Shown here: piece by piece, positions 1 to 64,000 of the stretch
How positions within the stretch are numbered: position 1 is the first letter of the stretch
How the letters are laid out: each line of letters begins with the position of its first letter
DNA from: Thunnus maccoyii
Lineage: Eukaryota > Chordata > Actinopteri > Scombriformes > Scombridae
NCBI RefSeq assembly: GCF_910596095.1
Contig: NC_056550.1
Span: 7,836,501 to 7,900,500, forward strand
Length of the DNA: 64,000 bases
Direction: 5' to 3'
The notes under the pieces: model-generated
The model's input: the letters and a program-made list of their open reading frames with translations, nothing else
Database searches by the model: none
Told to the model about the DNA's origin: nothing
Position numbers and translations under genes: made by a program

Positions 1-548
1 CAGTGATGAGGAGAGATTCACAAACTCTTGAAACTTGGTTATTAAACAGTCAGATGAAAGTTGTTACACAGCTGCATTTTTTACATCTTTACAGACCAAC
101 AACATCAACAGATCCCAACACAGCCGAAGCTCTCTGAGAAGACGAGTAAAAGCTGAGAGAGAGAGATCTCCCCTCCAGCAGGAGCCACAGCTTCACATCA
201 CTGATATTGTTTTGTTGTGCATTTTATTTTACTGCTTCATTTAGCCGCTGTTGCTGCTCGTACTGTTTAAAACACACACTTGATCAGACTGTTACATTTA
301 TCATAACAATTATCATCGTCATCATCATCACACACTCAGCCTAAATTACTGTCTTACTGTTATGTTCAGTTCAAAAAGCTTACAACCGCTGTGTATTTTT
401 TATTTTTTTTTTATTTTTTCAAAGTCAAAGGAAAAGAAAAGTAAAAGAAAGAAAATAAAAAGAAAATAAAACAACAAAACAAAAACAGAAACAGAAAAAG
501 TGACCTGAAGCAGAACGGACTGGATGAAAAGATGATCTTTAGTACTTT
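1..548. other. Unit start, no gene seen
   Basis: The sequence begins inside the repeated unit (base 1 matches 35764). It holds short TCATCA-type runs near 310-330 and an A/G-rich stretch near 420-500. I see no coding exon. Confidence 0.6.
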
Positions 549-1686
549 TTCAATTCAATTCTGGGCCAAATCATAACAAAAGAGCAGGTCTAGACTGTAC
601 TCTTTAATTTACAGAAACCCAACAATTCCCCCATGAGCAAGCGCTTGGCGACAGCGGCAAGGAAAAACTCCCCTTTAACGGGAAGAAACCTTGAGCAGAA
701 CCGGGCTCTAGGTGGGCGGCCATCTGCCTTGACCGGTTGGGTTGAGAGAGAAAGAGGGAGGAAGAGGGGGACAAAGAGAAGCATAATAACAACAATAATA
801 ATGATGAAAATAATGGAGACATGACCAGTAATAATAATAGCAATAATACCATCCCTGCACCATCTCCGCAGTCATGGCCCTCGATGTCCACAGCCTGGAC
901 TCTGGATTTTCCTGTGAGACAAGAAAGCACCGTGAGACTGTAGGAACCACAAATAAGTCTGCATTCTGGGAGCTCAGTGTTCTAGTGGGTTAATACAGTA
1001 CTACGAGCTCTTTAAGACATGATGGTGTCTGACCATTAAGGGCTTTTTAGGTGAGGAGAAGAGCTTTAAACTCTACCCTGGATTTTACAGGAAGCCAGCG
1101 CAGAGAAGCTAAAATGGGAGAAACATGATCTCTTTTCCTAGTTTTTGTCAGTAGACGTGCAGCTGCATTCTGGACCAGCTGGACAGTCTTTAGAGACTTG
1201 TTAGAGCAGCCTGATAATAAGGAATTACAGTAATCCAGCCTAGAAGTAACAGATGTGTGGACTAGTTTTTCTGCATCTTTTTGAGACAGGATGTGCCTGA
1301 TTTTTGCGATATTACGTGAGTGAAAAAAGGCAGTCCTTGAGATTTGTTTTAGTTAAAGGACATGTCCTGATCAAAGATAACTTCCTCACGGTGGAGCTGG
1401 AGGTCAGAGTAATGTCATCTAGAGCAGCTATATCATTAGATAATGTGTTTCTAAGGTGTTTAGGACCAAGCACAAAAACTTCAGCTTCGTCTGAGTTTAG
1501 TAGCAGAAAATTGCAGGTCATCCAGGTCTTTATGTCCTTAAGGCATGCTTGGAGTTTAGTTAACTGATTGAATAAATAGGATTTAAAGCAGCTTAATGCA
1601 CTTCTTTTAATGCCAATTAAATGTTTCAGTCTCTGTAATAGGATGTGATGGTCAATGGTGTCAAATTCAGCACTAAGATCTAACAA
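549..1686 (-). mobile_element. L2-like non-LTR retrotransposon, 3' part, internally deleted (unit 1)
   Basis: On the minus strand the RT palm segment DLSAEFDTIDHHILLQRL is followed by KSYLFNQ, then jumps to a later region (TWMTCNFLLLNSDEAEVFVLG), so the catalytic box is missing. The downstream part has the common fish LINE 3' UTR, including the CCGTTAAAGGGAGTTTTTCC block, and ends at CAATTCAATT (551-560), an ATTGA-type tail typical of L2/CR1 elements. The frame is broken near 1312. It is a dead 5'-truncated copy. Confidence 0.8.
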
Positions 1687-1844
1687 GACAAGTACATACT
1701 TTGTGTCCAGCAGCCGGTCTGTGTTTCTCTGCTGCTGCAGCTGCTGTTGCCACGGAGACCACTGGGCTGCAGGTGGGAAACCATCCTATGGAAACGGTGG
1801 GGTGATGGTGAAGAGATAGTGTTCTATGGTTTGTCTCCTTAGTT

Positions 1845-2400
1845 TTCCTGTTCTTCTTCTCCTCCTCCTGCAACTTCTCTCCCCCCCCATCCTCTCTTCT
1901 TCCCCCTCCTCCCCTTCCCCCACCCCATTAAGTTCATAAAACTTGTTGTTGCCCTCATAAACTTCCTCCCACCCTCATACCCCATCCTCCTCCACCTCAT
2001 CTTCTTGGTTTTCCACTTTTTCTCCTCCTCCTGCAACACCCCCCCCCCCACCCCATCTTCTTTTCCTTCCCCTCCTCCCCTTCCCCCACCCCATTAAGTT
2101 CATAAAACTTGTTCTTCCTCCCACCCTCATACCCCTTTCTCCTCCACCTCATCTTCTTGGTTTTCCTCCTCTTCTCCTCCTCCTCCTCCTGCAACCTCTG
2201 TTTTTCCTCCTCCTCTCCCTTCTTCTCCTCCTCCTCCTCTTGCACCATCTTCTCTTCTTTCCCCTCCCCCTGCCCCTCCGTATCTTCTTCCCCTTCCTCC
2301 CCTTCTTTCGTCCTCCTCTCCTCCTCTTCCTCCTCCTCCTCCCCCTCCTCCTCCTCAGTGTGGCTTGGTTTTGTTGAGCAAGTTGCTGCTGCTCCTCTTG
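1845..2400. repeat. Homopyrimidine/homopurine tract with decayed repeat units (unit 1)
   Basis: Over 500 bp the plus strand is almost all C and T (CCTCCT, CTTCTC, poly-C runs near 1880 and 2040). Islands at about 1928-1975 and 2090-2130 still read as remnants of the 27-aa unit (EVYEGNNKFYELNG on the minus strand). They lie past the kinase stop codon or out of its frame, so the array was once longer. Confidence 0.8.
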
Positions 2401-3093
2401 CTCATCAACTTTATCCTTGTTTCCCTCCTTTTCATGAATGTTCTCAGAGTCCTCTTCCTCACTGAACTCATCAAACTCATCATTCTCCTCCTCCTCAAAA
2501 CCTTCATCCCACTTCTCTTCCTCATTAAGTTCATCAAACTTGTTGCCTTCATAAACATCCTCAAACTCCTCCTCATCACTACTGAACTCCTGCTCTTCCT
2601 CAAACTCCTCCTCATCATCAGTAGTGTTCTCAAACTCCTCCTCTTCATCATATCTGTACACAAACTCCACTTCACCACTACTGAACTCCTGCTCTTCCTC
2701 AGATGACTCCTCTTCATAATATCTATACTCAAACTCCTCCTCTTCATCAGTAGTGCTCTCAAACTCCTCCTCTTCATTATATCTGAACTCACACACCACT
2801 TCACCACTACTGAACTCCAGCTCTTCCTCAGACGACGACTCTTCATAATAGCCATACTCAGACTCCTCCTCTTCATCAGTAGTGCTCTCAAACTCCTCCT
2901 CTTCATTATATATGAACTCAAACACCACTTCACCACTACTGAACTCCAGCTCTTCCTCAGACGACGACTCTTCATAATAGCCACACTCAGACGACTCCTC
3001 TTCATCGCTGCTGGACTCCTCCCCCTCGCTGAGTCTTGGCAGCAGGCTCTGGTTAAAGGTGGAGATGGACACGTGCATCGGGCTGCCGTAAAC
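2149..3093 (-). CDS. Repeat-built last exon of the unit 1 kinase
   Basis: The exon starts at VYGSPMHVS after acceptor 3095-3094. It then encodes about three degenerate 43-aa repeats (129-bp period, for example CAGTAGTGCTCTC at 2748 and 2877) carrying blocks such as [22 protein letters not shown] and LEFSSGEVV. These are followed by one 27-aa unit around [20 protein letters not shown]. Many Ser residues sit before Glu/Asp, as in CK2 sites. From about 2400 downward the GGA-rich strand is read as Arg/Lys codons, giving a basic C-terminus ending at 2149. The basic end may be real or the product of an old frame slip in the GGA tract. Confidence 0.75.
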   Translation of the reverse strand, partial: VYGSPMHVSISTFNQSLLPRLSEGEESSSDEEESSECGYYEESSSEEELEFSSGEVVFEFIYNEEEEFESTTDEEEESEYGYYEESSSEEELEFSSGEVVCEFRYNEEEEFESTTDEEEEFEYRYYEEESSEEEQEFSSGEVEFVYRYDEEEEFENTTDDEEEFEEEQEFSSDEEEFEDVYEGNKFDELNEEEKWDEGFEEEENDEFDEFSEEEDSENIHEKEGNKDKVDEQEEQQQLAQQNQATLRRRRGRRRRKRRRGGRKKGRKGKKIRRGRGRGKKRRWCKRRRRRRRERRRKNRGCRRRRRRRGGKPRR

Positions 3094-6000
3094 CTAAAGT
3101 TTCAAAAGAAAAGCATCAAAGTCAACATTTCTCCTTTTTGTTCTGTGCTGTAGATGATTATCCTGTAAGTTGTTTACATGAAGTTTGTATTTCACAGTGA
3201 GAAATGGATTTAATGGGTTCAGACAGTCTCAAACAGCAGTGGAGGTTGGCAGCTGGATAAAAACTGTACCTTTCTGAAGCGGAAGGCAACAGAGCAGAAG
3301 TCTGGGAGTTCCACAGGTGATTCATCATCGCTATGTTCATCATCGCTGCACAAGTCTGAGCGGGCTGCAGGGATCACAGGAACAAGCAACATGCATTAAG
3401 TCATGAAAAAAAGGCAGACGTGATATTTATCCTGAGTGAAATTCCCACCAGGCATCACTGAAAAAGCAGGTTGCTACCCAAAAACAAACTGGAAACCCTC
3501 TAATGTTTGTCCATGAGCACTAAAATAGTAAAAGTCTGTCAGACATGAATCTAGGATTGTTAAGGTGTGTGTTGGCACCTACAGTCAAAGTAGCTGGTGT
3601 CTTCCTCAGTCTTCAGTTCGGGGACAAATAGAGGCTCCTGACTTAGGAGGTTGTTCCAGTCCAGACCCTGGAAAAATGGATGCGCCTTCACCTCAACGGC
3701 TCCTCCTGGAAAACAAGTGAGACAAACAGACATTTGCGTTGTATATCGACACATCTTGGGCCTGGCCTAAGAGCTGTACCTGACCCCGTCTCTGGACACT
3801 TTTAGTCTTCCCAAAATCAAAAATACGAGAGAAGGAATGGCTTTAATCAGTGTGACTGCTTTAACATGAGCTGTAATCGTTAGCATGTCCAGCTAACTAG
3901 CTTACTGCCTACAGTGGTAACCGATTGTTACTTCACGTTAATACCTAAGGCCAGGGAGCAAATCATTACCTATTGTAAATACATTTTCTGAGGCTACAGG
4001 ATACTTTAAAAGAAGCCCCGTTCACAATAGCACATCCACTGTGTAGGATTTTCCCACCGTGTGTAAGATAAACTATCACAGTTCTGCATATCGTAGCCAC
4101 AGACTGAACTTTGGTGGTAGAAAATCATGAGATGCATGTACCACATGTACAACAGTTAATGACAAAATAGCAAAACAATGCTGTATTTTTCAATGTTTAG
4201 AAATCAATTTGTGTCATTCTTGAATCTGAATCTGAACTAAAACTCCTTATTTCTTCATTCAAGATCCAACTTAATGCAATTTAACTGAAATGTGCTCATG
4301 GTCTATGTTTTTGATATATTCTGCTGGCTGACGAAGAGACAAACAGGAATGAAAACAGGAAGGAACTTTGAGGAAGGTAAAGATGTGATGCTAGCTTACA
4401 AAATTTTAAAAAACAAATCTATTTGTGCCCAGTCACTGTGGTGGCATTTCATTAGTGCTGTAAGGTACTGTATGTCTGGAAACAACCTGGAGCCCACCAG
4501 GTTGTTCTCCCATCAGTTTATCTGTTTCCCATCCTGTCTCTATCCACATCCTCATCATTAGTAAATCTGCCACTAACCTGTACCCAGCCGAATAATAGCG
4601 TTCTTTCGCAGGAGAAGGCTGATGAGGTCCTGGGCGTCAGTGGGCGGGGCTTTCTCCCCCTCCGGCCAGCTGATATCGTCTGAGGAAAAAAGCATATCAG
4701 TGATCCAATAACAGAATTAAAAACTTTAACTACATCACCACAAAGCCACTGAATGAAAACAATCTTACAAGTTAAGGATTAATATACCAAATCTAAAAGA
4801 AACAAAAAATTAAAGCTACATTTTGCAAGATTTTTATGAAAATCACAAAGTAGGATAATGCACATTTTTAATCATCTTTTAAAATAAAGAAAGATTCATT
4901 TAGATTTGCTAGCATGACAAATGTGTAGAAAGGGTGCATGTGATGAAAAGATAACAATGAACTGAAGTAAAGATTCTTACCGTCGACCACCCGGTTAAAG
5001 AGGTCATTGAATGTGTCCCCATTAAAAGGAGGTTCACCCACCAGGAACTCATACAAAATGATGCCCAAGGCCCACCAGTCTACAGGCTTTCCATAGCCTC
5101 GCTTCAGGATGGTTTCTGGAGCAATGTAGATTGCGGTGCCCGCTACCTGAAGGTAGGAATCAGAAAATGATAAATACAACGATCCAGGTTTGAGCTAAAA
5201 TAAGCACAGAAGAAAGAGAAGAAACTAACCTCTTTATCAGTGAACTCACGGACGATTCTCTCGACAGGTTCCATTTGGAGGTCTCCTGTCATTTGCACTG
5301 GACCGATCTTTGCCAGTCCAAAGTCAGTCATCTTAATATGACCCGTGGAACTGATCAACAAACTACAGTGGAAGAAAGCAGAAAAATATCTCATGTTAGA
5401 TTTAACACCAATCCCAAAACACGAACTTGAGATTAAGTTTCTGGGAATTCTGCTCCAATCATAGTTAACAACTGTAACTATGCACGTCAGGTCTGTCAAT
5501 ATGTGTTTTAAAAGTTTGGAAGGTGATGCCTTTCCAAAATCAAAAACAAGAGGAAAAGTGTAAGGAATGTGTGTTTATCTGTTTTGACCGTAGCATGTCT
5601 AACTAACTAACTAGTTTACAGTCTCCTGTTGTATCCAATTGTTACTTCTTCACTGCATTAACTTCCAAAACTAAAGAGCACATCATCAACTAACTACTAA
5701 CTACTATAAGCTGTCAGTGTAGCATGATCAGCTCTGCCCTGTCCTTTATTGGATTTGGGGAACTTTACGTTTTAACAACTGGTTGTCTAAGGTAGCATTA
5801 CGCTTGCAACACATTGGTTAGTTCTCATTCTGAAAGTCTATTTCTCTTGAAATGTTAAAAGTGAAAAGACAATGTTAGAAAATACAAACAATAAAGCATG
5901 AATCTAACTTGTCTAGTTTTCCAACTATGTAAGCTAAGCAACCAAACAGGCTTATGTTTGAAGAAAATGACAGTCTCATCTTGAATTTTTCATTATCATA

Positions 6001-8498
6001 CTTATAAATACTATGGCTAACTAGCTCTACGCTGCAATACAAGAACAACGCTGCTCTTTTTTGACTGGGACATCAGCTTTAGCCTCAGTCTTTTAGCACC
6101 ATATCATGTATGTAGCCATCAAGTGAATATTTACACACAATTCTCGTTCTAAAACAAGTCAGCTGGAAACATTCAAAAGTCAGCTGGAGACAGTGTGTGT
6201 TCAACCAGTGTTCAAGGTCAGCTTAATTAGCTAGTTAGCTACAGATGTTTAAATCCATAAGTGGCAGTTGTCATTTCAGCCAGTAAAGTTTCAAAAAGTA
6301 TAATAAATCTTAAGTGATTTATCTATGAACAGCGAGCTTGACAGGCAAGAGTAACAAAGAGGACTTTGTTTAGCGAACAGCCAATTAGATGTTGTAAATG
6401 TTGTTTAATGGGACAGATTGATGACTCACTTGCTGGGTTTGAGGTCCCTGTGGAGGATGCCGTAACTGTGGATATACTCCAAAGCCATGGTGGTCTCTGC
6501 GATGTACATCCTGGCCATATCCACAGGAAAACGTTTCCAGTCTTCTAGCAGGGAGGCACAATCCCCACCTAAAAGGACAGGAGGAGATATAAAGAGGTTA
6601 GATACGATATTTAGGTCCATAGATAATAGAGGAAAGTCAGTTTAAAGCTCATTTATCTGCTCTATCCCTCTCTAAACAAACATAACACTTGTATATGTGA
6701 GCATGCACAATCCATCCAAATCAACCTCCTTACCTGCTACATATTCCATCACCATGCGGACGTCCCTCTGTGTGTCAAGTGAACAAAACAACGAGACAAC
6801 GTAGGGACTCTCGGTGAAGGTGAGGATGTCTCGCTCTGCCAACACCTGCCGGATGTCGGATTTTCTGGTGAAGTTCTGCCATTTTATTATTTTCATGGCA
6901 AAAGCTTCACCGCTGAGCGTGTGGCGCACAAGGTTTACAGACCTGCACAAGAGGGAAAAGGAAACATGAGCAGCTTCTACTACTGAACATCAGCTCTGAT
7001 TTGACAAGAAACTGTCCGGGAAGATTCTTAATGTAAGCACAAAAAAATTCTATGGTATGACATCCTCGTTACAGTTTCTTTTCTGCTTTGACTGGACTCT
7101 GTAGTGTCCAAAGAGTCGGTTAGAACATAAAGAAGTCTTACTCACCCAAAGCCGCCACAGCTGACCCGCTTGATGGTTTCAAAATCACTCTCTACTGGTT
7201 TTCTGAGAGGAGGACTGCAAACTGAGCGGGTCTAAATCAAACATACAAAAGAGACAAAAGCTCTGTAATAAATTAATAAACTAAATACAAAAAGTATGCA
7301 CTACAAACAAAGGGATGTGTGTGTTTCTTAGAATCAATTTGGGAAAAAAACACCTACCTCATGGAGGAGTTTCTCCAGTTTATTTTGCAGCTGCACTAGG
7401 TATTGGAAGCTGACCAGACCATTCTGGACCGTGTCGTCACAGTCCATGGCCAGCTCCACCAGCTGTCTCTGAATGAATCTCAGGGCATAAGTGGCCTGGA
7501 GCAGACCACTGTTTGAGAACTGTGCCACTGAGTTCATTTGGGCTGATTTCTGGGACTGAACAAGGATGGAAGACAGAATTCAAAATCATGATTATTATTT
7601 CTATTTTAGGCAAGAGTTGAAAGTAAAAGACTGTAAATGAGGACATAAAAGTTATATGATCTAAAGGGTCTACGTAATCAGAAACATCTTGAAATCTTTT
7701 TCAACATCAAGTAGTAGCCAGTGCAAAGATGTTCAAATTGGGGACATACTGTATGATCTACCTTCCTTGTTCTTTTTTAACATTTAGAGGCAGTATTTAC
7801 AATATATAATAACTCAATGTAATATAGTAGTTTATTAAGTCTTGCTGTAGTGTTTTGCCTACTGAATATAAGTTAGTGTTACAAAAACAATTGTGACCCC
7901 ATTTTTAGATAGAGTCACAGTCTTTGATAGAAGAAAACTGATGCTCAGCAATATATAGGTATGTTTGACAGACTTATACACACACACTAACAGTTAACCT
8001 CAGTGTTCGATCAGCTAATCAGTGTTTTGTCCATAAATGACTCTCTACAGCAACTGCTTATGGATTTAAGTGTAACACCTGTTGTACAACTAACAAAATC
8101 GCAGAGGAAGACTCTGACTTTCAACTCAAACTGTGTCCGTGATGCCCCCAAAAATATATATTTTATTTTTATTAAAACCTTTCATCCACAACACATCTCA
8201 AATGAGTGACATAAAATAATTCCCACTTAACATGAAAACAGCCAAAACCAGTTTGTGTTAATGCCTAGCTAGTAGCTGGTAGCTAGTAGCTTGCTGCTGA
8301 TACTGTAGCCTAGCTAAAAATGACCTGTTTGTGCTTTCAGAAGACACCTAGGACAAAACGTTTTCCCCCCCTTTTTTTATGAAATATTGAATAATTAAAT
8401 ATATAATTAAATATAAAAATAATAATTAAAATAAAATAAAGCGTTGGTTAAAAAAAAAAAGAAATACTTACTGCTGTTAGCTGTTGCTGAGGTCCCAT
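2149..8498 (-). CDS. MAST-type AGC serine/threonine kinase with acidic repeat tail (unit 1, 11 exons)
   Basis: Exons: 8498-8472, 7555-7358, 7231-7146, 6942-6734, 6568-6430, 5362-5230, 5146-4981, 4679-4584, 3705-3583, 3364-3270 and 3093-2149. All phases agree, for 2217 nt and 738 aa. Exon 2 encodes a helical pre-kinase segment like the MAST DUF1908 end (ELAMDCDD, then [11 protein letters not shown]). The kinase domain spans about residues 92-365: Gly loop SCGGFGSV (99-106), Lys121 in AMK, HRDLKPSN (213-220), DFG (233-235), [10 protein letters not shown] (266-275), [15 protein letters not shown]. The AGC C-lobe tail has GLDWNNLL and DTSYFD. No PDZ domain follows. The last exon encodes repeats rich in Glu, Ser and Tyr. 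The frame is open upstream of the ATG to a TGA near 8580, and 8498 is the first in-frame ATG. Substrates are unknown. Confidence 0.88.
2580..3005 (-). repeat. 129-bp coding tandem repeats (43 aa), unit 1 kinase
   Basis: About three units, diverged from each other, encode the Glu-rich blocks with TTDEEEE, YGYYEE and FSSGEV. The phase marker CAGTAGTG repeats at 129-bp spacing. Confidence 0.85.
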
Positions 8499-8579
8499 GA
8501 TACCGTATGTCAACTTGTCAACTTTTTGTTGAAGATGAAACGGGCAATGCAAGCTGTTAACTGCAGATGCACTGAAAAT

Positions 8580-9370
8580 TCAGTTTTCTAACACTGAACT
8601 TTGTTCTTCAACAGAAAGGAACAGTTTATGTCTTTCTTTCGGACGCTACTGGAGCTACTGAAGTCTGACTGTCTTGTGTGAGATCAATCACCGCAATGAA
8701 AAGTCTCTCTGCTTACTGAAAGTTCCAACATTCCACATTCCATTGTATTGTGATGCCATAAATATGTCACAAAGATATAGAACCTTTGATGTGTCATAAT
8801 GACTGTTCTGAGATGGAACAATATGGCAGCCATCTTACCTCATGGGTCCAGTTTTAAAATGGCTGCAATTGGAACCTATGGTGAATGAGGCTTATGTTGT
8901 CTTTATAATCCTTGTATTTTCTATCAATACACCAATACTGTTTTTTATTTAAAGTAATGAGTGTAAGACACCTGTGTCTGTCTAGCATGAAGCACAAAAA
9001 CAAAGATTCTGATAGAAGTTTGATTATTATCGCTCCAAGAGAACAAATCATGCTTTCAGTCACAAAGATAATCTCATTGTTGTGCATTTATATTGCACAA
9101 CAATGAGATTTTATTTTTTCAATTTTGCCTGAATTTCATATGTAAGAACTGTCTTTGGTATTCTCAATGGCTTATATACTACATTAAGCAATATCTTTTT
9201 ATATAGAAATCCTGAATAGATTCAGTATTATGGCCTATTTTGGCCATAGGGCAAGATATATTTGTTAATTTTACAGGGGGCTTTGGCCATAGTAAATATA
9301 TTTATTTTAAGCTCTAAGAGCATTTTAAATCAAACTTTTCAATAAATGCATTAAACTATGCATTGTAGCA
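8580..9370. other. 5' flank of the kinase gene, no gene seen
   Basis: It likely holds the kinase promoter and 5' UTR on the minus strand. I found no clear TATA box or ISRE. A 17-bp-arm hairpin lies at 9070-9110. Confidence 0.5.
9070..9110. repeat. Perfect inverted repeat, 17-bp arms and 7-bp loop
   Basis: AATCTCATTGTTGTGCA, loop TTTATAT, then its exact reverse complement. The unit 2 copy at 45004-45042 has 16-bp arms because of one base change at the stem foot. Confidence 0.9.
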
Positions 9371-9856
9371 TTAAACCTTGACTTCCATTCTCCAAATTCT
9401 GGCTGCCTTTTCAAGAAACAGGAACAGAGTAACAGGGCAAGAAATGTTCTTGTTCATCGTCCTGCTCAAGCACCCAAAGGTGTTATGTTGGCACCTTTGG
9501 TCCACCTGTGAAATGTAAAAGCAAAAGTTTGTCCAGCATACGAAATGAAGGCAACAACTGTAATCATAGAGACATGAAGACAAGCTCTTAGATCTTTACG
9601 GTTCCTATGCCATTAAAAGTTCATTCTTCACACAAAAAATAACTGCTTTCCTGACATCCTCATTAGAGGTTAAACTGAAAGTTACACCCTGTAATTAAAA
9701 GGGTGGGTGGAGGGTTGCGTGGGTAATACTTACTCGATACTTGTTGTGATGCCCAGCATTAGGGTAAGTTTTAGAAGTTCGCCATGTGAAGCCTGAGGAG
9801 CTCTGGAAGTCTTCAAACCATCTCTTTGCCTCTTCCTCACTGGACAGCTTCACTGG
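9371..9856 (-). pseudogene. Two-exon relic of a possible FAR1/ZSWIM-like zinc-coordinating protein (unit 1)
   Basis: Exon a (9856-9734, 41 codons) encodes KLSSEEEAKRWFEDFQ and then TYPNAGHHNKYR, and ends at a perfect gtaagt donor. Exon b (9505-9371) continues in phase with VDQRCQHNT, KNISCP and then a stop. The Trp/Phe helix, then CxH and a later Cys-Pro, resemble the start of FAR1/SWIM-type zinc-binding modules found in MULE transposases and ZSWIM proteins. No other exons were recognised, so I treat it as a fragment. The family is uncertain. Confidence 0.5.
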
Positions 9857-10784
9857 CTGCCCTTAAATTGATGTCTCACTGTCACAGTGTGGCTGTACTG
9901 CTCTGGCATTAATTTCTGTCAAAATAGGACGCTGACTTCAAATAATGCCTACCTGTCCATCACAGCAAGCTATCACAGCACTATAACCAAGGCTTGAGCC
10001 TCACAATGTCTGTCTGTGAGTGTTCAGCTCTCACTTTTGTAGCTTCTAACTGAATCTCTGTGGTTTGAAGTTTAGTTTCTCTACTGTATTTTTGTTTGTA
10101 CTTTCAGATATCTGCCTTATTTTACCGTTTCCAGATCACTTTCAGCTCTGTTAGAGCCACATTAAGTTACTGCAGATGAAAACATTTACTGCTGCTGCTT
10201 CATATTAAAAAATTTCCGTTGACAAACTAACGGAAGGCTTTTATTGTGAAGAACTTACAGGAAATTAATTGTGTTTATCCAACATTGAACAGCCTCGACT
10301 TTGACCACTAGTCACAGCCATGATTAACAGCCCGCTACTTTTCAACTCAAGAAAAGGGCGTCATCAGTTAGAAACACACCCTCAAGTGGGCAGCCGCGTT
10401 GTAATGGAGATGCAAATCCCTGCTGTGCTGGGCTGACGCTAAGCGTCAAACCGAGTCAAGTTCAACCAGCACTTGTATGGAAAAGGCCTAATTGTCTGTC
10501 CATTATCTTAGCTATCTATCGAATTCATTACCGCTACACTTTAGATAGATAGCCAGATAGATAATGTTAGTTTGATAATGCTAAGTGGCTTATTTTTGCT
10601 AGCTATCAAGCACAGGCAGTAATAATAATATAAGAATGTATTTTAAAAGCAAACACACATCTACACACTCATTTTGATGTTAAAAGGGCTTAACTTACCA
10701 TGTTCCAGATGTGTGACGTCTTTGATGGTTATTACTACTGTCTAAACCAGTCTGAACACAGAAAAATAAATAAATAAAATAAAA

Positions 10785-11413
10785 ACAATTTGCGCACTTG
10801 TAACTACTTTTTTTTTTAGACTTCCTTGAGATACTTGAATACATGTTCCATACAGTTTATTTCTTTATTGCAAACTGTCAGCATACACAGCATCAAAAGA
10901 AAACATCAGAGTCATGTACATATTGACACAACATTGAGAATACAAAATGAAAAGCAGTGTCAAACAGAAAAAGACAACAAAGACGAAACATAATTAACGT
11001 AAAATAAATAAATCAAATAGAAATAAAGATGTGAATAACATGACAATAAGTTCACTTAAAAACTTTAAAAAGCATTGCATACATTCATTGTTTTGATTGC
11101 TTTATTGTTTTGTGAGGGAGAAATCATTGACATATTCTTCCTGCTCCTTCATAAATACAAAGAATTGAGGTTTTTTGCTTGTAAATTTACATTACGAATG
11201 TGAAATTTGGTGAGAAGTAAGATTAGATTAATAAGGAAAAATGCATAATCGTCTTTGTCACTATAATCAAAGCAACCAAATATATGACTTCTATGGTAAA
11301 AAGAAAAATCTGAGAAAATATTGTCAACTATAAAATTATCAACATCTTTCCACAGTTCATATGTAAATTCACAAGGCCAAAATATAAATGGGAGCAAGTT
11401 TCAGGATGTAATT
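10785..11413 (-). mobile_element. L1-like LINE 3' fragment A (unit 1)
   Basis: On the minus strand it encodes the C-terminal end of an L1-type ORF2: CSLCELHPETCSHL, then, after a one-frame shift, FIFWPCEFTYELW, and a helical tail ending near 11149. About 350 bp of AT-rich 3' UTR follow. Its 3' end (about 10785-10860) closely matches that of fragment B, so both are from one family. Confidence 0.7.
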
Positions 11414-11551
11414 CACAGAGAGAGCAGTTTACATCTATGTGACTCTTTTAACTTTTGTAAGAAATGTTTTTGTGTTTCAGTTTGTTTGATATTGCTCCTT
11501 CCTGTTGCCCTCTCTTCAGAAATGTTCAATGACTGCTGTAAATAATAGATA
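11413..11551 (-). pseudogene. GVIN last-exon 5' relic with its splice acceptor (unit 1)
   Basis: On the minus strand the segment aligns with the intron end and first about 100 bases of the GVIN giant exon (25510 down). It shares TATTATTTACAG at the acceptor, then TGAAGAG, then the exact block CAACAGGAAGGAGCAATATC. It breaks off where LINE fragment A begins. It is the stub of another, lost GVIN copy. Confidence 0.75.
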
Positions 11552-13994
11552 ACTAACCATTTACCGTATGTAAAACTGTCTTCGATATAGTTGCTATAGA
11601 CTCTCATTCAAAAACATTTTGAAACTTTCATGAAATTTAAACGTTTTTTTGTATCTCAGGAACGGAAGGTCGTAGGCGTTTGGGACCAAGACCAGCGTGT
11701 TCGGGGTACATGTAACCCCCCGCCCAACCTAGGTGTTGGTTTCAAGTCGCTATCACTTACTGTTCAGGAGTTATGAATTTTAACATATTTTTTGGCAGAG
11801 ATACAGAACTTTTAACGGAGACACTTTCTCATAACTCCCAGGCCGTAAGTGGTACAGCCACCAAATTTGATGTGTGTGATTGTCTCTTCCCACTGCCAAT
11901 GTGTGCCAAGTTTGGTGCCCCACTGTCTTCCTTTGATATAGATGCCACAGACTCCCTTTCAAAAACCTTTCGAAACTTTCACAAACATTTTTATGTATTG
12001 GGAATGGAAGTTTCCATGATCATCTCATTCTACTATTGGTTTTTCCTTACCGTGTGATAGTGTGTCTTTTCGATGTATCACTTTTTTAAGCCTATAAGCA
12101 AGCCTATTGCTGCTTCTGCTGCTAGCGATGCTGCTGCTAGCACATACATATGAGGTACCCTCCACAAGCACTGCTCCTGAACCCTCCACAAACACTGCCC
12201 CAAATCACTCTTCTCTTTATGGTTCAAAGAAGAAATTGACAGGCTAATTGATGCTAAAGAGTGAAATGCCTGTGCATGCGTTCACATAAACATGAAATGT
12301 ATCCTGTTAATTTCCACACTCCTTGTCACACTCTTTTTATTGCTTAATTTAACTTCTGTTTGTGTTTATATACTTTTCCTTTTGCTGCATCTGACTATTT
12401 TTCTGCTGCAACATCCTAATTTATCCATGGCAATGAATATGGTTTGATCTGGCCTACTCAATCTGAAGTGATGCTTCTCTACCAGCTACCGGTTACATGG
12501 AGTTCACTCAAACTAACTTTTAGGCTATCGCCAATATAGTCATCCAATTTCCCAACCATATTAGTTAGCAAACATGCTTCTAGCTAGCCCATGTCTGCAT
12601 TTCACACCCTTAATATCTGTGGCCTTTTATTTGTTTTTACAAATGCCAGGCATCAAATCAACACATATTTCTTTTTTACTCACCTTTTGCTCTTCCATTA
12701 ATGAAATGACTTCCTCTGGGACCCCTCAAACACGCAAAAACTTACTTAAATCCAACATTTTCAGTAAGTGTGTGGTTCCCCTTCTGCATGACGCAAAGTG
12801 ACTCTCTCAGTGAAGTTGGTTCCTTACAGGTACCCATACTTTTGACTTCATTCTCAGAATAACATTAAAGTCAGAATTCTGATATTAAATTCAGCAGCCC
12901 CATGCACCAGCTTTCTGTAAGTTCTCTCCTAAGTCAGGGTGTGAAGTCCACACTAAATGATATGTTGAAACTAGTTAGTTTGAAACTAAAGCTGTTTACG
13001 TTTGGTTGCACCACAGAGACGTAAGATTGATCTTGGCTACACTGGCGTTAAGTCCATACTAACCAAAATATTGTTGTAGAAAATGACGTTTTTATTTTCT
13101 GTGTCAATCAGGGAAAAGTACCATCCTTGATTCAGTGTTTATTACTGCGTTGTCAAAGTACATAAACAGGATGAAAACAGTCAGGCTGATAATCTGGGAC
13201 AAGGTTGTTGCCTTCCACAAATTAGGGCTTTCATATTTCATTAATACTAACCAAATAATAATGCTATTGCTATTTGTTAGGTTTATAGACTGCAACTTTG
13301 TCACGTTACATCTGTGGTGAGTACTTTTCATCATCATTGCTTTAGAATTTACAACATTATGATCCTCTCAGAAAATAAAGTACTTGTGTCACAAATCACT
13401 GTGTATATTGTTTTTAATGTTACATTACTTTATAGGTTAAAACCTGTCATGCTCATTAAGTGTGTGCAAAAAAAAGCTTGTGCCCAATTGTCTTTGTAAA
13501 CTTTGCTACGCAATACCGAAGACTTTAAACAGCTAAACGGCTATAATTAACAGCTAAAGAAGCTAACGTTCATCACCAAACCAACAAAAAGGTAACTAGG
13601 ACAAAGCATTATGATTAGATGCTTACTATCTTATAGCCTTGGTCTACAGCTAGTGAAAAATAACAACAGTAACATCAAGAGGTGAAACCGTCAACTACAA
13701 CACAGCTAATATAATGCTACCCTATTATTGAAATGCAATTGTAACGTTAAACACACATATAATGATAGCCCACACTGGCAAACTGTTATATATTAATAGT
13801 TGTTAATTAGAACGTTATCTGACCCCGCATATTTACTTGCCAGCACCGTAACTTCAGTGTCTAACCTTACAAGTTTAGTGCTAGTCCTATGAAATAGTGT
13901 AATACTATGTTGACGTTAGTTTGTATACTGTTTCAGGGATTTCATCATCCTGCTCTCAAAATATAAACAGAACAAAGAATTGTTGTAATCAAAA
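11552..13994. other. Non-coding spacer, unit 1
   Basis: No conserved protein motif was seen on either strand. Near 11640-12060 there are moderately GC-rich sentences (GGAACGGAAGGTCGTAGGCG) that look like part of an older dispersed repeat. Unit 2 has the same region with a 24-bp loss near 48590. Confidence 0.5.
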
Positions 13995-14720
13995 TTGAAC
14001 AACTTTCTAACCAATAAAAACAGACAACAAATATGGGAGGACATTACAGATGCCATAAATTCAAAAGGAGTGGAACACGGGGATGTGAAAGAAGTGAGGA
14101 AGAAGTGGAGCGACCTAAAAATTCAAGCAGTTGAGGACTTTCCACAAAATGTCCCAACAGGAGGTGGACCAAAGCCAGACATGGGGCCATACTCCTGACT
14201 AATTTTGGACATTGTTGGACAAGACTCCCTCTCAGTAATTGACATTTCATATGGGATTGAGAGTGGAACAGCAAAAGAAACTCCAGCACCGGTTTCATAA
14301 GCATCTCTCCCACCAACAGCAGCACTAGCCCTCCTTCTTACAGCTGAACAACCTCTGCCTCCACCTGCAGAAGTGTGGCTGCTTGAACCACCATTGCTCC
14401 AACCTTCAGAGCCCACATTTACTGGACCGGATATAGACAGTCAGCCTACACAGTCCCCTGAGGATAGGTCCAGCAGCCACCCACCACCAGCCAAGCATGC
14501 TAAACGCAACAGGAGGCCTCCTGCTCCTAGCACAGAAGAGGATGTTAACACACTAAGATGTCACCTGTTTACTGCTGAAATTGAGAAGCTCACACAGGAA
14601 ACACAAAAGATTCAAGCAGAAAAAGAAAAAAATGAGCTTGAAAAGATAAAATTAAACATAGAAATATTTACAATATTTACTACAAGAAGATCTAAAAGCA
14701 TTATTTTTAGACAGTAAAAG
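13995..14720 (+). pseudogene. Myb/SANT-like partner gene of a PIF/Harbinger transposon (unit 1)
   Basis: The plus-strand frame reads NNFLTNKNRQQIWEDITDAI then VRKKWSDLKIQA, the last two helices of the Myb/SANT-like domain used by Harbinger accessory proteins and their host relatives. A stop at 14196-14198 and another after APVS split it from a Pro-rich middle and a C-terminal coiled coil (14560-14670, EIEKLTQETQKIQAEKEKNE). A small insertion near 14670 shifts the end. Non-functional. Confidence 0.7.
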
Positions 14721-15459
14721 AATGAACAATTCTTATAATTCAGTCAACTGTTACTAACACTGTTGGATTGCAGGTAGAAAGAATGAAAAAGAAAAACATT
14801 AAGAAAAAAATATATAAATTTATTAGAATATTTATTATAGATTATTATATTAATTATATATTTTTTCAATTAGATTTTTAAATTATTAGGTATTGTTATT
14901 TACACATGCAGTTTCATATTTCAAATGTGTTTTATTTACAGTAGGCCTACTAAATACACTTACTGCAGTAGCAATTTGCCTATTCTTATGTGAGGCTTTT
15001 GATTTGCAGCTCATCCAAAGTCGGATGCAGTAAGGTAGGCCAGGACAGTGACTGCCTCAGTTGGCAGGGGGTCCTCATTGTCAAAGGGAATATCTATGTC
15101 ACCCTCATCATCTGCATTTTCTTCCTCCACCAGTGGTTAGGATTATCCACATTATTGCCATGTTGTGAAGGACAATGCAGGCATCGGCTACAGCTGCAGC
15201 TCTGTCAGGCTCCATTAAGATGCCTATATGAAAATACAGCTAAAAGTTACACTAGTGTTATTTTTCAAATTGACTAAAAGTACTTCAAGCCAGATCAATG
15301 CATCCATTGAAAACAATCAATCATGATCATAACTTTACCAACCATCAATTAGGCTATACTGGTAAGAATTTGTCTGCTTTTAACACTGATTTGTAAAATA
15401 TATAGCCAAAATAATGTAGGCAATGATTTTTGATTGAAACCTCTTTCCAAACAGGCCCA

Positions 15460-16077
15460 TCAGTTCTTCAGAACACCTGTGCACGTCTCCACCACATTTC
15501 TTGTCTTTGTGTGTGCTGAATTGTAGCGCTGCTCATGGACACTTGCTGGGTTTAGGTATGGGGTCATAAGCCATTTTATCAGGGGATATCCTGAGTCTCC
15601 CAGCAACCTCCCAGGGTATCTTCCTGCCTCAAAGTCTCTCCAAAGGCTAGACTGCTTGAGGATGACGCTGTCATGCTTTGCCCCTGGCCATTTGATCACA
15701 GCATTTGTAATAACAAGGTCAGCATCACGCACAACCTGTGCGCTGATTGAGTGGCATCCCTTCCTGTTCACAAAATCATTTCATTGTCTTTGGGTCCCTT
15801 GATTCTGATGTGGGTGCTATCTACACAGCCAAGTATGTCAGGGAAACTGTTAGAGCTTTTGACGGGTCATGTTTTGTTGCTCAGGCTGAGTTGGAAACTT
15901 AACATAGAAGTTTAAGCGCTGACATGATGATAGTGCGACTGATCTTATTGCTCTACATACAGTAGATTTATGCACTTGAATTGAATTACCAACCAGGTTT
16001 TGAAATATCTTATTGTTAGATACACTTGAAGGGAATGGTAGCAAAAACTCGCTTACATCCAAATGGCTGGATTCCAT
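15460..16077 (-). pseudogene. PIF/Harbinger (HARBI1-like, DDE_4) transposase relic (unit 1)
   Basis: The minus strand encodes the HTH-like VHKSTVCRAIRSVALS with CQRL and VKFP. Next come GCVDSTHIRIKGPKDNE (first catalytic Asp), KWPGAKHDS, LLGDSGYPL (second Asp) and RNVVE (Glu). A one-base loss after KDNE shifts the frame, and a TGA follows GVLKN, so the gene is dead. It is convergent with the SANT-like gene, as in Harbinger elements. I could not place the terminal repeats. Confidence 0.85.
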
Positions 16078-16654
16078 GGCTACTCCATAATTTGCTGAAC
16101 CATCTTTAACACAATAATCACAGATTGTTAGACAAAGCTAAGAATAGGGGTCCGTTTGTCATCCGTTCACTCAATTATTTAATTCAATCTGAACAAACTG
16201 TCTCACAGGGCTGATCAAGTAAGTCATCCTCCGCCACAGTGCTGGCAGACGTTGTAAGTTGTTGGTTTCTGAGGATTTCCTCCTGGTACTCAATAATTTT
16301 GTCCAGTTTCATGAGTACTTTCACTTGAAGGTCTGAAAAAAGATCTCTAATAACAAACAAAGAGTTGTTTATTAATTATTAATAGTAGCTAACTTAGATA
16401 TCTTTTCAGTTAGCTAGTCCAGCTAAAAAGTTAGCAGATGCTTATTCAATGGTAAGTTATTAGCAAGCTTAAATTAAGAAGTCAAAACCTTCTGAAATTA
16501 TGTTACCAGTATTCAACCACATTAAACACTGTTTGACCACAAGATCATGCACCTTAGCATTATAAATTCTTTCCAAGAGCTGGGTAAAATGCGGCTGTCT
16601 GCCTGTTCTGCTGCTTCTCCCTGGTCTGGTCTGATCAAAAAAACAAAAAAAGAA

Positions 16655-17960
16655 AAACAATTCGTGCACTTCTAACTATTTTTTTTCAACTTTACTGAGT
16701 AACTTCAATACATGGAGTATACATGTTCCATACAGTTTTTTGTTGTCAAAGTTGCTGTAAATATACTTCACAGTATAAAAATAATAACTGATATAAACGA
16801 AACGATATAAAAGAACTGAATAATATCAAATTAAATTGCACAACAAATAACAAAATGTAGGGAAATAAGAGTAACAAAAACAAAACAAAACTTTCAGGGT
16901 CTGCTAAATAACTGGAGTAAATTTAAAATGTCTAAATAATCTAATAGTCTTCAATAGTAGTCAAATATGTCATAAATCAGTATCTTTAAAAGTATAAAAG
17001 GAGGGTAATCTTTTAAGCCATATCATATTATGGTTATAATATTTTGCCTAGATATTAATCAATTTAATTATGTAGGTTTCATCTGCCAAGAATTTGGGAT
17101 TGTTAAAATAAATGAGTATTATATCAATCTTTGTTAGTATATCTTTGTCAACATTTTTTGAAAGGTTCTCTTGTAAATCAAACCAAAAAGAAGCATGAAA
17201 ACAGTCTACAAATACATGTTCAATAGTTTACCCTTCAGAAAAAAAGAATTTTATAGTAATTGTTCATTAATGTAATGCCACGCCAATTATCAATGATTAA
17301 AGGATCCATATTTGTTTTTGGAATTAAGGTTATTAGACCCTGTTTCACTGAATGAGGTAATTCTTCTTTACTTATGGCTTCAATGTATATAGCAAGCAGA
17401 ATTTTGCAATTTCGGTAGAAAATGCCATAACCCTAACCCATAGTCATTGTCAGAAACTGCAAATTTCCAGCACTATCCAAAAGATTTTTTATGACCTCAG
17501 GAAATTCCCTATTACATAATAGTAAACTACTAGATTTCCAATCATTGAAAACCCTTTTGTTATTTTGATTTGTAAGATTTAGTAGGATTTTTTTTATGAT
17601 CAGTCATTATAGCAGGCCAAATTTTTACTTCTGTGACCTATCTTTCAATATCCTTTGAAAGTAGCCAAAAGCCAGATCAAAGATCAGTTGGGTTATGATA
17701 TCTCTATATTTCCAGAAAGTTTGACCAGTGACAAAGCGAATAGGGTTGTTCTATCCATCTTTGGATCTTTAGGGGTGTCTGTCCAATTGTGTGACCATAC
17801 AATATTAAAGTCTACTCCCAAAAGAGTTGGATTGAAAGGTATTTATTTGTGAGGGAATTAAGAACGCCCTGTAGCTCCCCAATAAGGAACAGTTTAAAGA
17901 GTCCAAGTTATATCCGTAAATATTCCCCAGAAAGACAAAACAATCATGGGTAACTACTTT
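16655..17960 (-). mobile_element. L1-like LINE fragment B with internal deletion (unit 1)
   Basis: Minus-strand traces of the endonuclease domain (FVFLGNIYGYN near 17940, then TDH and NNKRVFNDWKSS near 17550) and of the ORF2 C-terminus (TIEHVFVDCFHASFWFDL near 17200) flank a gap at 17237/17238, where most of the RT seen in unit 2 is missing. The 3' end is like that of fragment A. Confidence 0.7.
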
Positions 17961-18149
17961 GATTCTGCTGACTGACTGTGAGTTCCAAATGACACCGCTC
18001 ACTCATGAGTGTACACAGCTTGAAAGCGGTCCATATCTGGAATGGTTTCGAGGTGGAGCGGCCCAGAGTCAGTTGCCATCTGGGTACTGGAATTACAAAC
18101 CAAAAGACCCAGACTCAGATTCTCTAAAGGTTTCACAAAATAGCCAATA

Positions 18150-18183
18150 GAGAACATTCAGGGAATGTTCCCTGAATGTTCTC
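18150..18183. repeat. Palindrome with 16-bp arms (GAGAACATTCAGGGAA)
   Basis: 34 bp with a two-base centre. Related words (AGAACCTTCAAGGAACATT) follow at 18210-18230. In unit 2 (54582-54615) one base differs. It is probably part of a GAAC/GTTC-rich minisatellite or a small element end. Confidence 0.75.
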
Positions 18184-20653
18184 CAAAGGTTTCTCAACGA
18201 TAACCTTTAGAGAACCTTCAAGGAACATTAGGGAGTTAAAATTAATACTAAATTGTGTTAAATGTTTGTTTATGAGTGAAATATTACATTTAAAACAAAA
18301 CAAAAATGAAAATCACTTCAATAAACAAAGCAAAGCAAAAATCTTGGCAGTATGCAGATTTTCATAATTACATTTGAACTCAATATAGATTTACTCCTCT
18401 GTTAGCTCAGTTTGCTGTTGCGTTCTGCTAGTATTTAGGACAGTGTGAGTAATGTGAACTTTCTTCATATACTGGTTATTAGCGCTAAAAATGTAAGTGT
18501 AGATGTGGATGTATAAAATGAAACACATGACATTTATTTTATAGACAATAAGTTCTCTATTGGTTGGATTATGTTACATGGTTTGTACAAGTTACATAAC
18601 AGCCTCCATATGGTGGAAGTACTGCTTCAATACCTTCAGATTGACAGTCTGCCACTATCTACATTTTTGATGAATGGATTCTGGGTGTATGGTTCTTGAT
18701 GCCATTTAAATAGAGAAAAAGTTATGAAGAAAAGATAATTTTTCTTACTATGAGGCTACACTGTGGGTCAACATTGTTTATATCAGCTTTATTTTAAGTG
18801 CAATGAATTTAAAAGCACATATATTGACTGGACCATGTACGGAAACACACTGATGTTCATAGTGCTGTTGGGAGGAACTATGGAGGAAACTCCAAACTCT
18901 GTTTCAGTCTGACAGACAGGACAAGCAAAGGAAATAATTCTGTTTGATGCAGAGAGCTTTCAGTACTTTAAAAAGAACCAAATGTATTCACTTTATAATT
19001 ACTTATGCATTTTTTATGCAGAGAAGACAGATGTGTTTGTGTTTGTGTTTGTGCTTGTGTAACATGTGTAACTGAAACTGAACTCTATATTTTATGTTTT
19101 CAATATAATTTTAGTCAGATGTCAAATTACAGTAATTATATTTTAGAATTTACCACTGCTTACTGGATAAAAGAAATATTCATACAGTCAAAGGTGATAC
19201 ACTTGATTATCTGAGGTTCAGCAGGTTTTTAGAGTAGCATCTAATGATACTATACAAAATACCTAATTGTGAAAAACACACTAGTAAACATATGAGTACT
19301 TACATGTGTTTATTGAGTCTTTGTCATTTGAAAAACACCAATCAAAAGAAACATGTTATTTCAGTAAATATGAAGCATTTATTTTTATCATGAGTTAAAT
19401 TCAACATGTGTTGTCACTGAATAGTCATTTAAAAAGATTTTCCTCACAAACACAACATTAATTGTGGATGTCATCATATTTAGGACAGAGCAGAAGACAG
19501 AGCAGAAAAACAACAAAACTCATTCATACGTGGATACAATAGCAGATTGGTTAAAATGAATTAACATAACATAGAACAATTTAAATTGAACACTTCAAAT
19601 ATTTTGGAAACATAAAGCATCCTTCATCTATTATGTTTGAAATGTTCTTTAAAATAAAACATTAAACTTAAAAGAAAGTTACAACAAAAACAAAAAACAG
19701 AAGATAATATTTGTTTGACATTATTTCAGATGTAATATTTAGATACGTATGTGTATAAGAAAAAATGTGGCTTCCATCCTGTCCTGTCTGACAACTCTAT
19801 ATTGATTAAACTTCTGTATTTTGTTGTAATATGTAACAGTTTCATCAATTCTCTCTCAACCCCTCTAAATCTATTAAAATATGCAAATTGAAAATGAATA
19901 TACAGCGATGATAATGTTTTGGATGTTGCAAGAGCTATCTGATGAGTTCAACATAATAACAAAGGTAAAATATGTCCATGATCATAATTCATTATGTTTC
20001 AGCTCAAATGTTTTGCACATTTCTTTGCTCCTGGAAACAAGTGTAACAAACAAAGTTCATGAATATTTAAAAAAAAAAAAAAAGAATGATTAAACAAAAA
20101 ACCAAGATATCCATTTTAGGATTTAGGCACATATCAGCATATAACCAATAAACAAAATATAAAACAAAAAAGCTGAAATACATAAATGAAAATGGTTGTG
20201 TCAATCATGACACCTTGGTGAGATTTTTATACTTCAGTAATATGTACGTTGTTTCTGACAATGTTTGTGCATCCTATAAAACAATAATGCAATAGGAAGC
20301 TTTGTCTTATCACATTTTCCCTTTAACCCATTGTTGCTCAGAAACACATCTTCTAAATTTCCTTTCTTGGAAAATGCTGTCATTTCCAGATATTCTCACT
20401 ACAGATGTAACCAACGTTGTAGATATGAATTATGACTATTGTTCTTTTGTGCTCTTTTTGCTTATTTTTTCACTTCAACCAAGAAACCAAGTGTTTCTTT
20501 AAAAGTCAAATCACCATCTATATTCTATGTCACAGTCAGAGTCAACTGTCAATTATAAAGTCAGCATAAATCTGAAAACGCTGTTTTGTAGTACTTTGGT
20601 TCATTAAAACAAAACATTATCAGAATGTTCAGCAAGGTTGTAGTTGTGTTGGC
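18184..20653. other. 3' flank of the GVIN gene, unit 1
   Basis: AT-rich, with TGTTTG-type short repeats at about 19033-19056 (fewer in unit 2). AATAAA-type signals in the minus direction occur near 19308-19313 and 19378-19383, so the 3' UTR may exceed 1 kb. No ORF with recognisable content. Confidence 0.45.
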
Positions 20654-23600
20654 TCACTCACACATTTCATCCAGACTTTTAATAGCTTCTTTTTTAGAGT
20701 GCCTTCTCCACTCTTTGGGAATTTCACCAAAGCCCTGGAATTTTAAGTTATAGTGGTCTTCCAGCTGCTTTTGAAATCGACATACAAACCATTTCCAATA
20801 TGTCAGCTTAGACTCATCAGCGGTAATTCTCCAGTTAGCATATTTTGGGCCACCAGTTCGGTACAGTTTAAAGGGAATGGTCTTTTCTGAATCACGATGA
20901 GGGTAAAAACTGTGATCACTTGCAACTTCTGTTGTGCAGAAATTGATGCACATCTCCACTGTGCCTCTATAGTGCAATCCATTGATTGCAGAGGGTCGAT
21001 GGAAAGGCACGCTGTGATCGTCAGGACTGTGATTTTCCAGGGTGTTGGTACAAACAGCTGCACAGAATGGACACGTTACCCAGCAGCAGTTACACAGCTG
21101 ATCGATGAGGATTTGATCTGGCTTCAGCCTGAATTCTTTCATCTTACCCAATGAGACGCTGCTCATCTCGTCAATGATGGATGCAAGTCCTTTCTCTATC
21201 TCTTCTTTAAGAAAGTCAAATTTGTTTATGTCACTGAAATTTTGAGCACAAATGGTGTTGAATGTTAGCTCATCATTAAGCAAACTGGAAAATTTCTTCA
21301 GCCACATGTCTGTGTCTCCTCTCTGAGCTTTGACTTTCTCTGTTGCAGTGAACAAAGCTTGACTCACAAGTTTATTGATGTCGTCAACATTTTTCTTGAG
21401 TATATTCAGTGCTTTATCTTTGTGTTTTCTGAAGATGTATTTCTTTACTTCCTTTCCTATGAAATTTTCTGCTCGGTTCCTTGGATGTCGGATGTAGTTG
21501 ATGTAACTATCAAAGTCTTCTTTCTCTGCCAGTGACTTCAACACATATTTCTCCAAGTTTAACCTGTTCCCATTGAATGCTGGGACACTGCACCTCATCT
21601 CTCCAGCGAGGTCAATGGCGGTCTTGTTACAGACAGCTTCAACAGTGGAAACCTTCAGTTTTTCACAGATCATTTCTCCAAGCACAACAGCAGATGAGTT
21701 TCCTTTGCAGAAGCTTTTGAAGATGTTGTAATATTGTATTTTTTTGCTTTTCACAAAAGTTACAGCATCATTGTTCATTTTGAATTTGTTGTGGGACTCT
21801 GAAATCCAATTCCCTGCCATGTCAAACACATACAGTAAGAGATCAATTGTAAACTCCTTCTTTAGGGCATATTTCCTGTTTGATTCAAATTCCGTCACTT
21901 TTTCTTTGACATTTTTGGCCACCTCTTGCAAGTAAGTTGGACTGTAGCCTCTTGTAGCTACAGGTTTGCTCTTAATTGCATGAAGGGACTGTTGTTCAAC
22001 ATCTTCAATGAGGGATCTGATCAGCACTTGTTCTTCATATGGAAAATCTCCTCTTGGTTTAAGTGCTTCTTTTTGTCGTATTGACCGAAATCCAAATAAT
22101 TTTTTAACAGACACCCAGGTAGTTGTCAATATTCCTTGCCCTTTTGTGTTCCTGTTTTCCCTCCTACTGTCTTCGGATTGTTGGCTTTTGTTGCAGAGCT
22201 CTTGGTGCTTGTTCAGGGTAACATAGTCAAAATAATCCCCAATCATTGATATGTCTTTGTAGCTCTCACAACTCTTTGAATCATCGATAAGAGACCATTC
22301 AATACCAAGCTCCTGCAGGATGGACATTTGTTCTTGTTCCAGGTTGATGTCCTCAATAGGTTTAGTGTCTCCAGTTAATTCAGTAATCCAGCCACTCCAA
22401 ACAGAGTCAAACTGTTTTTCAAGTTCCTCTTCATCTTTGGCCTTGTCTTTTAACTCATGAGCGAGTTCTTTGCTCTTTTGTAGCAGCATCTTTTCAAACT
22501 CTGTCTTCTTGTCATCTAGCTTTTTACAGGCATTCTTCTGCTGGATGACCTCATCCAGTTTTCTTTTAACTCCTCTCACCTGATCATCATGGAACTCTTT
22601 GATTTTGGTTTCAAATCGGCCTCGCCACTGAACCAACATTTCTTTGTCTCTGTCATCATCAAAGTACACTTTCATATCTTTTTTGATTTCTTCATATGTT
22701 TCACTCATTTCTTTAAAAAGATAACCAAGGTCAACTTTGTCAAGTTTTCCATTTTCAATTCTGTTATAAAGCTGGTTCTCAATAGTCAACATGTTGCTCC
22801 TCAGGGCCCAGGTCCAGTTCCCATACTGGACCTCAAGTTTTCTGTACACTGCAATTTCAAGTGTGTTTTTGAAGCTGAAAACAAAGTTTTCTTTCAGAAG
22901 AGCATTCCACAGGTCCTTTATGTTGCTTTTGAACTGTGAAAGAGTTGTCCCTTTAGACTGTGAAGCTTTAGAGAGGATGATGTTCTTTAAATCCTGGATG
23001 CTCTCACTATAACCTGGATTTGGAGGAGCCATTGGTGGACTTCCCTCCCACAGTTGGGCAAAGTATTTCACATCTTTTTGCACATCAAATGCGATGACAT
23101 CATTGAAGCACTCAGCATCACAAACCTCCTCTTTGGCAGCTAGTTTAGTCATCTGGTCCAATTTTTCTTGCAGTCGTCTCTTTCCATCCATGTTTTTCTC
23201 TGCAGCTGCAATATCTGTAACATTCTGGTGAACAAACACACAACTTGGAGAAAGTTTAACTCTCTTCATCCTCATGAAAGCCTGAACAACAATCTGCAGG
23301 ACATCTTGTATTTCAGCTGGATTCTCTCCAAAGATGTTGATCAATGTCATGTTTCCCAGACCAACGACAAATGTCGCCAGTTCATTGTCGTGGTGAAGAG
23401 TGGCGTTACCTGCCAACTCAAGAGCACGCAGTCCTTCAGTGTCCACCACTAGAACATAGTCAAACTGAAAGTCTTTCTTCATCTCCTCTGACACTTTGAC
23501 CAGCTGCATGAAGGCACCCTTGGTGCACCTGCCAGCACTTACTGCAAACTGTAATCCAAACATGGCATTGAGCATGGTTGATTTTCCACTGCTTTGTACA

Positions 23601-25510
23601 CCCAAAACTGACAAAACAAAAACTCTCTGATCTCCCAGTTTCTTGATGACTTCATCTAAAAGACTAGAGATCCATGTTAAAGGCACATGACCTGCATCAC
23701 CATCCATCAGCTCCATTGGGTGTCCTGATATCATCAGCTCTGCAGCCAGCTCAGGGTATTTAGACCAGTCAGTTTCTTCCATCTTTGTTTGTTCCTGCAG
23801 AGATTTATGGGCTTCATAGATCTGTCCAATTTCTCTAAAGATGTGCTCTAAGCCAAAAGTAGCTGACTGCAGTTTTGCTGATATTTTCTCAAGCTCAGTT
23901 TGCTTGCTTATTAGCTGATCAGATTTGTCATGTTTCTTCTTCAAATCCAAGACTTCAGACCATTTTTCATCATATTTTTGGAGAATTGAAGACAGATCAT
24001 CTGTTGAAAGTGCATCTAGTAAGATCTGAATCCATTTCAGGAAATACTCTCTCTCCTCTGATGGCAGAGACGAAAGGCTTTCAGTGAACAACTTCATCAG
24101 TTCACTACATGAAGCAGCACGTTGTTCTTGACGTATTCTCTCCAGTTCCTGTTGTTTTTTACATTTCTCCTTCTCAATGTTCCCTTTGAGGTGATACTGT
24201 TCTTTGTTTATTTTGCACCAGTCATGCCACAGTTGGCCTTGACAAGGCAGATATTCATCTTTGATCTTTGAAACATCCATCTCTTCAAGTAAATTCACTA
24301 TTTTCATAGCAGCACATTTTCCTTCTTGGCAGACTGTGTCATCTTCATCCACTCTGATTCCAGAGACCTCAGCCATGGTTTCTAGCTGGAAGAATGTATG
24401 TGGTCCAGACAAGATTTTTCCAATGATTCCTCTCAGTTCTTCAGAAACATCTGACCAGCTTCTGTCTTTCAGACCCATTTTGTATTTTCCCTCTTTCATC
24501 TCAGCTGCACCACAATCATTATCAACAATGAGACAAATGAGAGGTTTTGGAGACTTGAGAAGGGCTGAGATAACTGTCCAACTTTGGTCACTTTTCTCCA
24601 GAGTTGGTAACAGAACAACATTGACCGAAGATTTTTCCATCAGTATTTTTCGCTGTTTTTCAATCATCAGAGCATCACCATGAAGATTACAGAAGGCAAT
24701 GCAGTCACTGAAGGCATCATTGGGTTTTCCAGCAGGGCAGTACCATGCGACCTCTGCCACACCGTCCAACAAATGGCGAGATTTGGTGCTTCCTGGACAG
24801 TTTCTATGGAAGAAGGTGCTGTGACGGTCGTTGATCAAAGTGTTCATCAGCTGAGATTTAGACAGTGATAGCGTACCAAGACGGAAAAATGACACCATGG
24901 GTGTCTCAGCTTTGCAGATGGGCATACTCTTCATGGTGACAGTGTTTGAATCATCTTTGGTTTGAGTTATCTTCCAGCTTTTCCTTATTTGTCTGAATGT
25001 CCACAGAGGACACTCAACATCCATTGTGACTGGGTCAGGAACAAGCAAAGGTAAGGCGTACTGACACTGTGATAGCTTTGTAATCATGTTCTGCTTAAGA
25101 GAGCTGTCTGAGCAGTGAAATACTGCCATTTGAACATCCATTGGATGCACATGAGACTGTTTTGTCTGATCCGAGTCTATTTTGGCAGTAAATAGAGCAT
25201 CAAAGTCGTCATTGTCTGTTTCTGAGTTCTGTGGAACAGGCTTCAAGTGGCTCACCTCAGGACTGTCTTGTTTTACAGGAATATATCTGGCTCTGTAATC
25301 TAACATCATCAGCCTCTGAAGAAAATTGTTAGCTAGATCTTTTTCAGACAGGTCATGGTGCTGTTTTACAGGTCGACTTATTCTAAGAAAATCTGCTGGT
25401 GTCAATTTCTGATGATATTTTTCTTGAAGGTGAAGTCTGCTGAGCAGTGTTTCACTTTCTTGTTGATATTGCTCCTTCCTGTTGATCTCTTCAAAAATCT
25501 TTTCTGACTT
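20654..25510 (-). CDS. Giant last exon of the unit 1 GVIN gene (VLIG GTPase body)
   Basis: A single 4857-nt exon, as is usual for GVIN genes, begins after the acceptor at 25512-25511 and ends at TGA 20656-20654. It opens with the family hallmark around LTPADFLRI near residue 423. A long coiled-coil-like stretch (about residues 800-960) precedes the G domain. The P-loop GVQSSGKSTMLNAMFG starts at residue 1024 (base 23602), the G3-like DTEG is at 1077, and the G4-like FVHQN is near 1146-1150. All three are intact, so nucleotide binding is plausible. The C-terminal part has a Cys/His-rich cluster (CPFC near residue 1866, then paired His and Cys) like the zinc-binding tail region seen in GVIN proteins. 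No stop or frameshift was found. Confidence 0.97.
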   Translation of the reverse strand, partial: KSEKIFEEINRKEQYQQESETLLSRLHLQEKYHQKLTPADFLRISRPVKQHHDLSEKDLANNFLQRLMMLDYRARYIPVKQDSPEVSHLKPVPQNSETDNDDFDALFTAKIDSDQTKQSHVHPMDVQMAVFHCSDSSLKQNMITKLSQCQYALPLLVPDPVTMDVECPLWTFRQIRKSWKITQTKDDSNTVTMKSMPICKAETPMVSFFRLGTLSLSKSQLMNTLINDRHSTFFHRNCPGSTKSRHLLDGVAEVAWYCPAGKPNDAFSDCIAFCNLHGDALMIEKQRKILMEKSSVNVVLLPTLEKSDQSWTVISALLKSPKPLICLIVDNDCGAAEMKEGKYKMGLKDRSWSDVSEELRGIIGKILSGPHTFFQLETMAEVSGIRVDEDDTVCQEGKCAAMKIVNLLEEMDVSKIKDEYLPCQGQLWHDWCKINKEQYHLKGNIEKEKCKKQQELERIRQEQRAASCSELMKLFTESLSSLPSEEREYFLKWIQILLDALSTDDLSSILQKYDEKWSEVLDLKKKHDKSDQLISKQTELEKISAKLQSATFGLEHIFREIGQIYEAHKSLQEQTKMEETDWSKYPELAAELMISGHPMELMDGDAGHVPLTWISSLLDEVIKKLGDQRVFVLSVLGVQSSGKSTMLNAMFGLQFAVSAGRCTKGAFMQLVKVSEEMKKDFQFDYVLVVDTEGLRALELAGNATLHHDNELATFVVGLGNMTLINIFGENPAEIQDVLQIVVQAFMRMKRVKLSPSCVFVHQNVTDIAAAEKNMDGKRRLQEKLDQMTKLAAKEEVCDAECFNDVIAFDVQKDVKYFAQLWEGSPPMAPPNPGYSESIQDLKNIILSKASQSKGTTLSQFKSNIKDLWNALLKENFVFSFKNTLEIAVYRKLEVQYGNWTWALRSNMLTIENQLYNRIENGKLDKVDLGYLFKEMSETYEEIKKDMKVYFDDDRDKEMLVQWRGRFETKIKEFHDDQVRGVKRKLDEVIQQKNACKKLDDKKTEFEKMLLQKSKELAHELKDKAKDEEELEKQFDSVWSGWITELTGDTKPIEDINLEQEQMSILQELGIEWSLIDDSKSCESYKDISMIGDYFDYVTLNKHQELCNKSQQSEDSRRENRNTKGQGILTTTWVSVKKLFGFRSIRQKEALKPRGDFPYEEQVLIRSLIEDVEQQSLHAIKSKPVATRGYSPTYLQEVAKNVKEKVTEFESNRKYALKKEFTIDLLLYVFDMAGNWISESHNKFKMNNDAVTFVKSKKIQYYNIFKSFCKGNSSAVVLGEMICEKLKVSTVEAVCNKTAIDLAGEMRCSVPAFNGNRLNLEKYVLKSLAEKEDFDSYINYIRHPRNRAENFIGKEVKKYIFRKHKDKALNILKKNVDDINKLVSQALFTATEKVKAQRGDTDMWLKKFSSLLNDELTFNTICAQNFSDINKFDFLKEEIEKGLASIIDEMSSVSLGKMKEFRLKPDQILIDQLCNCCWVTCPFCAAVCTNTLENHSPDDHSVPFHRPSAINGLHYRGTVEMCINFCTTEVASDHSFYPHRDSEKTIPFKLYRTGGPKYANWRITADESKLTYWKWFVCRFQKQLEDHYNLKFQGFGEIPKEWRRHSKKEAIKSLDEMCE

Positions 25511-28500
25511 CTGTAAATAATAAGTAAATAATTATATACTGTATGTAAAAATGAGAACTTCAAATACTGGGTTATAAAGTAAATAGGCTTTTATTTTGAA
25601 TTCCTTACCTCATCCTTGTTTCCATCCACATCCGTATGTAAGATACCTACAGTACAACAATAAACTGCATTAACAGAGGGACAGAGCAATGTACTACTGG
25701 TACTGTGGTGTCTGTTATTAATGCTGAATTATTAGTTTATTTAGTTTTCTTTTTTCTTGACAGGGTTCAAATGAGACTGAAAGAGCCATGCAAAGTTTCA
25801 GTTAAAGAGTGAGTACACCATCTAATTCTGCTTGGTCCCTCCCTTTAATAAACTAAAAGAAATACAACAGAGAAGGTGGGAGGTGATCATGTCAATTTGA
25901 GGTGTGGCCTCATGGGGCACAGGGGACTCTGACTAATAAGAGTGGGGGATATCAAAAACTGATTCTGGTTCTGATTCAATATACCAGGGCCAGAATCACA
26001 AATACCAATACTTTTTATGATTAAAAGTCCAACTGAAATTACATTTAGTTATCCAATTTTTCAGTCAAAATGTTGTTTTTTTAAAAATGTATTTAAAAAT
26101 GAAGATAATGCAGAAGTACCAAAAACTGCAGTTCCTTGAATGGCCACTTGAGGCTGGCTCCAAAAGCGAGTCAATCCCCATAGACCCCCATATTAAAATG
26201 CCCAACTTTATAGCAGTAGTAAACATACTTACAGTGTGGGACAAAAAAAGGTTTTGGTCTCTATAGCTAATTTTCCCTTTCATGACAACTGTACGGGTTG
26301 TGAACTTTTTTATAATTCATCTGTTCAAATTTTATTAAGTCGTAAAGTTATGCATAACTAAGGACGTGACTATTTTTAGTGACAGGTTTGTTTGGCTTGT
26401 TTCAGCAACCAGGCTTCATTCGGCCCTCCTCAGCTCCACCTCTTTGCCCATTTTTGAGAAAGCAGGAGTTCGGTGGAGTCAGGCACTGCCAAGATGGCGA
26501 TGGCTGGAGCCACCCACTTTGAGCTTTAAAACCGCTCTTCAGAGACCAATGGGTGATGTCACGGTGTCTACGTCCAAATTGTTTACAGTCTGTGGCCCTG
26601 ACACCGGCAGGGCAACGAAAGAGTAGCAGTTCTAACAAACTTGTGCTGTAGCTACAAGTCATGAACAAGTCTGTGGGTCATGTTGTGTAGCAGACTGCTG
26701 TCTAGCTTAGTCTGACTCTCTCATCTGCCTATGACAGAACGCTGATGCAAATGTTTGATTGGCTGAATGAAAAGAAGTTGTCTATCTACATAGATGGAGA
26801 GCAAACAGTACTCCATCAGATTAATGCAAAAAATCCTGAAAAAAATCCTGAAACCAAAAAGTCAAGCATTTTTCTCTTTGGTTTCTGATTTTTTCTCAAA
26901 GGAGAACACAGGACAAGTGATCTAGAGAGCAGATGTGTATGCTGTAGTAGACGAAACAAGATGCAATTAAATTTCAGTTGGACTTTAACAGGGTCACTTC
27001 TGATCTGAAAAATCAGTGCTTTGTAAAAACTTGATGTTACCAGCTTCATTACTATCATAAGTCATGCTTACTAGATGTCTCCCAATCATGGATCAAAGCT
27101 GCAGGTCTGGCAAGCAAACAGCAAGGCCACTTAAAACTGATGAATAAAGAACTGAAGACACTTATCAGGCTAAAACTCACAGATGAACTCTCCTGGCCTG
27201 CTCAGTGTGGAATTTAAAATTGAGAGCAGATCAAAATCTTGAAGTCACTGACCATGCCTTTAATAATCTGCTTTCATTCTGAGCATAATGTATTTTTTTC
27301 CTCTGATGACACTTGTGCAGTGTACCAAGCCCCCACCAATAGCATTGGGCTATATGGCAATTTTGTCTTAGGTCACATGATGCCCACTGGCCCACAAAGA
27401 CTTTTTCCCATACACAACTATATGAAAGGAATGGCTTTAAAACAATGAATAACTTATCCGATCAAGAAAATCTTGAAATAACTTTTTGTACTATCAGAAT
27501 GTGATAAATAAAATTTGGAAAGTCAAGAGGAGCTCTATCAGTAAATAATTTTGTGCTCTTCATGTGTTTGGGGAGTCAGAGGAAGTCTCTAAGGTTGTGC
27601 TCAGACAGACATTAGTTCTGCATTAAGAAATGCATCCCCCTCAGGAAAGTGAATGATGCGATTCCACTGATGCAGCAGGGGCTTTTCAAAATGATTGGCC
27701 TCTGCTCATTTCATCCATCAGATGGCACACTGAGCCTGATTTTAAGAGGTTAATACTTTTACTACTTAACTTGCTTAACTGTTGACAAAATGACTAGTTT
27801 GAGTCAAGACCTAATTAGAAGTTTACAACTCAAAAAACATTTTGGGGTGTAGTTACTCTTTTAAATCTTGATGAAATGTTTACCTTTCTCATTTGTCGCA
27901 AATGTTATCACAGGCTTGACGTCGGGCTCCCCACCTGATGTTGTGCTTTCATCGTTCGTCTCTGAGTGTTCAACGTCACCTGGTTCATTTGCTGGATCAC
28001 ACTGAGAAAACAAGTGATTTTATTTACCCTTTAGATCACCAGGTTATTACAACAGAGGTTCTGCTTTCTGGTAACAGATTTAGACTAAACATGTTTCTAG
28101 ACATTAAAGGGGAACAGAGCAACCCCTGTAGCTAACACACAAAGATCACAGTTTAATCTTTACTGAAAATGTTTATGTAATATGTTGAACAACAGGACAC
28201 AACAATATCTTTTTACTTAAAAGTATGAGTTCTTGCCTTTGTTAAATTGATGGCAGGAAAAAAGTTAAAATTATCTCAAAATTGTTTGATTTTGTGTCAT
28301 TTTTATATCAGTATTTATGGTAGCACTAATTACCCCAAGAGTGCTCAATTTACCCCATCCCCATGCTCATTTTATCCCTATCTTGGGGTAAGTTGTGCCA
28401 TAGGACTAATTTTTTTGATGGCTCACTGTTCTAAAACTATAATAATTAGATAACTTGTTTTAATTTCTACGGATACACAACAACCTGAGGTATATATAAT

Positions 28501-31500
28501 AACGATTATTTGAAACAAATATACTTTTATTTTGCAGTAAAATCATCAAATGTAAAAAGTGCCTCACGTTTCCCTGTTCTCCCCTACTGTCCAAAATTGA
28601 GGAATTGACAGGTTAAAGTCAGCTATCATGTCTTATAGAAATGCATAGAGAGGCCCAGACAGAGATAATAAATGCAATATTTAAGTTGTTATTACATTAC
28701 AAATGGTTATATCATGCCAGTCAGACTACAGTAAATCACATATTCCAAAAATAAAAAATAAATGCCTGGATGAAACAGACATATTACTAGATTTGTATGG
28801 GAATGTCAGCTACAGGAATTCTGGTAAAGCTTTATTGAATGTATAAGTCATGTAACTGGTAAAATACATCCTCTTCAAGCCAAACTCTATGTGGTTGGAA
28901 TTTGCCCTGAAGACTTGTCACTTTACAGCAATCATGGCTTATTGACTTTTCACTCCTCTGGAAAAAAACGGACATACCTTCTACAGGAATGTAGAGAAAG
29001 GAACTTGAAGCCTGTCTTGCTTTGGAGTAATTTTTGTATATTGTTAAAAGAACAGATGCAAACTTTACTTGTTTATGAATTTTTGGAAAGTCACACTTTT
29101 GAATGATTTAGCTTTTTTTCCTTTTTGCTTTGGGAGAGAGAATATGTACCAAGTGTTTAAATGTACATGTTCTATATGTTAAAACTCCAATAAAAAATAT
29201 CTTTTTAATAAATGTTATTATTGCTAATCAACAAAATTAATTGTGTTGAAGTCACTCTCCAAAGCATCCAATTTGGTTGTAAATTAAAGTGTAAGAGCTT
29301 ACCTTCAGCTTGATTTCAGATGTATTCTTCTCCAACTCATCTGCTGGAGGAAATGTGGAAAAAGCAGATTGCACATTGGATTTTAATCTTACTTTTTAAA
29401 AAATGCTGCTGGATGTTATGATACCTATAATTTGACAATGTGCTGTGTTGCATTTTCTGCTGTTTTGTTTGGTCATGCACTGCATTTTCACAGCCTTGAT
29501 CCATCAGTTTTCTATATTCACTTAACCTGTACAAGGTATAGGGCAGTAGTAGGCAAATAGCAGCCTGTGGACAAAACTGGGCCCTCCTTTCTGTCAATGA
29601 CAGTACTTTCCTTCAACCACAAATGAAGCAGGCCACTGCTTATTGTGTGAGGATAAGCTATCAATTACATTTATGTCTCATGTATGTTCATGAGTATTTT
29701 TTTGTCAAATCAGTATCAAAACAAACAAAACATATTAAAAACATATGGGGTTGTTTTTTCACCGTGCAGGTAAAACACATACAATTTGAAGCTACTTCAT
29801 GGTAAGTTTACAGTAACAGATACAGAACATCCTGGAAACATCAACAAAATTAACCCTTTTGTTTGTACAATCACAATCTCAGCAATAATTTTGTTGTGAG
29901 TTCAGTGTTTTCAAATTTAGAAAAATGAAACCCAAATTGTAATCAAGATTAATTCATTAAATCTCACCTGTTTGATTTTGCTGAGACACAGAGGAATCAA
30001 TCCTTTCTTCTTTGTTGGATTTGTGGTCCAGCAGGTCTTTCTGTTCTTTATTGTCATCACACACCAGTCCACTGTAGCAGTGTGGATCATTTTCAGAGAC
30101 CATGACATCTATTTTTTTCAATAATGCTATTATCTCATTTTCATCCATCATACTGTTTTTACATGTGTGGTACGTTTTTTCAGTGAAACTGTTATAGACT
30201 TTCAGGTCTGTCACTGCACTTTCACATTTTTCATCTGACTTATGAGTCACAACTGTCATTAAATAAGCAAGTGACTCTTTCCCAAAAGCTTTTTCTAACC
30301 ACTGCACTCCTGAACTGTACTGGCTGTTATGCAGACCGTTTGTTAACAGTAAGAGAAAGGCATGGACTCCCCTGTTTAATGGGAATTTGTCAATGTTTTG
30401 AAGACCAAGCATGTTAATGACAGATATGTACCGACCACAAAAATCATACAGTTTGGACGAAAACTGTTCAACATTTGTTTGCTCGTCATGGTCAAATAAG
30501 ATGTTTTTTGATCCAATCTCAATGGAATTTGTGTCACCAACTAACACAAGTGTGAGCTCAGGTGTCACTGAAATAAAATAAAAGAACAACATCACTATGG
30601 TTTAATCATTGACACAGCACACTTTTTGACATTTTTCTGAAATTCAATACAAAAAAGGGAATACATGAAAGTATTTCTTACATTCTTTGATTCCTCTTGC
30701 AACACTCTCGCTCTCCCCTGCAGTCGGCTCACTAATGTCACTGCTGCTTTCATTGTGGACCTCTTTAACATCATCAACCTCCTCTGCTGAATGGTCAAAA
30801 CCTCCAAATATGAGAGAATAGTGTATTTAGTTTTCATAATTCTCTACAGTGTTTGAAACTGGATTTAGATATAATCTGAAAAACCTGTCACTGTACAATC
30901 AAATTCATGATGTTCTTAAAGTTCAAAAGTCAATTCCAGAAACTTAATTTCCAGTGTAGGCTTTATTTTTTTAGATTTCACAAATTCAAGAAACTATATT
31001 CAAATTCTTAAAATTCAATGAGCTCAATTTAGATCTAGAATTTCAGGTCAAGTCACTGAGACTGAGATTGCTCAAAACGGCTTGGTTAAATCATGGATGC
31101 ATTAAGAAGAACTGGATACTATGTTCCAAGATATCACCCCATTCATTCCTATGACGGTTGCTCACTGGGCACATACGCAGAAAAAGGGTCCGACCCAATA
31201 CCCACATTGATCAAGTGTCTACTTGTGTGATGTATTTGCTGTAACTGCCAACAATGCCAAAGTGCTCATTAAGACAGCGAGTGTGTGTTGGAAATTTATC
31301 TGTGCTCACTGGGACAAGTTTGATTAATAAGGACATGAGCTATTGGTTTTATTTCATTTCTACATTTTAGGGCTCACAAACAGAAAACACACATTCAGGA
31401 GCTGCAGGAGAAATAAAATTTAAAATATACTGTAAATGTTATCTAGAGGCATGTAGGCCTAGTGTACACAAAAAAAGTCGATAACCTTTTTAAGGAAGGA

Positions 31501-33085
31501 ACATATTTCTCAAAGTGATTGATTAAAGGATAGCCTCTGATATTGACAATGTCAGAAATGCAATATTATTCTTATTAGTATCATGAAAAAGAATTGATTG
31601 TTAATAATGATTTATGGAGATTCTGTCATAACTATGGAAACACAAAGTGTTCAGTATTAAATAGATTTTAAAAAGATATTATGAAATATAAAAATCATAT
31701 GAATACTTTTCATAATGACATATTTTATTTCATACTGTCACTTGCAATTGTGGACTTTGGACATCCACGGGACAGACGGGCTTCCTTGTGCTTCTGCATT
31801 TTTGGACCCACAGAGCATGCTCGCTGCCAAGCTGTTTGACAGCGAGCACATTAGAGACTTCCTCTGACTGAGCTTGCTAACTTCCTGTCAGCTCCCCACA
31901 CACATGAATGATAAAATGATTTAATGATGCGGCTTGTCTTGAATTTGTGTTTGTGACACTCAGAAATAAAACATGACTACATAATTTTTGAATAGGCCTT
32001 TTGATATTTTAATTTTCTATCTGTTTGTGAACCCTAAAATATATATACTAAATAAATAATTATATATGCTGGAAATAGTTTTGAATTTTACGACTGACCA
32101 CTAATTGACTACCTTAAGAGAAATTCAGATAGATGATTTTGAAAGTAAAATATTTCAGTGCTGTAAATTCAGAGGTATTTAATGTTCAACATCAGATATT
32201 CATTTGCTTATAAAATGAAAGTGTGTATGGCTCATCTCTTCCATATTCACCTTTCGTATCTGATGTAGTTGGTGCTTCAAATGTGATTTCAGACTCTTCT
32301 ATTGTTGTTCCTTCATTGTTGCTGTCTGAGTGTTCAGCTTCACTGGGTTCATTCACTGGACCAAACTACAAAAACAGATTTTTTTACAATAAATTCCACA
32401 GGTTAGACCCACTGACAACATGAAACCAAGAAAACAGCCTCTAGATAAATATAGATAATGTAAGATAAGAAGTTGAAGATTAACAACATGCAATGGTGTT
32501 GCAATTAAGAGAGTGATAAAACATGAAATAGAAGCAAGAAAAAAAAAACTGAAATGCAAGTAGGATTGTATCAAAGTGAAAACAACGTTAAGAGTTATGG
32601 AATCAAAACCTCTTTAGTTCAGGATGAAAACAAAATGAGAATAGCTCAGATCTTTCTGGAAAGTTGGATGTACAGATGTGCTACACCACCAAAAGTTTCT
32701 ACTTGAATTTAAAATTTTGGAGAAAAGGAACTTAGGATCCACTTCTGTCAAATTATAACCTGATTAACTTCAGAAAAACAGGATACTGTTAGAAAATGAA
32801 TGCAGCTGTATGTTGAAGACAATAATGGAGATGAAGAGATCTTTCCTTTACCTTGGTTACAGCTGCACTCTCCTCTAACCCCTCAACTGCAGTGCAGGCT
32901 AATGTAAGAAAAACAGAATACACATGATGAGCATCAAAAACATATGTTTGATTATCTAGCTGCTTGAGGTTTATTAAACTTTATTTTCAAACCTTTAAAT
33001 TACCTTTGTCATTTGCCACAGAAGTTACAGACTTGACTTCAGGCTCTCCTCCAGCTGCTGTGTTGTCTTTGTCCTCTGCCTCCAT
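20654..33085 (-). CDS. GVIN/VLIG-type interferon-induced very large GTPase with N-terminal pseudo-AIG1 domain (unit 1, complete, 9 coding exons)
   Basis: Exons on the minus strand, each bounded by AG and GT: 33085-33004, 32898-32852, 32365-32251, 30801-30682, 30567-29968, 29343-29303, 28001-27884, 25646-25609 and 25510-20654. The sum is 6018 nt with all phases agreeing (2005 aa plus TGA). Residues 1-121 are an acidic Glu/Asp/Ser/Thr linker. Residues 122-320 are AIG1/GIMAP-like. Residues 321-387 are another acidic linker, and 388-2005 are the VLIG body. Proteins of this family are large cytosolic/nuclear GTPases induced by interferon; their molecular job is poorly known. The ATG at 33085 follows a good 3' splice site at 33102 and a four-codon uORF. 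An ISRE lies upstream at 33661. The small exons are supported by phase and splice signals, not by transcripts, so the first four are the least certain. Confidence 0.88.
26021..26988. mobile_element. Non-autonomous inverted-repeat element in a GVIN intron (unit 1)
   Basis: The left end TTAAAAGTCCAACTGAAATT (26021-26040) is mirrored by the right end AATTTCAGTTGGACTTTAA (26970-26988). Both ends carry TTAA, which would suit a piggyBac-like target site. It contains a segment near 26490-26600 (AAGATGGCGATGGC, GGGTGATGTCAC) that recalls a dispersed fish repeat. It has no transposase and lies between coding exons 7 and 8. Confidence 0.6.
29968..30567 (-). CDS. Degenerate AIG1/GIMAP-like domain exon of the GVIN gene
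   Basis: A 600-nt exon with acceptor AG at 30569-30568 and donor GT at 29967-29966 keeps phase 1 on both sides, so it could be skipped or shuffled without breaking the frame. It encodes about 200 residues with AIG1 family order: a beta-1/P-loop position (LVLVGDTNSIEIGSKNIL), then INMLGLQN, then HAFLLLLTNG, then VVTHKSD at the G4-like place. It ends in a GIMAP-type helix with YHTCKNSMMDENEIIALL and IDVMVSEN. The canonical GxxxxGK[S/T] is lost, since the Lys/Ser of the P-loop are replaced, so GTP binding by this domain is doubtful. The assignment to AIG1 is by pattern, not by search. Confidence 0.8.
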
Positions 33086-33086
33086 T

Positions 33087-33101
33087 TTATGTGTTCTTCA
33101 T
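33087..33101 (-). promoter_or_regulatory. Four-codon upstream ORF one base before the GVIN start codon
   Basis: ATG AAG AAC ACA TAA ends one base before the main ATG at 33085. It starts at the second base of the predicted exon, so it would only exist in spliced mRNA. Such a tight uORF could damp translation or allow reinitiation; that role is inference. Confidence 0.5.
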
Positions 33102-33446
33102 GCTTTAGATGAGAGTAACAGGACAAAGTCACATAAACAAATACTAAAATAAAATATTACTGCAGTTGTGAATCACCTTTCAAGCTGACTGGACAAATTA
33201 TTACATAAAGACAAGCACTACGTCTAAGAGATAACTCATTTTGATGAACATCCTGAATATTTCCCTGCAGGTGAAAGGTTGCAAAGGTTAAAATGTGGAA
33301 AAAGTGTGACACAGCATTTTCCTTTTTTTCCTGTCTAAATGCCAAATTTCCTGCCAAATGGGTCTGCTTGCTTTGCCAACCAATATATGTTTCACAACAA
33401 TTGTATGTTTCTCAGCCGATAAATAATATAAATAAAGAAAACTCAC

Positions 33447-33580
33447 CTTTGTTTTGTGTTCTCATAGCTCTGCCTGCTCTGTATAGATATGACTGTCTGT
33501 CTTGTCAGAAATACTTCAAGATCACAATAAAAAAAATCAGTACTAGGTGTGGCCTTCACGAACAGTCCCTCCTCCTTTTC
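33447..33580 (-). other. Probable non-coding first exon of the GVIN gene (3' boundary only)
   Basis: A consensus donor (exon ...AAAG then gtgagt) sits at 33447/33446. It pairs with the acceptor at 33104-33103 just before the coding start. The 5' end is a guess placed about 30 bp after the TATA-like motif near 33607. There is no transcript evidence. Confidence 0.45.
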
Positions 33581-33660
33581 ACAGATCTGATGTAAAGTGA
33601 TGGGTATAAGGAGCAGTGAAGTCCACCATCCCCATTTCCTCTGAATCAGTGATGACAAAT

Positions 33661-33672
33661 GAAAGTGAAACT
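33661..33672 (+). promoter_or_regulatory. ISRE (interferon-stimulated response element) upstream of the unit 1 GVIN gene
   Basis: GAAAGTGAAACT matches the ISRE consensus GAAANNGAAACT exactly. It lies about 580 bp upstream of the GVIN ATG and about 215 bp upstream of a likely non-coding exon's 3' end. A weak TATA-like CTTATA (minus strand, about 33604-33610) lies about 50 bp closer to the gene. The spacing is right for an interferon-driven promoter on the minus strand. Confidence 0.75.
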
Positions 33673-33679
33673 AGAACAG

Positions 33680-35700
33680 CTCCAACTCATGAGTTCCCCA
33701 AAACCCTGTGACTTCAGAGGAAAACAATACTTACAGCACTAAATTAAACATTAACCAAACACAGTAGCAAACACAAATTACACTGAATCTGTGCAAAACA
33801 ATAAATAAATGGATCATAAATCACATTTCATAATTCAAGTTCACATTTCTTTGCACCATATTATAGATTTGTGAAACTATGCTGAAGGAGTATTTCCCAC
33901 AGCCTGGAAACCCACTCTTATTAACTGATCTATATATCAAGTAAATTATTTATTAACCAATAATAAAACAATTAATTACAGTTTATAAACACTTTATAAA
34001 TTGTGTCTTATCAGAAAGCGTTGCTTGACAGGGAATATTGACTAAACTGTAAATTGTTTGCCATAACAGCTTTATAAGGTGTATTATATTATATTGTATT
34101 ATATCAATGTTGTGTCTCAACTTGTTGTGCCGCACCAAGTGGAAAAATAAAAATCCACTATCGCAGTTTTAAGTAATTACTGTAAGAAATCCCAGTTTGA
34201 AGCACTGGTTCCTTTACTCAAGTGATTCACATACCGTATGTCTGTCTGCTGCTGAGTCCGGGAGTGTTTTCTTCTTTATGTTTTTTTATACAAGTGTATC
34301 AAAAGTACAGTGTATTGTCCTACCTTCTGTCTTCTCTGGCCTTCAAAAAGATATAATATGTGGAGTTTGGGTTTTGCCGAACAGAAAGATAAGAATTAAT
34401 AATCACAGTTAATGGAGTTAATAACGGTTTGGTTTTGTGGGATGAGGCATTCTTAGATGAGATTGCTAAAACCTTCTTGTAATGAAGTTTCATGAATATT
34501 ACTACGGTGACAGCTGTTGTAAATCCCTGTTGCCGATCTAAAGTCCAGCCATAAAGTCCAATGCAGGGCTTGTTTGGTTGTTTGGTTGAGAATAGATGCA
34601 ACCGATACTCAGATATCTCATATACAATATTTTATTGTATTGTATATGTTGCATATGTTTGTAGGAACAAGGCTTTTTATGCTTTATTTCAGGGATGCAA
34701 GACATAATAACATAATTCAGGGTCCAAAGTTTGGATTGAAATGTCTAACTATGACCAGACTGTTTGTTTAGGCAACTGAACAGCTGTGGACTGACCTATA
34801 ATGATTTACAGCATTTGAATACCAAATCCTGGTATATTACTGTGCTGAGTAGTAAATATTACTGATTTAATCATGATCAGGAGAAACCAGAGGAGATATC
34901 CACATACACACCGGTGGTTATATAATAGACTATCATAGGATGTGGGTTTACATTGTTACAGCAAAACATGTAAGCAGAGATTTCTGTCTGTTGTCAATCA
35001 GTCTTTTATAAATCAGCCTTGTATTCTTAGAAAATAACTTTTAATGTTAAATACACAATGCTATATACATGCAACATGTAACAGCTTCAGTCATCACAAC
35101 AACCTCAAATGAATATCACGACTGTCTTAGTATTTATTTTATTTCCTAATAACAGTTAATTTATTAACAAAGTATGTAACATGAACATATAGTCCAAATG
35201 CTGTTCCTCAAATTTCCATCTCAGTTGACACCTCAGACCTTCAAAGCTAAACATCTTTATTTATGTAAATAACATTTTGTTGTTGAACATCATGATTATA
35301 TAGAGTGTTAAGTGTCTATATACTGAAAGAAAAGACAATTATTATTATTATTATTTACTTTGTTTTATCAGATAAAAGATGGTAAAAGATGGATTATTAG
35401 ATTGTGTGTTGAATAATTTACTTTTCATGTTATGTTACTTTGTGATTTTATGATGGATCCTATGAAAATGTCTGTTTTCTGTAAAAGAGGTCAACAGTGC
35501 AGTGAAGTCTTGATTTAACTGGAGGAAATATGAAGGGAAATCTTTGGTCACAGACTTTACCTGAAATTACTGCTCTTCTGTACACACTACCATTCAGCAG
35601 CAGACGTACTTTTGTTTCAGTGATTTTGTTATTTTGATGAAAGTGTCTGGGAGTTTTCAGTTTTGTAAGAAGTTTTTTCCCCTGACTGAACTTTTTCTGT
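33680..35700. other. Intergenic DNA between the GVIN promoter and unit 2
   Basis: AT-rich with no recognised gene. The only strong signal is the ISRE at its far end. A minus-strand open frame (35717-35460) has no features I recognise. Confidence 0.5.
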
Positions 35701-35712
35701 AGTTTCATTTTC
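35701..35712 (-). promoter_or_regulatory. Second perfect ISRE near the junction of the two units
   Basis: The plus strand reads AGTTTCATTTTC, which is GAAAATGAAACT on the minus strand, an exact ISRE core. It is about 2 kb upstream of the GVIN promoter and about 50 bp from the start of unit 2. No coding exon was recognised next to it. Confidence 0.6.
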
Positions 35713-36311
35713 AACACGCTGCAGCTCCGTTACAGGCCGTAGATGATCATGGAGGTCTCTACCCAGTGATGAGGAGAGATTCACAAACTCTTCAAACTTG
35801 GTTATTAAACAGTCAGATGAAAGTTGTTACACAGCTGCATTTTTTACATCTTTACAGACCAACAACATCAACAGATCCCAACACAGCTGAAGCTCTCTGA
35901 GAAGACGAGTAAAAGCTGAGAGAGAGAGATCTCTCCTCCAGCAGGAGCCACAGCTTCACATCACTGATATTGTTTTGTTGTGCATTTTATTTTACTGCTC
36001 CTTTGAGCTGCTGTTGCTGCTCGTACTGTTTAAAACACACACTTGATCAAACTGTTACATTTATCATAACGATTATCATCATCGTCATCATCATCACACA
36101 CTCAGCCTAAATTACTGTCTTACTGTTATGTTCAGTTCAAAAAGATTAAAACCGCTGTGTATTTTTTAATTTTTTTTTATTTTTTCAAAGTCAAAGGAAA
36201 AGAAAATTAAAAGAAAGAAAATAAAAAGAAAATAAAACAACAAAACAAAAACAGAAACAGAAAAAGTGACCTGAAGCAGAACGGACTGGATGAAAAGATG
36301 ATCTTTAGTAC

Positions 36312-37379
36312 TTTTTCAATTCAATTCTGGGCCAAATCATAACAAAAGAGCAGGTCTAGACTGTACTCTTTAATTTACAGAAACCCAACAATTCCCCCAT
36401 GAGCAAGCGCTTGGCGACAGCGGCAAGGAAAAACTCCCCTTTAACGGGAAGAAACCTGGAGCAGAACCGGGCTCTAGGTGGGCGGCCATCTGCCTTGACC
36501 GGTTGGGTTGAGAGAGAAAGAGGGAGGAAGAGGGGGACAAAGAGAAGCATAATAACAACAATAATAATGATGAAAATAATGGAGACATGACCAGTAATAA
36601 TAATAGCAATAATACAATCCCTGCACCATCTCCGCAGTCATGGCCCTCGATGTCCACAGCCTGGACTCTGGATTATCCTGTGAGACAAGAAAGCACCGTG
36701 AGACTGTAGGAACCACAAATAAGTCTGCATTCTGGGAGCTCAGTGTTCTAGTGGGTTAATACAGTACTACGAGCTCTTTAAGACATGATGGTGTCTGACC
36801 ATTAAGGGCTTTGTAGGTGAGGAGAAGAGCTTTAAACTCTACCCTGGATTTTACAGGAAGCCAGTGCAGAGACGCTAAAATGGGAGAAACATGATCTCTT
36901 TTCCTAGTTTTTGTCAGTAGACGTGCAGCTGCATTCTGGACCAGCTGGACAGTCTTTAGAGACTTGTTAGAGCAGCCTGATAATAAGGAATTACAGTAAT
37001 CCAGCCTAGAAGTAACAGATGTGTGGACTAGTTTTTCTGCATCTTTTTGAGGACATGTCTTGATCAAAGATAACTTCCTCACAGTGGAGCTGGAGGTCAG
37101 AGTAATGTCATCTAGAGCAGCTATATCATTAGATAATGTGTTTCTAAGGTGTTTAGGACCAAGCACAAAAACTTCAGCTTCGTCTGAGTTTAGTAGCAGA
37201 AAATTGCAGGTCATCCAGGTCTTTATGTCCTTAAGGCATGCTTGGAGTTTAGTTAACTGATTGAATAAATAGGATTTAAAGCAGCTTAATGCACTTCTTT
37301 TAATGCCAATTAAATGTTTCAGTCTCTGTAATAAGATGTGATGGTCAATGGTGTCAAATTCAGCACTAAGATCTAACAA
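36312..37379 (-). mobile_element. L2-like non-LTR retrotransposon, 3' part (unit 2)
   Basis: Same insertion as in unit 1. A 73-bp difference relative to unit 1 (bases 1286-1358 there) happens to join the frames, giving a 207-codon ORF (37379-36756). It runs through SRLDYCNSLLSGCSNKSL and ASLHWLPVKSRVEFK, which are typical RT C-terminal region motifs. The catalytic YxDD-type box is still absent. Confidence 0.8.
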
Positions 37380-37544
37380 GACAAGTACATACTTTGTGTC
37401 CAGCAGCCGGCCTGTGTTTCTCTGCTGCTGCAGCTGCTGTTGCCACGGAGACCACTGGGCTGCAGGTGGGAAACCATCCTATGGAAACGGTGGGGTGATG
37501 GTGAAGAGATAGTGTTCTATGGTTTGTCTCCTTAGTTTTCCTGT

Positions 37545-38046
37545 TCTTCTTCTCCTCCTCCTGCAACTTCCCCCCCCCCCCCATCCTCTCTTCTTCCCCC
37601 TCCTCCCCTTCCCCCACCCCATTAAGTTCTTAAAACTTGTTGTTGCCCTCATAAACTTCCTCCCACCCTCATGCCCCATCCTCCTCCACCTCATCTTCTT
37701 GGTTTTCCACTTTTTCTCCTCCTCCTGCAACTCCCCCCCCCCATCTTCTTTTCCTTCCCCTCCTCCCCTTCCCCCACCCCATTAAGTTCGTAAAACTTGT
37801 TCTTCCTCCCACCCTCATACCCCTTTCTCCTCCACCTCATCTTCTTGGTTTTCCTCCTCTTCTCCTCCTCCTCCTCCTGCAACCTCTGTTTTTCCTCCTC
37901 CTCTCCCTTCTTCTCCTCCTCCTCCTCTTGCACCATCTTCTCTTCTTTCCCCTCCCCCTGCCCCTCCGTATCTTCTTCCCCTTCCTCCCCTTCTTTCGTC
38001 CTCCTCTCCTCCTCTTCCTCCTCCTCCTCCTCCTCCTCCTCCTCAG
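37545..38046. repeat. Homopyrimidine/homopurine tract (unit 2)
   Basis: This is the counterpart of the tract in unit 1, with small length changes in the poly-C and CCT runs. Its upper part encodes the basic tail of the kinase. Confidence 0.8.
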
Positions 38047-39024
38047 TGTGGCTTGGTTTTGTTGAGCAAGTTGCTGCTGCTCCTCTTCCTCATCAACTTT
38101 ATCCTTGTTTCCCTCCTTTTCATGAATGTTCTCAGAGTCCTCCTCCTCACTGAACTCATCAAACTCATCATTCTCCTCCTCCTCAAAACCTTCATCCCAC
38201 TTCTCTTCCTCATTAAGTTCATCAAACTTGTTGCCTTCATAAACATCCTCTGGTTCCTCCTCCTCAAAACCTTCATCCCACTTCTCTTCCTCATTAAGTT
38301 CATCAAACTTGTTGCCTTCATAAACATCCTCTGGTTCCTCCTCCTCAAAACCTTCATCCCACTTCTCTTCCTCATTAAGTTCATCAAACTTGTTGCCTTC
38401 ATAAACATCCTCCACTTCCTCCTCCTCAAAACCTTCATCCCACTTCTCTTCCTCATTAAGTTCATCAAACTTGTTGCCTTCATAAACATCCTCAAACTCC
38501 TCCTCATCACTACTGAACTCCTGCTCTTCCTCAAACTCCTCCTCATCATCAGTAGTGTTCTCAAACTCCTCCTCTTCATCATATCTGTACACAAACTCCA
38601 CTTCACCACTACTGAACTCCTGCTCTTCCTCAGATGACTCCTCTTCATAATATCTATACTCAAACTCCTCCTCTTCATCAGTAGTGCTCTCAAACTCCTC
38701 CTCTTCATTATATCTGAACTCACACACCACTTCACCACTACTGAACTCCAGCTCTTCCTCAGACGACGACTCTTCATAATAGCCATACTCAGACTCCTCC
38801 TCTTCATCAGTAGTGCTCTCAAACTCCTCCTCTTCATTATATATGAACTCAAACACCACTTCACCACTACTGAACTCCAGCTCTTCCTCAGATGACGACT
38901 CTTCATAATAGCCATACTCAGACTCCTCCTCTTCATCGCTGCTGGACTCCTCCCCCTCGCTGAGTCTTGGCAGCAGGCTCTGGTTGAAGGTGGAGATGGA
39001 CACGTGCATTGGGCTGCCGTAAAC
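37837..39024 (-). CDS. Expanded repeat exon of the unit 2 kinase
   Basis: 1188 nt against 945 nt in unit 1; the 243-nt excess is exactly three 81-bp units. It encodes the 43-aa Glu/Ser/Tyr repeats, then four 27-aa repeats separated by EEEEPED or EEEEVED. An Arg/Lys-rich terminus follows. Confidence 0.78.
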   Translation of the reverse strand, partial: VYGSPMHVSISTFNQSLLPRLSEGEESSSDEEEESEYGYYEESSSEEELEFSSGEVVFEFIYNEEEEFESTTDEEEESEYGYYEESSSEEELEFSSGEVVCEFRYNEEEEFESTTDEEEEFEYRYYEEESSEEEQEFSSGEVEFVYRYDEEEEFENTTDDEEEFEEEQEFSSDEEEFEDVYEGNKFDELNEEEKWDEGFEEEEVEDVYEGNKFDELNEEEKWDEGFEEEEPEDVYEGNKFDELNEEEKWDEGFEEEEPEDVYEGNKFDELNEEEKWDEGFEEEENDEFDEFSEEEDSENIHEKEGNKDKVDEEEEQQQLAQQNQATLRRRRRRRRRKRRRGGRKKGRKGKKIRRGRGRGKKRRWCKRRRRRRRERRRKNRGCRRRRRRRGGKPRR

Positions 39025-42000
39025 CTGAAGTTTCAAAAGAAAAGCATCAAAGTCAACATTTCTCCTTTTTGTTCTGAGCTGTAGATAATTATCCTGTAAG
39101 TTGTTTACATGAAGTTTGTATTTCACAGTGAGAAATGGATTTAATGGGTTCAGACAGTCTCAAACAGCAGTGGAGGTTGGCAGCTGGATAAAAACTGTAC
39201 CTTTCTGAAGCGGAAGGCAACAGAGCAGAAGTCTGGGAGTTCCACAGGTGATTCATCATCGCTATGTTCATCATCGCTGCACAAGTCTGAGCGGGCTGCA
39301 GGGATCACAGCAACAACCAACATGTATTAAGTCATGAAAAAAAGGCAGACGTGATATTTATCCTGAGTGAAATTCCCACCAGGCATCACTGAAAAAGCAG
39401 GTTGCTACCCAAAAGCAAACTGGAAACCCTCTAATGTTTGTCCATGAGCACTAAAATAGTAAAAGTCTGTCAGACATGAATCTAGGATTGTTAAGGTGTG
39501 TGTTGGCACCTACAGTCAAAGTAGCTGGTGTCCTCCTCAGTCTTCAGTTCGGGGACAAATAGAGGCTCCTGACTTAGGAGGTTGTTCCAGTCCAGACCCT
39601 GGAAAAATGGATGTGCCTTCACCTCAACAGCTCCTCCTGGAAAACAAGTGAGACAAACAGACATTTGCGTTGTATATCGACACATCTTGGGCCTGGCCTA
39701 AGAGCTGTACCTGACCCCGTCTCTGGACACTTTTAGTCTTCCCAAAATCAAAAATACGAGAGAAGGAATGGCTTTAATCAGTGTGACTGCTTTAACATGA
39801 GCTGTAATCGTTAGCATGTCCAGCTAACTAGCTTACTGCCTACAGTGGTAACCGATTGTTACTTCACGTTAATACCTAAGGCCAAGGAGCAAATCATTAC
39901 CTATTGTAAATACATTTTCTGAGGCTACAGGATACTTTAAAAGAAGCCCCGTTCACAATAGCACATCCACTGTGTAGGATTTTCCCACCGTGTGTAAGAT
40001 AAACTATCACAGTTCTGCATATCGTAGCCACAGAGTGAACTTTGGTGGTAGAAAATCATGAGATGCATGTACCACATGTACAACAGTTAATGACAAAATA
40101 GCAAAACAATGCTGTATTTTTTCAATGTTTAGAAATCAATTTGTGTCATTCTTGAATCTGAATCTGAACTAAAACTCCTTATTTCTTCATTCAAGATCCA
40201 ACTTAATGCAATTTTACTGAAATGTGCTCATGGTCTATGTTTTTGATATATTCTGCTGGCTGACGAAGAGACAAACAGGAATGAAAACAGGAAGGAACTT
40301 TGAGGAAGGTAAAAATGTGATGCTAGGTTTCAAAATTTTAAAAAACAAATCTATTTGTGCCCAGTCACTGTGGTGGCATTTCATTAGTGCTGTAAGGTAC
40401 TGTATGTCTGGAAACAACCTGGAGCCCACCAGGTTATTCTCCCATCAGTTTATCTGTTTCCCATCCTGTCTCTATCCACATCCTCATCATTAGTAAATCT
40501 GCCACTAACCTGTACCCAGCCGAATAATAGCGTTCTTTCGCAGGAGAAGGCTGATGAGGTCCTGGGCGTCAGTGGGCGGGGCTTTCTCCCCCTCCGGCCA
40601 GCTGATATCGTCTGAGGAAAAAAGCATATCAGTCATCCAATAACAGAATTAAAAACTTTAACTACATCACCACAAAGCCACTGAATGAAAACAATCTTAC
40701 AAGTTAAGGATTAATATACCAAATCTAAAAGAAACAAAAAATTAAAGCTACATTTTGCAAGATTTTTATGAAAATCACAAAGTAGGATAATGCACATTTT
40801 TAATCATCTTTTAAAATAAAGAAAGATTCATTTAGATTTGTTAGCATGACAAATGTGTAGAAAGGGTGCATGTGATGAAAAGATAACAATGAACTGAAGT
40901 AAAGATTCTTACCGTCGACCACCCGGTTAAAGAGGTCATTGAATGTGTCCCCATTAAAAGGAGGTTCACCCACCAGGAACTCGTACAAAATGATGCCCAA
41001 GGCCCACCAGTCTACAGGCTTTCCATAGCCTCGCTTCAGGATGGTTTCTGGAGCAATGTAGATTGCGGTGCCCGCTACCTGAAGGTAGGAATCAGAAAAT
41101 GATAAATACAACGATCCAGGTTTGAGCTAAAATAAGCACAGAAGAAAGAGAAGAAACTAACCTCTTTGTCAGTGAACTCACGGACGATTCTCTCGACAGG
41201 TTCCATTTGGAGGTCTCCTGTCATTTGCACTGGACCGATCTTTGCCAGTCCAAAGTCAGTCATCTTAATATGACCCGTGGAACTGATCAACAAACTACAG
41301 TGGAAGAAAGCAGAAAAATATCTCATGTTAGATTTAACACCAATCCCAAAACACGAACCTGAGATTAAGTTTCTGGGAATTCTGCTCCAATCATAGTTAG
41401 CAACTGTAACTATGCACGTCAGGTCTGTCAATATGTGTTTTAAAAGTTTGGAAGGTGATGCCTTTCCAAAATCAAAAACAAGAGGAAAAGTGTAAGGAAT
41501 GTGTGTTTATCTGTTTTGAACGTAGCATGTCAACTAACTAACTAGTTTACAGTCTACTGTTGTATCCAATTGTTACTTCTTCACTGCATTAACTTCCAAA
41601 ACTAAAGGGCACATCATCAACTAACTACTAACTACTTTAAGCTGTCAGTGTAGCATGATCAGCTCTGCCCTGTCCTTTATTGGATTTGGGGAACTTTACG
41701 TTTTAACAACTGGTTGTCCAAGGTAGCATTACGCTTGCAACACATTGGTTAGTTCTCATCCTGAAAGTCTATTTCTCTTGAAATGTTAAAAGTGAAAAGA
41801 CAATGTTAGAAAATACAAACAATAAAGCATGAATCTAACTTGTCTAGTTTTCCAACTATGTAAGCTAGGCAGCCAAACAGGCTTATGTTTGAAGAAAATG
41901 ACAGTCCCATCTTGAATTTTTCATGATCATACTTATAAATACTATGGCTAACTAGCTCTACGCTGCAATACAAGAACAACGCTGCTCCTTTTTGACTGGG

Positions 42001-44430
42001 ACATGCAGCTTTAGCCTCAGTCTTTTAGCACCATATCATGTATGTAGCCATCAAGTGAATATTTACACAGAATTCTCGTTCTAAAACAAGTCAGCTGGAA
42101 ACATTCAAAAGTCAGCTGGAGACAGTGTGTGTTCAACCAGTGTTCAAGGTCAGCTTAATTAGCTAGTTAGCTACAGATGTTTAAATCCATAAGTGGCAGT
42201 TGTCATTTCAGCCAGTAAAGTTTCAAAAAAGTATAATAAATCTTAAGTGATTTATCTATGAACAGCGAGCTTGACAGGCAAGAGTAACAAAGAGGACTTT
42301 GTTTAGCGAACAGCCAATTAGATGTTGTAAATGTTGTTTAATGGGACAGATTGATGACTCACTTGCTGGGTTTGAGGTCCCTGTGGAGGATGCCGTAACT
42401 GTGGATGTACTCCAAAGCCATGGTGGTCTCCGCGATGTACATCCTGGCCATATCCACAGGAAAACGTTTCCAGTCTTCTAGCAGGGAGGCACAATCCCCA
42501 CCTAAAAGGACAGGAGGAGATATAAAGAGGTTAGATACGATATTTAGGTCCATAGATAATAGAGGAAAGTCAGTTTAAAGCTCATTTATCTGCTCTATCC
42601 CTCTCTAAACAAACATAACACTTGTATATGTGAGCATGCACAATCCATCCAAATCAACCTCCTTACCTGCTACATATTCCATCACCATGCGGACGTCCCT
42701 CTGTGTGTCAAGTGAACAAAACAACGAGACAACGTAGGGACTCTCGGTGAAGGTGAGGATGTCTCGCTCTGCCAACACCTGCCGGATGTCGGATTTTCTG
42801 GTGAAGTTCTGCCATTTTATTATTTTCATGGCAAAAGCTTCACCGCTGAGCGTGTGGCGCACAAGGTTTACAGACCTGCACAAGAGGGAAAAGGAAACAT
42901 GAGCAGCTTCTACTACTGAACATCAGCTCTGATTTGACAAGAAACTGTCCGGGAAGATTCTTAATGTAAGCACAAAAAAATTCTACGGTATGACATCCTC
43001 GTTACAGTTTCTTTTCTGCTTTGACTGGACTCTGTAGTGTCCAAAGAGTCGGTTAGAACATAAAGAAGTCTTACTCACCCAAAGCCGCCACAGCTGACCC
43101 GCTTGATGGTTTCAAAATCACTCTCTACTGGTTTTCTGAGAGGAGGACTGCAAACTGAGCGGGTCTAAATCAAACATACAAAAGAGACAAAAGCTCTGTA
43201 ATAAATGAATAAACTAAATACAAAAAGTATGCACTACAAACAAAGGGATGTGTGTGTTTCTTAGAATCAGTTTGGGAAAAAAACACCTACCTCATGGAGG
43301 AGTTTCTCCAGTTTATTTTGCAGCTGCACTAGGTATTGGAAGCTGACCAGACCATTCTGCACCGTGTCGTCACAGTCCATGGCCAGCTCCACCAGCTGTC
43401 TCTGAATGAATCTCAGGGCATAAGTGGCCTGAAGCAGACCACTGTTTGAGAACTGTGCCACTGAGTTCATTTGGGCTGATTTCTGGGACTGAACAAGGAT
43501 AAAAGACAGAATTCAAAATCATGATTATTATTTCTATTTTAGGCAAGAGTTGAAAGTAAAAGACTGTAAATGAGGACATAAAAGTCATATGATCTAAAGG
43601 GTCTACGTAATCAGAAACATCTTGAAATCTTTTCCAACATCAAGTAGTAGCCAGTGCAAAGATGTTCAAATTGGGGACATACTGTATGATCTACCTTCCT
43701 TGTTCTTTTTTAACATTTAGAGGCAGTATTTATAATATATAATAACTCAATGTAATATAGTAGTTTATTAAGTCTTGCTGTAGTGTTTTGCCTACTGAAT
43801 ATAAGTTAGTGTTACAAAAACAATTGTGACCCCATTTTTAGATAGAGCCACAGTCTTTGATAGAAGAAAACTGATGCTCAGCAATATATAGGTATGTTTG
43901 ACAGACTTATACACACACACTAACAGTTAACCTCAGTGTTCGATCAGCTAATCAGTGTTTTGTCCATAAATGACTCTCTACAGCGACTGGTTATGGATTT
44001 CAGTGTAACACCTGTTGTACAACTAACAAAATCGCAGAGGAAGACTCTGACTTTCAACTCAAACTGTGTCCGTGATGCCCCCAAAAATATATATTTTATT
44101 TTTATTAAAACCTTTCATCCACAACACATCTCAAATGAGTGACATAAAATAATTCCCACTTAACATGAAAACAGCCAAAACCAGTTTGTGTTAATGCCTA
44201 GCTAGTAGCTGGTAGCTAGTAGCTTGCTGCTGATACTGTAGCCTAGCTAAAAATGACCTGTTTGTGCTTTCAGAAGACACCTAGGACAAAACGTTTTCCC
44301 CCCTTTTTTTATGAAATATTGAATAATTAAATATATAATTAAATATAAAAATAATAATTAAAATAAAATAAAGCGTTGGTTAAAAAAAAAAAGAAATACT
44401 TACTGCTGTTAGCTGTTGCTGAGGTCCCAT
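37837..44430 (-). CDS. MAST-type AGC kinase with acidic repeat tail (unit 2 copy, 11 exons)
   Basis: Exons: 44430-44404, 43488-43291, 43164-43079, 42875-42667, 42501-42363, 41294-41162, 41078-40913, 40611-40516, 39636-39514, 39295-39201 and 39024-37837. Every splice site and phase matches the unit 1 copy. The sum is 2460 nt, 819 aa. The catalytic Lys, HRD and DFG are all retained. Its tail is 81 residues longer than that of unit 1 because the 81-bp (27-aa) unit occurs four times instead of once. The basic end is the same. Near-identity to copy 1 with open frames suggests both are functional. Confidence 0.88.
38170..38493 (-). repeat. 81-bp coding tandem repeat, four units
   Basis: The motif CATCCTC recurs at 38244, 38325, 38406 and 38487, exactly 81 bp apart. 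Each unit encodes [16 protein letters not shown] plus WDEGFEEEE-type residues, so the frame is kept. Unit 1 has a single copy at about 2491-2571. Confidence 0.92.
38510..38950 (-). repeat. 129-bp coding tandem repeats (43 aa), unit 2 kinase
   Basis: Same array as in unit 1, with the same unit number and nearly the same sequence. In this array the large difference between copies is confined to the neighbouring 81-bp units. Confidence 0.85.
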
Positions 44431-45303
44431 GATACCGTATGTCAACTTGTCAACTTTTTGTTGAAGATGAAACGGGCAATGCAAGCTGTTAACTGCAGAT
44501 GCACTGAAAATTCAGTTTTCTAACACTGAACTTTGTTCTTCAACAGAAAGGAACCGTTTATGTCTTTCTTTCGGACGCTACTGGAGCTACTGAAGTCTGA
44601 CTGTCTTGTGTGAGATCAATCACCGCAATGAAAAGTCTCTCTGCTTACTGAAAGTTCCAACATTCCACATTCCATTGTGTTGTGATGCCATAAATATGTC
44701 ACAGAGATATAGAACCTTTGATGTGTCATAATGACTGTTCTGAGATGGAACAATATGGCAGCCATCTTACCTCATGGGTCCAGTTTTAAAATGGCTGCAA
44801 TTGGAACCTATGGTGAAAGAGGCTTATGTTGTCTTTATAATCCTTGTATTTTTCTATCAATACACCAATACTGTTTTTTATTTAAAGTAATGAGTGTAAG
44901 ACACCTGTGTCTGTCTAGCATGAAGCACAAAAACAAAGATTCTGATAGAAGTTTGATTATTATCGCTCCAAGAGAACAAATCATGCTTTCAGTCACAAAG
45001 ATGATCTCATTGTTGTGCATTTATATTGCACAACAATGAGATTTTATTTTTTCAATTTTGCCTGAATTTCATATGTAAGAACTGTCTTTGGTATTCTCAA
45101 TGGCTTATATACTACATTAAGCAATATCTTTTTATATAGAAATCCTGAATAGATTCAGTATTATGCGCTATTTTGGCCATAGGGCAAGATATATTTGTTA
45201 ATTTTACAGGGGGCTTTGGCCATAGTAAATATATTTATTTTAAGCTCTAAGAGCATTTTAAATCAAACCTTTCAATAAATGCATTAAACTATGCATTGTA
45301 GCA

Positions 45304-45795
45304 TTAAACCTTGACTTCCATTCTCCAAATTCTGGCTGCCTTTTCAAGAAACAGGAACAGAGTAACAGGGCAAGAAATGTTCTTGTTCATCGTCCTGCTC
45401 AAGCACCCAAAGGTGTTATGTAGGCACCTTTGGTCCACCTGTGAAATGTAAAAGCAAAAGTTTGTCCATCATACGAAATGAAGGCAACAACTGTAATCAT
45501 AGAGACATGAAGACAAGCTCTTAGATCTTTACCGTTCCTATGCCATTAAAAGTTCATTCTTCACACAAAAAATAACTGCTTTCCTGACATCCTCATTAGA
45601 GGTTAAACTGAAAGTTACACCCTGTAATTAAAAGGGTGGGTGGAGGGTTGCGTGGGTAATACTTACTCGATACTTGTTGTGATGCCCAGCATTAGGGTAA
45701 GTTTTAGAAGTTCGCCATGTGAAGCCTGAGGAGCTCTGGAAGTCTTCAAACCATCTCTTTGCCTCTTCCTCACTGGACAGCTTCACTTTTAATGG
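45304..45795 (-). pseudogene. Two-exon relic of a possible FAR1/ZSWIM-like protein (unit 2)
   Basis: Exon a is 45795-45667 (43 codons, 6 bp more than in unit 1, in frame) and exon b is 45438-45304. The splice signals are kept. The CQH of unit 1 reads CLH here, which would spare the Cys and His but changes the residue between them. Confidence 0.5.
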
Positions 45796-46724
45796 CTGCC
45801 CTTAAATTGATGTCTCACTGTCACAGTGTGGCTGTACTGCTCTGGCATTAATTTCTGTCAAAATAGGACGCTGACTTCAAATAATGCCTACCTGTCCATC
45901 ACAGCAAGCTATCACAGCACTATAACCAAGGCTTGAGTCTCACAATACATGTCTGTGAGTGTTCAGCTCTCACTTTTGTAGCTTCTAACTGAATCTCTGT
46001 GGTTTGAAGTTTAGTTTCTCTACTGTCTTTTTGTTTGTACTTTCAGATATCTGCCTTATTTTACCGTTTCCAGATCACTTTCAGCTGTGTTAGAGCCACA
46101 TTAAGTTACTGCAGATGAAAACATTTACTGCTGCTGCTTCATATTAAAAAATTTCCGTTGACAAACTAACGGAAGGCTTTTATTGTGAAGAACTTACAGG
46201 AAATTAATTGTGTTTATCCAACATTGAACAGCCTCGACTTTGACCACTAGTCACAGCCATGATTAACAGCCCGCTACTTTTCAACTCAAGAAAAGGGCGT
46301 CATCAGTTAGAAACACACCCTCAAGTGGGCAGCCGCGTTGTAATGGAGATGCAAATCCCTGCCGTGCTGGACTGACGCTAAGCGTCAAACCGAGTCAAGT
46401 TCAACCAGCACTTGTATGGAAAAGGCCTAATTGTCTGTCCATTATCTTAGCTAGCTATCGAATTCACTACCGCTACACTTTAGATAGATAGCCAGATAGA
46501 TAATGTTAGTTTGATAATGCTAAGTGGCTTATTTTTGCTAGCTATCAAGCACAGACAGTAATAATAATATAAGAATGTATTTTAAAAGCAAACACACATC
46601 TACACACTCATTTTGATGTTAAAAGGGCTTAACTTACCATGTTCCAGATGTGTGACGTCTTTGATGGTTATTACTACTGTCTAAACCAGTCTGAACACAG
46701 AAAAATAAATAAATAAAATAAAAA

Positions 46725-47305
46725 CAATTTGCGCACTTGTAACTACTTTTTTTTTTAGACTTCCTTGAGATACTTGAATACATGTTCCATACAGTTTATT
46801 TCTTTATTGCAAACTGTCAGCATACACAGCATCAAAAGAAAACATCAGAACCATGACAGAAAAAGACAACAAAGACGAAACATAATTAACGTAAAATAAA
46901 TAAATCAAATAGAAATAAAGATGTGAATAACATGACAATAAGTTCACTTAAAAACTTTAAAAAGCATTGCATACATTCATTGTTTTGATTGCTTTATTGT
47001 TTTGTGAGGGAGAAATCATTGACATATTCTTCCTGTTCCTTCATAAATACAAAGAATTGAGGTTTTTTGCTTGTAAATTTACATTACGAATGTGAAATTT
47101 GGTGAGAAGTAAGATTAGATTAATAAGGAAAAATGCATAATCGTCTTTGTCACTATAATCAAAGCAACCAAATATATGACTTCTATGGTAAAAAGAAAAA
47201 TCTGAGAAAATATTGTCAACTATAAAATTATCAACATCTTTCCACAGTTCATATGTAAATTCACAAGGCCAAAATATAAATGGGAGCAAGTTTCAGGATG
47301 TAATT
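46725..47305 (-). mobile_element. L1-like LINE 3' fragment A (unit 2)
   Basis: Same insertion as in unit 1, with about 50 bp missing in the 3' UTR near 46855. The ORF2 C-terminal stretch (47289-47041) is otherwise unchanged. Confidence 0.7.
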
Positions 47306-47443
47306 CACAGAGAGAGCAGTTTACATCTATGTGACTCTTTTAACTTTTGTAAGAAATGTTTTTGTGTTTCAGTTTGTTTGATATTGCTCCTTCCTGTTGC
47401 CCTCTCTTCAGAAATGTTCAATGACTGCTGTAAATAATAGATA
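47305..47443 (-). pseudogene. GVIN last-exon 5' relic (unit 2)
   Basis: Duplicate of the relic in unit 1, with the same acceptor and the same shared 20-base block. It was therefore present before the 36-kb duplication. Confidence 0.75.
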
Positions 47444-49852
47444 ACTAACCATTTACTGTATGTAAAACTGTCTTCGATATAGTTGCTATAGACTCTCATT
47501 CAAAAACATTTTGAAACTTTCATGAAATTTAAACGTTTTTTTGTATCTCAGGAACGGAAGGTCGTAGGCGTTTGGGACCAAGACCAGCGTGTTCGGGGTA
47601 CATGTAACCCCCCGCCCAACCTAGGTGTTGGTTTCAAGTCGCTATCACTTACTGTTCAGGAGTTATGAATTTTAACATATTTTTTGGCAGAGATACAGAA
47701 CTTTTAACGGAGACACTTTCTCATAACTCCCAGGCCGTAAGTGGTACAGCCACCAAATTTGATGTGTGTGATTGTCTCTTCCCACTGCCAATGTGTGCCA
47801 AGTTTGGTGCCCCACTGTCTTCCTTTGATATAGATGCCACAGACTCCCTTTCAAAAACCTTTCGAAACTTTCACAAACATTTTTATGTATTGGGAATGGA
47901 AGTTTCCATGATCATCTCATTCTACTATTGGTTTTTCCTTACCATGTGATAGTGTGTCTTTTCGATGTATCACTTTTTTAAGCCTATAAGCAAGCCTATT
48001 GCTGCTTCTGCTGCTAGCGATGCTGCTGCTAGCACATACATATGAGGTACCCTCCACAAGCACTGCTCCTGAACCCTCCACAAACACTGCCCCGAATCAC
48101 TCTTCTATTTATGGTTCAAAGAAGAAATTGACAGGCTAATTGATGCTAAAGAGTGAAATGCCTGTGCATGCGTTCACATAAACATGAAATGTATCCTGTT
48201 AATTTCCACACTCCTTGTCACACTCTTTTTATTGCTTAATTTAACTTCTGTTTGTGTTTATATACTTTTCCTTTTGCTGCATCTGACTATTTTTCTGCTG
48301 CAACATCCTAATTTATCCATGGCAATGAATATGGTTTGATCTGGCCTACTCAATCTGAAGTGATGCTTCTCTACCAGCTACCGGTTACATGGAGTTCACT
48401 CAAACTAACTTTTCGCCAATATAGTCATCCAATTTCCCAACCATATTAGTTAGCAAACATGCTTCTAGCTAGCCCATGTCTGCATTTCACACCCTTAATA
48501 TCTGTGGCCTTTTATTTGTTTTTACAAATGCCAGGCATCAAATCAACACATATTTCTTTTTTACTCACCTTTTGCTCTTCCATTAATGAAACACGCAAAA
48601 ACTTACTTAAATCCAACATTTTCAGTAAGTGTGTGGTTCCCCTTCTGCATGACGCAAAGTGACTCTCTCAGTGAAGTTGGTTCCTTACAGGTACCCATAC
48701 TTTTGACTTCATTCTCAGAATAACATTAAAGTCAGAATTCTGATATTAAATTCAGCAGCCCCATGCACCAGCTTTCTGGTGTTCTCTCCTAAGTCAGGGT
48801 GTGAAGTCCACACTAAATGATATGTTGAAACTAGTTAGTTTGAAACTAAAGCTGTCTACGTTTGGTTGCACCACAGAGACGTAAGATTGATTGGCTACAC
48901 TGGCGTTAAGTCCATACTAACCAAAATATTGTTGTAGAAAATGAGGTTTTTATTTTCTGTGTCAATCAGAGAAAAGTACCATCCTTGATTCAGTGTTTAT
49001 TACTACGTTGTCAAAGTACATAAACAGGATGAAAACAGTCAGGCTGACAATCTGGGACAAGGTTGTTGCCTTCCGCAAATTAGGGCTTTCATATTCCATT
49101 AATACTAACCAAATAATAATGCTATTGCTATTTGTTAGGTTTATAGACTGCAACTTTGTCACGTTACATCTGTGGTGAGTACTTTTCATTATCATTGCTT
49201 TATAATTTACAACATTATGATCCTCTCAGAAAATAAAGTACTTGTGTCACAAATCACTGTGTATATTGTTTTTAATGTTACATTACTTTATAGGTTAAAA
49301 CCTGTCATGCTCATTAAGTGTGTGCAAAAAAAAGCTTGTGCCCAATTGTCTTTATAAACTTTGCTACGCAATACCGAAGACTTTAAACAGCTAAACGGCT
49401 ATAATTAACAGCTAAAGAAGCTAACGTTCATCACCAAACCAACAAAAAGGTAACTAGGACAAAGCATTATGATTAGATGCTTACTATCTTATAGCCTTGG
49501 TCTACAGCTAGTGAAAAATAACAACAGTAACATCAAGAGGTGAAACCGTCAACTACAACACAGGTAATATAATGCTACCCTATTATTGAAATGCAATTGT
49601 AACATTAAACACACATATAATGATAGCCCACACTGGCAAACTGTTATATATTAATAGTTGTTAATTAGAACGTTATCTGACCCCGCATATTTACTTGCCA
49701 GCACCGTAACTTCAGTGTCTAACCTTACAAGTTTAGTGCTAGTCCTATGAAATAGTGTAATACTATGTTGACGTTAGTTTGTATACTGTTTCAGGGATTT
49801 CATCATCCTGCTCTCAAAATATAAACAGAACAAAGAATTGTTGTAATCAAAA

Positions 49853-50608
49853 TTGAACAACTTTCTAACCAATAAAAACAGACAACAAATATGGGAGGAC
49901 ATCACAGATGCCATAAATTCAAAAGGAGTGGAACACAGGGATGTGAAAGAAGTGAGGAAGAAGTGGAGCGACCTAAAAATTCAAGCAGTTGAGGACTTTC
50001 CACAAAATGTCCCAACAGGAGGTGGACCAAAGCCAGACATGGGGCCATACTCCTGACTAATTTTGGACATTGTTGGACAAGACTCCCTCTCAGTAATTGA
50101 CATTTCATATGGGATTGAGAGTGGAACAGCAAAAGAAACTCCAGCACCGGTTTCATAAGCATCTCTCCCACCAACAGCAGCACTAGCCCTCCTTCTTACA
50201 GCTGAACAACCTCTGCCTCCACCTGCAGAAGTGTGGCTGCTTGAACCACCATTGCTCCAACCTTCAGAGCCCACATTTACTGGACTGGATGTAGACAGTC
50301 AGCCTACACAGTCCCCTGAGGATAGGTCCAGCAGCCACCCACCACCAGCCAAGCATGCTAAAGGCAACAGGAGGCCTCCTGCTCCTAGCACAGAGGAGAA
50401 TGTTAACACACTAAGATGTCACCTGTTTACTGCTGAAATTGAGAAGCTCACACAGGAAACACAAAAGATTCAAGCAGAAAAAGAAAAAAATGAGCTTGAA
50501 AAGATAAAATTAAACATAGAAATATTTAAACTACAAGAAGATCTAAAAGCATTATTTTTAGACAGTAAAAGAATGAACAATTCTTATAATTCAGTCAACT
50601 GTTACTAA
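49853..50608 (+). pseudogene. Myb/SANT-like partner gene of a PIF/Harbinger transposon (unit 2)
   Basis: Same relic as in unit 1, including the shared stop after DMGPYS. It lacks the small insertion seen near 14670, so the coiled-coil end runs on into KLQEDLKALFLDSKRMN. Confidence 0.7.
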
Positions 50609-51203
50609 TACTGTTGGATTGCAGGTAGAAAGAATGAAAAAGAAAAACATTAAGAAAAAAAATATGAATTTATTAGAATATTTATTATAGATTATTATAT
50701 TAATTATATTTATTCTTTTTTCAATTAGATTTTTAAATTATTAGGTATTGTTATTTACACATGCAGTTTCATATTTCAAATGTGTTTTATTTACAGTAGG
50801 CCTACTAAATACACTTACTGCAGTAGCAATTTGCCAATTCTTATGTGAGGCTTTTGATTTGCAGCTCATCCAAAGTAGGATGCAGTAAGGTAGGCCAGGA
50901 CAGTGACTGCCTCAGTTGGCAGGGGGTCCTCATTGTCAAAGGGAATATCTATGTCACCCTCATCATCTGCATTTTCTTCCTCCACCAGTGGTTAGGATTA
51001 TCCACATTATTGCCATGTTGTGAAGGACAACGCAGGCATCGGCTACAGCTGCAGCTCTGTCAGGCTCCATCAAGATGCCTATATGAAAATACAGCTAAAA
51101 GTTACACTAGTGTTATTTTTCAAATTGACTAAAAGTACTTCAAGCCAGATCCATGCATCCATTGAAAACAATCAATCATGATCATAACTTTACCAACCAT
51201 CAA

Positions 51204-51934
51204 TTAGGCTATACTGGTAAGAATTTGTCTGCTTTTAACCCTGATTTGTAAAATATATAGCCAAAATAATGTAGGCAATGATTTTTGATTGAAACCTCTT
51301 TCCAAACAGGCCCATCGGTTCTTCAGAACACCTGTGCACCTCTCCACCACATTTCTTGTCTTTGTGTGTGCTGAATTGTAGCGCTGCTCATGGACACTTG
51401 CTGGGTTTAGGTATGGGGTCATAAGCCATTTTATCAGGGGATATCCTGAGTCTCCCAGCAACCTCCCAGGGTATCTTCCTGCCTCAAAGTCTCTCCAAAG
51501 GCTAGACTGCTTGAGGATGACGCTGTCATGCTTTGCCCCTGGCCATTTGATCACAGCGTTTGTAATAACAAGGTCAGCATCACGCACAACCTGTGCGCTG
51601 ATTGAGTGGCATCCCTTCCTGTTCACAAAATCATTTTCATTGTCTTTGGGGCCCTAGATTCTGATGTGGGTGCTACCTACACAGCCAAGTATGTCAGGGA
51701 AACTGTTAGAACTTTTGACGGGTCATGTTTTGTTGCTCAGGCTGAGTTGGAAACTTAACATAGTAGTTTAAGCGCTGACATAATGATAGTGCGACTGATC
51801 TTATTGCTCTACATACAGTAGATTTATGCACTTGAATTGAATTACCAACCAGGTTTTGAAATATCTTATTGTTAGATACACTTGAAGGGAATGGTAGCAA
51901 AAACTCGCTTACATCCAAATGGCTGGATTCTATG
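51204..51934 (-). pseudogene. PIF/Harbinger transposase relic (unit 2)
   Basis: Same insertion as in unit 1 but with a different lesion: the frame is intact through KDNENDFVNRKGC, while the codon after THIRI is TAG. The end is also open further than in unit 1 (GVLKNRWACLERG). The DDE residues are all visible. Confidence 0.85.
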
Positions 51935-52512
51935 GCTACTCCATAATTTGCTGAACCATCTTTAACACAATAATCACAGATTGTTAGACAAAGCTAAGAA
52001 TAGGGGTCCGTTTGTCATCCGTTCACTCAATTATTTAATTCAATCTGAAAAAACTGTCTCACAGGGCTGATCAAGTAAGTCATCCTCCTCCACAGTGCTG
52101 GCAGACGTTGTAAGTTGTTGGTTTCTGAGGATTTCCTCCTGGTACTCAATAATTTTGTCCAGTTTCATGAGTACTTTCACTTGAAGGTCTGAAAAAAGAT
52201 CTCTAATAACAAACAAAGAGTTGTTTATTAATTATTAATAGTAGCTAACTAAGATATCTTTTCAGTTAGCTAGTCCAGCTAAAAAGTTAGCAGATGCTTA
52301 TTCAATGGTAAGTTATTAGCAAGCTTAAATTAAGAAGTCAAAACCTTCTGAAATTATGTTACCAGTATTCAACCACATTAAACACTGTTTGACCACAAGA
52401 TCATGCACCTTAGCATTATAAATTCTTTCCAAGAGCTGGGTAAAATGCGGCTGTCTGCCTGTTCTGCTGCTTCTCCCTGGTCTGGTCTGATCAAAAAAAC
52501 AAAAAAAGAAAA

Positions 52513-54390
52513 ACAATTCGTGCACTTCTAACTATTTTTTTTCAACTTTACTGAGTAACTTCAATACATGGAGTATACATGTTCCATACAGTTTTTTGTT
52601 GTCAAAGTTGCTGTAAATATACTTCACAGTATAAAAATAATAACTGATATAAACGAAACGATATAAAAGAACTGAATAATATCAAATTAAATTGCACAAC
52701 AAATAACAAAATGTGGGGAAATAAGAGTAACAAAAACAAAACAAAACTTTCAGGGTCTGCTAAATAACTGGAGTAAATTTAAAATGTCTAAATAATCTAA
52801 TAGTTTTCAATAGTAGTCAAATATGTCATAAATCAGTATCTTTAAAAGTATAAAAGGAGGGTAATCTTTTAAGCCATATCATATTATGGTTATAATATTT
52901 TGCCTAGATATTAATCAATTTAATTATGTAGGTTTCATCTGCCAAGAATTTGGGATTGTTAAAATAAATGAGTATTATATCAATCTTTGTTAGTATATCT
53001 TTGTCAACATTTTTTGAAAGGTTCTCTTGTAAATCAAACCAAAAAGAAGCATGAAAACAGTCTACAAATACATGTTCAATAGTTTACCCTTCACAATCAC
53101 AAAAAGCGCATCTGTTGTTTATTGTTGGGAAGAAATTACAGATATTAGTTGTAACAGGGTAGTGCCTGTGTACAATCTTAACTAAAACAGAAACGCATAT
53201 TACTACTGGGAGTAGTAATATGCTGAAGATAATTTCTAAAAACATCAACTCATTTAAAAGAGTTCTGTTATATTAAATAGTTTAAAACTTCAGCAACAAG
53301 CAAGTAACTGTAAGGGGAAGTTTGATGTCCTTGCCGCACACCTTTGTTTACACTAAATTTGCGAGATGCGCTGTATAAAAGTTTCACAGAGCTATTATTA
53401 TCTTTGTTAAGTGTTTTGACAGCTCTCATGAAAAAAATCCCAAAGTTAAAGAAAGACAAAGTATCAAAAATAGAGAAAAAAAAAAGTATGACCAACTGTA
53501 TCAAAAGCCTGAAGTCTAGAAAAAGAATTACAGGGTCACATAATAATAGTAATAAACCAAATCTAAGACTAATCTAACATTATTGAAATATGACGTCCAG
53601 GCATGAATCCACTTTGACATTCATGAATAATGTCATTCATCCCACTTTTCAGCCATCTAGCCAGAACAGAAAAAAAGAATTTTATAGTAATTGTTCATTA
53701 ATGTAATGCCACGCCAATTATCAATGATTAAAGGATCCTTATTTGTTTTTGGAATTAAGGTTATTAGACCCTGTTTAACTGAATGAGGTAATTCTTCTTT
53801 ACTTATGGCTTCAATGTATATAGCAAGCAGAATTTTGCAATTTCGGTAGAAAATGCCATAATCCTAATCCATAGTCATTGTCAGAAACTGCAAATTTCCA
53901 GCACTGTCCAATAAGATTTTTTATGACCTCAGGAAATTCCCTATTACATAATAGTAAACTACTAGATTTCCAATCATTGAAAACCCTTTTGTTATTTTGA
54001 TTTGTAAGATTTAGTAGGATTTTTTTTATGATCAGTCATTATAGCAGGCCAAATTTTTACTTCTGTGACCTATCTTTCAATATCCTTTGAAAGTAGCTAA
54101 AAGCCAGATCAAAGATCAGTTGGGTTATGATATCTCTATATTTCCAGAAAGTTTGACCAGTGACAAAGCGAATAGGGTTGTTCTATCCATCTTTGGATCT
54201 TTAGGGGTGTCTGTCCAATTGTGTGACCATACAATATTAAAGGCTACTCCCAAAAGAGTCGGATTGAAGGGTATTTATTTGTGAGGGAATTAACAACGCC
54301 CTGTAGCTCCCCAATAAGGAACAGTTTAAAGAGTCCAAGTTATATCCGTAAATATTCCCCAGAAAGACAAAACGATCATGGGTAACTACT
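52513..54390 (-). mobile_element. L1-like LINE fragment B (unit 2)
   Basis: As in unit 1, but with 574 extra bp (53095-53668) that encode RT sequence (VNKGVRQGHQTSPYSYLLVA) and a continuation toward RCAFC and TIEHVFVDC. Since this fits one continuous ORF2, unit 2 holds the older state. Several stops show it is dead. Confidence 0.75.
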
Positions 54391-56771
54391 TTGATTCTGC
54401 TGACTGACTGTGAGTTCCAAATGACACCGCCCACTCATGAGTGTACACAGCTTGAAAGCGGTCCATATCTGGAATGGTTTGGAGGTGGAGCGGCCCAGAG
54501 TCAGTTGCCATCTGGGTACTGGAATTACAAACCAAAAGACCCAGACTCAGATTCTCTAAAGGTTTCACAAAATAGCCAATAGAGAACATTCAGGGAATGT
54601 TCCCTGAAGGTTCTCCAAAGGTTTCTCAACAATAACCTTTAGAGAACCTTCAGGGAACATTAGGGAGTTAAAATTAATACTAAATTGTGTTAAATGTTTG
54701 TTTATGAGTGAAATATTACATTTAAAACAAAACAAAAATGAAAATCACAATAAACAAAGCAAAGCAAAAATCTTGGCAGCATGCAGATTTTCATAATTAC
54801 ATTTGAACTCAATATAGATTTACTCCTCTGTTAGTTCAGTTTGCTGTTGCGTTCTGCTAGTATTTAGGACAGTGTGAGTAATGTGAACTTTCTTCATATA
54901 CTGGTTATTAGCGCTAAAAATGTAAGTGTAGATGTGGATGTATAAAATGAAACACATGACATTTATTTTATAGACAATAAGTTCTCTATTGGTTGGATTA
55001 TGTTACTTGGTTTGTACAAGTTACATAGCAGCCTCCATATGGTGGAAGTACTGCTTCAATACCTTCAGATTGACAGTCTGCCACTATCTACATTTTTAAT
55101 GAATGGATTCTGGGTGTATGGTTCTTGATGCCATTTAAATAGAGAAAAAGTTATGAAGAAAATATAATTTTTCTTACTATGAGGCTACACTGTGGGTCAA
55201 CATTGTTTATATCAGCTTTATTTTAAGTGCAATGAATTTAAAAGCACATATATTGACTGGACCATGTACGGAAACACACTGATGTTCATAGTGCTGTTGG
55301 GAGGAATTATGGAGGAAACTCCAAACTCTCTTTCAGTCTGACAGACAAGACAAGCAAAGGAAATAATTCTGTTTGATGCAGAGAGCTTTCAGTACTTTAA
55401 AAAGAACCAAATGTATTCACTTCATAGTTACTTATGCATTTTTTATGCAGAGAAGACAGATGTGTTTGTGTTTGTGCTTGTGTAACATGTGTAACTGAAA
55501 CTGAACTCTATATTTTATGTTTTCAATATAATGTTAGTCGGATGTCAAATTACAGTAATTATATTTTAGAATTTACCACTGCTTACTGGATAAAAGAAAT
55601 ATTCATACAGTCAAAGGTGATACACTTGATTATCTGAGGTTCAGCAGGTTTTTAGAGTAGCATCTAATGATACTATACAAAATACCTAATTGTGAAAAAT
55701 ACACTAGTAAACATATGAGTACTTACATGTGTTTATTGAGTCTTTGTCATTTGAAAAACACCAATCAAAAGAAACATGTTATTTCAGTAAATATGAAGCA
55801 TTTATTTTTATCATGAGTTAAATTCAACATGTGTTGTCACTGAATAGTCATTTAAAAAGATTTTCCTCACAAACACAACATTAATTGTGGATGTCATCAT
55901 ATTTAGGACAGAGCAGAAGACAGAGCAGAAAAACAACAAAACTCATTCATACGTGGATACAATAGCAGATTGGTTAAAATGAATTAACATAACATAGAAC
56001 AATTTAAATTGAACACTTCAAATATTTTGGAAACATAAAGCATCCTTCATCAATTATGTTTGAAATGTTCTTTAAAATAAAACATTAAACTTAAAAGAAA
56101 GTTACAACAAAAACAAAAAACAGAAGATAATATTTGTTTGACATTATTTCAGATGTAATATTTAGATACGTATGTGTATAAGAAAAAATGTGGCTTCCAT
56201 CCTGTCCTGTCTGACAACTCTATATTGATTGAACTTCTGTATTTTGTTGTAATATATAACAGTTTCATCAATTCTCTCTCAACCCCTCTAAATCTATTAA
56301 AATATGCAAATTGAAAATGAATATACAGCGATGATAATGTTTTGGATGTTGCAAGAGCTATCTGATGAGTTCAACATAATAACAAAGGTAAAATATGTCC
56401 ATGATCATAATTCATTATGTTTCAGCTCAAATGTTTTGCACATTTCTTTGCTCCTGGAAACAACTGTAACAAACAAAGTTCATGAATATTTAAAAAAAAA
56501 AAAAAGAATGATTAAACAAAAAACCAAGATATCCATTTTAGGATTTAGGCACATATCAGCATATAACCAATAAACAAAATATAAAACAAAAAAGCTGAAA
56601 TACATAAATGAAAATGGTTGTGTCAATCATGACACCTTGGTGAGATTTTTATACTTCAGTAATATGTACATTGTTTCTGACAATGTTTGTGCATCCTATA
56701 AAACAATAATGCAATAGGAAGCTTTGTCTTGTCACATTTTCCCTTTAACCCATTGTTGTAGTTGTGTTGGC

Positions 56772-59700
56772 TCACTCACACATTTCATCCAGACTTTTAA
56801 TAGCTTCTTTTTTAGAGTGCCTTCTCCACTCTTCGGGAATTTCACCAAAGCCCTGGAATTTTAAGTTATAGTGGTCTTCCAGCTGCTTTTGAAATCGACA
56901 TACAAACCATTTCCAATATGTCAGCTTAGACTCATCAGCGGTAATTCTCCAGTTAGCATATTCTGGGCCACCAGTTCGGTACAGTTTAAAGGGAATGGTC
57001 TTTTCTGAATCATGATGAGGGTAAAAACTGTGATCACTTGCAACTTCTGTTGTGCAGAAATTGATGCACATCTCCACTGTGCCTCTATAGTGCCATCCTT
57101 TGATTGCAGAGGGTCGATGGAAAGGCACGCTGTGATCGTCAGGACTGTGATTTTCCAGGGTGTTGGTACAGACAGCTGCACAGAATGGACACGTTACCCA
57201 ACAGCAGTTACACAGCTGATCGATGAGGATTTGATCTGGCTTCAGCCTGAATTCTTTCATCTTACCCAATGAGACGCTGCTCATCTCGTCAATGATGGAT
57301 GCAAGTCCTTTCTCTATCTCTTCTTTAAGAAAGTCAAATTTGTTTATGTCACTGAAATTTTGAGCACAAATGGTGTTGAATGTTAGCTCATCATTAAGCA
57401 AACTGGAAAATTTCTTCAGCCACATGTCTGTGTCTCCTCTCTGAGCTTTGACTTTCTCTGTTGCAGTGAACAAAGCTTGACTCACAAGTTTATTGATGTC
57501 GTCAACATTTTTCTTGAGTATATTCAGTGCTTTATCTTTGTGTTTTCTGAAGATGTATTTCTTTACTTCCTTTCCTATGAAATTTTCTGCTTGGTTCCTT
57601 GGACGTCGGATGTAGTTGATGTAACTATCAAAGTCTTCTTTCTCTGCCAGTGACTTCAACACATATTTCTCCAAGTTTAACCTGTTCCCATTGAATGCTG
57701 GGACACTGCACCTCATCTCTCCAGCGAGATCAATGGCAGTTTTGTTACAGACAGCTTCAACAGTGGAAACCTTCAGTTTTTCACAGATCATTTCTCCAAG
57801 CACAACAGCAGATGAGTTTCCTTTGCAGAAGCTTTTGAAGATGTTGTAATATTGTATTTTTTTGCTTTTCACAAAAGTTACAGCATCATTGTTCATTTTG
57901 AATTTGTTGTGGGACTCTGAAATCCAATTCCCTGCCATGTCAAACACATACAGTAAGAGATCAATTGTAAACTCCTTCTTTAGGGCATATTTCCTGTTTG
58001 ATTCAAATTCCGTCACTTTTTCTTTGACATTTTTGGCCACCTCTTGCAAGTAAGTTGGACTGTAGCCTCGTGTAGCTACAGGTTTGCTCTTAATTGCATG
58101 AAGGGACTGTTGTTCAACATCTTCAATGAGGGATCTGATCAGCATTTGTTCTTCATATGGAAAATCTCCTCTTGGTTTAAGTGCTTCTTTTTGTCGTATT
58201 GACCCAAATCCAAATAATTTTTTAACAGACACCCAGGTAGTTGTCAATATTCCTTGCCCTTTTGTGTTCCTGTTTTCCCTCCTACTGTCTTCGGATTGTT
58301 GGCTTTTGTTGCAGAGGTCTTGGTGCTTGTTCAGGGTAACATAGTCAAAATAATCCCCAATCATTGATATGTCTTTGTAGCTCTCACAACTCTTTGAATC
58401 ATCGATAAGAGACCATTCAATACCAAGCTCCTGCAGGATGGACATTTGTTCTTGTTCCAGGTTGATGTCCTCAATAGGTTTAGTGTCTCCAGTTAATTCA
58501 GTAATCCAGCCACTCCAAACAGAGTCAAACTGTTTTTCAAGTTCCTCTTCATCTTTGGCCTTGTCTTTTAACTCATGAGCGAGTTCTTTGCTCTTTTGTA
58601 GCAGCATCTTTTCAAACTCTGTCTTCTTGTCATCTAGCTTTTTACAAGCATTCTTCTGCTGGATGACTTCATCCAGTTTTCTTTTAACTCCTCTCACCTG
58701 ATCATCATGAAACTCTTTGATTTTGGTTTCAAATCGGCCTCGCCACTGAACCAACATTTCTTTGTCTCTGTCATCATCAAAGTACACCTTCATATATTTT
58801 TTGATTTCTTCATATGTTTCGCTCATTTCTTTAAAAAGATAACCAAGGTCAACTTTGTCAAGTTTTCCATTTTCAATTCTGTTATAAAGCTGGTTCTCAA
58901 TGGTCAACATGTTGCTCCTCAGGGCCCAGGTCCAGTTCCCATACTGGACCTCAAGTTTTCTGTACACTGCAATTTCAAGTGTGTTTTTGAAGCTGAAAAC
59001 AAAGTTTTCTTTCAGAAGAGCATTCCACAGGTCCTTTATGTTGCTTTTGAACTGTGAAAGAGTCGTCCCTTTAGACTGTGAAGCTTTAGAGAGGATGATG
59101 TTCTTTAAATCCTGGATGCTCTCACTATAACCCGGATTTGGAGGAGCCATTGGTGGACTTCCCTCCCAGAGTTGGGCAAAGTATTTCACATCTTTTTGCA
59201 CATCAAATGCGATGACATCATTGAAGCACTCAGCATCACAAACCTCCTCTTTGGCAGCTAGTTTAGTCATCTGGTCCAATTTTTCTTGCAGTCGTCTCTT
59301 TCCATCCATGTTTTTCTCTGCAGCTGCAATATCTGTAACATTCTGGTGAACAAACACACAACTTGGAGAAAGTTTAACTCTCTTCATCCTCATGAAAGCC
59401 TGAACAACAATCTGCAGGACATCTTGCATTTCAGCTGGATTCTCTCCAAAGATGTTGATCAATGTCATGTTTCCCAGACCAACGACAAATGTCGCCAGTT
59501 CATTGTCGTGGTGAAGAGTGGCGTTACCTGCCAACTCAAGAGCACGCAGTCCTTCAGTGTCCACCACTAGAACATAGTCAAACTGAAAGTCTTTCTTCAT
59601 CTCCTCTGACACTTTGACCAGCTGCATGAAGGCACCCTTGGTGCACCTGCCAGCACTTACTGCAAACTGTAATCCAAACATGGCATTGAGCATGGTTGAT

Positions 59701-61764
59701 TTTCCACTGCTTTGTACACCCAAAACTGACAAAACAAAAACTCTCTGATCTCCCAGTTTCTTGATGACTTCATCTAAAAGACTAGAGATCCATGTTAAAG
59801 GCACATGACCTGCATCACCATCCATCAGCTCCATTGGGTGTCCTGATATCATCAGCTCTGCAGCCAGCTCAGGGTATTTAGACCAGTCAGTTTCTTCCAT
59901 CTTTGTTTGTTCCTGCAGAGATTTATGGGCTTCATAGATCTGTCCAATTTCTCTAAAGATGTGCTCTAAGCCAAAAGTAGCTGACTGCAGTTTTGCTGAT
60001 ATTTTCTCAAGCTCAGTTTGCTTGCTTATTAGCTGATCAGATTTGTCATGTTTCTTCTTCAAATCCAAGACTTCAGACCATTTTTCATCATATTTTTGGA
60101 GAATTGAAGACAGATCATCTGTTGAAAGTGCATCTAGTAAGATCTGAATCCATTTCAGGAAATACTCTCTCTCCTCTGATGGCAGAGACGAGAGGCTTTC
60201 AGTGAACAACTTCATCAGTTCACTACATGAAGCAGCACGTTGTTCTTGACGTATTCTCCCCAGTTCCTGTTGTTTTTTACATTTCTCCTTCTCAATGTTC
60301 CCTTTGAGGTGATACTGTTCCTTGTTTATTTTGCACCAGTCATGCCACAGTTGGCCTTGACAAGGCAGATATTCATCTTTGATCTTTGAAACATCCATCT
60401 CTTCAAGTAAATTCACTATTTTCATAGCAGCACATTTTCCTTCTTGGCAGACTGTGTCATCTTCATCCACTCTGATTCCAGAGACCTCAGCCATGGTTTC
60501 TAGCTGGAAGGATTTATGTGGTCCAGACAAAATTTTTCCAATGATTCCTCTCAGTTCTTCAGAAACATCTGACCAGCTTCTGTCTTTCAGACCCATTTTG
60601 TATTTTCCCTCTTTCATCTCAGCTGCACCACAATCATTATCAACAATGAGACAAATGAGAGGTTTTGGAGACTTGAGAAGGGCTGAGATAACTGTCCAAC
60701 TTTGGTCACTTTTCTCCAGAGTTGGCAACAGAACAACATTGACCGAAGATTTTTCTGTCAGTATTTTTCGCTGTTTTTCAATCATCAGAGCATCACCATG
60801 AAGATTACAGAAGGCAATGCAGTCAGTGAAGGCATCATTGGGTTTTCCAGCAGGGCAGTACCATGCAATCTCTGCCACACCGTCCAACAAATGGCGAGAT
60901 TTGGTGCTTCCTGGACAGTTTCTATGGAAGAAGGTGCTGTGACGGTCGTTGATCAAAGTGTTCATCAGCTGAGATTTAGACAGTGATAGCGTACCAAGAC
61001 GGAAAAATGACACCATGGGTGTCTCAGCTTTGCAGATGGGCATACTCTTCATGGTGACAGTGTTTGAATCATCTTTGGTTTGAGTTATCTTCCAGCTTTT
61101 CCTTATTTGTCTGAATGTCCACAGAGGACACTCAACATCCATTGTGACTGGGTCAGGAACAAGCAAAGGTAAGGCGTACTGACACTGTGATAGCTTTGTA
61201 ATCATGTTCTGCTTAAGAGAGCTGTCTGAGCAGTGAAATACTGCCATTTGAACATCCATTGGATGCACATGAGACTGTTTTGTCTGATCCGAGTCTATTT
61301 TGGCAGTAAAAAGAGCATCAAAGTCATCATTGTCTGTTTCTGAGTTCTGTGGAACAGGCTTCAAGTGGCTCACCTCAGGACTGTCTTGTTTTACAGGAAT
61401 ATATCTGGCTCTGTAATCTAACATCATCAGCCTCTGAAGAAAAGTGTTAGCTAGATCTTTTGCGGACGTGTCATGGTGCTGTTTTACAGGTCGACTTATT
61501 CTAAGAAAATCTGCTGGTGTCAATTTCTGATGATATTTTTCTTGAAGGTGAAGTCTGCTGAGCAGTGTTTCACTTTCTTGTTGATATTGCTCCTTCCTGT
61601 TGATCTCTTCAAAAATCTTTTCTGACTTCTGTAAATAATAAGTAAATAATTATATACTGTATGTAAAAATGAGAACTTCAAATACTGGGTTATAAAGTAA
61701 ATAGGCTTTTATTTTGAATTCCTTACCTCATCCTTGTTTCCATCCACATCCGTATGTAAGATAC
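56772..61764 (-). CDS. GVIN/VLIG-type very large GTPase, unit 2 copy, 3' exons only (cut by window end)
   Basis: Visible exons are 61764-61727 (13 codons with the split Gly, GILHTDVDGNKDE) and the giant exon 61628-56772. The exon with the second acidic linker would begin a few bases past 64000, so the gene is partial here. The giant exon has the same length as in unit 1 (4857 nt) with no stop. The P-loop GVQSSGKS, DTEG and FVHQN are identical. I counted about 21 amino-acid changes by eye, several near the N-terminal edge (LSEKDLANNF to TSAKDLANTF) and the Cys-rich C-terminus (INGLH to IKGWH). It should be functional. Confidence 0.95.
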
Positions 61765-62138
61765 CTACAGTACAACAATAAACTGCATTAACAGAGGGAC
61801 AGAGCAATGTACTACCGGTACTGTGGTTTCTGTTATTAATGCTGAATTATTAGTTTATTTAGTTTTCTTTTTTCTTGACAGGGTTCAAATGAGACTGAAA
61901 GAGCCATGCAAAGTTTCAGTTAAAGAGTGAGTACACCATCTAATTCTGCTTGGTCCCTCCCTTTAATAAACTAAAAGAAATACAACAGAGAAGGTGGGAG
62001 GTGATCATGTCAATTTGAGGTGTGGCCTCATGGGGCACAGGGGACTCTGACTAATAAGAGTGGGGGATATCAAAAACTGATTCTGGTTCTGATTCAATAT
62101 ACCAGGGCCAGAACCATAAATGCCAATACTTTTTATGA

Positions 62139-63117
62139 TTAAAAGTCCAACTGAAATTGCATTTAGTTATCCATTTTTCAGTCAAAATGTTTTTAAAAAA
62201 AAAAGTATTTAAAAATGAAGATAATGCAGAAGTACCAAAAACTGCAGTTCCTTGAATGGCCACTTGAGGTTGGCTCCAAAAGCGAGTCAATCCCCATAGA
62301 CCCCCATATTAAAATGCCCAACTTTATAGCAGAAGTAAACATACTTACAGTCTGGGACAAAAAAAGGTTTTGGTCTCTATAGCTAATTTTCCTTTTCATG
62401 ACAACTGTACGGGTTGTGAACTTTTTTATAATTCATCTGTTCAAATTTTATTAAGTCGTAAAGTTATGCATAACTAAGGATGTGACTATTTTGAGTGACA
62501 GGTTTGGTTTGCTTGTTTCAGCAACCAGGCTTCATTCGGCCCTCCTCAGCTCCACCTCTTTGCCCATTTTTGAGAAAGCAGGAGTTCGGTGGAGTCAGGC
62601 ACTGCCAAGATGGCGATGGCTGGAGCCACCCACTTTGAGCTTTAAAACCGCTCTTCAGAAACCAATGGGTGATGTCACAGTGGCTACGTCCAAATTATTT
62701 ACAGTCTGTGGCCCTGACACTGGCAGGGCAACGAAAGAGTAGCAGTTCTAACAAACTTGTGCTGTAGCTACAAGTCATGAACAAGTCTGTGGGTCATGTT
62801 GTGTAGCAGACTGCTGTCTAGCTTAGTCTGACTCTCTCATCTGCCTATGACAGAACGCTGACTTTACTGCTTCATGCAAATGTTTGATTGGCTGAATGAA
62901 AAGAAGTTGTCTATCTACATAGATGGAGAGCAAACAGTACTCCATCAGATTAATGCAAAAAATCCTGAAAAAAATCCTGAAACCAAAAAGTCAAGCATTT
63001 TTCTCTTTGGTTTCTGATTTTTTCTCAAAGGAGAACACAGGACAAGTGATCTAGAGAGCAGATGTGTATGCTGTAGTAGACGAAACAAGACGCAATTACA
63101 TTTCAGTTGGACTTTAA
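62139..63117. mobile_element. Non-autonomous inverted-repeat element (unit 2)
   Basis: Same element as in unit 1 with the same ends and one extra 14-bp stretch near 62862. Its presence in both units shows insertion before duplication. Confidence 0.6.
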
Positions 63118-64000
63118 CAGGGTCACTTCTGATCTGAAAAATCAGTGCTTTGTAAAAACTTGATGTTACCAGCTCCATTACTATCATAAGTAATGCTCCT
63201 GGATGTCTCCCAATCATGGATCAAAGCTGCAGGTCTGGCAAGCAAACAGCAAGGCCACTTAAAACTGATGAATAAAGAACTGAAGACACTTATCAGGCTA
63301 AAACTCACAGATGAACTCTCCTGGCCTGCTCAGTGTGGAATTTAAAATTGAGAGCAGATCAAAATCTTGAAGTCACTGACCATGCCTTTAATAATCTGCT
63401 TTCATTCTGAGCATAATGTAATTTTTTCCTCTGATGACACTTGTGCAGTGTACCAAGCCCCCACCAATAGCATTGGGCTATATGGCAATTTTGTCTTAGG
63501 TCACATGATGCCCACTGGCCCACAAAGACTTTTTCCCACACACAACTATATGAAAGGAATGGCTTTAAAACAATGAATAACTTATCCGATCAAGAAAATC
63601 TTGAAATAACTTTTTGTACTATCAGAATGTGATAAATAAAATTTGGAAAGTCAAGAGGAGCTCTATCAGTAAATAATTTTGTGCTCTTCATGTGTTTGGG
63701 GAGTCAGAGGAAGTCTCTAAGGTTGTGCTCAGACAGACATTAGTTCTGCATTAAGAAATGCATCCCCCTCAGGAAAGTGAATGATGCGATTCCACTGATG
63801 TAGCAGGGGCTTTTCAAAATGAGCCTCTGCTCATTTCATCCATCAGATGGCACACTGAGCCTGATTTTAAGAGGTTAATACTTTTACTACTTAACTTGCT
63901 TAACTGTTGACAAAATGACTAGTTTGAGTCAAGACCTAATTAGAAGTTTACAACTCAAAAAACATTTTGGGGTGTAGTTACTCTTTTAAATCTTGATGAA

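Follow-up and report, generated by a model that had tools for sequence, protein, structure and literature searches.

Does the minus strand of this locus carry one gene that joins an AIG1/GIMAP-like domain to a GVIN/VLIG GTPase? The window analysed here, that is the whole stretch of DNA, is 64 kb long. The sequence-only reading had joined nine exons into one 6018-nt frame, and this frame was borne out: on the minus strand the nine exons encode 2005 amino acids with a single terminal stop, each of the eight introns has a GT donor and an AG acceptor, the start ATG lies at 33085 and the stop ends at 20654. The coordinates given for the junctions 30682/30567, 29968/29343 and 25609/25510 are correct in the sequence as well.

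The eight small exons encode residues 1-387. Exon 1 (33004..33085, minus strand as all exons named here; 82 nt) contains the start codon and an acidic linker (residues 1-28). Acidic linkers are also encoded by exon 3 (32251..32365, 115 nt, phase 0 to 1), exon 4 (30682..30801, 120 nt, phase 1-1) and exon 7 (27884..28001, 118 nt, phase 0 to 1), and their description as acidic was confirmed with 26-27% D/E vs 7-9% K/R. Exon 5 (29968..30567, 600 nt, phase 1-1) codes for the putative AIG1/GIMAP-like pseudo-G domain, residues 122-322. Exon 2 (32852..32898, 47 nt, phase 1 to 0) and exon 6 (29303..29343, 41 nt, phase 1 to 0) were placed by consensus borders and phase only, as was exon 4, which has an ambiguous 5′ border, other in-frame AG acceptors being visible by eye. 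Exon 8 (25609..25646, 38 nt, phase 1 to 0) was also found in a second copy of the locus (copy B, see below). Exon 9 (20654..25510, 4857 nt including the stop) encodes the GVIN/VLIG body with its URGCP and GTPase domains.

The assignment of this body to the VLIG family is well supported. Comparison with Pfam identified the URGCP domain (PF25496, E=1.8e-107, approximately residues 508-792) and the URGCP-like GTPase domain (PF25683, E=1.9e-133, approximately residues 828-1222) in exon 9, both above the cut-off and both located in the same 1618-aa exon. A P-loop of the form G-x4-GK[ST] occurs just once in the 2005 amino acids, as GVQSSGKS at residue 1024 in the GVIN body, which also contains DTEG (G3) at 1077 and HQNVTD at 1148. 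In the PDB the giant exon had a single weak match, to GBP2 (E=0.063), and in a peptide-pattern scan of viral contigs with the GTPase segment two stretches fitted the pattern, neither of which encodes a relative. In the earlier picture of a dead GTPase fold paired with a live one, the label dead is supported, but the picture understates the protein, which has a P-loop-like but altered sequence, GTLSLSKS, at residue 599. In our reading of the sequence, GTLSLSKS may be the degraded P-loop of the first, dead one of the two large-GTPase domains predicted for GVIN, and the GVIN body may thus have one dead and one live G domain of its own, to which the AIG1-like domain is added.

For exon 5, AIG1 was the top Pfam family, with 23.8 bits (E=3.2e-5, columns 81-206 of 212) and therefore below the curated cut-off of 27 bits. 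The second half of the exon alone reached 24.9 bits (E=1.5e-5, columns 82-206 of 212) and a 172-aa form 22.0 bits (E=1.2e-4), both again below this cut-off. It is thus the second half of the proposed AIG1-like domain that matches the profile. The first 66 residues of the exon, the G1-G3 half, matched no Pfam family up to E=10, and a motif scan of exon 5 found neither a G-x4-GK[ST] P-loop nor DTPG, which supports the description of the domain as dead. A bare D-x-x-G is present as DFCG at residue 163, and a G4-like THKSD is kept at 229; GDTNSIEIGSK we take to be at the position of the P-loop, judging from the consensus. On these sequence features it is very likely that exon 5 encodes a pseudo-G domain.

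The AIG1 likeness could also be a chance or generic P-loop-fold match, exon 5 then being an unrelated domain. Each of the three forms scanned scored under the Pfam cut-off, which is consistent with this, as are the additional weak matches to DUF2492 (E=0.0072) and DUF6860 (E=0.037), the values of only about 0.1 obtained with the PDB and a single-sequence AlphaFold2 model of exon 5 that is not confident (mean pLDDT 36). A chance match would, however, have to account for the half-domain E-value over more than 120 profile columns, for AIG1 being the top family and for the 8 other window pieces outside exon 5, none of which matched AIG1 up to E=10. In addition, all 4 PDB sequences matched by exon 5 up to E=10 are GIMAP2 (E 0.07-0.12), the sole molecule found. 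We regard an unrelated domain as very improbable. A peptide-pattern scan of viral contigs with exon 5 gave no match.

The matching exon phases, which had been put forward as informative evidence for the gene, did not prove to be so. The exons are entered and left in phase 0 or 1 throughout, and with exons 1 and 9 fixed an open frame is obtained for 28 of the 128 subsets of exons 2 to 8 (12 containing exon 5, 16 omitting it). Because the frame is modular in this way, phase agreement is weak evidence for exactly these nine exons, and in view of the subset count the matching phases were no longer taken to prove the gene model. The frame remains intact if exon 4, exon 5 or both are left out; splicing of exons 1-5 straight to exon 9 leads to a stop at residue 328. 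Phase 1-1 is the symmetrical exon form that is usual for shuffled exons.

Stronger evidence for one gene comes from a duplication of linker exons around exon 5. The DNA of exon 7 aligns with that of exon 3 over 89 columns (76% identity, E=3.7e-11), a homology that comprises the 5′ parts of both exons and 22 nt of the intron before the exon 3 acceptor. It aligns with exon 1 over 66 columns (76% identity, E=8.1e-7), here comprising the 3′ parts of both exons and continuing through the donor into 4 nt of the intron. The similarity of the encoded linkers was equalled in 0 of 2000 shuffles for exons 1/7 and likewise for exons 3/7, and the other 19 of the 21 small-exon pairs did not pass at a cut of <40 in 2000 shuffles. 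The pairs formed by exons 2, 6 and 8 are not among the two that passed; a repeating unit would lead one to expect that they are related. Exons 1 and 3 precede the AIG1-like exon and exon 7 follows it, so that duplicated linkers bracket exon 5. Such an arrangement is expected within one gene and is the main support for the fusion, which is the better reading of the locus.

Upstream of the gene, an ISRE-like element, AGTTTCACTTTCAT (33659..33672, minus strand), is located 574 nt before the first ATG and not near exon 9. The ISRE consensus is AGTTTCNNTTTCNY, and AGTTTCACTTTCAT is its only exact match in the 64-kb window; shuffled sequences contained a mean of 0.26 matches, with at least one match in 26 of 100. 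The presence of this consensus upstream would fit an interferon-type induction of the gene. A VLIG-1-like gene, which is another gene in another species, is described as having the highest fold increase among the antiviral genes in interferon-treated salmon cells (PMC4337061). Inspection by eye also suggested a spliced 5′ untranslated exon that ends near 33447.

Two further explanations separate exon 5 from the GVIN protein. The locus might be an ordinary GVIN gene, with exon 5 as a decayed and unused GIMAP-like exon inside one of its introns and with a transcript that skips this exon, for instance from exon 3 to exon 6. This would agree with both phase 1-1 exons being skippable in frame, with the 16 subsets that stay open without exon 5 and with a G1-G3 half that matches no Pfam family. 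A dead exon should, however, collect stops, and exon 5 lies within an open frame of 214 codons (ORF 29957-30601, minus strand) in AT-rich DNA. The flanking DNA, from which the 214-codon frame had been removed, was resampled 300 times with a first-order Markov model; in all 300 cases the longest frame in the three sense-strand frames was shorter than 214 codons, the maximum being 173. The acceptor and donor of exon 5 are moreover consensus-like, and we consider an unused exon unlikely. Alternatively, the locus might contain two genes, an AIG1-like one made up of exons 1-5 that stops in the next intron and a separate GVIN gene that starts somewhere in exons 6-9. The open frame around exon 5 indeed reaches an in-frame stop at most 4 codons past the exon, and poly(A) hexamers lie downstream of it: 12 AATAAA/ATTAAA hexamers are present on the sense strand between exons 5 and 9, so that early polyadenylation after exon 5 would be possible. 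As a sign of early ending these hexamers were dropped, since they occur throughout the region and also inside exons 5 and 9. Two genes are difficult to reconcile with the common ancestry of the downstream linker exon 7 and the upstream exons 1 and 3; in addition, there is no second exact ISRE consensus before exon 9, and the earliest in-frame ATG within exon 9 is at residue 455. This arrangement appears decidedly unlikely.

The reading that we favour, with a probability of roughly 0.6, is one interferon-type GVIN/VLIG gene with a skippable N-terminal GIMAP-like pseudo-G cassette, as predicted from the sequence; that the fusion is carried by a single transcript seems quite likely. The N-terminal extension of the GVIN/VLIG gene would have acquired a GIMAP-like G domain, probably via exon shuffling. 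Small linker exons, of phase 0 to 1 and then 1 to 0, would repeat upstream of the giant exon, and the phase 1-1 exons 4 (linker) and 5 (AIG1-like) among them could be removed in frame, either singly or together. Having lost its P-loop half, the AIG1-like domain would not be expected to handle GTP normally, either in binding or in hydrolysis, and GTP turnover would fall to the G domain of the giant exon, whose motifs (residues 1024-1153) are intact. The pseudo-domain on its acidic tethers may serve as a module for protein-protein contacts, either with the G domains of GIMAPs or with other domains like itself. Such a module would steer the recruitment or assembly of GVIN, and splicing would set the fraction of protein that carries it. 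A dimerisation or regulatory role of the dead domain, as proposed earlier, might be envisaged. By analogy with GVIN1, GIMAP2/GIMAP7 and zebrafish irgg-irgq1, a tethered interaction module is the most likely role of the pseudo-AIG1 domain, an assignment that we make tentatively and at odds below even. It is a long shot that a splice-regulated dead GIMAP cassette docks on GIMAP scaffolds or membranes and nucleates a GVIN coat, the two GTPase systems working as one machine.

Human GVIN1 is described in a 2025 preprint as coating the bacterium Burkholderia thailandensis in the cytosol, with a predicted dimerisation via the large-GTPase domains and a predicted layout of N-terminal domain, flexible linker, two large-GTPase domains and C-terminal domain (PMC11974893). 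The protein described here resembles GVIN/VLIG proteins such as human GVIN1 in its URGCP and URGCP-like GTPase domains, its P-loop and its DTEG motif. Unlike human GVIN1, which according to the preprint has an intronless frame of 1808 aa (PMC11974893), it has residues 1-387 added by eight small exons together with the AIG1-like domain. GIMAP/AIG1 proteins have five G motifs, G1 to G5; GIMAP2 dimerises upon GTP binding, and it binds GTP but does not hydrolyse it alone, its hydrolysis being promoted by GIMAP7 (PMC8201404). The likeness of exon 5 to GIMAP2 concerns a 49-residue stretch ending in THKxD, to which the weak PDB matches refer. In contrast to GIMAP/AIG1 proteins, exon 5 has no P-loop, is apparently no stand-alone gene and is attached to a giant GTPase. 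GIMAP8, with three GIMAP-type G domains in one polypeptide (PMC8201404), likewise combines several G domains, but these belong to a single family and there is no GVIN body. In zebrafish irgg-irgq1 a degraded immune-GTPase G domain stands in tandem with a canonical one, and this quasi-GTPase and its canonical partner are apparently expressed together, for which a regulatory role has been suggested (PMC1297648); this is a precedent for the fusion of live and dead immune GTPases. Mammalian IRGQ shows a comparable exon arrangement, three short N-terminal exons followed by one long exon (PMC1297648). Both partners of the IRG tandems are IRGs, whereas the gene described here unites two distinct families of immune GTPases.

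In the open-access library searched, we found no paper that combines VLIG, or interferon-induced very large GTPase, with AIG1, and in wider searches of this library no such fusion appeared in the titles or abstract openings among the matches listed. InterPro may already list predicted fish proteins that have G domains of both the AIG1 and the VLIG type. We know of no established role of the N-terminal region in GVIN proteins. A GVIN N-terminus with a domain borrowed from GIMAP would, if true, point to this region as a targeting or assembly module, and isoforms with and without the cassette would then offer a natural comparison.

The window itself contains a tandem duplication, the unit of which is approximately 35.8 kb long; in a self-comparison of the window the bases from position 1 are seen again from 35764. 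In the six longest blocks, which are separated by gaps, copies A and B are 97.96-98.82% identical. The duplication could be a true tandem copy or an unmerged second haplotype. The nine-exon gene is that of copy A on the minus strand, and copy B has exons 8 and 9 inside the window, the end of which truncates it short of any AIG1-like exon. Exon 8 of copy B (61727..61764, minus strand) encodes the same residues as exon 8 of copy A and has the same splice sites; since copy B is a near-identical duplicate, this is not independent support for the exon. Exon 9 of copy B (56772..61628, minus strand) has 98.7% amino-acid identity to its counterpart over 1618 aa. The 21 differing residues correspond to a dN of 0.0058 at a dS of 0.0245, and the resulting dN/dS of 0.24 points to constraint on the giant exon (Fisher p=1.2e-6, calculated on rounded counts).

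The window carries a tandem duplication with a unit of approximately 35.8 kb (positions 1-35763 against 35764-64000; copies A and B, respectively). In the six longest blocks of the self-comparison of the window the two copies are 97.96-98.82% identical. The region may have been duplicated recently, or the second copy may be an artefact of a falsely duplicated assembly. Exon 9, the giant last exon of the GVIN gene, which encodes the GVIN/VLIG body, differs between the copies at 21 of 1,618 residues (20654-25510 in copy A and 56772-61628 in copy B, both on the minus strand). Judged by position, some of these differences lie near one another: residues 441, 443 and 449, residues 759 and 760, and residues 1897 and 1899.

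Both copies contain a long acidic repeat open frame on the minus strand, which encodes 314 amino acids in copy A (2149-3093) and 440 in copy B (37837-39159), where it stays open farther upstream as well. By eye, a repeat unit of 19 residues occurs once in the copy A frame and four times in that of copy B. On the minus strand at 3560-7579 several open frames resemble exons of one protein kinase, presumably of the AGC/MAST type (for example, in a stretch of 37 residues); one piece matches the Pfam profile Pkinase weakly (E = 0.093).

A transposase-like open frame at 51204-51653 (minus strand) matches DDE_Tnp_4 with E = 1.2e-26 and might be of the Harbinger type; its copy A counterpart has a shorter open frame (15460-15780). 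A fragment at 36756-37478 (minus strand) shows weak similarity to the reverse transcriptase profile RVT_1, below the cut-off (E = 0.006).
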